64,000 bases of DNA from Malachius bipustulatus (Eukaryota; Arthropoda; Insecta; Coleoptera; Melyridae), in NCBI GenBank assembly GCA_910589415.1, contig OU342639.1, forward strand, positions 27,288,268-27,352,267, read 5' to 3'. Shown in pieces: positions 1 through 64,000 of this stretch (its first letter is position 1; every line of letters starts with the position of its first letter). The notes beneath the pieces are model-generated. The model saw only the letters and a program-made list of their open reading frames with translations. It did not search any database and was not told the origin of the DNA. The translations under genes and the position numbers were made by a program.

Positions 1-446
1 AAGGGAAGTAATGTGAAGGTTTTATTTTAAATTTAATACCATTTTGCATATATTTTTTTAATTCGATCGCGAAGTTATTAGTGTATTTATTTTTAACAAA
101 ATAATACGCTATCTGTGTATTTTTTTAATAAAAAAAATGCACTTTTTTTCCTTGTGGATACTTTACTCCCACAAAAATTTCAGCCTCCTAGATTGAAAAC
201 TGCGACCTGAAATGATACCACAAGAACCGAATTTCTGAAAGGACACCTGTAGAAGTAATGCGGCTTTTGGAAAAAAAAATTCCTAAAATGTGTACAGATG
301 TCCCAGACTTAATTGACCAGACAATATCTCATATACAGGTTGAGATAATGGAACCGAATAAAGGGGACTTTATTATAATTTTACAGCATGAAAACAACAT
401 CCCCAAAGTTATACCCCCCAACCTTAAAAAAATGAATAGCAGCCTG
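1..446. other. AT-rich non-coding stretch
   Basis: No gene, splice site pair or repeat structure could be supported. A 69-codon open frame at 258-467 runs into the adjacent foldback element and shows no recognisable domain, so I regard it as chance. The stretch lies downstream of the minus-strand CDC123-like gene. Confidence 0.4.
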
Positions 447-709
447 TATACCGTGTGTCCATTTTAAAATGCAGTACATGGGTATATTGGAAACGGCAAG
501 AGATACAGGGTTGGTTAAATTAGAGAAAAGTTGCACAATTTGATGCTTAATAAGAATTTGATGTTAAGTAGTTGCTGAAAAAAACGGAAAAATCAAAATT
601 TCTTATTAAGCATCAAATTGTGCAACTTTTCTCTAATTTAACCAACCCTGTATCTCTTGCCGTTTCCAATATACCCATGTACTGCATTTTAAACTGGACA
701 CCCTGTATA
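447..709. mobile_element. Short foldback MITE (family with AGATACAGGG arm)
   Basis: Two arms of about 110 bp (447-560 and 598-709) are near-perfect reverse complements around a short centre, and the right end reads ACACCCTGTATA. There is no coding capacity. Longer, diverged relatives of the arm occur at about 4.40-4.86 kb, 43.54-44.11 kb and 46.96-47.22 kb, so this is a dispersed family and this copy is probably internally deleted. Confidence 0.8.
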
Positions 710-1331
710 GTTTCATATTTTCAAAACAAGTATTGGATTATCTATTCAGCTTCACAATTGGTTGAGAAATAACCAAGAAAAGGTTCATGACCAAGAGGTG
801 GTCATGACTTTAGCTGTCAAAATTGATCAATAATTTAGTCGTAGTTTTCAACAGGCAGGTGATAATATTATTATAATTGAAGTCCAAACAATTTATTAAA
901 TAATTCTGATTGATTTTGAACCAATCCTGGATCCTGATTCTAGCTCTTATTCTCATCCTTCAATATAGTTCCAGACAGAATTTGTTCTATATTGATGTAC
1001 CTTTTCATTATGAGCAATGGCACCAGTGGCTCTTATAAGGATTTCCCCCCAACTTGTGTGTTTTTCGATATGTAACAGTGTAGTAATACTAATAATAAAA
1101 TATGAATATTAGATTATTGGACATTTTAAACAGTTGATGTTGGGCCAAAAGAGAAAAACGTACAAGAAATCTTTTTGTGATAGTACAGCCAAATTCGGAA
1201 CCCGCCATCTGAGGGTACGGAGTTTTATATCATTGATAGGAGTGGACTTTTTTTTGCAATGGACAACTTTAAACGTGAAATTAAAATACTGGTATTACTG
1301 GTAATATTTTAATAATGTCACAAAAAAATAT
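710..1331. other. Intergenic, no feature seen
   Basis: AT-rich sequence with no open frame, splice pair or inverted repeat that I could support. It separates the foldback at 447-709 from the 3' end of the CDC123-like gene. Confidence 0.4.
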
Positions 1332-1337
1332 TTTATT
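1332..1337 (-). terminator. Candidate poly(A) signal of the CDC123-like gene
   Basis: TTTATT on the plus strand gives AATAAA on the minus strand, about 130 nt beyond the stop codon at 1468. The position is plausible for a short 3' UTR. The motif is common in AT-rich DNA, so this rests on location only. Confidence 0.35.
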
Positions 1338-1467
1338 TAAAAAAATTGATGGTATAGGAAATACACAGTTTTGACACAAAAATTTCAAATAATAATGTTC
1401 GCGTAAAAAGTGTAAATATAAATAATGTAAACAAAGTAGTATAAATAAGAATTAAATGTAGAACCGA

Positions 1468-1578
1468 TTAATTACCAGTCGCAAATAACTGTAAGGCAGA
1501 GTCTCGAGTCATTATTCCGATATCAGACTCAAGAAACCTGAAGACTGGAGCAATATCAATACCACCGCCAGATAGTCT
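1468..1578 (-). CDS. CDC123-like gene, last coding exon
   Basis: Acceptor TTTCAG precedes AGACTATC. It encodes 36 residues (RLSGGGIDIAPVFRFLES...) followed by TAA at 1468-1470. It corresponds to the family's C-terminal segment in which a conserved FR(Y/F)(I/L)E stretch follows the DFNP strand. It is shorter than the human tail. Confidence 0.8.
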   Translation of the reverse strand, partial: RLSGGGIDIAPVFRFLESDIGIMTRDSALQLFATGN

Positions 1579-4500
1579 CTGAAATATAAAATTTGACTCA
1601 GCATATAAAAGATTATTTTAATAATTAAGTTTCTATTTACATGTGGGTTATTTCACTCATTTCTACATTAATCTTTCCATATACAGGGTGTTCTACAAGC
1701 TCTATGACAAACTTTGACAGATGGTAGGTTGCTTGATTTTAAACATATTTTTTTTAATAAACATTGGTCCGATTCGTTTTTGTTTAGAAGTTACAAGCAT
1801 TTAACCTTTATTAACAATCAACAATAAAAATTTAAATTAAATGGTAATCACAAAACTTAAGACTATAAAAATTGTTCGAAATGTCCACCCTCAGCTTGAA
1901 TGCAAGCCTCACATCGACGAACTAAAGATTCGGTCATTATTACCATTATTTTTTATTATTATGTTATTATTATTATTTTTTTATTATTCATTACCATTGG
2001 AATACCCATATACAAACACAATATCTGCATATTCCTCAGTCGAGAATAAATGCATTTTTTATTTATAACTTTCACACGAAATATTTAATAAATAATTAAA
2101 ATGACACTAACAATTATTATTGTCATAACAACCGGTATTTCTATTTATCAGCCTACGTTTTTCATTGAAGTAAGTGTATATTTTATAAGTGTACATTGGT
2201 TGACATAGTGTCTTAGTGACATAGCGACTTAGTGTCACTTCCTGATTGACTGAAAAAATTACGATTCTTTAAATGCTTGTAACTTCTAAACAAAAACGAA
2301 TCGGACCCATGTTTATTAAAAAAAATATGTTTAAAATCAAGCAACCTACCATCTGTCAAAGTTTGTCAGAGCTTGTAGAACACCCTGTAGGAAAGAATAG
2401 CGCTGCACATACAGTCGGTACATTATTTGTAAAGCTTGAATTTCCAGAAAGGAGTAAACCGGTAAAATTCTAATTTAGGAACGGATTGCATTAAAAATAT
2501 CAAAATTGGTTTCGTCGGAAAATTTTATCCTGTATCTACGAAACAAAGGGGCTTTTCAAAAATCATTAAAAAACAAAATATTCATAGAATAATTTAGACA
2601 GCACCCCTTGAATTTTTGGCGCATATTTAACAATATATTATACTGCGTACTAGCCAGCAAGCTTGCTTTCAGCACAAACTCACTAAAGTAGCTTATTCAA
2701 AGGAACCGGAAAAATTAACATTTGGTGAGGATAAAAATAATCGAGAAACAAATTGATATTTAAAAATTGTTTACTAACTTACCTGCTTTGTAAGTGGAGC
2801 AATTTCTTTCCAGGAAAAAGCATATAAATTGCTTTTAGAATTAAGAGGACCAAAGTCCATCACATAGGGCTTGTGACCAGGATAAGGGATGACAATATCC
2901 AATGTATCTACGAATATAATAAATCACTAAGCTGTGAATACCTCCTATGTCAGAAATGTGGAACTGTTAAAAATATGAAACTAAATTAGATGGCCAGTTT
3001 AAGGTATCAAAGATCTCATACAATATAGGTACCTATATACTCATAAAAAAATGTCTCACAATTATTTTTATTGAATAATAATTTGATTTTTTCTTCATAA
3101 AAAGTTCTTATTGACTCAATGATAGAAGCACCTTCTTCTTTAAAGTGTGGATAAAATGTTGGCCAATCTCTCGGAGTTATACCTAAAAAAATAAATAATG
3201 AAGTAACGAGTTAAATATTTGAAATTAAAAATAAGCAATAATATTACCTCGTAACACTTTATTTACAATAATACACCGGAATTCTGAAGCCGGATGAATA
3301 CTTCTCCACGGTTTCAGAGCTATGCAATGTTGTACAGACTCGTGAGAAAAATCGTTGAGGACTTTATCTGAAGCGATCAGATACAATAATAAATCCTTCA
3401 CATTTGTTACTTTTAATGAGTTCTCTAAACTGAACATTTTTGCATCCTGAAACGATGTTTGTAGAATTAAATATGAGAAAAGAATTAATTCTTCTTAAAT
3501 ACCTACCAAAGGAGCATGCCAGTTGTTTTTCACAAAAGCTTCATTGTTTAGGTTTTGCAGAGCATTAATCAAATCCTGATAAAATGGTTGCATTGAGGTC
3601 TGAAAATATAATTAATTGTATAAAAATACAAATACCTTGAACTTGCATTATGTGTTTGTGTTGACATTTAGTGCATTTGAGTCCAAATATTCGTATGCGT
3701 TGATGCTGGATCATGATTGGCTTAATCAACTATAAAATGTCTATCAGAAACTCATTTCAAATACATTAATTAAAAAAAAATTATTGAACCACATTATGAT
3801 AAGACTAAATAAGCACTGTTACACAAATGTAATATAATTAAATATCAGCAAATAATTACCAATTTTAAAATACACACTATGAAAGTACAGTAGAGTCCCG
3901 CTAATCCAAATCATATCAGGCACATGGTTGTTCGGAGTAGCGAATATTCGGACTAGCCCGTATTTTGCTAGTCCGAATATGTGCGGATTAGGGAATATAT
4001 CATTGCTCCGAGTGTGCGGATTGCTGGACATTATGAAGCAATATTTTAGAAAACAAGCGTTAATGTTTTATGGTGACACTGGTTAATAGCCATGATCAAA
4101 TCATATGTAACAGACATGCTCGACAGAAAAACGCTTAATTAATTTCTTTAGAACGTTGGAGGGCTGTTCGGACTAGGAGGATATACGGATTAGCGGGACT
4201 CTACTGTATGTTAAAATCAGTGATTTTCTGAAAGATTTTTAAATACGTTTGTGCAATCTTGTGCAGATCTTACTGTAGGATACTTATAACATTTCTTCTC
4301 AACATTCAAATCTCTATTGGAGTAAAGGTATGTTTTTTTTTTTGAAAAATGACTAACACTAACCGATGTAAAAAAAAAATAGTGTTGGAGTCAGGATGTA
4401 TATCCAAATCCTCTACAGGTGGTCAACAATTCAATGCCCACCATTGGGATCTCGGGAACGGTAAAAGATACAGGGTGGGTTAAATTAGAGAAAAGTTGCA

Positions 4501-7465
4501 AAATTTTATGCTCATTGAGAATCTGGAACAAAATTTTGGGCAACTTTGGTCGTTGCTGAAATATCCCGAAAAAAACTGGAAAATCGAGTTTGCTTATTTT
4601 AGCCATCTTTTTTTTTGTTGAAATTATTAAAAAATTTTTGTTGATTTACATAAGTCGTCAACAGCTTTCCATTTAACATTTCAAAAATTTTTAAAGCCCA
4701 GTCGATCCCAGGGTTTTCATAACCGACTTTTGTTTTTCTTACGACCGCTACATTGTTTTTCCTATCATTCGGTATTAAAAAAATCAGGAAAATAATTCAC
4801 TGAATGACATCAATATGAAAACCCTGAGACTTTGAAAATTAAAAAAAAAAATCAAAAATATCACAGCCTTGCCAGATTGTACTGATTTTACGATACATAC
4901 TGATTTTTACTGAAAAATTGTGATGATCTGAAATTGACCAGAATCTGATACGTCATGTCATTGGTCAATTGGTCATTGTTAGGTTCTTTCTCCCTGAAAT
5001 TTCAAGAAAATTAGGAAAGGAAAGTAAAAAAATTATGAAAAAACCCTAGGGGTAGTGAATTTCAGGGGAGAGAGAACCTAACAATGACGAATGACTTATT
5101 AGATTCTGGTCAATTTCGGGTCATCTCTATTTAAAAAGTATATTGACAACTTATATAGTATGGTCACGTAATGAGGATGAACGAGACGAGGTGGCCAAAC
5201 AGAGCCTTGATGTACACACCACCAAAGAGAAGAAGAAGAGGAAGACCCGCGACACAATGGAGAGAAGGGATCGAAAAATGTATAAGAGATCGAGCTCTTA
5301 AGGACGATGAATGGAAGGATAGGGACAAATGGCGATCGAAATGCGGCACAGGCTGTAGGACTCCTGCTGAAACAGACAACACAGTACGACTATAACCTGA
5401 ACAGTGACATTTGCATGTTATTGCCCTGAGAACTCGGAGATCACTTCTGATCTGTATACCAATTTACTTGGGTCATGTTAGCCCCAAAATATTTCCACGT
5501 GCGCTTTGAATTAAAACAATTGTGGTACAGTCAAAACTTGAAAGAATGCCTTCTTGATGCTAGACAACTTCAGAATAAACTTCATTTACACTTTAAGTTC
5601 TTAGACGAAGAGCGGAAAGCCCTGTGCAACTTTTAAAAGGAGGAAAAAACAATGTGACTCATATTGGTAAAATACATAAAAAATTCTTGGGACGCCTACG
5701 GACCCGGACAACGGGCTTTATCATCACGGATGCATAGGACAGATCCTTCGGGACAACTAACTCGAATATCAGTGACAGTGGCGTCCAGGGGAATTTTTTA
5801 GACGCAGGTAGCAATTAATGGACAAATATGTATAAGTGAAATACATAAAAAATTCTTGGGACGCCCATGAACCCGGACAACGGGCTTTATCGCCACGGAT
5901 GCATAGGACAGATCCTTCGGGATAACCAACTCGAATATCAGTGACAGTGGCGTCCTTAGGAATTTTTTTAGAGAGGCAGAAACAAATATTATTCTTCTAA
6001 AGTAGACCAGCTTTACGTTATCACAGGTCATGAAATCGATTAATATCCCCTTCAGAGAGACAACTACAACTGTGGCGTATTTGTTGTTTATTGTGCAGAA
6101 ATGATTATTAAAAACAAAGGTTCGATCTCTCTTTTGAACCAAACTCCTACATTATATAGGAGAGTGCTACAGAAAACAATCCTATCGCAACCACATGATT
6201 TGAGAAAGACATGCCTGTTTTGTGGCGAACGAGAAAATGACAAAATCTTGAAATGGGTTTGTTGTGATGTTTGCCAGAGGTGGATTCATTTTAAATGTGT
6301 TAGTCTAAAACCAAGAGAGCCTGAATTGGAGAAGCAGACACAGTACATTTGCCAACTGTGTATCAAATACTATATTGATAATTGAAATACAGTATTGACA
6401 ATTTAAATATTTAAATAATTCAACCTTCTTTATTCTTAGTCTTTCTATAATTAATTAATCTTAACTACCACACTCTATGTCTTGACTCCATGTTGTCTTC
6501 TCTACGGCTATTTTACCCGATTCGATACTAGCTTAACTGCATGTGTTGGCGTCCGGCGATGGGGTATTGGCACACATGCTTGTAAATCCCTTTGTCCGGG
6601 TCCGTAGGTGTCCCAAAAATGTTTTATGTATTTCACCTATATGCAGCAGCATGTTGCTACCTCTCTGGAAAATTTACAGAGACGCCACTGTCACTGTCAT
6701 TCGAGTTGGTTGTCCCGAGGGATCTATCCTATGCATCCGTGATGATAAAGCCCGTTGTCCGTGTCCGTAGGCGTCCCAAGAATTTTTTATGTATTTTACC
6801 AATAAGAGTCACATTGTTTTTTCCTCCTTTTAAAAGTTGCACAGGGCTTTCCGCTCTTCGTCTAAGAACTTAAAGTGTAAATGAAGTTTATTCTGAAGTT
6901 GTCTAGCATCAAGAAGGCATTCTTTCAAGTTTTGACTGTACCACAAGTGTTTTAATTCAAAGCGCACGTGGAAATATTTTGGGGCTAACATAACCCAAGT
7001 TACCAATTTACCTAATGGCCATTTTTTTTCAAGGGACCTCCTACGAGCGACCAAATGACCAACCTAAGTGGTTCTAATTACTTTTCTGGTCATGAATTTC
7101 CATGTGAAAAAAATTAACTTTTAAATTTCAAAATCGCCATCTTTTGGCACCCAAATCATGTCCATGAAAAGAACTAAGCGCACGCCACAGGGATTTAACA
7201 GCCTACGGTTAGCGGAGCAATAACAACTTAACGAATAATATGATTATGGTATAATTAGTATGTCATATCCCAATTCCTAAACACAACTTTAACCGACCCA
7301 TTTTGAACTTACCGAGGAAGATATGGTATCTATTATACCCAAACCAATATCTCTGATCGTTTCAACAACTTCAATTGGAATATTAACAAATAAAGTTTTC
7401 ATTGAAACATCCTTGAATAGGGGGTACCAATTTAGTATGGAAAAATCGATCAAATCGTTCTTTTC
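1468..7465 (-). CDS. CDC123/D123-family protein, six joined exons (5' end missing)
   Basis: Exons on the minus strand are 7465-7313, 3599-3507, 3446-3248, 3182-3033, 2907-2783 and 1578-1468. All have AG acceptors and GT donors and join in phase into about 277 residues ending in TAA. CDC123 proteins are ATP-grasp-like chaperones needed to assemble translation initiation factor eIF2 in the cytoplasm. Family hallmarks seen are an N-terminal LNWYPLF (family WYPFF), NNWHAPLDA (family LNWSAPRDA), LKVTNVKDLLLYLIASD, SEFRCIIVNKVLRGITPRDW (family EFRCFV...GISQRD) and VMDFGPL where the family usually has IDFNPFG. The Asn of DFNP, thought to help bind metal, is Gly here, and the acidic linker after the first domain is absent, so this may be a divergent paralogue. 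The first coding exon lies upstream of 7465 and was not found. Introns carry several transposons. Confidence 0.82.
1682..2389. mobile_element. Foldback element in CDC123-like intron
   Basis: Arms of about 125 bp (1682-1806 and 2268-2389) are reverse complements, with ends TACAGGGTGTTCTACA and TGTAGAACACCCTGTA. The interior is AT-rich and has no convincing ORF. It lies wholly within the intron between the exons at 1468-1578 and 2783-2907, so it should be removed by splicing. Confidence 0.85.
2783..2907 (-). CDS. CDC123-like gene exon with VMDFGPL motif
   Basis: Acceptor CGTAG and donor CAGGTAAGTT flank 125 nt. It begins in phase 1 with G from the previous exon and encodes DTLDIVIPYPGHKPYVMDFG followed by PLNSKSNLYAFSWKEIAPLTKQ. 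The DFGP motif replaces the family's usual DFNP. The following FSWKEI corresponds to FTWEEL in human CDC123. Confidence 0.83.
3033..3182 (-). CDS. CDC123-like gene exon (GITPRDW)
   Basis: A 150-nt exon with acceptor TTTTAG and donor TAGGTACCT, phase 1 at both ends. It encodes GITPRDWPTFYPHFKEEG and a helix ending NNCETFFYEYI. GI(S/T)xRD(W/Y) is the conserved turn after the EFR strand in CDC123 proteins. Confidence 0.83.
3248..3446 (-). CDS. CDC123-like gene exon with SEFRC motif
   Basis: A 199-nt exon, acceptor TTTCAG and donor GAGGTAATA. It encodes DAKMFSLENSLKVTNVKDLL and, near its end, SEFRCIIVNKVLR. Order and spacing match the central ATP-grasp part of CDC123 (TLKCKTLSDIFLLFKSSD ... EFRCFV). 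Confidence 0.85.
3507..3599 (-). CDS. CDC123-like gene exon (NNWHAPL)
   Basis: A 93-nt phase-0 exon (31 residues) with acceptor TTTCAG and donor TTGGTAGGT. It encodes TSMQPFYQDLINALQNLNNE then AFVKNNWHAPL. This matches the segment just before the ATP-grasp core (FPKLNWSAPRDA in human). Confidence 0.82.
3888..4206. mobile_element. Pogo/Tigger-like MITE
   Basis: Terminal inverted repeats read CAGTAGAGTCCCGCTAATCC and end GGATTAGCGGGACTCTACTG; both ends are flanked by TA. It is 319 bp and non-coding. A second, interrupted copy lies at 55,895-59,074 and a fragment at about 47.23 kb. TA targets and CAGT ends fit pogo/Tigger-type IS630-Tc1-mariner elements, but no transposase of that type is present. 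It lies in the intron between the 3507-3599 and 7313-7465 exons. Confidence 0.82.
4395..4865. mobile_element. Diverged copy of the AGATACAGGG-arm foldback family
   Basis: GGTAAAAGATACAGGG...GGGTTAAATTAGAGAAAAG resembles the arm of the element at 447-709, followed by sequence shared with the 43.54-44.11 kb copy (ACATAAGTCG...). The copy is decayed and its ends are uncertain. Confidence 0.55.
5155..5396 (+). pseudogene. Remnant C-terminus of an RTE/craniofacial-type LINE polymerase
   Basis: An open stretch reads YGHVMRMNETRWPNRAL followed by KRRRRGRPATQWREGIEKC and DDEWKDRDKWR, then a stop. GHV.RM...P...RRRGRP...W is a familiar signature of the C-terminal end of insect non-LTR (RTE-like) polymerases. 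No reverse transcriptase core is left upstream, so this is a 5'-truncated or decayed copy. Confidence 0.65.
5466..7000. mobile_element. MULE-like foldback element carrying a PHD-finger ORF
   Basis: The element begins ACTTGGGT and ends ACCCAAGT, and is flanked by a perfect 9-bp direct repeat TACCAATTT (5457-5465 and 7001-7009). Long inverted arms (5466-5795 and 6690-7000) carry a subterminal unit that is repeated directly at about 5666-5795 and 5836-5970 and inverted on the right (about 6585-6800). A 9-bp target duplication with arms of several hundred bp is typical of Mutator-like elements. The only ORF inside encodes a PHD finger, not a transposase, so it is non-autonomous. It sits in the CDC123-like gene intron. 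Confidence 0.8.
6101..6385 (+). CDS. Small PHD-finger protein within the MULE-like element
   Basis: A 94-residue ORF. Residues about 38-88 form a C4HC3 PHD finger: CLFC, then CCDVCQRWIHFKC and a closing CQLC. The conserved Trp two residues before the His (WIH) is present. PHD fingers usually read histone H3 tails, and they also occur in transposon-encoded proteins. The ORF is placed centrally between the inverted arms and has no interruption. It could be a captured host exon, a leftover domain of an autonomous parent, or a transposon accessory protein. Expression is unknown. Confidence 0.6.
   Translation: MIIKNKGSISLLNQTPTLYRRVLQKTILSQPHDLRKTCLFCGERENDKILKWVCCDVCQRWIHFKCVSLKPREPELEKQTQYICQLCIKYYIDN
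7313..7465 (-). CDS. CDC123-like gene, most upstream exon identified
   Basis: A 153-nt phase-0 exon with acceptor TTTTAG and donor TCGGTAAGT. It encodes EKNDLIDFSILNWYPLFKDV followed by SMKTLFVNIPIEVVETIRD, matching the N-terminus of CDC123 (human SAWYPFFRGVTIKSV). Only a few residues should be missing before it, so the start codon lies in a small upstream exon not identified here. Confidence 0.82.
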
Positions 7466-7583
7466 CTAAAATTAATAAGTAAATTACTTGCAGCATGAAA
7501 CCAATACAGTGGAGTTAAAATTAAAATATTGTCTCCTTTCTTCACAAATTTATTTATAAAAGCTAATATACAATGTAACTAAT

Positions 7584-7887
7584 CAGTAGAGTACCGATTA
7601 TCCGTGTGTCGGATTTTCCGTGCACGAAAACAAATGAGCGCGGCCCTTATTATTATTGCTGGAATGAATGCACAGATAAAAGATAAAAACCTGTTTGAAA
7701 TTTGTACAACATAAATACACTCTTGATTTTCATTTCAGCAGAACCTTTATTATTTAAATATTAGAATCAATAAAAAATTACTTTTGAGTAGAAAATGATA
7801 ATAAACAATAGACGGATTAACCCGATTTTCAATTATCCGGGAATGCTGATTTCCCAATTAACACGGATGATAATTGGTACTCTACTG
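7584..7887. mobile_element. CAGTAGAGTACCGATTATCC-type MITE
   Basis: Ends CAGTAGAGTACCGATTATCC and its reverse complement-like GGATGATAATTGGTACTCTACTG form a terminal inverted repeat around a 300-bp non-coding interior. The terminus is related to, but distinct from, the pogo-like MITE at 3888-4206. Confidence 0.72.
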
Positions 7888-8412
7888 TACATGCATGCTT
7901 CTTTGTTTTTACAATAACGATAATTTTTAGGCATGCCTAATTTTCAACATACCAGCATCTTGTACCTAGTTAAGTAGTTAATATTTTAAATGTAATTTGT
8001 TTTGTAATTATAAAAATGAGGTTATTAAGTAAGAGTTTCAAATTAGGCACATTCTGAACTCTGAAATTTTTTTTTTTTAATTCTCCATTTGTCAGCTCGA
8101 AGCTCGAGTCGAAGTCGAGGTCGAGGATCAAGCGATCAAGGTCAATCAAGGAACCTCTGGACCCTGGAGCCACGATACACATATCACGGTATGCCGATTG
8201 CCGTTACTATTTTGGTTATTACTGCGCAATGACGTCATGTGGTTTTATTTTGACTTAAAGTATTAATCGCGGTGAGATTGTTAATAAAATAAATGTCAAA
8301 TTATATTGCTTCCATCCTTCTCGCTTGTGTTTTTCTCTGTGCTAGATCTATTATGGAAAAATCTTTATTTTTTTTTTGAAAAAAGTAAAATCTAATTTTC
8401 TTACAACCTATA

Positions 8413-8624
8413 TTATAAAGGCTCATTACTCATTAGGCTAACGGAGGGATTTCTGTGCTCATTTTTGAAGCTAATATCGACGTCAAATGACTTCTATCAA
8501 CATTTTTGTAATTACTTTCATGTCAAGAATAAATACATTTAAAAAACTCCCACTTAGACTCGATACCTTCTTTAGAAATGGCCACAGAAATCCGCCCGTT
8601 AACTTAATGAGCCTTTTATAATAC
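8413..8624. mobile_element. Small foldback MITE
   Basis: TTATAAAGGCTCATTA...GGATTTCTGTG and CACAGAAATCC...TAATGAGCC form imperfect arms of about 45 bp around 120 bp. Non-coding. No relative was seen in the window. Confidence 0.55.
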
Positions 8625-8639
8625 CCGCTGATAATGTTA

Positions 8640-8800
8640 TTAATTTTTGATTTTCATGATTTTTTTTTGTACCAAACGACATAAAAAATCAATATGGCGG
8701 CTATAAGAAAAACAAAAGTTGACTATGAAAACTCATTTAGTTGTTCTTGAAAATTTTTCAAACGTTAAATGGATAGCTGCTACCGACTTATGCAAGCCTA
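8640..8800. repeat. Dispersed repeat fragment (ATATGGCGGC segment)
   Basis: AACGACATAAAAAATCAATA and TATGGCGGCTATAAGAAAA recur in the foldback copy at 43.54-44.11 kb (ACGACATAAAAAATAATATG), so this is an interior fragment of that family. Confidence 0.5.
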
Positions 8801-9446
8801 GAAAGAATTATCTATTTATTCCTGACAATAAAAAAGATATGGAGCAATCTCATGTGTAGTCCTAGAACCACGTGACGTCACAAGACTGGAACGTAGCCTG
8901 CGCGTCAATGGGTACGTTCACCTGACGTCAACTGTTGAATAGCAGCGCAAAACGGTTGAGTGTTAGTTGTTGGAACATGTTGGAAATAGTCTGAACGCAT
9001 TGCTGAGATCGAGAGATATGTGACATGTTTCTGGATACGATTCAAGTTCATAGAAATAATTATTTTCATTTATTTGTCGCTGATAGTATCTATTCAGGAG
9101 CATTCTTGCTTGCAGCTTTTACTTCCCACTTTGCGCATGTCCGCAACTTTGCGCAGTTTAGCAATAACGGTTGTAAGTGAGCGGTATGTCTGCTGAGCGC
9201 AAGCGCTACCTCAACAGATAAATAAGGAACTATAGTGGCGCCACCACGTAGGCAAATTTGACAATTCGATGCGGCAAGTAGGTACCGCGTGCCCGCTATT
9301 CATTTTAAATTTCAATGTATTTCTCATTGCAAACTTGAGGTCGTTCAGGGATAAAAAAAAATCGGGAAGGGTTTGTTGTACACGAGTACCTTATATGCTT
9401 GATTACATTACCATTTAGGTAATACTAACTGTTGCTTATGTTAGAA

Positions 9447-9600
9447 AGATTGCGAACAAGGATGACTGAGCCGCCGTCTAGCAACCGGGGAAGCCCAGGA
9501 TTTTCTGGATACCGCTGGCCTACACCAGCGGTGGGCTGCGGGCAGCGCGGAGGTACCGGAGGCAGTCATCGCAACCGTGAGGTGCGAGCGTGACGTGATC
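9447..9600. repeat. GC-rich structured segment
   Basis: A strongly GC-rich island in AT-rich surroundings. GATGACTGAGCC pairs with GGCAGTCATC across the segment, and an inner stem CCGCTGG/CCAGCGG encloses four bases. It could be a structured RNA, a retroelement fragment or a MITE. No family was recognised. Confidence 0.35.
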
Positions 9601-9730
9601 TGTCTCTTCCTGAAACTCTGCGACGCAATACCATATCTCTGAATAAACTACTTAGCGCTTATTTTATTATTTTTCTTGTTGTCCCTCCGGACCCTCATTA
9701 TATATTTATTTTTTTTAATTTCTTAACATT

Positions 9731-9891
9731 TAGTCTTCCAAAACACCCCTCACATGCCCATTCCACTTTTTCCACTCGCGTCGCTCACAGCGTTGCTGCA
9801 TTAAATCAGGTCTTTGGTCAGGGTAGGGTTTTTTTTCATTTAAATGTCCCTAAAATAAAAAAAACCCTACCCTGACCAAAGACCTGACTTA
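9731..9891. mobile_element. Truncated copy of the 59.7-kb Merlin-like MITE
   Basis: The sequence from TAGTCTTCCAAAACACCCC through the inner hairpin (AGGTCTTTGGTCAGGG / CCCTGACCAAAGACCT) matches the element at 59,715-59,990. The outer right arm is missing, so this copy is truncated after the inner stem. Confidence 0.75.
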
Positions 9892-10536
9892 CCGAGCGTT
9901 ATCATCTAAATAATAATTAATTGTAACGAGAATGCCGGCCGGGCCTAATTAGTACTAATATTTTTATTATACTTACAATCTATTTTTTATTTAGATGGAC
10001 TTGTCAAACAGCTGTCAAGTTGGTAGTCTGTGCAATCTTTAAACAGTAATTTTCATATTGTTGGATGGTAGCCTGTTTTCTTGACCTTGGCAAAAAATTT
10101 ACGTTGTGACTAAAGGAACGGCAACATTCCCCGATTCGGGTATAGGCTATCCCAGGCTATATATGACGTCACCTGGAAAACATGTTTCCTTGTTGTAAGT
10201 TGCACACTGTTATAAAACGCAAATTACTTTATTTTCTTCGAAAATAGTCCTTTTTTAGTAGTTATTCGTTTTTTGAGGATAAATTTAACTGTTGCTTGAA
10301 TTGACTACCTATATTTAATGACGTTTTTCGAAAACTAGGTCTGGGTCCTCAGTCGGTACTCTATAGTCACAGCGAAATGCCAGAAACTTGAAAAGTTGAA
10401 GTTGTCAAATTGATAATAAATAACCAAATTATCAAATTCAAAATTATTAAAATGCTCAGGCAGGTAAATTTATTTCAAAAGAAAGAAAAGAATGAATCAT
10501 CAAATGCTATAAACAATAGCGATTGGAAGATGTTTC

Positions 10537-10940
10537 GGTAGTTATGGAGATGAGCGGCATGGGTACTGGGCAAAATGGCTTATACCATCGGATAGCTTGT
10601 GTCTCTAGGAGTATCAAGGTACCATTGAATTTTTGCGCCGGCAAGTAATAGTCGAGAAATAAGGCCTTAAAGTGTCATTACGTGTGTTTGTACATATACG
10701 CTCGACGGGAAGCACGCACTCAGAGTCGTGTGTCCGACGGAGTGCGGAGCTTCCTGTTCGAGCATATATGTACGAATATACGCGTATTAGGGCAAGGATG
10801 AAACTTTAAGGCCTTATTTCTCGACTATTACTTGCCGGCGCAAAAATTCAATGGTACCTTGATACTCCTAATAGACACAAGCTATCCGATAGTATAAGCC
10901 AAATCGCCCTATACCAATGCCGCTCATCTCCATAATGACC
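10537..10940. mobile_element. Merlin-like foldback MITE with 8-bp target duplication
   Basis: Ends GGTAGTTATGGAGATGAGCG and CGCTCATCTCCATAATGACC are inverted; arms of about 170 bp surround a 60-bp centre. A perfect 8-bp direct repeat GATGTTTC flanks it (10,529-10,536 and 10,941-10,948). GG termini with an 8-bp duplication fit Merlin. Non-coding, so assignment rests on ends only. Confidence 0.75.
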
Positions 10941-10948
10941 GATGTTTC

Positions 10949-12667
10949 TCCAGATTAAGCAGAAATGCAGTTTATTAACCCCTTCAACGTGCGAGATTTT
11001 TCACTTTGCTAATCACAGGATGGGGGGAATTTTTCTGACATAAAAAGGAACTAATTTTTCCTGAACTGGTCTCCTATGAGTCACATAGTACATCATATGC
11101 AATTTTTTTGTAGTTATAAGGGTTTGAAATTTTGGGTTCCAGTGGCGTGCAGAACAAGTGAAAAGGGATATAAAAATAATAAAAAAATATATATATTTAT
11201 AAATAAATGTGTATTCAAAGGCAAAGATTATTTATTAAATTTTTTTTGTCCCAGTGGCGTGCAGATATTATTTTTATTATTTTTAATCCTCTAAACGTAA
11301 TAAAATCATCTTATAATGTTGATGATTTGATGCAGTTAATTTATCTATTGAAATATATTTCTATTTATTGACTTATTACACCTTTTGACATTTTTAATCT
11401 CCAGTGGCGTCCAGAAGGGAATTTTTTTAATTTCTAAATTTGCATCAATACTGAACATAAGTGCTTAGTTTTTGGTTTTTTGGTTTACAAAAATTTTAAA
11501 ATCAATGAAAAACATTAGTCATGAAAATATATACACATATAACCAGTGGCGGGTCTAGTTTCGTAAAAATTGTAGAAAAAATTAAAATGTAAGACGATCA
11601 AAGCAAAAAAACTTCTAGATTTAAAACGTAAAAGAGGACTAACCTGCCAACACCTTCACCTAATACTTGCAGCTGGAAAATTGTCTTTTCAAAGGCGACA
11701 AAAGTATTTAATGAAAAAAAAAAACACAAAAAAAAATTTTCACAGTACATGGTAACACTGTTTCAACACATTGGTTGATATTCACAATTATTATTGTCCA
11801 CACACATGATTGGTATTCAACCAAACGCGCACGTAGCCATACTAAATTCAATTCAATAAAATATTTTACAACACAGGAAATGTTACAGGAAGTAATAATA
11901 CTTATATTTCATAAATAGATTTTACTCAAATTCAAGTATTTCCCATCAAAACATTTATAGTATTAGCTGACATCTATGGGAATAAGATTCAGAACATGAT
12001 CATTTGAATAGCATGCACGAAAATATCTGTAAACATACGTCTCTGGTATTGGAATCTGTAAATTAGTGAAATGTAGGTTTTGTTTCTAGCTTACAACCTT
12101 CGTTTCAATACAAGATGAAACGACATCTCGTGTTGAAAAATATACCATAAACTGTTCCCGAGATAAACGTTTCCTGTATAGTCTACATCCTGTTGCTATA
12201 GATCTACGTTGCAAGCAACAGCTAGCGCGCCACTGGTTTCAGACAGAAATACAGAAATCTGTTACTTCTTCAAAATTTAAAGCATTTTGTATAGATTTTT
12301 GTGCTGGAATGTCATCATATAGAGTACTGTCCTCTATCCTAACACAGAAAACTGCAATCTTTTAACTGGTAGCCATGTTAAGTGATAAAACGTCTTATGA
12401 CGTGTTCCCCATCCTGTGAGTGGTAACAAGGCACGTCATATGACGTGTTGCACGCTTAACCGGTTAAGATTCCTTGAAATATTCCACGAGAAATTCTTGA
12501 AAAATGATTAAATAATGTAAGTACCTACCTCTATTTGTCAATAATAGATCTTTTATTTTCAACATTTTTACATAAAACTAAGAAGGAATCGGTATAATCT
12601 TATACATACATAAGATTGGATGTATGCTCAACTACTACAGCAGCTGTCGCAGAGGTGGTGGGCAATA
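10949..12667. other. Non-coding stretch with repeated CCAGTGGCG motif
   Basis: No gene was found. CCAGTGGCGTGCAGA or close variants recur at about 11,138, 11,250, 11,400 and 11,541, separated by 110-150 bp, and TGCACGC-type words reappear near 12.2 kb. The motif resembles hAT-type transposon ends. Confidence 0.35.
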
Positions 12668-13574
12668 TACATGGTGTATCAGAGATGTTGGGCCAAACTT
12701 GAAGCGGTGGTTCCTCTCATAAATGTAAGTTAAAAAAATATAAGTTTCAGCTCAAAATGACGTTTCGTTTAAAGGATACAGGATGTCAAGGCTTAAAAAA
12801 ATATAACAGTTTTTAAGTCGTGTAAATTTAAACCAATTTTGATGAAACTTGACATGACAACAATAAACAAGCTAAAATCTGTAATTTGGCTATATCAGGT
12901 TTTGTAGATGTCTTCAAGTGGCGTAGATATTCAAGGTCGGAGACCCTTGTCCTTCCCTACATTTTACGCCACTGACTTTATTTCAAATACAAAAACGTTA
13001 CTCAATAGCCCATGCATTTTAGAACAAAAAAGTGTTCTTTAGTTTTTTTCATACGTTGTACCCTTGTTGAGGTATTTTATATTATGTCAGGTAATGTTGG
13101 GCTATTTACATTGCAAAATTATTAATTTCATCAAGAGTTATCTGACTAGAATTTTTATGCGTAATTTTATTTTAATGGCTTAGTGACATTGCCTGAGGAA
13201 ACCTAAAATATCTCGAAAACGGTACGTCGTATGGAAAAAAAACTATAGAATACATTTTTATTCTAAAATCCATGGGCTATTCAATAACGGTGTGTTTCTT
13301 GCAATAAATTCAGTGGCACAAAAAAGTATAATTTCCTGAGTAAAGTTCAAATATCTCAAAAACGGTGTGCCGTATGGAAAACATTTGAGGATACCTTTTG
13401 TTCTAAATTGTATGGATCATTGAATAACGGTTTTTAATTATATTTTTTTAATCTCTGACACCATGTATCTTTTAAACGAAACTTCATTTTGAGATTAAAT
13501 TTATTTTTTTAACTTACATTTATGAGAGGAACCACCCCTTCAAGTTTGGCCCAACATCTTTGATACACCCTGTA
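12668..13574. mobile_element. Foldback element with 150-bp arms
   Basis: Left arm TACATGGTGTATCAGAGATG...CTTGAAG and right arm CTTCAAG...CATCTTTGATACACCCTGTA are inverted over about 150 bp. The interior has a second imperfect inverted pair around GAACAAAAAAGTGTTC. No transposase. Confidence 0.8.
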
Positions 13575-15814
13575 GTGATTGTCGATCAAGGTGAACACAG
13601 CACATTGTTGCTGTGAGTGTTGCATGTTTGTTAGTCACGTACAACAATGTGCTTATAGTGTGTTACAATGTATTGTAATGCAATTATGCTGTTTCTTTTG
13701 AATTGTGCAATATTAATTGACTCCTCTTGACTTGAGCAATATCATGGAATGTGTAATGGGAGTGCACCAATAAGAAGGATATTATTATTTCAAAACTTCA
13801 CATGAACTATTAAAACACATTTCACAGAAGAATTAGCAGGACATTTAAAATAACACAAATTTATTAAAGAGAATGTTTTTTTTTAACATTTATTGAAAAA
13901 AATACTGCAATGAAAACATACCAAACTTCTTATCATGTACATAATACAATCTGAATTCAGAATGAAATACATAAGTACCTCGTGAATGAGCAAAATACTC
14001 TATCAATCGATAATAAAATAGCAACACTAGACATAAAAAAATAAAATAAAATATAACATACCAAAAACAAAAGCAAACGCTAAAATATTTTGAAATCACT
14101 AAATAGATAAAAATGTCCATGGTTGTCTCATCGACAGATAAGAGAAAGGGTTATAAATGTTATTAATAACTTTCTATACAATAGTACATTCTTCAACGAG
14201 CGGACAACACTCGCCGAAGTCTCGTAGGCAAGAAAGAATCGTCCAAGTGAATAATAGCCATCATTATCCGTTCGAGTCTAAAGTTATCAATAATAACTCA
14301 TTCTCTTACCTGCCTCTGACGAGAAAGTTAATTCATATACATACATAAACAGAGATATCTGTATCTGGTTGACATATATGTATACACAGATGGATCAACA
14401 ATAAACTAAACATGACATTTCTTCAAAATGCTTAGAAAATAACATAGCAAAACATAAAATTTATTTTTGTTGAGATCACCTGTACATATGGACTGTGAAC
14501 TTATTAATAATAAGGTCAGTAATATCCTCAATAGAACAAATCACTATTTCATTTCACATCAATACAGAATTATTAGGTTTTCGTTTCATCATGCACAGTT
14601 TTTTACATAATAATTACAATTCTAAAAATATTTATTTATAAATATTACTACAGAATATCCAACAATTTCTTTATTCTTTAATAGGTAAATACATTTTATT
14701 ATACAAAACTCAGTTTGTAAATGTGCAGTTAACATTTATTAATGGCATCTTAGTTAAAAAGAAAACAAACAAAGGAATAAAGAAACCCTACAATGCCAGA
14801 TACAGAGTTCCTCGGACTGTTGTATAAAGCAAAAAAAATCCTATCTGATTAGCGATTAAATAAAAAATGAATACTCTTCACTTCCACATCACAATAAAAC
14901 TAACACATATGTATCAACATTCTGAATCAAATCATAAAACTTCATCTTAACTGATATTCATTACCTAATATAAAATCGAGAACAAAATTTTATTAATTCT
15001 ACAAAATCTTTGGCTAATGCAAAGTGTGACAGTCTCATTTGCCACTGCCCGGTAATAAAGACTTCTAGTCTGTTACTGTAACAGTTACTTAAAAAATAAT
15101 TATTATAGGGACAATTAGACTTTCATCTACCGTCACTAAAAATTTAATACAAATCGACTAAATGTAGCACTTTCGCTGCAACACAAAGCCGTAGTTTTTG
15201 ATACTCATTCAAGTCATAGTTTGGTGTTGTTAAGTTGATGGTCTATGAATTGAAAGCCATCACTAATACAACTACTGCTTCTCGCTTTGAAAAAGACCGC
15301 ATCAAACAAGCAGATCCCTACATCTCTGAGGGAATAAATATCATTAAACTAAAAATTGTATTTGTATTCTTAGTAATTATTTTTACCGAAGAGGGGACCA
15401 AAGTTTCAATGAGGAGTATCGGTGTCAGTGTATTCTTGTAGGAAGTGCTGCTGTGGCTGGAGATCAGTTATATTCAAAATGCATTATTAATCTGAATTTT
15501 TAAAATGCTTCTTGCATAATATGAGAACAATCTAAAGACTCCCAATTTGCTTTTTCTGATTTCAAAACGCCTCTTCTGGATCTTTGGGAAATTGATGTCC
15601 CGACTCCCTCGATGAGCAAAGGGGCATAAGATGGCGTTTTAATAATGAAATGATGTAACACACAGATTTTTAAGATAATATCAACCCACATAATGTGTAA
15701 ACCCACAGTAAATCAATCATATTGCCGGCTCCACCAATAGCAGCGACCTACTGGTACTGTTCAGAATACTCCTCATTAGGATATTTGCATAACCTTTACA
15801 CAGTTCAGTCACAT
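13575..15814. other. Non-coding stretch
   Basis: AT-rich. Open frames here (such as 13,890-14,120 minus and 15,235-15,441 plus) lack recognisable domains or splice partners. Nothing could be supported up to the target site of the I-clade element. Confidence 0.4.
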
Positions 15815-16106
15815 AAGCATTTTCTTGACTTCGCGTTAAGCCTCCGTAAGGGTAAGACGTGCGATTTGATAGAGCAGTTGCGATAGTTTCAAACATCCAA
15901 TATCTTTATTACAATTTAATATACATTCTTTTGAATTGAAAGATTATAATCCGGTATAATTATAGTGCAAAATAAGTCATGTAAAAATAAATGTGATAGG
16001 AGTGGTAGGTACTAATCCATCCTCTGTCAGTTTAAACCCATCTCTCTGATTTTCTTCCAAGGTAAGATTAATCTAATTTTCATTCAGTAAGACAGTTTCA
16101 TAAATA

Positions 16107-16141
16107 ATGCCTGACCCCCCGGGGGGGGGGGTCCCCCACCA
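16107..16141 (+). other. C6G11 homopolymer junction near ORF1 start
   Basis: ATG at 16,107 is followed by a run of six C and eleven G. The frame downstream of the run stays open into ORF1, but the ATG is in a different frame. A one- or two-base error in this run would restore the start, so a sequencing or assembly error is as likely as a real mutation. Confidence 0.5.
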
Positions 16142-16231
16142 GGAGAGGGTAGAAGCAATAACGAGGGTGAAGCAAAATCTGAAAGAAAGACTCTAAAATA
16201 TGAAGCAACTGATAAAGGTCCTTATCAAGTT

Positions 16232-17497
16232 ATGATTGAATCTGACAAGGTTCTTAAAGATAAAAATAATCAACAAAGTGGTAATTTAAATTTGAGAAAT
16301 TTAAGTCATTTAAGTATAGCGAAAAAAATTTTAGAAATGAAATTAGATTCTGTTGGTAAATTAGAAAAAAAGGGGAGAAACAGGCTTTGCATTACTTTCA
16401 AAACAGCTGCTGCTGCTAATAATTTTATAAATAATGAATCTTTGCGAAACCAGGGCTTTTCTATGTTTATTCCTGCGAATCTGGTATCATGTAAGGGCAT
16501 TGTTAGATACGTAGACAAGACGATAGGAGATGAAGAGCTGTTGCAGTACTCTAGCGCAGGTAATGTTAAAATTATTAGTGTTAGGCGATTCAATCGCCGT
16601 ACGGCTGTTGAGGGTAAAGAAGGAGAATTTGAATATAAGCCTACAACTACAGTTCTATTTACCTTTTCAGGGCAAAGTATACCTCGATTTGTGGAAATAT
16701 ATAGACTTCCAATGCCAGTGGAGACATATATGATTCCAGTGGTACAGTGTTATAATTGTTTCCTATACGGTCACGTGAAAAAGAATTGCAATGGCAAAGA
16801 AAAATGTAAGGTATGCGGACTCACCGAGCCACACGACAACAAAGTCTGTGAGACGAGGTGCATACATTGCTCTTCAAAGACACACCAGTCGATAAGTAAG
16901 GCATGTCCCGAGTTGAACCGACAAAAACTTATTAGGGAAATAATGTCCCTGCAAAATTTATCACTCTTCGACGCCACTCAAAGAGTCCCAAAAAACACAA
17001 AAAATCCCCCGCTAATTAGCAAACCTGAAGACTTTCCCTTGATATCTGGTCAACGACCAGATGGACTTATATCTGTCTCACAGAGACGGAATTACTTAAC
17101 TAACCCCGAGAATACATACAGTAAGTTGGTGAGTAAGCGCAAGGCGATCTCTCCAATTGATCTCGAACCCAGCTCAAGTGCCAGAATATCACCTGGTTAT
17201 GACAGGAGGTCACATAATGAGTGCCTCTATTACCCTAACTCTAGACCGGCCCCAGGACCTACTTCATTAAAGATGACCATACCTAAACCAAGAGAGTCAT
17301 TACATGCAAATAAGAATGAAGAAACCACAGAGGAGGTTCAAAAACTCCTCAGTATGTTTAATAATTTGACCGTACCTCAGAAACAATTTGTTTTGTCCAA
17401 CATAAGTTACATTAATACCACTAGTAGGCCCATTGAATCGAATGACGCAAAAAACACGGATGCAGAAATGTCCTGTGAATCCGATATTTCGTACTAA
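16232..17497 (+). CDS. I-clade retrotransposon ORF1 (gag-like, zinc knuckles)
   Basis: 421 residues from the first in-frame ATG; the frame is open upstream to about 16,115, so the true start may be earlier. Residues about 172-225 hold three cysteine-rich knuckles: CYNCFLYGHVKKNC, CKVCG...HDNKVC and CIHCSSKTHQSISKAC. Such proteins bind element RNA and package it with ORF2. The C-terminal third is hydrophilic and Ser/Pro-rich. It overlaps ORF2 by 65 nt in another frame, suggesting termination-reinitiation or frameshift-coupled translation. Confidence 0.85.
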   Translation: MIESDKVLKDKNNQQSGNLNLRNLSHLSIAKKILEMKLDSVGKLEKKGRNRLCITFKTAAAANNFINNESLRNQGFSMFIPANLVSCKGIVRYVDKTIGDEELLQYSSAGNVKIISVRRFNRRTAVEGKEGEFEYKPTTTVLFTFSGQSIPRFVEIYRLPMPVETYMIPVVQCYNCFLYGHVKKNCNGKEKCKVCGLTEPHDNKVCETRCIHCSSKTHQSISKACPELNRQKLIREIMSLQNLSLFDATQRVPKNTKNPPLISKPEDFPLISGQRPDGLISVSQRRNYLTNPENTYSKLVSKRKAISPIDLEPSSSARISPGYDRRSHNECLYYPNSRPAPGPTSLKMTIPKPRESLHANKNEETTEEVQKLLSMFNNLTVPQKQFVLSNISYINTTSRPIESNDAKNTDAEMSCESDISY

Positions 17498-20400
17498 CAC
17501 CCTTTCTTACACCCCTCATATAAAAGTACTGCAGTGGAATATTTCCAGCTGCAGAAGTAAGAAAGATCACTTAATTTGGTTAATTAATGAACATCAACCT
17601 GATTTAATATTTTTAAATGAAACTTGGTTAAAACCCACGGATAATTTTACGGTGAGTGGCTTTAATTGTCTGAGACAAGATCGCGTCGATGGGTATGGTG
17701 GTATAATCACAATGATTAAAAAGAGGCAACCATTTAAGGTCATTACTACTAACAACGCACATCAACCTGGTCGTTGGCAGTCTATCGCCATACAGACACA
17801 TGGTATTACCTTTGTTAACATCTACAACCCCCCTGATACCAGACTAACATCCCAATTTTGGGAAAGTTATGTAGGATCTTGTGGAACCTCAGTTGTTGTG
17901 ATGGGAGACCTGAATGCGCATCACCCTTTGTGGGACACCACCCCTATAAACAGAAGTGGCAGGATTATTCAGTCCTCACTTGAGGAACTGGAGTTGGTTG
18001 TATTGAATGATGGAAGACCTACATTGGTTAGATCACCTGCATCCCAACACATAAGTGCAATAGATTTATCGATTGTTACCTCCAATCTGGCAACCACGGC
18101 ATCATGGACGGTGTGTGATGACCCAAGCACTAGCAACCACTATCCCACCCTATGTACAATAAATACATTTAACCAGCCGACACCCCCAAATCCATATACA
18201 CCTAGGAGAATATTTAAAAAAGCCAACTGGGAACTATATATGGACACTGTGTTAGAGAGGCTAACGGGAGAATCATCAGTAACATATGATTACCTGATGT
18301 CAGTCATTAATGATGGTGCAGAAATTGCAATTCCAAAATCGAAACCTCCCAAAAAGCCTAGAAGGATACCCGTTCCTTGGTGGGATGACGAATGCACTAG
18401 TGCTATGACGGAACGTAAGAACGCCATTAACAACTTTAAAAACAACTGTTCTATGGAGAATTTTTTGACAATGAAAAACACCATAGCAAGAACCCATAAA
18501 TTCCTCAAGAACAAAAAAAAAGATAAGTATAGAACTTTTTGTGCCACCCTAAATAGGGAAACTGGACTAACAAAAGCATGGAAATTTTTCAAAGCAATGT
18601 CAAGAGCTAGAAATAATTGTAGCGTTGTTCTACCATCGGCTCAGGTAGCTGTTGATATTCTAAATGCAATCTCAGTGTGCAATATACTACCAGACTTCCG
18701 ACTTAAGCCGCGAACGGAGAACTATGAGCCATTTAACATGAATGAGCTACAAATGGCATTAAATGGGAAAAAAGATACTGCAACTGGGATGGATCAGGTT
18801 TCCTACTCCATGCTAAGAAACCTCCCTGAAGCAGCGATGAATTCTCTCCTTTCTCTCTACAATCGTTACTTAGAAGGTAACGCTATTCCTCAAGAATGGA
18901 AAACTTACTTGATACACCCCATACTGAAAGCTGACAAAGATCCAAGCGCGGCTGATAGCTACAGACCAATAGCAATGTCTTCCTGCATAGGTAAGACACT
19001 GCAGTCAATGATAAAAAACAGAGTGGAATGGCAGATGGAAAACACTGGTATCTTACCGCAACTGCAGTCCGCTTTCCGTAAAGGTAGGTCGGTCACAGAT
19101 AATGTACTATATCTAACCACATATGTTCATCTGAGCTTCAGCAGGAATATGCACACGCTTGCAGTCTTCTTGGATTTAAAATCAGCTTTTGACAATGTAA
19201 ACATTTTCACATTGTACGAAATTCTCGTTGACGCAGGCTTCCCAATCTCACTCACCAACTTAATATTGAATTTGCTGACTGACAGACAGGTATATGTAAA
19301 GGATAATCAGGGCAATATCCATGGACCCGAAATTGCTACCCAAGGACTCCCGCAAGGATCATCGTTGAGTCCAATTCTATTTAATATATATTTAAATATA
19401 ATAAGAGACTTCCTACCTCAGGACGTTAGCATAGTGCAGTATGCGGATGATATATTGCTGCTATTTCGTGGTCAGAAGATCGCTGAAACAGTAGAAAGGA
19501 TTAATGGAGCTTTGATATTGTTAGAAGATTGGCTACAATCATTGAATTTAACGGTTTCACCATCTAAATCGGTAGCTGTGCTATTTACGAACAAGAGAGC
19601 ACGTAATACCGCTGGATATACAATCACAATGGCAGGAAGTATTATACCTTGGAAGGAACATGTCAGATATCTCGGAGTCATCTTTCAGGGTGACCTGTCC
19701 TGGTCAAGACATGTCGAACATATAAGCGGTAAAGCAGTCAGAGGGCTAAACCTTCTGAGAGCTTCGGCTGGAGTTTGGTGGGGAGCTGATCCCGTTATCC
19801 TGAAAACTATATATTGTGGCCTGGTGAGGTCGCATATAGATTATTGCTGCCAGATATTGAAACCAATCACTAAGCAACTGAGTAATAAACTGGACAGAAT
19901 CCAGTATCAAGCATTGCGAATTGTTCTGGGATGCATGAGATCGACTCCGACTAATGCACTGCTTTCTGAGGCTTCGGAACCCTCACTTGAACACAGACGG
20001 AGGTGGCTAGCAATGAAATACACCATTGGACTGAGGAAAATAATCAACCACCCACTTCATCAATTGATTTCTGACTTGGAAAAATATTGCGCTGAAGGAC
20101 TAGGATATTGGAGGAGAAGGGATCATCCTTATATTGTACATGCTTCCAGAGCTCTGAAAAGATACGAGCCACATTTAGTTCAGACTTCCACACCTGCCTG
20201 TTTCCTGATAGAGCTAGACATACAGTTGGAGAGATTACACTTCTACGAACCGGATTTTAGGAAAGACGAAGACAATGCGAAGGCTTTCCTGGAATACATC
20301 AACACTAATTGGCAAAATCACACAGCAATTTACACTGATGCTTCATTAAACCCAGAAGCAAAAAAAGTAGGCGTCGGCGTATGGATTCCCGAGATAGGAT

Positions 20401-21194
20401 ATAAATTAAAATTAAGATTGTCCTCCTTTACCCAGATATATACCGCGGAAATAATTGCCATAAACATTGCAGTTGAATATGCACTTAAAAATAACATAAA
20501 CAATGCTATCATATGCTCAGACTCTAGGAGTGCCCTACAGATGATATGTCAACAGAGCTATAAAAGTTCAACCTGTCAATTGTCGTTACTCACCAAGCGA
20601 CTGATCATTGAGTCGCGGCAAGCTGGACTGGGCATAGAACTGGTCTGGGTTCCAAGTCATACAAATATACAGGGCAATGAAATGGCTGATCAACTCGCTA
20701 AAGAGAGCTTGTCTCTCACCTCCTACGAAAAAATTAAAATAGATCCGGTCAACATTAACCCAATAGTCAGGCAATTGCTACAGTCTCAGTGGGAAAATGA
20801 ATGGAGAGAGTCATTTAATTTGAAGGGCAAATGGTATTATTCCATTCAGGAATATTTTCCTGAAAAAATGTGGTTTAAAAAATTTCCTTTTGTAAACCGC
20901 AGGCATATCAGCACAATTATACGAATGAGAACTAGCCATTGTCTAACTGGAAAACATAAACACAGAATTGGGGTGGCCGAGAATCCATATTGTGAATGTG
21001 GACAGATCGAGGATCTGGATCACATTTTCTTTGCTTGTCCTATTAACTTTCTGCAGGATTTTGATATATACAGAGAACTTGTTTCTTGTGGCATACCCTC
21101 TCCACTAAATATTAATACTGTCTTAGGATGTCTCACTTTTCAGACGTCAAGTATTTTAACAAGGTTTCTCCAAATTAATCATATCTTCTTATAA
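17433..21194 (+). CDS. I-clade retrotransposon ORF2 (endonuclease-RT-RNase H)
   Basis: 1,253 residues, uninterrupted. Residues about 30-250 form an apurinic-like endonuclease (LQWNISSCRSKKDHL, LNETWL, VVMGDLNAHHPLW). RT spans about 470-760 with SAFRKGRSVTDN, LDLKSAFDNV, GLPQGSSLSPILFN and the catalytic QYADD at about 669. RNase H lies at about 965-1110 (YTDAS, AEIIAIN, SDSRSAL, HTNIQGNEMAD). A Cys/His cluster follows (CECGQIEDLDHIFFACP). It nicks target DNA and reverse-transcribes the element RNA. All catalytic motifs are present, so it may be active. Confidence 0.93.
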   Translation: MNRMTQKTRMQKCPVNPIFRTNTLSYTPHIKVLQWNISSCRSKKDHLIWLINEHQPDLIFLNETWLKPTDNFTVSGFNCLRQDRVDGYGGIITMIKKRQPFKVITTNNAHQPGRWQSIAIQTHGITFVNIYNPPDTRLTSQFWESYVGSCGTSVVVMGDLNAHHPLWDTTPINRSGRIIQSSLEELELVVLNDGRPTLVRSPASQHISAIDLSIVTSNLATTASWTVCDDPSTSNHYPTLCTINTFNQPTPPNPYTPRRIFKKANWELYMDTVLERLTGESSVTYDYLMSVINDGAEIAIPKSKPPKKPRRIPVPWWDDECTSAMTERKNAINNFKNNCSMENFLTMKNTIARTHKFLKNKKKDKYRTFCATLNRETGLTKAWKFFKAMSRARNNCSVVLPSAQVAVDILNAISVCNILPDFRLKPRTENYEPFNMNELQMALNGKKDTATGMDQVSYSMLRNLPEAAMNSLLSLYNRYLEGNAIPQEWKTYLIHPILKADKDPSAADSYRPIAMSSCIGKTLQSMIKNRVEWQMENTGILPQLQSAFRKGRSVTDNVLYLTTYVHLSFSRNMHTLAVFLDLKSAFDNVNIFTLYEILVDAGFPISLTNLILNLLTDRQVYVKDNQGNIHGPEIATQGLPQGSSLSPILFNIYLNIIRDFLPQDVSIVQYADDILLLFRGQKIAETVERINGALILLEDWLQSLNLTVSPSKSVAVLFTNKRARNTAGYTITMAGSIIPWKEHVRYLGVIFQGDLSWSRHVEHISGKAVRGLNLLRASAGVWWGADPVILKTIYCGLVRSHIDYCCQILKPITKQLSNKLDRIQYQALRIVLGCMRSTPTNALLSEASEPSLEHRRRWLAMKYTIGLRKIINHPLHQLISDLEKYCAEGLGYWRRRDHPYIVHASRALKRYEPHLVQTSTPACFLIELDIQLERLHFYEPDFRKDEDNAKAFLEYINTNWQNHTAIYTDASLNPEAKKVGVGVWIPEIGYKLKLRLSSFTQIYTAEIIAINIAVEYALKNNINNAIICSDSRSALQMICQQSYKSSTCQLSLLTKRLIIESRQAGLGIELVWVPSHTNIQGNEMADQLAKESLSLTSYEKIKIDPVNINPIVRQLLQSQWENEWRESFNLKGKWYYSIQEYFPEKMWFKKFPFVNRRHISTIIRMRTSHCLTGKHKHRIGVAENPYCECGQIEDLDHIFFACPINFLQDFDIYRELVSCGIPSPLNINTVLGCLTFQTSSILTRFLQINHIFL

Positions 21195-21797
21195 TAATAG
21201 CAAATTATCCCTACTTTCAGATTTAACCCGTCCCAAATCCTGGGTGTTATCCGGAGGCAACTTTCGGGTGTGTAATGCTCTGCTGTTGCCCCAGAGAGAG
21301 AAGAGTCTATCCTGTGTTGTGTTGTCCATGGACTAACTCCTCTCAGATAATTGCAAATGGCACAAGACATCACTAATCGCAACACAAAAATGTCAAGTCA
21401 AGTTAGCACTTGACAGAGTGATACTTACTAGAAGCTGGCTATATGCACAAGGGTGCCCAAGCCATTAAAGAAGAAGAAGAAGAAGAAGCATTTTCTTGTA
21501 TACCTGTACCCAAGACGAGTCATATTAATAACACACTCCTCTTTTACAACTCCCACCGCACGAGTCTGAATCCCAGTCTTATGATAGATATTTGTGTTTG
21601 TTTAATTAGGATCATTTCTAAATTTAAAATTTGTCAATGGTCAAATAGTTTAATTCACGAAGCCAAAAACATACCATAAAAAAAGTTCAAACAGGTCCAA
21701 ACAAATATCCACGATAAGATTCGGATTCAAACACATACAACGGCAGCTGCAACCAGTCACATAGACTGTATGTATGTATAGTATACTCTAATGAACT

Positions 21798-21803
21798 TTT
21801 ATT
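21798..21803 (-). terminator. Candidate poly(A) signal of the large gene
   Basis: Plus-strand TTTATT gives AATAAA on the minus strand, about 970 nt beyond the stop at 22,769. It lies between the stop codon and the I-clade element, so the retrotransposon would be outside the transcript. Confidence 0.35.
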
Positions 21804-22768
21804 CCAAATAATGAAAATAAAACCTAGATTTTTTGAATTTTTGATTTTGTTGTCAGTATGTAGATTATTTTTTAGGATATGACGCTCAACGCTGTTCAAC
21901 GAAAAAAAAAACAGATTTTCTTTGCTTTTGAAGCTAAATGAAACACAATATCTAATTCTACCTAATTCTTAATTACCGAATTGGGTTTCGTGCAAGCACA
22001 TAAGGAATGTTTAGTTAAAATTGGTAATAATTGAAGAGTATAATGGAGGAACAGATTATAACATTGCTCAATGTTTTTAGTAAAAAAATCAATAAACTCG
22101 CAGTAACGTGAATGATTTTAAATTAAACTTTGTTTAGTTTACCGCAGGTAAATGGTTTCTTGTAGTAACACAAAAATCTTTTCGTAAATTAAAAAAAACA
22201 GAGGTGTTGTGTAATTAGTATGATTCTTCACATGCACACTGAAAAGATCTGCTCAACATACTTACATATAAAAATGATCAAAACTAAAAGACAGTTTTGC
22301 TGATTTGAAAATTTGATCAGAATAAAAAATAACAATAATTCCATTAACATAAATAAACTTAGGGATGCGAAAATAACATAAAAAATAATTTCAATTTGAC
22401 GTTAATGCACACCAACATGTGGAAAACTTATTCAAGAGACGTTCAAATTCACTTTATAACTATGTAGAAGTTTTATATACAACGAAAAACTGCACATATA
22501 ATTTATGTGTATGTTACATTTATAAGGAAATTTACAATAAAGAGGTACTAAAAGATTGCGAACGCAGCATCTGACTATAATACAAGTTTCAATAATCTAA
22601 CAGCACTGCGAACTGCTGCAGACCAGATAAGGAATTTGTACTAGAACGTCAAGTGAAAGTGACGAACAATCAAACAACGTTCATTACAGTCGTGGATAAG
22701 TCAAAATAAAAAAACCCACAAATGAGCAGCCTAGGGCACAATCTGGTCTACTGAATCTGAACTTGACA
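21804..22768 (-). other. Probable 3' UTR of the large minus-strand gene
   Basis: AT-rich and non-coding, following the stop codon of the last exon and ending near a candidate AATAAA. No repeat structure was seen. The assignment is by position only. Confidence 0.4.
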
Positions 22769-24016
22769 CTATCTCCTTTTCGCCAGGAAAGGTTTTTTGT
22801 GCGAGGAAAATGCTGCTAAAGGACTTGTAGCGGAACGCTTCTTAGCCGAGTTATCATCTTGACCATTGCAGCATGAGCATCGCTTTTTCACGGACCGCCT
22901 AGCACCACGCCCACTCGCACATTCAGTCTCTTCACCCAGCTCACTGTCACCACAATGATCCAACATTTCATCTTCATCATCCTCCTCCTCATCATCCACT
23001 TCATCCCCGTCGCCGCATATGCCATCACTACCGGGCCTCTCAGTGGCTGTCTCTCTACCTGACATTTCACAAGTACTATCGTCCTCAGAGCAGCTAGAAG
23101 TTTCACAACCTACACTGCTGACCCATGGCTGCTCAGCGGCATTCGTCGAAGGAACCACTAAAACAGAAGTGCCAGACCCGCTCGCCACTGTCGTGACAGA
23201 CGCTGCTACGGCGGCAGCAGCCTTCTTACGATTGCTATACTTGAATTTGTACTTGTGCTTAATGATAGATCCACTCTCATATTCGCATGAAATCGGCGAA
23301 TGAAGAGTAACATCCGACATGGACGCGCAATTCTGTAACAGAGTATTGTCCTCTCCTGAAGATTCGCCTCCACCACCGTTACTACCCCTCTGACCATTAG
23401 TTAGATGCTGCCGGCCGCTATGGTAGTTCAACTCCTCATCTTCCTCTCCTTCAGCTGGTTCGTTATGAACCACAGTTTCAAATAAGAAATCACTGTTTCT
23501 CAACTGTCTGGAATTCTCACAAACATCATCGTCATCATCATCGTCACTGAAGAGACCAATTACTTTATTAGTGCTTTCTTGTCGACCAATAGTCCCGGCA
23601 CTAGACGTGGTTTGCTGATGATGCTGATTCTGGTGGTGCTGTTGGGGATTGCCATGATGATGATGGGACTGCTGGTGTATAGTTTGAGGTTTACGACCGA
23701 TGCTGGTTACTGACGAAGACAGCTCAGACGTCTGGTGGTCGAAGGAAGGAGAATGGTTGGAGTCAAAGAGCAAGTCTGCCTCAGGGAAGAGGTCGCTAGC
23801 GCTCGGTTCGTCGACACCTAGATCCTCACACTCCTCCGAGAGGGATTTCTGTAGACGTAATTCACGCTCGAGGACAGCCTGCTTCCGTTGCATGCTCAAC
23901 TGGAGAGCTCCTTGCCTTGGATCTCGGCTTACTTTGCCGCTCTTGATGTGGGAATGGAGGTAAGCACTCACTTGGAACTGTTTCCCCGTTGGATCGGGAC
24001 TGTTGCTTTGACATGA
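22769..24016 (-). CDS. Large gene exon 11 (last coding exon)
   Basis: Acceptor GACAG precedes TCATGTCAAAG; it ends with TAG. It encodes residues 2549-2963. An N-terminal conserved-looking stretch (GKVSRDPRQGALQLSMQRKQ, then SLSEECEDLGVDEPSASDLF) is followed by a His/Gln tract, a run of seven Asp, an acidic Glu/Asp patch and a basic end (KKPFLAKRR) that could be a nuclear localisation signal. Confidence 0.85.
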   Translation of the reverse strand, partial: SCQSNSPDPTGKQFQVSAYLHSHIKSGKVSRDPRQGALQLSMQRKQAVLERELRLQKSLSEECEDLGVDEPSASDLFPEADLLFDSNHSPSFDHQTSELSSSVTSIGRKPQTIHQQSHHHHGNPQQHHQNQHHQQTTSSAGTIGRQESTNKVIGLFSDDDDDDDVCENSRQLRNSDFLFETVVHNEPAEGEEDEELNYHSGRQHLTNGQRGSNGGGGESSGEDNTLLQNCASMSDVTLHSPISCEYESGSIIKHKYKFKYSNRKKAAAAVAASVTTVASGSGTSVLVVPSTNAAEQPWVSSVGCETSSCSEDDSTCEMSGRETATERPGSDGICGDGDEVDDEEEDDEDEMLDHCGDSELGEETECASGRGARRSVKKRCSCCNGQDDNSAKKRSATSPLAAFSSHKKPFLAKRR

Positions 24017-26900
24017 CTGTCGGAAAATAAAACAAAAATTGCATTAATAACATCATAACAAACATAACATATAAACTGTAACACAAATGCGTATGGACAA
24101 TACACACAATTATATTTACACATCTTTACAGTAGAACCTCGATTATAAGTGTTGGTTAGGGCAGCCCAGGATGAGGATAATAGAAAACATTGACACCGAC
24201 ATAAAATGGTTTCCCAAGAAATAAACACCACAAACAAAATAAATTAACACCAAACACATACCGGGTGTTGAAAAACTTGTGGAAAAAATGAACAACACAC
24301 GATACGTTATTGTGAGATTTCAAAAATCAAAACAAAAAATTCTATTTTCATTTATTTCCAAGATATCGCAATAATTCCTTTTTACAGTATGACAACATTG
24401 CATTGAAGTTTCAGGTTAAGAAAATGGAGTCTGTAATCTTTTTTTAATATTCCATGGTTGCAGTTTGTCAAAATTAACTTGTCTATTCATAATCATTTTG
24501 ACTTCTTATGATAAGTACTTCACTTTTTAGGTGGATAAATCAATGAATTTATTTAAGATATTACATCATAATATCATGATGATGCATTAGTGCATGTCAA
24601 ACTAATAAGTCAAATTGTGGTTATAATATTAGAACTGTTATTTAAAAACCAAAACCAAATCACAATGAGAGAGTGCAAATTCATTAAAAAATTATTGCCG
24701 AACTCTAATTTCCCAACTTGCCGGTGCTGGTGCCAATGTTGCCATTTGTAAATTTTTTCTCATCTCTATTTTTTGTGTGTTTTTAAAATGAGTAATTGTG
24801 TTTAACCACCCACTTTTAAAGCATAGCGTCTGTACCATATTCGTCTTAAAATGTCGTTTTATAATTATTGAATTTCATAATAATTACGAATGAATTGTGA
24901 ATATGAAATTAGAATTTGAAATTGTCTGAGGGAAATTTTATAAGCTAGGAAACTGGAGTAGCTGCAACAAAATTAATTAAAAAAGTTTGTCAATGCTGAG
25001 TAAGGTGTCATTAATTTTTTGCACGAGTTGTTCAACACCCTTTATATTGTCAATACAATTTTTCATCTTGTAGGGTCATTAATTGTATGACGGAGACTAA
25101 AACTGACCAAATTGTCTTTGTTTCCTTTTTATCAAATGGTACGTTAAAATAACCCATCACTATCATGTCCAAAAATCTGTTTGTGTCCAAAAATGGGATT
25201 GCATTAAGTGTAGTAAGATACAATTCTAGGTCACCGTCTGGTGTCTCGTGAATGTTTACGGTTATTATGTCCGATGCATCGTGGATTTTTATTGTTAGCC
25301 CAGCCGCACACAAAAAAATATGAAACAGGAAACGTGAAACAAGCAACATTCTGTCATGTGTAGAAATGAGAGCTCGCCGTCTAGTTCTTGTTCATATACA
25401 TGACAAAGTATTTCTTGTTTCACATTTCGTGTTTAATTTTTTTTGTGTGTGGCCTGGCTTAAGAGCGTAATTTTTTTCTCAAAACTCAGGCACTCAAAAC
25501 TGGGATATTTACTGTCTATTTTTTTCTGGCATAAAGCAAGGTGCTTCCATGTTTGTCAGATTCTCTAGTGAAGAGATCAACGGTTATGGTTATAAAGTGG
25601 AATCTCATTCTCCGATAGCCAATGCTCAGCTATGCCTACTTTAACCACATTTGACTTTAGTTGCAAGAAATTTGATATAATTTATTAGGCATTGAATGTA
25701 TAAAAGAACAGAGTCGGCTGCTTGGAGCTTAATATATAATAATAATAATATAACTAAATATCAATCATTAGCCATAGAAGTTGAAAGAATATGGAAACAG
25801 AAGTCGGTTTACATCTTACCCTTTATAATATCAGTAACTGGAATCACGCCGCACACATTCACACAACTCCAGCTGCCACACTATACAGGGTGGTCCAACT
25901 TAAAACGTCAGGACTTTACCAGACGATAGATAACGTTAAAATAATGCCAGTTTCTCTAATACACTTATAGCCGGGAAAGCTTTCTTTTCAAGATACAGGG
26001 CGTTGAATTTTTGGGAAAAAAATAATGTTTTGCGAATATTGTCAAAACGGCTGCTTTAAAAAAATTGAAATTTGGCACGCAGCATGAGCTAAGTATCTTT
26101 CATGATTTACGACTTATGGTGATAAATTGCGAAAACCAGCGGCGGAGATATGGGTGTGCCATCGCCCCTTTTCAAAAAAAAAATTGACGCCACTGACTCT
26201 GTGGAAAATTTAATAATACTATTCAATGCCCCATGCTTTTTAGAACAAAAAAGTACTCTCTAATTTTTACACAAGGCGCACCGTTTTCGAGATAATTCAG
26301 GTTTTCTTAGGTAATATCCGTAGCCATTTTAAGAATAACAGACAAATTCTAATCAAATAACTTTTACTTAAATAATTAAATAACATAAATAAACAACACC
26401 TAACTAATGTAACAATTGTCAGTAACCATAGAGTCAGTGGCGTCAATTTTTTTTTTTAAAGGGGCGATGACACACCCATATCTCCGCCGCTGGTTTTCAC
26501 AATTTATCACCGTAAGCCGTAAATCATGAAAGATACTTATAGCTCATGCTGCGTGCCAAATTTCAATTTTTTTAAAGCAGCCGTTTTGACAATATTCCCA
26601 AAACATTATTTTTTTCCCAAAACTTCAATGCCCTGTATCTTGAAAAGGAAACTTTCCCGGCTATAAGTGTATTAGAGAAACTGGCATTATTTTAACGTTA
26701 TCTATCGTTTGGTAAAGTCCTGACGTTTTAAGTTGGACCACCCTGTATACATACATACACAGACGCAAAAAGCAACGATACTTCAAACATGCAACATCAC
26801 TCGAAACTTCTTAAATCAAAGATAATGAAACCTGTGTAGACTTGGCCCGAGCCCGTCTGCATGGATAATCTCACCAGCAATGATACTGAGAATGAATCGA

Positions 26901-26940
<40 letters not shown>

Positions 26941-29900
26941 TTTATTAGCCATGCTTTCTACGACAACATAATATTAGTCTCACCTACCACCTACAATACA
27001 CAGTAACCATTTCACCCTTTTCCCCCATTTTCCACATTAAATTATTTCCCACATTTCTAATTTGATTATTTAGGGAAGTTTGTTAGTTTATTACCAGGCT
27101 GTTATTGCAAAATTTATGTAGCCTGTTAGTTTATATTATATTTATTTATTTATTTTATTTACAATATGTCATCACAACAAGGTTATACACCAATTACTGT
27201 ATGATTCCATAACAAAAATAGTCACATTTAAGGTGAGCAGAGAAGCTGTAATATACAAATCAATTTACAATAATACAGATAACAGAGCTACCTACTCAAA
27301 TATATACACTGAAATGTCCCCAACAGAACAGCAAAAGATGTCTAAGACATCGCAATATGCATTATAAATACCACAGATGTCATGCAGTGGTGAAAACTTG
27401 TGGAGATTTTTTGTTCTCGAGGCTGGGAAAACAAAACAGATATGACTTTGAGCAGTTAGTCTTGGGATTTTGAATTTCAGCATGTGCAGAATGTCTGAAC
27501 AATCCACTTTTGAATGGAGTATTCCATGTAAAAAAAGCAGTGCAGAAAATTTATGGCGGTCTGCATAGGATACAAAACTGAATCTACTAAGAAGGTGAGT
27601 CTGCGGAAAACCAAAAGCCAATCTGATCTAAATACATAACACTCTAAATAAATCTTCTATACATAGAATATTGTTTACTTTGCACCTACCTTTTCTCCAT
27701 TTGGCAAATATTCGTCTTTGTGTGAGTTATTGTGATTCACGATAGAGTCAGGTTTACGATATCTGGCAGGAGTTGACAGCATTGGGCCATTGTTGACCTG
27801 AGATGGTGTTACCAATACCGACTGCACTCTTTCTACAGCGTTCATGCCATCATCTAAAATAATTGTAGTTTTATTACTTTAGATCAGAAGATTTTAGAAG
27901 AACTCTTTTTGGCTGCACGATATGTGATTTTTTTATGAAAATACAAAAATATATTTACAGTATAAGTTTTACTTGCCTTTATTTTTGTTCTCATCAAGAG
28001 TGAGAGTAATAAGTGTGGCAGCAGCTGCTTGGGTATGTGCATCCGCTTCAACGACTGATTCAGATGATGATTTGATATGGTGGAGAGCATCTTTGATACA
28101 AGAGGTAGTTGTCTGAGCAATAACAGATGTGGCTATAGAGGAAGGATCAATAACAGCCACAGTTTTGGGCTGGAAGACAGCGGCAGCGGCACTCTTTTCA
28201 CCAACGTTGGAAGCATCGACTCCCTGTGGGCCGCAGTTACGAGCAAGATTACCTTGCGGAGATATGGTCAATAATAAGGGCTGTTCTGCAGAAACTGTCA
28301 CATCGGAAGAAGTCGAGTGGTCATGTCCGGAATTACTATCGCCAGTCTTCTTACCGAGAGACACTGGATGTCCCAGAGCTACCGCCGTGCAAGAGCCTGC
28401 AGGCAAGATCACTGGCGGTTGTGCGTTCACATTAGGTAAACTTGAGGATGATATGCCAGATACAGTCGCTGTAGTAGCATATTTAACTTGACCTCCAGAT
28501 TTCCTGTTAGTTTGACAGGTTGCAGAAGACGATGCAGTGGCAGCAGAGGAATTCAGAAAGCTCTGAAAAAGCAGCATATTTGGACCGCCAGACCTAGCTG
28601 GTACAGTTGCTAGTATCTTGCTCCCTCCCGAGACAACAGCTATTTGCTGTCCACCTTTTACCATCGAAACAGGCATGATATAATTGCCTGGTACAAGTAC
28701 AGCAGTATTTGGCATTTTCAGCGCCTCACCGACACTGCTTGAATCAGCTGCTATAATGAGGTTTCTGGTCGTGGTAGTTGTTGCAGAAGAGGTACTAGCT
28801 TCTGTCAGAATTAGTTGTTGTTGTGGCTGTCTAGTAGTAGACGTGGTTGTTGAAACAGAAGATATGTGGTCGGTGTGAAGATCAGAAGTCAACTGCTGTT
28901 GTTGTTGGTCCTCATCCTGAATCATAGATATCTGCACCAAGCCGCAGGAACTGTCCTCACTTCCCACTGTCCTGTGATCCTCAGTATCAGCCTCTAATAT
29001 ACAACCACTGCTACTGCCACCTCCGGAGCCGCCACTTTGCTGGTCTGGTTTCTTTGAAACTCCTGAGCTTTTTTTGCGTTTTGAATTATGACTAGGGTTT
29101 GTTGGTGGATTAGACCTGCGCCTAGGTGCTGGCTTGTTGTTTAGATCAGGCGAATTGCGCAACTGCTCGGCATATTCAGCTAGAATATCAAATATCCTCT
29201 GTGTTGTATGCTCGTCTTCTTGGGGCTTCTGCTGTGGTTTAGGTATGGGAGATGATTTTGCTACTGTGTGATGTACAGTTGTACTGCTACTACTTTTAGT
29301 TGTGGTCGCTGATTTCCCCTTGGAATTTCCCTTGGCGGTGATGGTTGTTGTAACAGTAACTGTAGGAGTAGTGCCCACCTGGGTTTTACTAACAGCTACA
29401 GCTGTTGCAGATGGACTTGATCTGTCTTGCTGGGAAGTAACACTGCTAGTGGTAACGGCTTCAATGCCTGCACCACAATAACTGCTAACGACCACAACTG
29501 GCGAGAGCTGGGCATACTTCTGGCCCTGACCCTGGCCAAGGTATGCTACGCTGATTCTCGGAGGTGGAGTTGAATCAGAAGTCTCAGCAGAGGCAGTGGC
29601 AGCTGTGGCGACACAGGTGTTAGGCAGGGTAACGACGGTAGTGGAAGTCGTTTCTCCGCCAGTCGGAGTTACAGCCGTGCTGCTTCTTTCCTTGACCTGC
29701 TTGTAGACCATATCGAACTCCCTCAGTTGTTCAAGTGTAGTAGAACTTAACTGAGGGCTGGTACGTATCACATTGGAAGGTATTTGTAATACTGGTTTGA
29801 CAACTCTATTATGAAGAATAGCAGGCCTAGTTGTGACAGCCACTTTAGCAACACTTCCACTACTATCTTCGCTGCTGCTAGCTATTGTATCGGTGTTGCA

Positions 29901-32900
29901 GTGGATTTCGGCTGCAGAAACAGAAGATTTCTGTTTGCCTTGTAAAGCAGCAGCCAAAAGCGCGCTCATTTTGCTCTGGATTACTGGATCCTTCACTAGA
30001 GAAATTTGTTCAGAGTTAGAAGCAGCAATTCGGAACACTTGTCCCCTGCCTGGAGGAATCAAATTAATGGTTTGACCTACTGGCATTTGCCTGGTGTAGA
30101 TCACGCTGCCTTGAATTGGTTGTAAGCTTACAGTATTTGTGGTGTTCTTAACCGGAGATTTCTTAGGTGTACTGCAGTTAGAGCTCCCACTTCCTTCCAC
30201 GTTGCTCAAGCTACTGTCATTAGATTCCGCACTGCTTTGATATACAGATTTCCCGAAAGCTTGCTGAAATTTCGGAAGGGTAGATTTGCAAATCAATTGC
30301 AATATTGTTCCCTGGCCAGATGAAGGAGAAGTAACTACAGTTTTAACTCCAGATATTGAATTCTTAATGGAATTTGAAACAGGCACATTATTTATTTCGG
30401 TTGATGGTGTTTGACCATTGTTGACCTGAAATGATTTTTTCACATAATTTTTACCGTTCCTTTGTGAATCGGTTAAAAAAAGAACGGACCACATGTGATC
30501 AATGAATGAATAAAGTGTAAGAATGAAGACAAAACTACAATAGAGTGAGCTGTGAAGCACTGGGTGTTAGAATGGGATCCAAGTTTTTATAATGAAAGTC
30601 AACTTAGCAGCTGTTAAAGTTGTTTGTTTTGACGACCCTTCCTCATCATCAATAGAATTTATTATTACATTTATAATAGGATTTTTTTATTTTCTTTGTA
30701 AATCTAGTTTTTCTTGTAAATCTAACTTTTATAAATAACCCAAATAATGGGTCAATAAAAAAGAAGGAATTTCTTCCCACGATACCTATTTTTTTTTCCT
30801 TGTTATCTCAAAATTGCAGCAGTCGATCAAACTTAACGACTTGTTCAAAATAATTTTTGTTGAAAGAGTTTATAAAGTGTTAATATGTATCCTGATTTTT
30901 TTAGACTTCCAATTACATTATAAAGTTAGAGGGAATTAAACATTAAAATTAGATAATAAATAAATTCTAAAATTAATTCAACTCTGCTATTACTTTTTTA
31001 ACAGGGGAACAGGAGTGCTCCATTATTCAACTCGTCTTATCAGGATAACGTCGGCCCTGTTACAAGGGACCATCATGGTTCACAATTCAATGCGAACCAT
31101 AACAGGCGTTACTTAGAAGACCGGACTGGATCCGTTACGGATACCTCCCGGTCAGCACTCTGTTTCAGATCCCCGATTTTGACTCTTGGCCCATCTTTAA
31201 AAATTTGCCAACGTAAACATCGAAGGAAGTAAAGATAAAGGATGTAATTTTTGCGAAAACCCCTTGGAATTGTTTTCTTGGCTGATCCTTTTAAAACACC
31301 AACAAACTTGTCGTAATTTGATGAAACTGGTGGAATCCAACGAAGAGTACTGTCCACTGATTTACTGAATTTCGTCCAGTTGGCTTTTTGAAAATTCCAC
31401 CTTGGTTTGGGTATTGATGATACAAGGGGAATTTGAACACCAATATTTAGGATACTCGGTCGATGTTGACTATGTGGAAAACTTTTCAGCACTTTTCTGG
31501 AAGTCTGTAATAGTCTATAATCGTTATCCATGGAGATGTTTTAAAAGGATCAGCCAAGAAAACAATTCCAAGGGGTTTTCGCAAAAATTACATCCTAGGC
31601 TGGTCTCAAGAAACCAAAGATTTGTTTCAACAATATTCAAACAATCCATCTCATGATAATGCAAACTTGATATTAAATCTTTAAACAGTGCAAGGAAAGA
31701 TAAGTGGAATACGTTAATGGAGAGTATGAATTTTACTCATTCAAGTCGTAGTAGTTGGTCTTTACTGCGAAAACTAGAAACAGCCAATCAACGAGAGGAA
31801 ATCCAATCGAAAATATCTCCAAATGCGATAGCTTCTCGATTAGTCAAAGTGTCGAACATGATAAACATTGACAAACATCAAGTCAATCAAATGAAAAGGA
31901 CTATACAAAAACTAAAGAAGCAAGCAGAGATTTCCGAAGAAATAGGACAACCCTTCACCTTCGAAGAATTGAAAGCAGCCATCAAGTTAACTAAAATCAG
32001 AAAAGCTGCTGGCTTTGATGGAATTTACCCAGAATTTTTGAAACACCTGGGAAATTTTGCAAAAAATTGGTTACTGTCCTTCTTCAATGACATATTACTT
32101 TCAGGGAAGTTACCTGCCGAGTTTAAACAGTCAAAGGTTATTGCAATCTTGAAACCAGGGAGAATAGCAGATGATCCAAGTAATTATAGGCCTATATCAT
32201 TGCTAAGTGTATGTTATAAGGTGATGGAGAGGATGATTTACAACAGAATTTCTCCTTTGATAAATGATATGCTTCCCCAAGAACAAGCTGGTTTTCGTCC
32301 AAACAGAAACTGTTGTGATCAAGTATTATCACTCACTACTCACATCGAAACAGGTTTTCAAAAACAGCTGAAAACGGGAATTGCCTTAATTGATCTAACA
32401 TCTGCATATGATACTGTTTGGAAAGATGGCCTTCTTCACAAATTATACAAAACCATTAACTGCAGAAGAGTTGTCAATAATATGCTATCAAAGCGGAAAC
32501 TTCGAGTTTTCATTAATGAAAAAAGCAGCAAAGTCAAATACCTGAATAATGGACTTCCTCAAGGATCAGTACTAGCGCCATTATTGTTCAACTTATATAC
32601 CAGTGACTTACCAGAGACTACCTGCAGAAAATTCATATACGCTGATGATTTGGCTCTTTCTTATCAACATAAACGTTTTGAAGAAATCGAAAATGTACTA
32701 AATGAAGACATCCAAATAATGGTAGACTACTTCAAGAAATGGCGTCTTTGTCCCAATCCCAACAAAACCGAAGTATCTTGTTTCCACCTGAACAACCACG
32801 AAAAACATCGAAAATTACAAGTCTCGATGGACAATGTAATCTTGAAACACAATTTCAATCCAGTATACCTTGGAGTAACTTTTGATACTTCATTAACCTA

Positions 32901-35900
32901 CAAGCCGCATATTGACAAATTGCGCAAGAAACTTAAAACAAGAAACAACCTTTTACATAAACTTGCCAGTTCGGATTGGGGAGCTCATGCAGACACATTA
33001 AGAGTTGCAAGCATCTCACTTGTGTATTCTACGGCCGAATATTGTTGCACAATCTGGATGAATAGCGCTCATGTCCATAAAATTGATTCTGAATTGAACA
33101 CCACCATGCGAGTTATTACTGGTTGTATTAAGTCAACTCCAACACCTTGACTGCCGGTAATTTCAAACATTACACCACCAAGAATCAGAAGACAAATAGC
33201 GGCTAAGCGAGAATTCGACAAATGCACACCGGAATTTCCAATCTGGCATGATCTTCAGAATCCTCCTACAACAAGACTGAAATCTCGAAATCCATTTTAG
33301 CAACAAAATCATGAGATCTTTTCCCCACTGGATTCTTGGAAGTCTGAATGGAGAGTTCAGAATGTTTTCAATCATCACCTTATCCAAGATCCAACAAAGG
33401 AAGTTCCCGGATTCGACCTACCGAGAAAGCTCTGGAGTAAACTGAATCGTTTAAGAACTGGCCATGGACGTCAGTGTCAAAGATTTCATTTCATGCAGAT
33501 TCAATTCTAACTGATTTTCTGCGTATTCAGCGTTTGTGTAACTCATTTTAAAATCAGTTAGAATTGAATCTGCATGAAATGAAATCTTTGACACTATCTG
33601 ACGTTTATTTAATTAAGTTATTGTTTTGTTTCCTGCTCAATTTACTGTCAAAGCTCAGCCATCTTGTTAAAATTTACTTGAAATTTAGAAAGTTCCTGCG
33701 ACGCATCACCTATTAGAATGACGTTTATCTCGATAACAGTTCACTCTATCGAAAGAGATAAGGATACATTTTTTATGTAAAAAATGTCAAATAAAAAGAA
33801 AATTAACCTAAAAAAAACTGTAAAATTATTATTTTTATTGTTTTATTTCAAGTGAATGAGGAGGTTAGGCCATCCCGACGTCTATGTACGTGCTACCAAA
33901 GATTATGAAACACTATTCTAAAAAGTCCAAAATAATACAAAATAAGACCAAAAATTATCAAAATCGTTCAAGAAATAAAAAAGTTATTGCAAAAAATTGA
34001 TTTTCAACCCTCAACTTCAACAGCTAATATCTTTGTAGGGGTGTCTCTGAGGAATTAATTTTATAGCTATTTTTTCATTTATTTTTACTAAATTTACCCA
34101 AATCCGGGAGATTGCCCACGTATTATGGGACACCCTGTATACATATCAGGAGATAATGAGCAGTAAATAAAATTAAGAAGGCTGAAAGTGTTAAAGAGAA
34201 AGGTGAATTCGTGTGCCAAAATTAAGAAGAATATAGGTGAGAAAATTGAAACAAAATAAATATACGTGGGATGAAAATAATATAGGTATTTATTTTCAAC
34301 AACAGTGAGCAAAATTTTTAATAATAAAATAGGAAGAACAATACAGGGTGTCCCAGCTCATTCGAAGCGGTCTCTGTAGGCCAAACGATTGGTTTTTTCA
34401 AAAAAATTTGTGAATTCATGTAGGTACTATCCCATGATGTAGATGGAATGTTTATACAGGGTGATAAAAAATTTGAAAAAGTCAGATTTCTCCACGCGTC
34501 GCCAAATAAAAAAAAAAACAAGAAAGTACAAATGTTTCTATACCATAGGATAGTATATAAAAAGTTAAAATAGGGACATGTAAGCCGTTTTTCTCCATCT
34601 TGAACCGTTTTCGTTGTACAGGGCTTTGAACTTGAAAAATGACGATTTTCACTTGTTTATAACTCAAAAACTTCTGAATTTAAACACCAACTGTAAAAGC
34701 CAATCTTATTTTCTCTTCTCAGACAATCTAAAAATGCAATAACATAGGAGCATTCCATTTAAAAAAAAACATAACTTTGATATGCCACTGTCATATGGGA
34801 CACTCTGTATGCTCCAAAATAATTTTAAATTATGGCCATTGTGATCCTGTACATGAATTTTCAAAAAGTTTTTTGAAAAAGTCCATCGTTTGGCCTACAG
34901 AGACCGCTTCGAATAAGATGGGACACCCTGTATATTTAGTTGGAGATTTTCAGAATGTTTATAGATAATGTATATTGTATGTATATCCTATAAAGGAGTT
35001 TCCAAAACTAGTTTCAGTTTGGGCGAGAACCTAAAAATGCCGAAACTGGAGCCAAAAAACTAAAAACCGGAAGTCAGCCATATTTCCGCAACGAAGGTCC
35101 AAATCCAAAAACTTCAAATAAAAAAACGTTTCGTCTTGACGAGACCTACACGGCCCTTACCGTTGTCTAAATCGATCTGGTACACCCTGTATATCCAGGA
35201 TGTCCCAGCTCATTCGAAGCGGTCTCTGTAGGCCAATCGATGAACTTTTTCAAAAAAAAAAAAATTGAAAATTCAAGTACAGGATCACAATGGCCATCAT
35301 TTAAAATTATTTTGGAGTATACAGAGTGTCCCATATGACAGTGGCATATCAAAGTTATGTTTTTTTAAATGAAATGCTCCTAATGTTACTGCATTTTTAG
35401 ATTGTCTGAGAAGAGAAAATTAGATTGGCTTTTACAGTTGGTGTTTAAATTCAGAAGTTTTTGAGTTATAAACAAGTGAAAATCGTCATTTTCCAAGTTC
35501 AAGGCCCTGTACAACGAAAACGGTTCAAGATAGAGAAAAACGGCTTACATGTCCCTAACTTAACTTTTCATGTACTATCCTATGATGTAGTTAAAATATT
35601 TATACAGGGTGATAAAAAATTTGAAAAATTCTGAGATTTCTCCACGCGTCGCCAAATAAAAAAATCAAAGAAAGTACAAATGTTTCTACACCATAGGATA
35701 GTACATGAAAAGTTAAAATAGGGACATGTAAGCCGTTTTTCTTTATCTTGAACCGTTTTTGTTGTACAGAGCCTTGAACTTCAAAAAAGGTGATTTTAAC
35801 TTGTTTATAACTCAAAAACTTCTGAATTTAAACACCAACTGTAAAAGCCAATCTTATTTTCTCTTCTCACCCTGTATACAGGTGTCCCAGCTCATTCAAA

Positions 35901-38900
35901 GCGGTCTCTGTAGACCAAACGATGGATTTTTCAATTTTTTTTTTGAAATTCAAGTGCAGGATCACAATGACCATAATTTTAAATTATTTTGTAGTATACA
36001 GAGTGTCCCATTTGACAGTGGCATATAAAGGTAATGTTTTTTTTTATGGATTGCTCCTGTGTTATTTAAATTGAGAATTTTGTGAGTTATGTGAAAATCG
36101 TCATTTTTGAAGTTCAATTTTTTGTACAACGAAAACCGATAACTTTTCATGTACTATCCTATGATGTAGATTAAATGTTTATACAGGGTGATAAAAAATT
36201 CGATAAATCTGAGATTTCTCCATGCATTGCCATATAAAAAAAAAACAAAGAAAGTACAATGTTTCTCTACCATAGTACATGTAAGCCATTTTCGTTCTAC
36301 AGTGCCTTGAACTTCAAAAATGACGAATTTCACTTGTTTATAACTCACAAACTTCTGAATTTAAACACCAACTGTAAAAATCAATCTTATTTTTTCTTCT
36401 CAGACAATCTAAAAATGTATTAACTAGGAGCATTCCATTAAAAAAAAAAAAAACATAACTTTGATATGCCACTCTCATATGGGACATCTGTATAGCTCAA
36501 AATAATTTTAAATAATGAGCCATTGTGATTCTGTACTTGAATTTGCAAAAAAAATTCTGAAAAAATATCCATGGTTTTGCCCAGAGACTGCTTCGAATGA
36601 GCTGCGGGACACCCTGAATATAGATATAAAAATGAGGCAAGCCTCCATGACAGTTGACTATGCAAGCACATTTAGAAAAAAAAAGATTAAAAATAAGATG
36701 ATAAAAACAGACGGACAAAAGATAATATCGCCGATTTCTGCACATACAAAGACAAAATTTTGTTAAATTTATGTTCGTATAGAATCTTTAAATTGTAAAG
36801 TTTTTTAGCAAGGAGATCCTCATGTTTCACCTAATTAAGTTATTTTACCTGCAATGCTGCATTTGCTGGGCGAAGAATCTCTTGAGACAATATATTGATA
36901 ACGGGAGGACCTCGACGCTGTGTTGGCTTAAGAATTTGTTGTGAAAGAATATTTATCAGTGTAGATGGAGGTTGGGGTTGCTGTTGAGAGCTTGTCTTGG
37001 AGGGTGTGGTTGTTGCAGTTAGAGCATCCCTCGTATTGCCAGATTCTGTTGAAACAGTACTGCTCCCCGAAAGAGAATTTCCATTGTTGCCATTGTCTCC
37101 TGAATAGAAATTAACATTATATAATATATCATCGGAGTTAAGCCAAAAGTCATTAAGTCCATTCAAAGTGAAATTGTTAAGTGAACAAGTCCAGTTTAGT
37201 GATTTCAAATTTGAAATACACATACCTTGGTGACTTGATATTTACCAACATGGGTACTTACAACTCTATGCATCAGCTGTTGAACTTAGGGAGCATCTAC
37301 ACAATGTAAAAAGTGCACATTTTCTTGGCCTTAATCACTTTATAACCCAAAACTTAAAAAATGGACTTATTGATTTTTGATTGAATGCCCACAATATTAT
37401 GTATGTATATTAGGGTTCCAGGTTGTGGAACGAAAAATTATTTCGGGACTTAACTTCAAGTTTCGATTCTGTCCTTGAAATTCTAATAATGTTGTATAGC
37501 AACTTGCAACAAATGTGATCATTTTTAGAGCCCACCTTCATTTCATAAAAGAGACTTTTTAGTAGAATTTTAGTTGTTCACTGTTTAAACTGAGAAAATA
37601 AATTCTAAATTGAAGTCTTTTAATGACCTACTTTTTATGTGTTTCTGTGTGGTTACAATGTTTTTATCTTGATACTATTATTAGTTTTCACATGATTTGT
37701 TCGATTTTAATAAAAATTGTAAGACACTGGAATATTTCAGCTTTCTTAAAAAGTTCCAACTGAAAGCACAAGAGGCTCCCAGCTATGGTCCAGTTGATTT
37801 GTTCCCGACATTTCATTCAAAGCTGAACCAGACATTATCAACATGAAACTCTTCTACCTAGACTCCAGATGTGTGGAGTCTAGTACTCTAGTGGACCACA
37901 ACACAGCTCTAGGTCTAGGGGCCCAATTTTTAAAATAATAAAAGCCCTCTTGAATTATAATTTTTTGGTCAAGGTCTTATAATTATTTGGAATTCTAAAG
38001 GAATTTTTCAGTTATAAAACTTAATGAATCAGATATAATGGTAAGACTTGAATTTCCTAGAAAAATGCTCAAATTTGAAATTCTAGTAAATTTGATACTT
38101 TGGTAACGTAACCCTTCATAAATTTGATAGAGAAAGATCTCACTTACCCTGATCGGGACACCTTGGTTGCCCAACACGCTGAATGTGAGGGCTCACTGCC
38201 TGAGTGGAACTCTGAGTGGAGGTAGCTACTGCTGTGGCAGGGCTTTGTCGAGAGCCGGATACTTGGACTACCTGCACAATTGCATCAGTATTTCTTGGCA
38301 AAATCATCAACGAATCTTTCAATCCGGGAACCGATTCCAAGACAGACTTAAGATCACTTGAATCCTTGTTTCCCATCCGGGGATTTAGATCTTGCAACGG
38401 AGACAGCTTATATTCCTTATCTCGCTTAGGAGCTTTATTGGACTTATTATTTTCACTTCTTATATCTTCACTTTTTCTTTTTCTTTTTGACGTCTTTTTT
38501 TGCAAAATGTGTGCATGATCTCGTCGCTCAAAAAACTGATCGGTGCAGCGTTTTTTAAGGGTCTGTTTTTGTTCCAAGCAGGAATACTTGGGTTGCAAGT
38601 TTCGCTCGTGTAGATCCACGTAGTCGGGAATGTAATTTCGTATTTCAGAAGGAGAAAGTCGATGAAGAAATACTTTACATTTTAATTTCGGTTTCTGCAT
38701 TTTTTCTAAATTGTCATTATTAATGTGAACCCTTGGAGTTGTTAATAACATGTCTGGATGGGCTGTTGCTAACAAAGGTAAGGTAGAAATCTTCTCACAT
38801 AGAACATCATAAAACTTTACAAATGCTACTTCCATGGCAGTCTTATTCAGGTCAGCCTGATCCAGTTTTAAACTGTAATTCTTTTGGAAAGCAACCAGCG

Positions 38901-41900
38901 GATTACTTTTCTGCGTTGCACATGTCTCAACCTTTAAACATACAGCGACCTCGCAATTTTCAAATACACTCTTGAATTTAATAAAAGGGAAGTAATAGAG
39001 TAGGGCAAACTTCAAGTTATAATTCAAACATTGTACCAGTTTCATGGTCTTACTGCTTTTAAAAAGGCAAGGTTTGTTAATTTCTCGCCTGTCAGTATCA
39101 TTATCAATTTCAGATTTAACTTCAAAAATTATCTTAAAGTAATGGCAAAATTTATTATGTCCTTTCTGCCCTGTAGTATGGTCAATTCCGTTCATTTTCA
39201 TTCGTCTTATGATTAAATTGATGTTATATTTGGGTCCAACACCGCCGTCTGTCGGAAAATTTGAACGAATGCGCATCAATTTGCAGATTAGTTCAATTTT
39301 TATATTACCAATAAACAATCGCCTTAGTGACCTCAGGAAATTCTTATCTTCTAAACAAAAATCTAAAACAGTGTATAGTTCCATCCTGTTTTTGAATTTA
39401 ATTAAATAAGATTTGGAAGGTTCCAAATATTCATCCACATCTCCACGTGGATTCATTGCATAAATCACTCCCATCTTATCCATTCGTATGCACGATAGTA
39501 TAACGTCTGCCAGAAAAGTTACAATCGGTCTTATGGGTCTACCTGTCAGCGTATTAAACGACATGCTTTGCAGTGTAACTGGTATGTGTCTTTGAATTAT
39601 ATTCTCTTGTGAATCTTGACTTAGCAAACAATCAAGATCCAAATGGATCATCGCTACCGCTGTTTCTTCCATTGCTAAGATCTCATTACTCCGGGACATT
39701 ATGTCCATTAAGATTCTTATCAAATATTTCTTCAAAACAACTGATCTCATGAAAAGAGTTTCGGGAAGTACAGGGCTTGAAACCATCTGGGTGTGATTTT
39801 TGCATGTATTCATCAGATGAGACCCTTCTGTCGCAAAAGAAGTTGAAGGTAGATGTTGGTTTGGTATCTGCTTCTGAACCGGAACCACCTCCGATGTTGA
39901 TTGAACTTTCTCGACTGAGATATCTTGACGCACTGTTTCCAGTGTTTCCTTTGAAAATTTGCTGTTGTATTCTGTGCTGGGAGAATAGTTCTGAGTATTG
40001 TCTAAGCAACAGTTGATTTCTGATTGTTTCGTTAATGCCACTTGCACACCTAATTGGTGCAATGTGGCATTTAAGCAGTTTTTTGGATCTGATATATTAG
40101 GCGGGACTTCAACTTCTAGTAGTGGTTTGGGTGTGTTTACAGGAGAGTATTGGGACGAAGTAGGTGAAGAATTTGCCGAGACCAAAGGGTAGTGGGATGA
40201 AGTAGGTGAACAATCCAGTGGACTCGATAAATCCAAATTATCAGGTAGTTGAAAATCGCACGAATTTTGAACACAGTCATTGAAAGGAAGTGATCCTTGA
40301 GGTATATCTTGCGGTTGTGAAGATCCGGGGTCGTACAAGTATGGGAAAGTTTGTTCAGGTAATTTAAGTAATGGTTGGAATTGTTCACGCGATTGGGGTG
40401 AATCCATCGATTGAGATTTTTGTACTCTTTCATATGTACTTTTGCTTCTTCTGCTTTGATTAGATAAGTTTTTACTTCTTACGCCCTTATTACTTACAGG
40501 TCGACTTTCATTATTTGCCCATTCAATTTGTTTTGACTGAGCTTTCATTTTTATGCTTTTGTTACTTTCAGAACCGTTTTCACTTATCGTAATACTTTCG
40601 GATTGGCTCTCACTTTGTTCATTTTCTGCCTGGCTTTCGATTCTCATGCTCGTATTATTTTCATCTTGGCATATAAAAGAGTTTCTTGCACTTACAAAAC
40701 TTTCAGAGATGTTTTCACTTTGTGAAATATGACTTTCATATCCCATGCGGTCACTGTATTCGGATTGGTTTTCCATTCTTACACTTTCGTAAAGTCCAAG
40801 TTGGTTCTCGTTTCGTACATTTTCTGACTGGCTTTGCTTATTTCGAGTAGTTGATAGATCGAGCCCTTGTTCTATACGTGGTTGTTTTGCTGGAACGTCG
40901 GATTGACAAACTGCCTTAGATCTCTTTAAATTTGGTCTGAAATTTCGCAGTTTTTCCAAAGTCTTTGGGTCTGATTTGCTATTAGGTTTTGGCAAAAATT
41001 GAGGCTGACAACCAGAAATTTCTTGGGATGTAACATATTTGAGTTGCACGGGCAAATTGGACAGTGTCTCATCACTAGAAGTACTAAAGAAGTGAAGCAT
41101 TTCTTCTGTCCGATTACCACATCCTTCACTTTCAACTACATTAGAATAATTGAAATCAAGATAATTCTCATCTAAACAGTGTTCATAGCCCTTTTCTATG
41201 CCAGTCACTTCGTCAACGGGCTCTGGCTTAATCTCTCTGAATTGGGAATAATCTATATCAATGAATTTCAGTTCCTTCACAAAATTTTTTGTAGCTTCGG
41301 GGTTATTTAGATACATTATACATATGCGATGGAGATCTCTCCACTCGAGTAACCAACTCAGTATTTGATACCTGTAAAAAAATACAACAGAGAAATTAGC
41401 TAAACCTATTTATAACGATATAAATTATGTGCTACAACAATGCAAAACTGGATTAAAACTTACAAAAATAATGTCTAACCGAATGATCACGATTGTCTGG
41501 TCATAAATTAATCATTATTATTTGGATAGTGAGTTTATTTATACAGGGCCGTTGAAAAAGTCCTGGTACCGTCCAATAATTCCTTAAATTTTGATTTTTG
41601 ACACAGGTCAATTTTATAATTTAATTTACTTTCTATTGATGCAAAACACAATTATTATACAGTGTGGTCCTTGGCTCAATAATGACGAAATTGTCTATTT
41701 TTTTCAATAAGACGCTCTGTAAATTATTACATTTAGAGATTGTCTGAGAAAATACAATTAGAATGGTTTTTACAGTTGCAGTGAAAAATTAGTAGGTTAT
41801 GATGAGTTATAAAGACAGGACAGCATGGAGAAACATGAAAGAGGCCTACGACCAGGAGTGGACAGCAGAAAATGGCTGAGGAAAAGAGAAGAAGAGAGTT

Positions 41901-44900
41901 ATAAACAAGTGAAAATAGGAATTTTTAATTTCCAAAACAGTGTACATCGGAAACAGCTATGTCCCTAACTTGACTTTTCACATGATATTCTACTTGGGCG
42001 ATGAAAATTATCATATTTTTTATTACCCTGTATTATAAAAATTTCAAGTACCCTGTTGAATAATATTAACAACAATAGACCTTTGGTCGCAGTGGAGGTG
42101 TCACAATGACCCACTCACGATAAATCTAAAATCTAAATAGCATTTGAAAAGTTAAGATATGGACATGTAAGCCGGTCCCAATGTACACATTTTGAAAATA
42201 AAAATAGCTAAAAATAAAAAAAAATCATTTGTTTATAACTCGTTTTAAACTGCAACTGTAAAAATCATTCTCATAAGATTTTCTCAGAAAATATGAAAAT
42301 ACAATGCAGGGTGTTCTATTAAGAAAAAATAAATACTGTCTTCCTTACTGACCCAAGGAACACCCTGTATAAAAAAAATTACATCAATAGAAAGTAAATT
42401 AAATTATGAAACTGACCTGTTATTTAATTTTTTTCAAAAAAATCCTTAAATTTTGATTTTTGAAAATAAAAAATAAAATAAAAATTTAAATTTAAGAATT
42501 TCTTTGACGGGACCTGAACTTTTTCAACTTGCATTTAAACAAGATTTATTTATTTAGACACATTGCTGGAAATATTATGGAAAATTATCCCCATACATCA
42601 GTTCATCATCTATCTAGCTTCAGCAGATTTTTTCCATATTTGCTGTATTTATTTGGTTTCTCCATCTACAATAAATCAAATTGCTTAGGAAAGAGGAAAG
42701 ATGCTCATTTGGATCCTAATTGAAATTGAGTGACAGTGGTGAAAGTGCTGTTACCCGAAGAGGTTAAAATTTGTCAATGGATTTCCCAAAATCTACAAAA
42801 TAATGCAAAAGTTTTCAGCAAATTTTTTATTGCAGGTCATGGTTGAATGAAAATCCACAAGTTGGTTAAAAAACCACTTCATGATAAGTAAAAGATCAAC
42901 CAGCGGCAAGATGAGGAACAGGAAAAGAGATATTTCCAGCAGAAAGATGCAGGACTCCACTGCACTATTGAAACACTCGATTTACTGAGGGACCATTACA
43001 TAACACACATTCTCACATCATGTGACTCTTTTATGACATCTACATTTGTGAGACTGAAACTGAATTATTTTGTAGAATTAAAGGTCAAACCTAAAAAACT
43101 CCAGACTTTCATCAAATGTACAAAACAGTAAATTAACCTTAGCCAAATCTCTTTGCTTTCACAGCGACTACAGATTCTTTTCTGCACTTCCCTTACAACT
43201 CTAGCTATTAATAATATTAAATATAAAAGGTGCTCAAAAATAGATATTTCAAGACTACTGCACTGTCTAGAACATGTCAACTGGCGACATCCGTTTAGAA
43301 CGTCAGAGTAAGATCAGAAAGGAAAGTAAAACAAGAAGAAGGGCAGTTTGGAATGTGAATGTGAAGTGAGACAGTTCAGCTTGAGAAGTGACAAATGGTG
43401 AAGGACAATCTCGGTTAATTAATTGAAGGATATTGTAATATAAATAAATAATAAAAACTGAATATTATAATCAGAAACTATTTCGAGCTAGTTTGTTATT
43501 CATAGGCTTGTTAAATCTATGCTTCGCATAATAGAAATCCAACTGAGCCTTCATGGGGATCTTGGACATGGCAAGAGATACGAAATCGGTTAAATTTGAG
43601 ATATGTTGCACAATTTGATGCTTAATAAGAATCTGAAAAAAAAAATTGGAAAACTTCAGGCATTGCTGAAATATGCTGAAAAACTGTAAAATCAGGATCT
43701 CTTATTGTTGCCATATCTATTTTATTATTGAGGTTTATTCATCAAAAGCTATCTCCATTTGACATTACAGCAATTTACAAGGCTTTGAAAATTCTGTCAA
43801 CATCAAAAGTCTTCAAAATCCAGTTTTCATTTTTCTTATGGCCGTCATATTGTATTTTCATGTCATTCTATATAAAAAACTTATCAATTACATTAAAAAA
43901 TAAAAAAAAAACATTTATTGTTCTTTTTTTAATAGACTCATCCCGAATGGTTCCACGACTTTTTTATACTGAACGACATAAAAAATAATATGGCGGCCAT
44001 AAGAAAAGCAACAATTGACTAAGTAAACTCTGAGATCTAGTCGGCTTTGAAAATTTTTGAAACGTCAGATGAGTAGCTCAAAAAAGCTTATGTAAGCCAC
44101 CAAAAAAATTTAATTACTTTTCAACGTGACTTGTAATGGACGCACTGTTATTTCAGATTCTTACAATATGCAGTAAAAAAACTTCAAACTCTAATAATTA
44201 GCCCACCGGCACTTACCTTTGGCATGAAAGCAGCACTACCAGATCGTCGCAAAGTTTGATGGAGAGTCCGAGTTCTTCTACCGAAAGAGCCTCCTGAAAT
44301 GCCAGTTTGGCATTTTTTGGCATATCCATTTTTGGCGGGGTCGTCCAGTCATTACAGTGATCACACTTGACCACGATGTCGTCATCCTGTGTAATTGGTG
44401 GATGATACTTGCACTTCCACTGACTGGTGTTCAGAACAACAAAGCCACTCTTTCTTCCAAGATCTTCGATCCGCTTCAGTCGTTCCAGTGTTGGCTCAAG
44501 GCTGAATGCGCTCATCATACACTCCCTGCTCACCTTCACTTGATCTTCAAGGAGATCAGCTAATTTGCAGAAACCTTCCGCCAAACGACTTGTTACTCTC
44601 GCCACCTGATCTTCCTCATTGTCCTGACGTTGTTTTTCTAGGCAGTTCATATCGGTTGTTAATGCTCGTATGTATAGCTCAATGACCAGAGCTTTGGATT
44701 TATTTCCAAACTGCAAATGCAACAATAATATCAAAACAATGTATTCAAAGTTGTATCACTGAATGCAAACTTACCACTTTGTGTGCAGTAGATGCAAATA
44801 TGTAAATATGAGCTGCACTTTCAGCATGTATAATTAATTTTTGAATTTGAGTGGTTAACCGCGGAAAATCGTCACTATTTCCAGTAAACCAAAGTTTCAA

Positions 44901-47900
44901 CAACTGTTGCAGTACTTCACCGTTCTCTTCGATTGGTCTTGTTACCGACATTGTAATATATATCTGAGATGCTAAATTTGCTACCCCAATGCTATTTTTC
45001 CAAATCTTGGAAACTTTCACGCGTTTTTTGTAAAATCGTTTCACAACATCTACACCTTCTGTTAACCGAATCATTTTGAGCTGAAAAGAAACAAATACAA
45101 ATTAATTGGAAACTCTAGATAAAATAAAAATATACAGTGTCAGTTTTAACTTAAAACAATTGTCATTCTGATTCTGATAAATACAACAAAAATACCCGGC
45201 TAAGTGACCTTCTTCCTAGCTACCCTTCTAACAAAAGACGTAAAAACAAGCACAATTTGATGGTTTCTGGCCTATTGGAATCTATAATGCGGTCGTATAT
45301 AAATTCTATTACCGATTGAGATTCGAGACAGTTAGTCTGTCATATTCCAAAGTGGCCTGGAATGATCGTCTACTGTGCCGTTTGAAACATGTCAACTGGC
45401 AATATGGGACATTCGGGAACGTAACCGTTTGTGAACGTCCTGTTGTCACCTGTCGGTTTCTATGATTTGGACAGATTTTGATATCACGGCGATTTCTAGT
45501 GCTTGTACCTAACACAACACAGGAAAAGACTCTTTTCTCTCTCTCTGGGGCAACAGCAGAGCATCAACACACCCGCAAGTTCCTCTGGGTAGATCCCAGG
45601 ATGTAGGACAGGGAAAATTAAAAAGTCAGGATCATCTATACCTAAAGAAATCTGGTTCATTTTCAAAAACTAAGACAATTGATGTCTTAAAATTAAGATT
45701 GAACAGAATTGTCACCACATTAATTGGGGTAGGAAAGCCAAATGAAATCAAATGTCCATAAATAATGTCGAAAGTATCTAGCTTGTTATTGGGCATTCTA
45801 AAAATAATGAAATAAAAATAAAATAAAATAAAATAAAAGGTACGGTGGGTTTGGCTTGTGCCATAGGATACACCCCAGACAGCGATAATGCATGTAGCAA
45901 GTATTTTTAGTATTATGTATTTAGCAAGTAGCTAAAGCCCCTACTGGGCGTTGCTAGACAAAAGATGAATGACATGTTGTCAGATAACATGCCATTCAGT
46001 GATGTTGTGCTGTGAGTAGAGCCAAAAATTGTAGATACGTGTTTCGTCCTGTTTGGGACTCTTCAGTACAATGTATCTACCAACACACAGCCCAGTTTTG
46101 ATCCCGTATCCCGTGAGTGGAAGAATCCAATGAAATAAAAATAAAATAAAATAAAAGGCACGGTGGGTTCGGCTTGCGCCATAGGATACACCACAGACAG
46201 CCATAATGCAAAAAAAAGGGTGGTCTAGGTCTTCACCCCAATTCTATTTTTGTGTTTCCCTGTAAGACAATGGCCAGTCCTCATTCTAATAATGGTACTT
46301 ACTAATGTGTCTACGATTTATGAACGGATATTTTTAAAACCACATTTTGTTTGGACAATGTTCCCGGAATGAGAAATACCATTTACCTTTTGACTAGAAG
46401 GTTTGTTTAGTTCTAGGGATATTATTTTCCGGACCTACCTTAATTTTTTTTATAATTAGCTAGGGACAGACACTCTGTTTTAGCAAGTTGATCTACTACA
46501 TCATTACCCGTTATATTAGTATGGCTTGGGACCCAGCTTCCCCTGCCTCAGAAATTAATCTTTTTGTGAGCAGTGACAGATGACAGATCGAGTCTATGTA
46601 GTTGGCTCAACATATCATTTCCAGGGCACTCTTTGAGTCTGAACAAAAAATGACCGTACCGCGTGCTTTAGGTTCTCTTACAGTGTGTGGCTCACAGCAC
46701 GATTGATAGCAATAATCTTGGCAGTAAGTTTCTGAGAAATCGAGGAGAGTCTTGTTTGGAATCTATGCCCACTTTCAGGAACAAAGACGCCTATGCGGAC
46801 TTTTTTTGTTTCTGGGTTTAACAATGCATCTGTATAGATAACTGTGTGATTTGGCCACCTGGTATTGACATGATCTAAAAAAAACCCTACCGTTGTCTTC
46901 GTAGCTCTTCATAGTTCGACTATGTACATTAATAAAAAACCGCAGATTGTATGGGGGTCACTTTTAATTCCCTCACACCTGGGATCTCTGATACCTAAAA
47001 GATACAAGATCCCTTAAATTGGCAAAAATTTGCACAATTTTTTACTTATTAAGAATCCGAAAGAAAGTTCTGTAGTCGATACCTACTAAAATGCTTTGAA
47101 AAACCTGAAAAAATGAAGTTTATTACAAATAAATTACAATTTTTTCCAAGTTTACATAAGTCGCCAAGCAACTATCAATTTGAATTTTTTAAAAATTGGG
47201 TCAACTATTTTTATAACTATTTTTAATTCGTAGTCCGAACAGCCCTCCAACATTCTAAAGAAATTAATTATCCCGGTAGTCCGAACATTCGTCCAAAAAT
47301 ATCCTTATAATCCGAACAGCTAGCATGCTGAACAAAATTTCAAGTACTTCCCGGAAAAAGAAATAAAAAAATTAGTTACTGCAATAAATGCCCCACTGCA
47401 AGTAAGTACATACCTACAAGGAATTTTACAACAAGGTGTAACATTACAACAGTTTATGATGAAGAAATGATCTTTCTTTGTGCGTTTACAAGTGGAAACG
47501 CGACTTCGTATTTGGTACAGACTTTAAAAGTGTATAATGAAAAGTTAAACAAAATTCAATTTTACTTACTTGATTCGATAGTTGGTCAAATTTTTTGTAT
47601 TTGAACAGCAGAATTGCTTGTATATCATAAAGAAACCACAGTTGTACATCAGTAGCTTGTAATTTAATATTTTCTTCCAAACATATTAAATAGTACCTCC
47701 TATATGCAGAGACGAGATTTAGGGCTAGATCTTCACATTGTGACTCGCACAATTTTCTAAGTCTTACAGAAACCAAGTAAGCAGTTTCCATTTGGAAAAA
47801 TTCTTTTTCTGTAAAGATTAGTAGTAATTAGAATGAAATCATAAAATGTAAATATAAAACAGCAGCTTCTTGTTGTAAGAGATAAGGAAACATGAAAATA

Positions 47901-50900
47901 CAGTACAGGAAGATGGCTTACCCTTTTTGGTTATAGGAAGGTCTCGAACTTTCAATAATTGATCCAAGGTCGGATCGTTCCAAGGATTCTTTATTACTTC
48001 TACTAATTTATGGCATCGTCTTGCTAAAGCATTGTTCACTTGACCGAGAGCTTTTTGGGTTTCTTGGATTTCAGATATTAACTTTCCCTCATAATCATCT
48101 AAAATATATTACCTTAATAGTATCATCAAATTATATAAAGCCAATTATATTAGCTAACCCTTGTGTTTTTTCCATTCTCCAGTGAGCACTATATTAAGAG
48201 TATGCAATCTCGCCCAGTCGAGTATTTCAATTACTTGGCTTAATGTTGAAGAGTTCAAATCGCGAGTACGATACTTGTACCATACTTCAAGAAGGGTTTC
48301 AATTTTTGAAGTTAAACTTGAATGTTTATTGTTTAAAAGATAATCAAACCTCTGAAAAATAAGAAAATAAATTAAAATCATTCTACCTGTCACAATTTTA
48401 TTCAAATATGATTCTTATTTTGTATCAATGAAAATTGGGGGTAATATATTATGTTGTTGATATGTATGTGTAAATAGATTTTTCTAAGCAAAAATTATTA
48501 GTATTAATAGATTTTCAAACATAGTAAGCATGTGAAATATTAAAGATTCATTAAAATTAACTACTCATACACTGGAGTCACTAAAATTAGCAAAACAGTG
48601 CTGTCAATTCTTTTCAATCCTTGACAGCTGATGTCTACCTCAGATGTTACAGAAACATCCGAAGTAAGTTACACTAGGTAGTTCTTTTTTCAACAGGCCC
48701 GAATTTATTATATGACTTCAGTTGCTGTGAAATCCTACATACTTCATGTAATATTAGTAGAAACAAGACTTTGCCTTTTGGACTGAAATTAAAAAGAGAA
48801 AGTGTATTTTGCTGAGATGTAAATTAAATTATTTACAAGATGTCCATTTTATAATAACTGTAGATTGTGTTTGCCATTTCTAAGGTGACTCTTGAAATGC
48901 AAATTTTGCAATTTTCTTCATACATTCGTTTGTCCATAATTGTCCACCAAAAAATTAGACAACACTCAAAAGATGGAAAGGACAAAAATTTATATTATAT
49001 AAAAAAAAAAATTCATTAAAAGTAAAATGGCAAAAACTACCAAAGTCCAAAACATCACAAAAATCATTTTGCCCGCATTTGTCTACTGATAAGTTTCGTT
49101 TGTCAAGGTTCCATTGAAAAATAAAGGGACAGTTTCTAGCAAAATCACCACACTAATTCGTTAATGTTTACACCACATGGAAATTAAAAAATACGACTTC
49201 ATCTGAATGTTTTTACATTATGAAATAGTCTACAATGAGTACAATGACATCAAAACATTTGCAAAAATCGATCATTTGTATTTTACCTAAAACATATTTA
49301 AATTAATTAACATTGAAGCATTTTTTAATGGAACCTTGACAAACAAAACTAATCAGGGGGCAGTTTGAGGTTGTCAAATGAAAATTTTTTTACAAACATG
49401 TTTTTCTCCCATCTCTTGAATGTTGCATGGAAAAAAACTTTTTTATGGATAATCCTGCACCTACGATGGACAAACGAATGCACGAAAAAGATTGCAAAAT
49501 TCGCATTTAGAGGTGCCAAGTTACATTTTCCTAAATATTAAAGTATTAAATTAATTAATTAATTTATTACTGTTTTTGAACTATTATTATTAGTGCTTTT
49601 ATTTTATAATTATATTATTGATGGTGGGGTCTCAAGAGTGCTGGAGGTTCTTTTTTTTTTAGTAACCTCATTCTTTTTTAATCATGCGAAGTGGTTGGTT
49701 ATTCCAACACAAAGCACTCTTGAGGACTCGCGCCGATTTATTGACCTGCTGGTTCTGAACTCCTCTGATTTGCTTTTAGTGAGTTCACCAATTTTCTATG
49801 GGTGCCTTATCACACCAGCAGCATGAGGACCATCAACACCGGTAACAGCATCAAGATCAGGACCAGCTAGCGCTTGCACCAGCACCAATACCAGGAGGAT
49901 CCACAGGCAGCGCCGTGTCATGCACTGAACCGAGACCCACGGCTGGAACTACCACCAGCACCATTATTCGTGGCGGATCCTCGGGGAGTCGTGTTGAACC
50001 CCTTTGGGAGACAGGCAACATCACCACCTGTTTTGCCAAGCTAAGTAGTTCAACCTTTCACTGATATACCTAGCCTTGTTTGCTATTTTTCATTTCACTG
50101 CTTGTTAAAATTGTTATTTCAATTCCATAGCTCTGTTGCCTCACAATTTCAATAATTTTCAAATTTTGTATTTTTCCTTTATTTAATAAAGCGTCATTTT
50201 AATAATTATTATCGCCCTCACACGTCATCGTGTAAGTTTCAATGTATAATTATTTTATCTGTCCTGTTTAATTATTTCATAATTTCTATAAATTTAATAT
50301 TTCATTATTATACCTACCTGTGATACCATTAGCATTTTTGCCACCTGTTGCAATATTTTTTAATTTTTTTTGCCGTTAATTAGTTGCGTAAACAAAAATT
50401 TTGTACTTATATAAAAATAATAATAATAATGGTTTATTGCCCAACAGGTTTCCCCAATAACAGGACAAAAAAAAAGATGGCAAAAGTATAAAAAGCCTTG
50501 AAACCAACATGGTAATGGTAATACTATTGACAATGTGACCCACCATGGATTGGTCAAATATGAAAACTGTCAGTGAGGACTGCAACGACGGTCTGCAAGG
50601 ATGAGTGATTATTGATTAATATCACAATGCTCACTGATTGAGTTAAAATTAGAGCACATGACATATATCGGGGACTTGATGTACGTACAGGTTGGTTCTC
50701 GGGAAGTCATTGTAAAACGTAAGCGACCGTCTAGTGAAGACTTGCAAAACAGAGAAGTTAAGTTTAGCAAGAAGTTCAGGAGAGTCAACCCCACCACTGA
50801 CTAACCTGTATAAAAAAGTAACAGATGCCAGATTTCTTCTCAGCTCCAGTCTCCAGTGCATCCACACTGAATCCACTTAGAAGGGTAGAGTGATCAGAGC

Positions 50901-53900
50901 CACACTGAGGGTAGATTCCATCTCTCTTTAAGGCTAGGTAGGTACTTTAAAAATCGCCTTTGTACAGACTCAAGTGAGTTCCTATGTACTTTGTAAAAGG
51001 GACCGAAGATAAGCGAGCCATACTCGAGCTTAGAGCGAGCAAACGAGAAGTAGAGAGTCTTTAAAGCGCCCAAGTTAAAGAAAGCTTTACACTTTCTGAC
51101 TATAAAACCCAAGGACCTGGACGCACTCAATACAGCATTGTTAATGTGGGCAGTGAAAGTCAAGCTTGCTGTCAAAATGAACACCGAGATCCCTGATAGA
51201 TGTGCACCTGGATAGGGGTTCGGAGTCAATTTTTTAGTTGTATGTAATGAAATTATGCTTTCGGGTAAAAGTCATGACTCTACATTTAGAAATATTTATC
51301 GACACATAATTTTTCATACCAGATCTGAAGGCTATTCACGTCGCTCTGTAGAGTATCACAGTCGGAAGATGAAGTGACAGAAGAAAACAATTTCAAATCA
51401 TCCGCATATAGCAGATGGGGACAACTAAGGACAGAAGAGACATCATTGATACTTAGTTCTTATTATAAAAAAAAAGGTTCATTAAAAAAAGAGTGTTCAA
51501 CTGTGGCCAAGTTTACATGGGAACAGCGAAGCACATTTATAGGGATTTTAGGGAGTGTCTTTACTAATATTCGTCCGCTCTGAACTGAAATGTGTTTTTA
51601 AAAATGAAAATATATAGCGGCAAAATCCAAAAAGTGTGAATAATTAAACAGGTAGGTATGCATACACTGTCAAAGGAATTTTTTTTCTTCTTGTAATTTT
51701 AGCATTAAATTCTCTAGAAATTCTAAATCTGATGAAAGATAACCAGAACTTAATTTTTTTTACATGCTTTTTAAAGAGATACCTCTGTTATATATATACC
51801 TCTGAATACCTAAGTAAATAACCATTTTCAGTTCAGAGTGGACGAAAATTAGTAAAGACGCTCCCTAAAACCCCTTTGTTTATCAAACATTTTGATATTT
51901 TTTTTGTGCAGGAATTAGCCTCTAGGGCTGTTTTAATTATTCGCACCTTTTTGGATTTTTCCGCTATATATTTTCATAAATAAAAACATTAAAGCTTAGT
52001 GAAAGTTAGCGAGACACTCTAAAAACCGTTTATCAAGCATTGTGAGTTTTTGTTTGGGCAGAAATTAACAGAGCTGTTTCCTGTTTTCATTTTATAAATA
52101 TGCTTCGCTGTCTCCATGTAGACTTTGCCACAGTTAAACACTCTTTTTTCAATTTTTTTTTAATGAACCTTTTTTTTTTTTAAATGAGTTCATGTACGTA
52201 TTTGTTTTGCTGGTGTTAAAAATTTGTCTATTTTTTGTGAACCATTTATTGGCTCGTGTGATTATTTCACTACCTCATTCTACTGATTCTGCGAGCTAAA
52301 TTAGTAATCATTAAGAAATTTGAAGCAATCTTAAGAGTCAGATCTGAAAATGATTTCACATGCTGCTTACCATAAAATAATTTGTCACCTCGGAGAAAAA
52401 TCTATTGGAAATATGAAATAGCTATTAAAAAATCATCCAAGTTGTAATGAATAAAACAATAACTCCATTTACACATACATATATCAAAATTAACTACCAC
52501 GTTAGATTCGCCAAAAGTCAGTACCAACAATAACAGATGACTTTTTTTTCAATAATAGGTGCATTTCTACAAATTTCCCTAACCAATTTAAATGTAAACA
52601 GTTTCGATTAACATGGGTTCATTCGATTAACACAATGGAATTAGAGATAAAATAGAGAAATTAGAGTTCCCACCAGATAAGAAGTGACTTAAAGATGTGC
52701 AGTCAATGATAAGATACATTTGCTATTAAAAGAAACATATGTTATTAAGAGATACATTATAGAGTTGAACTAATTTGTCATGAAATATGATACATTAAAT
52801 CACCGTTCGCTTGCCTAATTTGCTGACTGAGTAAAACTAAATGATTACATAATATAATCTTTCCTAGTTACACTGATTGGCAGATAGCTCATCAAAACCA
52901 ACTCTCTCTCATGTGAAGAGTGTCTGGTTATCAACCCCATCACTTGGACAAAGTACTGGTATCAAATAAGAATCCATTTTACTTTTTATTTGTGAAAAAC
53001 TGCATAGCCGTTTGATGTGTGACTGTCTAAACTGCACACAGAAATGTAATTAAACATTGATTGCAGATACAGGCCAGGCACACGTGCAATTTAAACTAAA
53101 AATTGACGCGTGTTATGCTCTTGAGGTAAAAAACGGACAAGAAAACTTGACCGAAAAATTATGTTTCTTAAGAGGACAGTGTTGAAGTATTATCACAGTG
53201 TTAGAGTTTTTGTAGCTCAACTGTTGGCAATAAATATAGTAAATATTAGACAGATGAAGAAGATTTTCTATATCTACATTTGTATATAGCTATTTTTTGT
53301 GAAAGATCCCTTCAGATTCTAAGGAGATCATGTGGTGGGTGGGTAAAAACCCAAGAAAAAAACCAAAAGTTACATTTAGCTTTTCGAGGGAAACTGATTT
53401 ACCAGGCAATCTAACAATGAGAGGTAGCATGTTAAACAGGGATCATCCACAGACAAGCCTGAGACTTCTCTCTTATTACAAAATTACATTTTAAGTAATG
53501 TTTTTACAGAAATCAAGTCGGTCGTGGCCAAAAATGTTCACTTTACAGGGTAATCCTGAAATGGCGGACACATTTTCATTTTTTTTTATCATCAGTATAG
53601 GTGACGGAATTACAGACATTCAAATTCTCTACACTTAAGTTCAATGAAATATGTCAATGTGACATCGTTGTTCAAGTTGGAACTTTGACAATGGAAGGTT
53701 TCCATGGTAACTTCTTATTCTTAATATGTGTTCCCATGGTACCTACACACTATTTTGCTTTCTATCGAGTGCAGTGTTGTCACTTATTTTACACAAAATG
53801 GGTCATATCGTCTTAACTAAGCCATGCTGGAGAAAAAAAGTACATGAACTTAGAATTCCTAATCCACAATGCTGTGGTACTGGTACTATCCGTGTCCGTC

Positions 53901-56900
53901 AATACGGGATCACCCTGTAGAGGGCCAGAAATTATTGAGTATTATTTCTGTTATTTTAGTTTGTTATAATTATTTTGAGGTTAAAATATATCTGATAGTA
54001 GATCACCAATGTTATTAGTTGACATTTTTCAAGTTACCCGTTAAGGGTTAAAAACCTATATTTTATTACGGTCATTATTTACATCTGGGTATCCTACAGT
54101 TTCACTACGGCACCTACAGTGTGACCCATTTTTTCTTGAAACACTCTGTAGAAGCTTAATTTATGGTGCGATTTAAAAAAAATTTCTTTTAAATCATAGA
54201 GCTTGATAAACTATATTTTGGGAGCAAAAAGCGTCTCATTCCTACAAAATCCAAGGCCTACTAGATCAGTGTTTACTTGTAAAATCTCAAAAATTCATAT
54301 TAGCGATTTTTTTAGAAAAAAACTGGGCACGCCACAGGATTCACAGCCCTCAAAACGGTACTGTACTAAATTTTATTGAAAATGTCGAGAGTAAAAAGGA
54401 TCTTGTAGTTATTTTAGAAATTCATAATAATACTCCGAATTTTCATAAATTAATTTGAAAAAGGTCAAAAGCTATCATAAGTAAAAATTAAAATTAAAAA
54501 AGTAAAAAAAAAAGTAATAAAAAAAAATTAAAAAATAAATAAATAAATAAATAAAAAATTATAATTAAAAAATTAAAGTACCTACATTATCACCAACTAG
54601 ACGTACAATTTCTATTTTGTCTCTCTTGACCTTTTCGAATAAATTAATGAAAATTCGGAGTTCTATTATGAATTTCTAAAATAACTGCAAGATCCTTATT
54701 ACTCTGACATTTCCAATAAAATTTAGTACAGTACCGTTTTGAGGGCTGGTGAATCCAGTAGCGTGCACAGTTTTTTTCTAAAAAAATCGCTAATATGAAT
54801 TTTTGAGATTTTACAAGTAAACACTGACCTAGTAGGCCTTGGATTTTATAGGAATGAGACGCTTTTTGCTCCCAAAATATAGTTTATCAAGCTCTATGAT
54901 TTAAAAGAAATTTGTTTAAAATCGCACCATAAATTAAGATTCTACAGGGTGTTTCAAGAACAAATGGGTCACACTGTATATAGGGGTAGAGGACGTACCT
55001 ATAGTAACACCAGGAAGGTATTAATTTGTTTTGCAAATGCATGGTTAGCAAAAAAAAGGCACTAAAAATCGGGTTAGAGAGTCCGCTCCTGGCTATAATC
55101 GCGAATAAACACATAATAAATACGCCGGGTCTCGGAAGTAACAAGCAGAAGTAGTTGACATCGAGGCCAACCGCCTCTTAGCATACAGAGCAGGATTGGC
55201 ATCGGATGTAGCTTTCTCATATTGCATCCAGACTATAAAGACTGATGTCACGCTTTTTGGAATGTAAATGCAAAATAAATGCAAAATTCAAAATAAAAAC
55301 CGTGCTACTGTTAATCTCGAAGATATTCCTTGCCCTGAAAGTGAAGAAAAAAATGGAAATTCGACCGTAGTGTCAAAGAGGCCTTGCGTTGTGACCTTAA
55401 TATTAGTTTGCAATGGCTGTTTTTAGCTTTTTACCCACCCAGCAGCACCCCTATTTCGCTCCTCGGTCCCGAAAAAATTGATGGAACTTAGGATACGTGG
55501 ATGTAAATATTTACCATTATTACATTAAAAAAAAAAGAATGAACTCCAAAGGCTTGCTTTATAAACTAAAAGAATATGGTAAAATAAAATGTAAAAAAAC
55601 AGCATGTGGAATCGAGGTTGTTTCACACCTGGGGTGATTCAATATAACCAATGTCAGCAAAGGACTTTGCAATTTTAAAAGGTTAATTCGGTTTCACTCA
55701 ATTTAGTTTAAGAATTAAAACTAGTGAAAAATGTAAGCAACTCATTCTGATAAAATATCTCCATGGAAGCAAAAAAAAAATAATGAAGAGATTTCGAGAT
55801 ATTGGTTCATAGGTGAAGATTTTTCAAAAGGCAAAAAGCAAAAACCTGATCTCTCATATTTATAAGTATATAATGATGATGTAAAATATAAATACAGTAG
55901 AGTCTCGATAATCTGACCTATCGCTAATCCGAATATCTTCGTAGTCGGAACAGTCCTCCAGCATTCTAAAGAAATTAATTATCCTCGTCGTCCAAAAATA
56001 TCCTTATGATCCGAACAGCCTACCTCTACATGCGTACATACCGAATTAATATAATAAAATTGTGTGTGTGACATATGTAATGTAAAGTTTTAACAGGGTG
56101 AACAAAATTTACGACTTCCAGGAAATAAGAACAACCGAATGGTATAAAGTCCATTAGATTGAGACAAATGTTTCTGTTCAATCAGTCTTTAATTTTGTGC
56201 TAATAATATTCTGTTACACATGATCTGATCATGCCTACGTCCTCATAGAACATTAACGCTTATTTTCTCTAAAATTGCTTCATAATGTTCAGCAATCCGC
56301 ACACTCGGAGCAATTATACAGGGTGTCTCTGAAAGGTGCGGAAAAAAAGCTACCACAAATTCCTGAGGCCTAAATAAGCCGATCTAACCCAACTTATCTC
56401 TGTTCAAAAGTGGATGATTTCGGAGATACAGGGTGTCAAAAGTTCAATTTGGTTTCCGTTTTTCTTAAATAACTTTTTTAATAATTGGTATATTTTCACA
56501 ATATTCGGCTGAAGGGGCTTGTGTGGGGTGAAAAATTAAAAACTGCAATCATTTTTATTGTAAAGTTTAGAGGGCGCCACCTGCGGTACCTTGAACACAT
56601 TCAAAACGAACTATCTTTTTTGGGCCACTCTGTATTTAACTTTTAAATAAAAATTCTTATTCTCCAACGTCTTTTACCAAAAAAAGGCATACGTAATAAG
56701 TGTTGATTTGAGCAGTCGTTTCTGAGATATCTGGATTTAAGAAAATCACTACGTGCATGGCCAGGCCTAAGTAAGTAGTTATTAGTAATTATTGTAATAA
56801 TTAAACACAATTTGAAGCGAAGGCATTGAATTAAAATTATTTTACTTAAAGGCCATACCAGGTTTCAGGTGTGAGCTACCTCTCACATATGCCTGTGGTG

Positions 56901-59900
56901 CGCGTACTGTTGAAGTTCACTCTTTTGGGGCCACCCTTTTTATCGGAAGAGTCCGAAAGGCACTATTTGAGAAGTATTACGAGGCAGAGTACTATGCGGT
57001 GCTTTTCCATTGCCTTCCACAAGGTGCATCCCGATTTTGGCTCGAGTAGCACAACAAATACTTTTCGGCTGCTGGTGAGTTTCGAACAAGGTTTACCGGC
57101 TGGTGGACGAACGCTCTATCCACTACACCACGGGACCCACTTAACGAATTTACATCAACGAGATCACTGTCACTATAAAGCAAGTAAGTAATTGGTGTCA
57201 AATCGAATCTAAAAAAACAAATTTACTTTAGTAATGGCCGTACAGTATACTAATGAAGAAATTAACGATATGTTATTGGTTTTTGGATATTGCCAAGGAA
57301 ATGGTTTAGGATCTTGCAGATTATCAGTGAACGATTTCCGAATCGTCGTTTACCAAACCATAAAACCTTTAATGAAAGACGTCTTCGTGAAACAAGGTAG
57401 GTTTACGCCTGTTTCTATTAATTAAGGTCGTGCACGTACGATAAGAACTCCAGAGGTTGAGGAAGATATTTTAAATAGGATTAAAGAAAATCCTAAACTC
57501 AGCACCAGACGATTGCGCTTAGAGCTAGGTGTATGCAAAGATACTGTTAACAGGGTGACCACAGAACAATTACTGCACCCATTTCATGTTGAATGGGTAT
57601 AAGACCTTTTACCCCATGATTATGAACCACGTCTAGCTTTCTGCCGGTTCATTTCCAAGAAGAATCAGGATAGGAACTTTACACAAGGAATTTTATTCAC
57701 AGATGAAGCCTGTTTCACGCGGAGTGGCATAACTAATTTGCACAATGTACATGTCTATGCTGGAGAAAATCCTCATGTGATTAAAGTAAGCCATTACTTA
57801 TCAAAAGTAAGCCATTATCAGCATGAGTTTAAGATCAATGTGTGGGCAGGAATCATAGACACTTTCATAATTGGTCCTGTCATTTTACCACCTCGACTTA
57901 ATGGCGAAAATTATTTGGAACATCTGCAAAACGAATTACCACACTTGTTTGATCCCCTGCCCTTGGAACTTCAAAGATGAATGTGGTTTATGCATGACGG
58001 TGCTGCTCCACATTTTTCGATAAATGTACGTAATTATTTGAGCGAACAGTATCCAAATAGATGGATAGGTAGAGCCAATGATGCACCCACAAGTTGGCCA
58101 GCTCGATCGCCTGCTATGACACTTTTTATGGGGAACTTTGAAAACCCTTGTGTCTTCTAGGCCATAGTAAATACAGAAGGTTAATTAAGGAGACGTATTG
58201 AAACCGGAATGGACGTTTTTAAAAATGATCACGAAATGCTCCAAAGAGTTCAATTTAATTTTTTAAAACGTATAAATCTTTGTATACACGAAAATGGAAA
58301 TCATTTTGAACATTTGATAGAAGCATTTTTTTTATTAAATTAAACTAAATTTTTGTTGTTGATAAATCTCTTATTGACTGTTTTAACTAAAGCACCTATA
58401 AAGTTAAATCCACATTTATGTACCTAGTCGTTTTTTTGTAGCTTTCAGTGACAGTTATTTTAATTCAACGCCTTTGCTTCAAATTGTGTTCAATTAATAC
58501 AATTACTTACTTAGGCCTGGCCATGCACGTAGTGATTTTCTTGAATCCAGATATCTCAGAAACGGCTGCTCAAATCAACTCTTACCACGTATGCCTTTTT
58601 TTGGTAAAAGACGTTGGAGAATAAGAATTTTTATTTAAAAGTTAAATACAGAGTGGCCCAAAAAAGATAGTTCATTTTGAATGTGTTCAAGGTACCGCAG
58701 GTGGCGCCCACTAAATTTTACAATAAAAATGATTGCAGTTTTTAATTTTTCACCCCACAAAAACCCCTTCAGCCGAATATTGTGAAAATATACCAATTAT
58801 TAAAAAAGTTATTTAAGAAAAACGGAAACCAAATTGAACTTTTGACACCCTGTATCTCCGAAATCATCCACTTTTGGACAGAAATAAGTTGGGTTAGATC
58901 GGCTTATTTAGGCCTCAGGAATTTGTGGTAGCTTTTTTTCCGCACCTTTCAGAGACACCCTGTATATTCCCTAATCCGCACATATTCAGAGTAGCAAAAT
59001 ACGGGCTAGTCCGAATATTCGCTACTCAGAACAACCATGTGCGTAATATAATTCAGATTAGCGGGACTCTACTGTATAATAGAAAAAAGTAAAAATTAAA
59101 ACAGTTATTCCGAACACAGTACATGATTTCCACTATGGTTCCACAAGAATTGAGATAGTTCATTTCATTGCAGGTAATCCGAGAAAAATCAAAGAATATT
59201 TCAGCACACGACTAAAAGGTTTGAGATTTTGCACAGAAAAACGTTTGACGTTTCTATCAACAATTAATGTGTAACCTAGGCTTCATAAACAAAACAATTC
59301 ACAACAATAGGATCTCCAACTACAGAGAATAATACACATGAATACATAGCAATCATATTATTGTTACTTATAAATACTTATGACAGGTCAGGTTTTTGCC
59401 TTTAATAAAATCTCCACTTTCGGCAGCCAATATCTCGGAATCCCTTCATTATTTATGTTTGCGCCCATGAAGACTTGACCGACATTTTACACTACTACAC
59501 TAGTTGTTTTAAAAGTAAATTGAGTGAAACCCAATTTCCATTTAAAAACTGCGGGGTCCTTTGAAAAAGTACCATATTATTATTAGTGACTGCCAATATT
59601 TCAAATTTATTACTGGAATTGTGGAATTAAATCATATGTGCAGAGAATAATCATAACAGCATGAAGAGGAATCTTTTGCAGATCAAATAAATTAAATAGA
59701 TTCGAAGAACCCCCGGTTATCCTGTTGTTTAGTCTTCCAAAACACCCCTCACATGCCCATTCCACTTTTTCCACTCGCGTCTCTCACAGCAGTCACAGTG
59801 TTGCTGCATTAAATCAGGTCTTTGGTCAGGCAGGGTAGGTTTTTTTTTTAATTTTAGGGACATTTAAAGGAAAAAAAACCTACCCTGACCAAAGACCTGA

Positions 59901-60794
59901 TTTAATGTAGCAACCCTGTGAGCCACGCGAGTGGAAAAAGTGGAATGGGCATGTGAGGGGTGTTTTGGAAGACTAAACAACAGGATTACCGAACCCCCTT
60001 CCCTAATTTATAATTTATGTTTATACCAAAGGTTCGAGATTGTTCTGTCAAAATACGATCAAACATTTCATTAGCAAAACAAACAAAACATAAAAAAAAG
60101 AAAAATTAATGCATCAATGTTTCTAAAGATCTACTACAATACCAACAGTAAAAGTGATTTCATAAAACCTTTACTTTTGTTAGAATTCAACAATTCCCTT
60201 GTACATAATTTATTTCAGGGCCTGCATAGTGCATAGTATTAGAAAGCAATATTCACACCTGCAGGATTAAATGTTTTCAAGCAGGAGGTTGTATATTTTC
60301 GCTCTCGTCTCTAGGAGACTCTGGATAATTGGCCAAAGCAATGAGTAGGTATGTGTTCAAGTTACCAATACCAACCCGCTGTACCTTTAAAACTTGTGAT
60401 GAGGATGGGATGTTATGATAGCATGACTTCAGTGATCTCTTGTAATTAGATCAGAGAATCAGGGGGACTACTCAATTAGGTTTCATGTAAGCAGGAAAAA
60501 ATGTAGGTTAGTGAATTAAATTAAATGTTAAATGTAGTACCTACTCATGAGTAATAAACCCATTACAAGAGATAGATAAATGGTGCAATGTTAACAACAG
60601 AGGCAGGTACCTACTTACATGCAATCCTAAGGTACCAACCTCAATACCTCTATAAATCCATTAGAGTGTGGTGAGGACCAAAGCTTTATGAAATCACTTT
60701 TACCATCGAAATATAAAATATTTAAAAAAATACGTGCTTTAAATGCTTTAAAAGCTTCCTTCTCCTTTTCGTTTTTTTCGTTTAGGGAGCTCAT
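22769..60794 (-). CDS. Large unrecognised nuclear-type protein, 11 exons, 2,963 residues
   Basis: Exons (minus): 60794-60648, 48351-48159, 48098-47922, 47808-47570, 45080-44775, 44710-44217, 41371-38148, 37099-36849, 30425-27977, 27853-27690 and 24016-22769. They sum to 8,892 nt, and every junction keeps frame. Residues 1-518 are mostly helical, resembling an alpha-solenoid, ending in a possible CKYH...CDHC zinc site. Residues 519-1593 begin with a SUMO-type IKPEP, then Ser/Glu/Asn/Gln-rich repeats and a more ordered region. Residues 1594-2548 are Ser/Thr/Gln-rich, with basic patches (SKRKKSS) and a helix FDILAEYAEQLRNSPDLNNK. Residues 2549-2963 hold a conserved-looking RDPRQGALQLSMQRKQAVLE segment, a His/Gln tract, acidic runs and a basic C-terminus. 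The composition suggests a chromatin or transcription regulator. I do not recognise the family. Confidence 0.8.
24017..25883 (-). other. Intron 10 segment of the large gene
   Basis: AT-rich and non-coding. CAGTAGAACCTCGATTATAA at about 24,131 resembles a lone MITE end. A diverged frame at 25,050-25,349 (minus) has no recognisable domain. Nothing else is supported up to the foldback at 25,884. Confidence 0.4.
25884..26747. mobile_element. Foldback element with about 285-bp arms
   Basis: Ends TACAGGGTGGTCCAACTTAA and TTAAGTTGGACCACCCTGTA, flanked by TA on both sides. Arms 25,884-26,168 and 26,461-26,747 are near-perfect inverted copies around a 290-bp centre. Non-coding. It lies in intron 10 of the large gene. 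Confidence 0.88.
26902..26942. repeat. (AAT)n microsatellite
   Basis: About 13 tandem AAT units followed by TTTTATTAGCCATGC. The arrangement resembles the simple-repeat tail of a minus-strand non-LTR element, but no coding remnant directly follows. Confidence 0.7.
27148..27625 (-). pseudogene. 5'-truncated jockey-type LINE, C-terminal remnant
   Basis: A 109-residue minus-strand frame (27,292-27,621) reads FSFVSYADRHKFSALLFLHG, ILHMLKFKIPRLTAQ and PASRTKNLHKFSPLHDICG. This follows the pattern of the region after RT in insect jockey/CR1-type polymerases (SDRHK..S..FL...NNK.D...L). An (AAAT)n tail at about 27,150-27,165 marks its 3' end. It lies in intron 10 of the large gene. Confidence 0.7.
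27690..27853 (-). CDS. Large gene exon 10
   Basis: 164 nt, acceptor TTTTAG, donor AAGGTAGGT, residues 2494-2548. Only the frame that begins with one carried-over base is open (DDGMNAVERVQSVLVTPSQV...). This forces the upstream exon to end with one extra base and so selects the GC donor at 27,976-27,975. The SQVNNGP word echoes QVNNGQT at the start of exon 9. Confidence 0.78.
27975..27976 (-). other. GC splice donor of intron 9
   Basis: The minus strand reads AAAG|GCAAGTAA, the standard consensus for a GC-AG donor (AG|GCAAGT). Using it keeps frame into exon 10. The alternative GT three bases further on would give a stop codon after the first codon of exon 10. Confidence 0.7.
27977..30425 (-). 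CDS. Large gene exon 9 (Ser/Thr/Gln-rich)
   Basis: 2,449 nt, acceptor TTTCAG. It encodes residues 1678-2493. Most is low-complexity Ser/Thr/Val/Gln sequence. An ordered-looking island, RIFDILAEYAEQLRNSPDLN then NKPAPRRRSNPP and SKRKKSSGVSKK, may be an interaction helix plus nuclear localisation signal. Poly-Gln and Thr runs are typical of transcription co-regulators. Confidence 0.85.
31109..31531 (-). pseudogene. Inverted 5' segment of a jockey-like LINE
   Basis: A minus-strand open frame encodes HSQHRPSILNIGVQ, PKPRWNFQKANWTKFSKSVD and VLKGSAKKTIPRGFRKNYI, the linker between endonuclease and RT. The last segment is repeated in the opposite orientation at 31,533-31,600 at the start of the sense part. 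The segment thus lies head-to-head with the rest of the element, as expected from twin priming. Confidence 0.75.
31533..33518 (+). pseudogene. Jockey-like LINE reverse transcriptase (decayed)
   Basis: The sense part starts at VLKGSAKKTIPRGFRKNYIP and runs through a 477-residue frame (31,717-33,150) with RKAAGFDGIYPEFLK, NYRPISLLSVCYK, EQAGFRPNRNCCDQ, LIDLTSAYDTVW, GLPQGSVLAPLLFNLY and FIYADDLALSY. A TGA at 33,148 and a TAG at 33,298 interrupt the frame, and a shift follows. The C-terminus (KLWSKLNRLRTGHGRQCQRF) is recognisable to about 33,490. It lies inside intron 8 of the large gene and is inactive. No 3' tail was seen. Confidence 0.85.
33473..33595. repeat. Perfect 46-bp inverted repeat with 31-nt loop
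   Basis: Arms 33,473-33,518 and 33,550-33,595 are exact reverse complements, beginning AGTGTCAAAGATTTC and ending GAAATCTTTGACACT. The left arm is the C-terminal coding sequence of the jockey-like element, so the right arm is a copied, inverted piece of the same element. Confidence 0.9.
34342..34932. mobile_element. Foldback element, AGCGGTCTCTGTAGG family, copy 1
   Basis: Ends TACAGGGTGTCCCAGCTCAT and ATGGGACACCCTGTA carry the subterminal AAGCGGTCTCTGTAGGCC. A non-coding interior of inverted segments (TACTATCC..., AAACGG...). Located in intron 8 of the large gene. Confidence 0.8.
35190..35876. mobile_element. Foldback element, same family, copy 2
   Basis: Begins with a diverged CCAGGATGTCCCAGCTC and AAGCGGTCTCTGTAGGCC and ends CACCCTGTATA. 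Internal blocks match copy 1 but in rearranged order. It abuts copy 3. Confidence 0.65.
35877..36617. mobile_element. Foldback element, same family, copy 3
   Basis: Starts TACAGGTGTCCCAGCTC and AAGCGGTCTCTGTAGACC and ends near GAGCTGCGGGACACCCTG. The interior contains further TACAGGGTGATAAAAAATT segments. The three copies together form a 2.3-kb cluster. Confidence 0.65.
36849..37099 (-). CDS. Large gene exon 8
   Basis: 251 nt, acceptor TTCAG, donor CAGGTAAAA, residues 1594-1677. After a Gly/Asn and Ser/Thr start, it carries two copies of one motif: LINILSQQILKPTQR and VINILSQEILRPANA, 17 residues apart. The duplication may form a repeated binding helix. Function unknown. Confidence 0.82.
37100..38147 (-). 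other. Intron 7 of the large gene
   Basis: AT-rich, bounded by donor CAGGGTAAGT and acceptor TATTCAG. No inverted repeats or coding remnants were seen. Confidence 0.6.
38148..41371 (-). CDS. Large gene exon 7 (largest exon)
   Basis: 3,224 nt, residues 519-1593, acceptor TTACAG, donor CAGGGTAAG. It begins LSWLLEWRDLHRICIMYLNN and FVKELKFIDIDYSQFREIKP, where IKPE is a SUMOylation-type site. Next come degenerate Ser/Glu/Asn/Gln repeats (SENVRNENQ, SESQSESI). From residue about 1000 the sequence is less biased and looks folded (LPETLFMRSVVLKKYLIRIL ... IRRMKMNGIDHTTGQKGHNK). It closes with a basic KKTSKRKRKSED patch and an Ala/Thr/Ser tail. No domain was recognised. Confidence 0.85.
41542..42528. 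mobile_element. Nested foldback elements
   Basis: Outer arms (41,542-41,657 and 42,371-42,528) share GTTGAAAAAGTCC/GGACCTGAACTTTTTCAAC and TTAATTTACTTTCTATTGAT. Inside lies a second inverted pair, TACAGTGTGGTCCTTGG (from about 41,659) and CCAAGGAACACCCTGTA (to about 42,369). One foldback has apparently inserted in another. They lie in intron 6 of the large gene. Confidence 0.7.
43540..44110. mobile_element. Longer copy of the AGATACAGGG-arm foldback family
   Basis: GGCAAGAGATAC...GATGCTTAATAAGAATCTG matches the arm of the 447-709 element. Inside, CTTATGGCCGTCATATTG and AATATGGCGGCCATAAG form an inverted pair. It is decayed and lies in intron 6. Confidence 0.65.
44217..44710 (-). CDS. Large gene exon 6
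   Basis: 494 nt, acceptor TTGCAG, donor AAGGTAAGT, residues 355-518. Helical sequence (ALVIELYIRALTTDMNCLEK, LAEGFCKLADLLEDQVKVS) continues the preceding exon. WKCKYHPP and VVKCDHCNDW together could coordinate one zinc ion. Confidence 0.83.
44775..45080 (-). CDS. Large gene exon 5
   Basis: 306 nt, phase 0 at both ends, acceptor TTTCAG, donor GTGGTAAGT, residues 253-354. Predicted helices include IGVANLASQIYITMS, GEVLQQLLKLWFTG and AAHIYIFASTAHKV. No catalytic motif is seen. Confidence 0.83.
45510..45800 (-). pseudogene. Decayed I-clade copy: ORF2 end and 3' UTR
   Basis: On the minus strand ATGCTCTGCTGTTGCCCCAG, AGAGAGAGAAAAGAG and CCTGTGTTGTGTT closely match the 3' UTR of the intact element at 21.24-21.33 kb, and the ORF2 C-terminus precedes them in diverged form. 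The other half lies at 46,212-46,895, separated by the tandem element at 45,808-46,211. Confidence 0.8.
45808..46211 (-). mobile_element. Retrozyme-like tandem element, 322-bp period, with hammerhead motif
   Basis: A block with (TTTTA)n and GGTGTATCCTATGGC(A/G)CAAGCC (minus) occurs at 45,808-45,894 and again at 46,130-46,211, so the segment is one full unit of 322 bp plus a partial second unit in tandem. It has no ORF of note. The full unit contains a hammerhead-ribozyme-like motif at 46,016-46,080. It interrupts an old I-clade copy. Tandem units of a few hundred bp with a hammerhead match the description of animal retrozymes, small non-autonomous retroelements thought to be moved by Penelope-like elements. 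Confidence 0.65.
46016..46080 (-). ncRNA. Hammerhead (type I) ribozyme-like motif
   Basis: Read on the minus strand. Helix I is GUAGA/UCUAC and AUUGUA/UACAAU with an internal loop (3 against 7 nt). Next come the core CUGAAGA, helix II GUCC/GGAC with loop CAAACA, the core GAA, and a very short helix III (ACAC/GUAU, one mismatch). The cleavage triplet is AUC at 46,036-46,034. Core nucleotides agree with CUGANGA...GAA...NUH. Helix III could not close as a hairpin and would need dimerisation, as proposed for Penelope-associated hammerheads. Activity is untested. Confidence 0.7.
46212..46895 (-). pseudogene. Decayed I-clade copy: RNase H part
   Basis: Minus-strand sequence encodes TDALLNPETKKV, AKIIAIN and CSDSKSALEMIC in broken frames, paralleling YTDASLNPEAKKV, AEIIAIN and CSDSRSALQMIC of the intact element at 20.33-20.55 kb. 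RMRTGHCLTGKHKNRIGV follows. Several stops and shifts make it inactive. Confidence 0.8.
46960..47335. repeat. Foldback-family fragment plus pogo-like MITE fragment
   Basis: 46,960-47,220 resembles the AGATACAGGG-arm family (AAAAGATACAAGATCCCTTA). 47,226-47,335 (AGTCCGAACAGCCCTCCAAC, AAAGAAATTAATTATCC) matches the interior of the pogo-like MITEs at 3.9 and 55.9 kb. Both are truncated and lie in intron 4. Confidence 0.6.
47570..47808 (-). CDS. Large gene exon 4
   Basis: 239 nt, acceptor TTACAG, donor CAAGTAAGT, residues 173-252. Helical: TAYLVSVRLRKLCESQCEDL, ALNLVSAYRRYYLICLEENI and LWFLYDIQAILLFKYKKFDQ. The pattern suggests repeated helix pairs of an alpha-solenoid. Confidence 0.83.
47922..48098 (-). 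CDS. Large gene exon 3
   Basis: 177 nt, acceptor TTTTAG, donor AGGGTAAGC, residues 114-172. It encodes DDYEGKLISEIQETQKALGQ and NPWNDPTLDQLLKVRDLPIT. Helical and unremarkable. Confidence 0.8.
48159..48351 (-). CDS. Large gene exon 2
   Basis: 193 nt, acceptor TTTTTCAG, donor AAGGGTTAGC, residues 50-113. It encodes RFDYLLNNKHSSLTSKIETL and VIEILDWARLHTLNIVLTGE. It joins in frame with the small exon at 60,648-60,794 across a 12.3-kb intron. Confidence 0.8.
48869..49529. mobile_element. Foldback element in intron 1
   Basis: Outer inverted arms around TTCGTTTGTCCAT / ATGGACAAACGAATGC, and an inner pair TTTGTCAAGGTTCCATT / AATGGAACCTTGACAAA. About 660 bp, non-coding. Exact ends are uncertain. Confidence 0.65.
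49617..50060. other. GC-richer stretch, unrecognised
   Basis: The base composition differs from its surroundings (CACCAGCACC and GGATCC words, Pro/Ser/Gly-like codons), suggesting coding ancestry of a mobile element, but frames are short and interrupted. No family was recognised. Confidence 0.3.
50405..51430 (-). pseudogene. 5'-truncated jockey-type LINE with (ATT)n tail
   Basis: The minus strand begins within RT (LLYADDLKLFSSVTS near 51.40 kb), continues with HINNAVLSASRSLGFIVRKC and FSFARSKLEYGSLIF, and then in a shifted frame with LASVTFLYRLVSGGVDSPEL and RTNLYVHQVP. This is the usual RT-end to C-terminus pattern of insect jockey elements. GGGCAATAAACC followed by (ATT)n at about 50,415-50,430 is the 3' tail. 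Stops and frameshifts make it inactive. It lies in intron 1 of the large gene. Confidence 0.8.
51466..52182. mobile_element. Foldback element with AGAGTGTTCAACTGTGG arms
   Basis: AAAGGTTCATTAAAAAAAGA and its inverse near 52.15 kb begin arms that also share AGCGAAGCA/TGCTTCGCT and TTACTAATATTCGTCCG/GGACGAAAATTAGTAAAG. About 717 bp, non-coding. Confidence 0.75.
52183..53543. other. Intron 1 stretch, nothing seen
   Basis: AT-rich sequence of the large gene's first intron. No repeats with clear ends or coding remnants could be supported. Confidence 0.4.
53544..53919. mobile_element. TACAGGGTAATCCTGA-type MITE
   Basis: TACAGGGTAATCCTGAAATG and its imperfect inverse (ACGGGATCACCCTGTA) end a 376-bp element; GGCGGACACAT pairs with ATCCGTGTCCG. 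Non-coding. Confidence 0.65.
54115..54978. mobile_element. Foldback element with about 330-bp arms
   Basis: Ends TACAGTGTGACCCATTTTTT and AATGGGTCACACTGTA. Arms about 54,115-54,460 and 54,620-54,978 are near-perfect inverted copies around an A/T-only centre of (AAAT)n type. Non-coding. Confidence 0.85.
54979..55894. other. Intron 1 stretch, nothing clear
   Basis: No ORF with a recognisable domain and no closed inverted repeat was seen. Short minus-strand frames near 55.1 kb are not supported. Confidence 0.35.
56870..57147 (-). mobile_element. tRNA-derived SINE-like sequence
   Basis: On the minus strand, TGGTGTAGTGGATAGAGCG (A-box-like) is followed after about 25 nt by TTGTTCGAAACTC (B-box GTTCGAAAC). 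The spacing fits an RNA polymerase III promoter of tRNA type. The acceptor stem is not complementary, so it is not a working tRNA but a SINE head; the body runs toward 56.87 kb. It lies between the left arm and the transposase. Confidence 0.5.
57234..58343 (+). pseudogene. Broken DDE transposase
   Basis: Starts MAVQYTNEEINDMLLVFGYC (helix-turn-helix type N-terminus), then RTPEVEEDILNRIKENP and STRRLRLELGVCKDTVNRV, then the catalytic part: FTDEACFTRSG (first D), HDGAAPHFS (second D) and WPARSPAM where relatives carry SPDLTPLD. The third acidic position seems lost. In-frame stops occur at about 57,422, 57,599 and 57,978, and the C-terminus (HFEHLIEAFF) is still recognisable. It is inactive. The family resembles insect elements with a DUF4817-like N-terminus, stated from memory. 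Confidence 0.82.
59075..59714. other. Intron 1 stretch, nothing seen
   Basis: AT-rich, no closed repeats or coding remnants up to the 59.7-kb MITE. Confidence 0.4.
59715..59990. mobile_element. Merlin-like MITE with 8-bp target duplication
   Basis: GGTTATCCTGTTGTTTAGTC and GACTAAACAACAGGATTACC are the inverted ends, flanked by a perfect GAACCCCC repeat (59,707-59,714 and 59,991-59,998). The 276-bp element is nearly all hairpin, including AGGTCTTTGGTCAGG/CCTGACCAAAGACCT. A truncated copy is at 9731-9891. GG ends and 8-bp duplications fit Merlin, but hAT cannot be excluded. Confidence 0.8.
60648..60794 (-). CDS. Large gene exon 1 (first coding exon)
   Basis: 147 nt, 49 residues from ATG: MSSLNEKNEKEKEAFKAFKA, then RIFLNILYFDGKSDF and NGFIE, followed by the donor GAG|GTATTG. 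The charged start and the following helix agree with the helical exons that follow. Phase 0 joins exon 2 in frame. The GTATTG donor is weak, and the 12.3-kb gap makes this join the least certain in the model. Confidence 0.62.
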
Positions 60795-61194
60795 CTTGTG
60801 GATGGATTCAACAAATTGGACTCAAAACCCGTAAAGCTAGCAGCTAATGAATGAAAAATTATTTCTTGTTTGTAGTCTGCAAAGGGCGAGTGGCGACGAG
60901 CCGCCTACAAGTTCTCAATCAAACAAGTCTCTTTCTTTATCTTAAAAGTTTTAATTGAACTACTGCCGTCTCGAGCACAATTATTTTCAATTAAACTTCA
61001 CTACACCGTTTATAAACTAATTAGAAAAGTGAATTGTTATTTAAACACATAGCCATAACGGTCAACAAAAACAAACGTAATCGCAACGCAAATCAAACAA
61101 CTAAACAGCGTTAACTAATAATAGCATTCTTATGGGAGCCAGGGAGTCATAGTATCTTGATTTGACACTTGTACTCGTTCCCGATCACCTCCGG

Positions 61195-61390
61195 AACATG
61201 GCGGCTTAACCAGGCAGAATAAACACTTCTGTTATAAACTCAGCATGCCAATAAGCAAATCAACCCTATGTACATATCACGAATATTCATAACTTCACCT
61301 TGTAAACGTTTATGAAGTTTCTTTCTTTTTGAATGTTTACTTTTGATGTACACGGCACTTTGTTGCCCTCATCTTGCGACGCCATATTTA
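61195..61390. promoter_or_regulatory. YY1/Pho-like sites upstream of the large gene
   Basis: AACATGGCGGC at about 61,195-61,205 and GACGCCATATTT at about 61,378-61,389 match YY1/Pho core sites (AANATGGCGGC and its inverse GCCATNTT) in opposite orientations, 400-600 bp upstream of the first coding ATG. A short CpG-rich piece (GCGCGATGCGTCGAGCGCCG) follows at about 61.41 kb. They suggest a housekeeping-type promoter; the start site is not defined. Confidence 0.4.
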
Positions 61391-61860
61391 CATTTTACCG
61401 TTTTCCCGTGATGCGCGATGCGTCGAGCGCCGGAACACAACACAAGAACTTCAAAACAAGCACAATTATTTTTGATCCTCAAATAATATTACCGAGACAG
61501 CAATGGATTATGAAACTCCGATGATTTTATAAAACACAACTTAATTTGCTTTAATTGCATGAAAATCAAAACCAGACAAGGACTTTTCATGTAAATCGCG
61601 GAACTCTTTTATTTTAGTACTTTATTACTTTTTACTTTAGTCTTTCTTTATCTTTAATTCTTCTACTTCTAGAATCTAATTCCCGACTGACATTTTGACA
61701 TTTGACACGATACCAAGATAACAAAAACAAACCACCACAATATTCTAACCTAACCCATTCCCAACCCACAGACAAAATATAAATGGACAGATAGTCAAAA
61801 TTGATATAAGGTATGAATGGTATGGTATGATTTACCTATATGATTATTGGTAGGAATTTA

Positions 61861-63258
61861 CAGCGCCGGATTACAGGTTTGCAGCGCCCTAGGCTAATTA
61901 AATAACAGCGCCCCTTTCTAGTTGAATTTTAGTAATTGTCGCCCTCTCTCCCCTCTTATGGAAAAATCTCTATCTAAGGAATGGCAAAGAGCAATTTTTT
62001 GTATGTAAAATGAGACATTAATAGAAAGAAATGTGTAGGTATTTCATAAGGTAAATTCTGCAGCGCTTTTTGTGAGTGAATTATGTCAAAGATATGGTAG
62101 CATTATAGAGTCCAACCGGGGGGTCTGGGGGGTACGGAGTATCCCCCAGGAATGAGGGGGGTTCGGGGGTTCCCCCCCGAGAAAATTTTTGAAAAAACAA
62201 GTGCGAAACTGTTAATCACACTATAAGGAATAACTGCATTTATACTGTTAGCTATTCATTTTCGCATTACGTTCAAGCATTGGAAAGGTCCGCCGGATAA
62301 TATATAGAGTTGGATGGAACTTAGGTTAGAGCCACCATCTGGTTTTAATATGGCCAAAGCCTTCGTTGTTCGATATCGTCAATTCAAGAACCAAGACATG
62401 CATATGTATCACGAATTTTTCAAGAAAAGGAAAATAGTATAAAACTCTAGGTACCTAATTTTATTATAGAAGAACATGAATCAGGTTCGGCGTTCCGCGG
62501 GTAGTCTGTACAGGCCAGAGCCGTTCTAAGATATTTGGGGCCTATGGGCCACTGAAAGTAATGTGCCCTTTTCTCAGATGAAATGCGTAAAGGATAGCTA
62601 ACGCTGGGAATAAGCCAATGACGACTGATTGATTACAAATAAGTTAGTGCAGTATGAATTCTAAATAATTTAACACTAGTTATGTATGTCCGGCTCCCAA
62701 GAAAATGCGCAGCAAGCGAAATTATTTTCAATGTTAAAAGTTACGCAATTTCCCACTACTTAGTTAAACATGTAGGTACTGAGATGTGAAAACTACAATA
62801 ACTAAATGACTAATAAATAATCACAAAAAATATTATACTTCAATAAAAACATCCGCCACCAAAAGGCTTGCGCCCCTTGCCTACAGCCCTATTAATTCTG
62901 TGGTTAGAAAGGCCCTGATTATGTAATATTGTGAAAAGTTGCCCAGGATCCTGCACGCGCCCCCCGCCTCCTTGGCTATACTACCCACCCAGTAATTAAT
63001 TTTATCATGATATTTTGATAATTTTTGTTATTGTTATGAATTAAGATGTTTTTTTTCTCCCGCCCGCCGCCCCTATGAACTTGTCGCCTGCGTGCGAGCA
63101 GTAGGTAGGTATTATATTATCCTAACTCGGAAATGTATATTTCATTATTTTTAGTACCTAAGTATTTATGCATTTGTTTTAAGGGCGCCTCCGGCGCCCC
63201 ACCAAGCTTTGCGCCCCTAGGCTACAGCCTAGGTAGCCTTGTGGGTAATCCGGCGCTG
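61861..63258. mobile_element. hAT-like non-autonomous element
   Basis: Inverted ends CAGCGCCGGATTAC and GTAATCCGGCGCTG, with subterminal GCGCCCCTAGGC-type repeats, flanked by a perfect 8-bp direct repeat GGAATTTA (61,853-61,860 and 63,259-63,266). CAG(C/T)G ends with an 8-bp duplication are the hAT pattern. No transposase frame was seen in 1.4 kb. Confidence 0.88.
62516..62917. mobile_element. Possible nested hAT-like MITE
   Basis: CAGAGCCGTTCTAA and TTAGAAAGGCCCTG are imperfect inverted ends about 400 bp apart inside the larger hAT-like element. The 8-bp flanks do not match, so this may be two unrelated pieces or an old insertion. Confidence 0.4.
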
Positions 63259-63266
63259 GGAATTTA

Positions 63267-64000
63267 TAATAATTATAATAATTCCCATCGTCTATTATGT
63301 CAAATTTCCACAAAAAAGTAAGAAACCTAACTTTACTTAATTACGAGAGATTTAGACTTGAGATAGAAGCCAAACTAAACTTTAAAAATGAATAAAATGA
63401 TCTATAGCGTCGAGATTTCATAAGTAGGTAATTTCAGAAATAGGTAATTAAGTAATTGATATGATAGGTTATTGAAAGATTTGATAAATAAAATAGATAA
63501 TTATACTTTGACTATTTTACTTATTAAAAGTTATAATTTCTTTATTATTGTTTGTTTGTTATTTTTACTCATTACAATCCAGTCATAATTAATCTCTAAC
63601 TTTGTGAGATTTCAGGGTAACATAATTGTTTACAATGTTTACATATCGACCAAAGTTTGCTTGTGTATACATTTTAAATTGTTTACTCGCGAATAGGAGT
63701 TGGAGAAACTGAATTGCGAAGTCTTAGTTGCACTTGCACACATATGCTTTTCCGCTTTTCCTTCAAAAATTCGCACCGCTTTCGTACTCTCGTAGAGCTA
63801 AATTACAGAAAAATGTTTCTCTTCGACCATTTAGTAATACGTTCTTTAATACCGCCAATTTCAATTAACTGACGTACATTCCCCATGCGATGAGAGAATG
63901 TTCATTCCCTCACCGCTTGCGATGAGGGAATGTTCTAAGCCAATCACTGCTCGGCATTTTGACAACTTTATTCCGGAATTCAACTCTGTGACGTCAACCA
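63267..64000. other. Right flank, no gene seen
   Basis: AT-rich. Near 63,887-63,936 the word GCGATGAG(A/G)GAATGTTC occurs twice, 32 bp apart, with an inverted GAATGTTCATTCCC between. No open frame is supported. Confidence 0.35.

What the first reader, a model, noticed from the sequence alone, without database searches (positions are those of the whole stretch)
45808..46211. Hammerhead-bearing tandem element (retrozyme-like) in an insect intron
A 322-bp unit is repeated in tandem (one full, one partial) and holds a motif that fits a type I hammerhead: CUGAAGA, a GUCC/GGAC helix, GAA, an AUC cleavage triplet and a two-part helix I with an internal loop. A short, imperfect helix III is the feature described for hammerheads of Penelope-like elements and animal retrozymes, which are thought to act as dimers. 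Unit length, tandem layout and (TTTTA)n tract all fit a small non-autonomous circular-RNA retroelement. The core and helix pairings are seen directly; the retrozyme assignment is inference.
Basis: partly seen in the sequence, partly recalled or inferred. Interest (0 to 1): 0.86.

Follow-up and report, generated by a model that had tools for sequence, protein, structure and literature searches.

The report
Ribozyme retroelement writing divergent paired arrays
This is an old copy of a 318-base element carrying a hammerhead-ribozyme motif; its younger relatives lie across the genome, many as back-to-back arrays inside short target duplications, each likely copied from one RNA circle by a Penelope-type enzyme that would start at two fixed RNA sites, one per cut DNA strand.

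Summary
Rfam Hammerhead_1 fits 46072-46028, minus strand, at 49.6 bits (cut-off 34), inside a 318-bp repeat (not 322). The copy is old: a base change breaks helix III, which is AC[ACGU]GU in young copies. I compared the 39 other loci listed in a host-genome search. They are dispersed insertions. In 22 (one further rearranged locus left out) units point both ways, and in 22 of 22 one outer end lies at unit position ~29 (A), the other at ~201 (B); 8 of 8 further loci, predicted before fetching, agree. 21 of the 22 carry a target duplication, 12-14 bp in 19, counting bases shared with the element. In 7 of 11 testable loci both arms share private or rare variants, pointing to one template. Penelope-like elements (PLEs) in this genome have the same divergent arrays; in 12 of 12 resolvable pairs one arm carries the known 'tail' and the other lacks it. 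Best reading: an animal retrozyme, likely mobilised by a PLE that makes a staggered cut and primes reverse transcription from both strands at two fixed sites of one circular RNA. Circle, helper and enzyme are inferred. The two-site divergent architecture appears in none of the retrozyme text I read.

The parts
45806..46210 (-). Old single-arm retrozyme copy, about 1.26 units, sense on minus strand; 3' end at site A (45806), 5' end near unit phase 267
   Evidence: alignment to a young unit, letters; no clear target duplication (longest shared flank string 6 nt)
45840..46157 (-). One full 318-bp unit
   Evidence: spacing 318; 318-bp stretch aligned to 20 loci
46028..46072 (-). Type I hammerhead motif; predicted cleavage between 46034 and 46033
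   Evidence: RF00163, 49.6 bits, full length
45954..45955 (-). Latent site B (second reverse-transcription start, an end in young copies but not here), 79 nt 3' of the predicted cleavage site
   Evidence: position of GTCTA|GCAAC; B defined
45806..45838 (-). (TTTTA)n tract ending at site A, the outer 3' end of this copy
46129..46156 (-). Internal (TTTTA)n tract with the unused upstream A site
45803..45892 (-). Direct repeat, copy at the 3' side
46121..46210 (-). Direct repeat, copy at the 5' side
   Evidence: 88% identity

Best explanation
The window holds an old 1.26-unit copy of an animal retrozyme whose young relatives include divergent double arrays of a ~319-bp hammerhead-bearing unit, likely made when a Penelope-type enzyme cut the target with a ~13-nt stagger and used each strand's 3' overhang to prime reverse transcription at a different fixed site (A or B) of one circular retrozyme RNA. 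Shown from sequence: hammerhead motif, unit, dispersed arrays, both arms 3'-outward, one A end and one B end at every classified double locus, target duplications of about 13 bp with microhomology at both junctions, private or rare variants shared by both arms in 7 of 11 testable loci, and the same divergent layout with one tailed and one untailed arm in co-resident PLEs. Inferred: the hammerhead cuts the transcript, a host ligase closes the monomer, the PLE reverse transcriptase runs round it several times from each primer, and the two cDNAs are joined where synthesis stopped. Single-arm loci would be events in which only one strand was extended.
For: A+B ends in 22 of 22 classified double loci of the first 39 and 8 of 8 held-out loci predicted beforehand. 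Target duplication above the 99% null in 21 of these 22 and 28 of 39 overall; maximal shared string 12-14 bp in 19 of 21, others 15 and 17. Junction microhomology averages 3.1 nt at A and 2.0 at B against a null of 0.36. Unit divergence: within arm 0.0013, between arms of one locus 0.0012, between loci 0.0145 (118 units from 31 loci); of 11 loci with full units in both arms, 4 have strictly private variants in both arms and 3 more have rare (<10%) ones. No indel within 8 nt of the cleavage site in 118 units. PLEs: 150 of 775 GIY-YIG candidates scored; neighbours within 8 kb are -+ 23, +- 2 (both between hits of different score class), ++ 33, -- 14; one tailed and one untailed arm in 12 of 12 resolved pairs of 15 examined. 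Two non-(TA)n pairs (fam2) show 13-bp shared strings (letters). PLE hammerheads lie 58-90 nt before the tail-less site in five families, counted by hand from letters; retrozyme B lies 79 nt after its cut. In vitro a lizard PLE cuts and extends both strands and starts at two internal RNA sites (PMC11167929, parts 1-3 of 4 read).
Against: No RNA, circle or cleavage data. A multimeric linear transcript could also give seamless homogeneous arrays. The helper is not identified: against all 44 PLE pieces held the unit has only short matches, the longest exact one 16 nt of AT-rich flank. The A-B distance is 147 nt against 33-39 nt for PLE tails. In the lizard PLE the start site did not differ between strands and was not homologous to the cut DNA (PMC11167929), unlike here. 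In one of the 12 PLE pairs (C13:45306424) the untailed arm stops about 13 nt short of its family's usual tail-less end. Without bases shared with the element, the duplicated core is only 3-13 bp. L024's arms differ by 3 sites, nearly as much as different loci. Five-prime ends cluster at 250-268 (9 of 59, expected 3.5, p 0.008; window chosen after seeing the data), which random fall-off does not predict. Only high-scoring (young) loci were seen. HHR sites are not significantly less variable than the rest (3/45 against 28/244, p 0.44). L033 and L034 were rearranged and left unclassed; L034 is a double locus with two A-like ends and no target duplication.
Confidence: 0.78

Rival explanations
1. 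Same element and same two-strand priming, but the template is a long uncut linear multimer transcribed from an existing array, not a circle.
For: Seamless unit joins are equally expected; recurrent ~1.26-1.30-unit arms with 5' ends near phase 259-268 (L040-L043, left arm of L044, the window copy) look like copies of a linear RNA with a defined 5' end that kept an uncut hammerhead.
Against: Double arrays reach about 18 units in total (L010, L011) with one variant set, which needs long homogeneous donors; an intact hammerhead (exact core in 112 of 118 units) would be expected to cut such multimers.
Confidence: 0.25
2. Divergent arrays come from cDNA snap-back (self-priming), as proposed for inverted PLE pLTRs in PMC3846280 (passages read).
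For: 3 of 22 centres have both arms at nearly the same phase (L010, L014, L038), and L010 and L014 sit on palindromes of the unit.
Against: 19 of 22 centres join different phases, those printed with short overlaps or filler, one with a 240-nt insert (L044). Snap-back fixes neither the second outer end at B nor its microhomology with the target.
Confidence: 0.06
3. A LINE (twin priming, as for L1) mobilises the element in trans.
For: LINE ORFs with EN and RT are present in the window; twin priming also gives inverted 5' parts (recalled).
Against: Two fixed start sites rather than one 3' tail plus varying sites; co-resident PLEs show the same one-tailed, one-untailed arms.
Confidence: 0.06
4. 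Ordinary satellite DNA expanded by unequal exchange, with an incidental ribozyme.
For: Tandem, homogeneous units.
Against: Dispersed over many contigs, fixed ends, target duplications, opposite-facing arms sharing private variants.
Confidence: 0.02

Closest known systems
Metazoan non-LTR retrozymes (Cervera & de la Pena 2020, PMC7229834, parts 1-4 of 6 read)
   Same: Type I hammerhead, tandem units of ~170-400 nt, GC below 50%, no LTR, target duplications longer than 4 bp when present, co-existence with PLEs, circRNA as proposed intermediate
   Different: Those parts describe dimers to multimers but no divergent arrays, no two fixed ends, no ~13-bp duplication; PLE help was a suggestion there
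Penelope-like elements with inverted pLTRs and an optional tail (PMC3846280 passages; PMC11167929 parts 1-3 of 4)
   Same: Divergent (head-to-head) copies, a 30-40-nt tail optional at one of the inverted ends, hammerhead upstream of the start sites, AT-rich targets, both strands cut and extended in vitro
   Different: Those encode RT and GIY-YIG endonuclease and have minimal hammerheads; here no such ORF, a canonical hammerhead, and start sites 147 nt apart, so strand assignment is unambiguous
Dolichopoda pDo500 and newt hammerhead satellites (search listing and text of PMC7229834)
   Same: Tandem hammerhead repeats; in newts a weak helix III that acts better as a dimer
   Different: Here each array is a bounded insertion, usually with duplicated target
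L1 twin priming (recalled)
   Same: Second target strand primes on the same RNA, giving an inverted 5' part
   Different: There the second site varies; here it is fixed and both arms can be multi-unit

Membership tests
Metazoan non-LTR retrozyme | Canonical type I hammerhead | tested here: met
   RF00163 49.6 bits (window), 53.0-58.7 bits in three young loci; loop-loop contacts not tested
Metazoan non-LTR retrozyme | Tandem units of about 150-450 bp, GC below 50% | tested here: met
   313-326 bp in the 11 loci; GC 0.46 young, 0.40 window
Metazoan non-LTR retrozyme | Dispersed insertions with target duplications longer than 4 bp | tested here: met
   28 of 39 loci above the 99% null; 12-14 bp in 19 of 21 double loci
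Metazoan non-LTR retrozyme | Non-coding; no LTR, PBS or PPT | tested here: inconclusive
   Longest stop-free run in a trimer 94 aa (+) and 39 aa (-); no LTR layout seen; PBS/PPT not searched for
Metazoan non-LTR retrozyme | Expressed as self-cleaved linear and circular RNA | not testable with these tools
   no RNA data
Metazoan non-LTR retrozyme | Mobilised by a PLE | tested here: inconclusive
   Same divergent layout and one-tailed/one-untailed arms in co-resident PLEs; no helper family identified
Penelope-like element | Encodes RT plus GIY-YIG | tested here: not met
   No ORF of that size in the unit; a PLE copy elsewhere in the genome has both domains (Pfam RVT_1 and GIY-YIG)
Plant LTR retrozyme | Type III hammerhead in LTRs, ~700 bp, 4-bp duplication | tested here: not met
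   Type I, ~319 bp, about 13-bp duplication

The most novel reading that the evidence does not exclude
Penelope-class retrotransposition is a symmetric double-strand reaction: the enzyme makes a cut with ~13-nt 3' overhangs, and each overhang primes its own rolling reverse transcription on one shared circular RNA at its own dedicated start site, so the long-puzzling PLE 'tail', inverted pLTRs, tandem copies and animal retrozyme arrays are all products of one two-site, two-strand, circle-templated mechanism.
Probability: 0.55. Interest if true: 0.9.

Novelty: new variant of a known kind. Interest (0 to 1): 0.78.

Why it matters
Who moves animal retrozymes, and how PLEs acquire tandem copies, inverted ends and an optional tail, are left open in the papers read. 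Because the two start sites lie 147 nt apart in this element, each array records which site primed on which strand, so a proposed mechanism becomes a countable genomic signature and a simple in vitro assay.

Tried and rejected
Looked for relatives in phage records (none). Rfam below gathering gave miRNA-like matches at palindromes, taken as chance. Rfam did not detect the PLE hammerheads; a regex did in five of the six families, the piece of family 3 lacking that stretch. Sequence sharing between the unit and 44 PLE pieces gave only short words, mostly AT-rich. Similar TTTRTC-type ends of fam1, fam2 and site B were seen by eye and are not claimed. HHR-specific constraint was not significant; the A-HHR-B half has fewer variable sites than the B-A half (11/170 against 28/149, p 0.001), which I report but do not lean on. 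Host taxon by protein search: no hit. A genome-wide census with RF00163 did not complete.

L033 and L034 (rearranged) were dropped from the double-locus count; L048 is the same locus as L025 and was not counted. L038's right end, L037's two inner ends and the C13:33287 target duplication were set or read by eye. The A and B classes were seen in the first 20 loci; the numerical windows were written only after all 39 had been seen. The 8 held-out loci were predicted in advance, though for one of them (C13:33287) the table already hinted at its left end. The six new loci with one arm listed were not fetched.

Full report
What is in the window. A 90-nt direct repeat with spacing 318 bounds one full and one partial unit at 45806-46210. 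The copy is old: its two repeat copies are 88% identical and it is 85.6% identical to a young unit. Its weak helix III comes from a change of GTGTC to GTATC; the exact young core is kept in 112 of 118 young units, and its ACACGUGU is self-complementary.

The family. A search of the 544-Mb host genome gave 198 matches with 40 of 1063 candidates scored; a second query gave 216 with 40 of 1203 scored. Counts are lower bounds and favour young copies. I fetched the 39 loci other than the window that the printed list shows (L009-L047). Units are 313-326 bp in the 11 loci tabulated; GC is 0.46 in one young unit.

Architecture. Of the 39 loci, 22 are double arrays with a reversed left arm and a forward right arm, so both sense 3' ends face outward; 15 are single-arm; L033 and L034 are rearranged and were left out (L034 has two A-like ends and no target duplication). 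In 22 of 22 double loci one outer end is at phase ~29 (site A, after TTTTATTTCAT) and the other at ~201 (site B, after CTTTTGTCTA); A is on the left in 13. Single arms end at A in 11 and at B in 4. I then wrote down the prediction and fetched the ends of the 8 new double loci seen: 8 of 8 have one A and one B. In classified loci arm lengths run from 0.36 to 13.7 units.

Insertion signature. A string shared by the two flanks exceeds the 99% null in 28 of 39 loci and in 21 of 22 double loci; L038 has none. Counting the bases that match both target and element, it is 12-14 bp in 19 of 21, and 15 and 17 in the others; without them the core is 3-13 bp. Microhomology averages 3.1 nt at A and 2.0 nt at B against a null mean of 0.36. 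In the held-out set the script gave 12-13 bp in 7 of 8; for the eighth it gave 10 bp, and I read 14 from the letters. This fits a staggered cut whose two 3' overhangs each pair with the RNA and prime (inference).

One template per locus. Among 118 units of 31 loci, mean divergence is 0.0013 within an arm, 0.0012 between arms of one locus and 0.0145 between loci. Of the 11 loci with full units in both arms, 4 have variants found in no other locus and present in both arms, and 3 more have rare ones; L024's arms differ by 3 sites and do not help. Indels cluster in the (TTTTA)n tract, and none lies within 8 nt of the hammerhead cut. The 59 inner 5' ends are scattered, 2 near the cut (expected 3.9), but 9 fall at 250-268 (expected 3.5, p 0.008, window chosen after the fact). 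The window copy, L040-L043 and the left arm of L044 share the resulting ~1.26-1.30-unit form; an arthropod-like initiator TCATTT nearby (motif recalled) suggests a transcription start, untested. The centres join different phases in 19 of 22 loci, against snap-back priming.

The likely helper. PLEs abound: 150 of 775 GIY-YIG candidates were scored, many in long open frames and tandem arrays; one frame tested has RVT_1 and GIY-YIG by Pfam. Neighbouring hits within 8 kb are -+ 23 times and +- twice, the latter between hits of different score class. I examined the outer ends of 15 of the 23 divergent pairs, in six groups set by GIY-YIG score; 12 were resolvable, and in 12 of 12 one arm carries the tail and the other does not. 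In 11 of these the untailed arm ends at the family's tail-less site; in C13:45306424 it stops about 13 nt earlier. Tails are 33-39 nt with ends chosen by eye. Unresolved: C4:27091991, C2:13685589, C14:42474894. Most families insert in (TA)n, where a duplication cannot be measured; the two pairs of family 2 show 13-bp shared strings by reading the letters. PLE hammerheads are seen by pattern, not by Rfam. From letters, the cut-to-tail-less distance is 58-90 nt in five families (the hammerhead of family 3 was not in the piece); in the retrozyme cut-to-B is 79 nt. No sequence match names a helper family: against all 44 PLE pieces only short words match.

Literature. PMC7229834 (parts 1-4 of 6) defines metazoan retrozymes and proposes PLEs as helpers. 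PMC11167929 (parts 1-3 of 4) shows a lizard PLE cutting and extending both strands with two internal start sites, without strand difference, and without homology to the cut DNA. PMC3846280 (passages) describes the tail as optional at one of the inverted pLTRs and proposes self-priming on antisense RNA. In PMC7761336 (passages) a term search found no 'head-to-head' and 'inverted' only in a reference. Searches showed, by title and abstract start, no paper on twin or two-site priming of retrozymes; three lists were cut, I opened only the four papers named, and the library lacks most subscription journals, among them two key PLE papers.

Judgement. Retrozyme identity is near certain. Two-strand, two-site target-primed reverse transcription is the best reading of the ends. 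Circularity of the template and PLE authorship are likely but inferred.

Noticed in passing
window 16115-21194 (+): Long non-LTR retrotransposon: a 460-aa ORF upstream and a 1262-aa ORF with endonuclease, RT and RNase H domains.
   Followed up: partly
window 31660-33150 (+): RT fragment (RVT_1, 124.6 bits) of another retroelement.
   Followed up: no
window 57603-57980 (+): ORF that by eye resembles a Tc1/mariner-type transposase fragment; not tested.
   Followed up: no
window 59794-59920, 9792-9903, 492-666: Palindromic stretches that draw sub-threshold miRNA matches, perhaps foldback transposons; not tested.
   Followed up: no
G000 C11:3382-82839: Contig with 6 reversed then 18 forward PLE GIY-YIG hits, mostly at a 3327-bp step: a PLE array of the same divergent kind, perhaps also copied from a circle.
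   Followed up: partly
L040-L043, left arm of L044, window copy: Recurrent ~1.26-1.30-unit arms ending at A with 5' ends at phase ~259-268; possible transcription start or strong stop.
   Followed up: partly
L011, L034, L045: Three insertions beside the same TATAATATTGGCTG-type target, apparently the palindromic end of another repeat.
   Followed up: no
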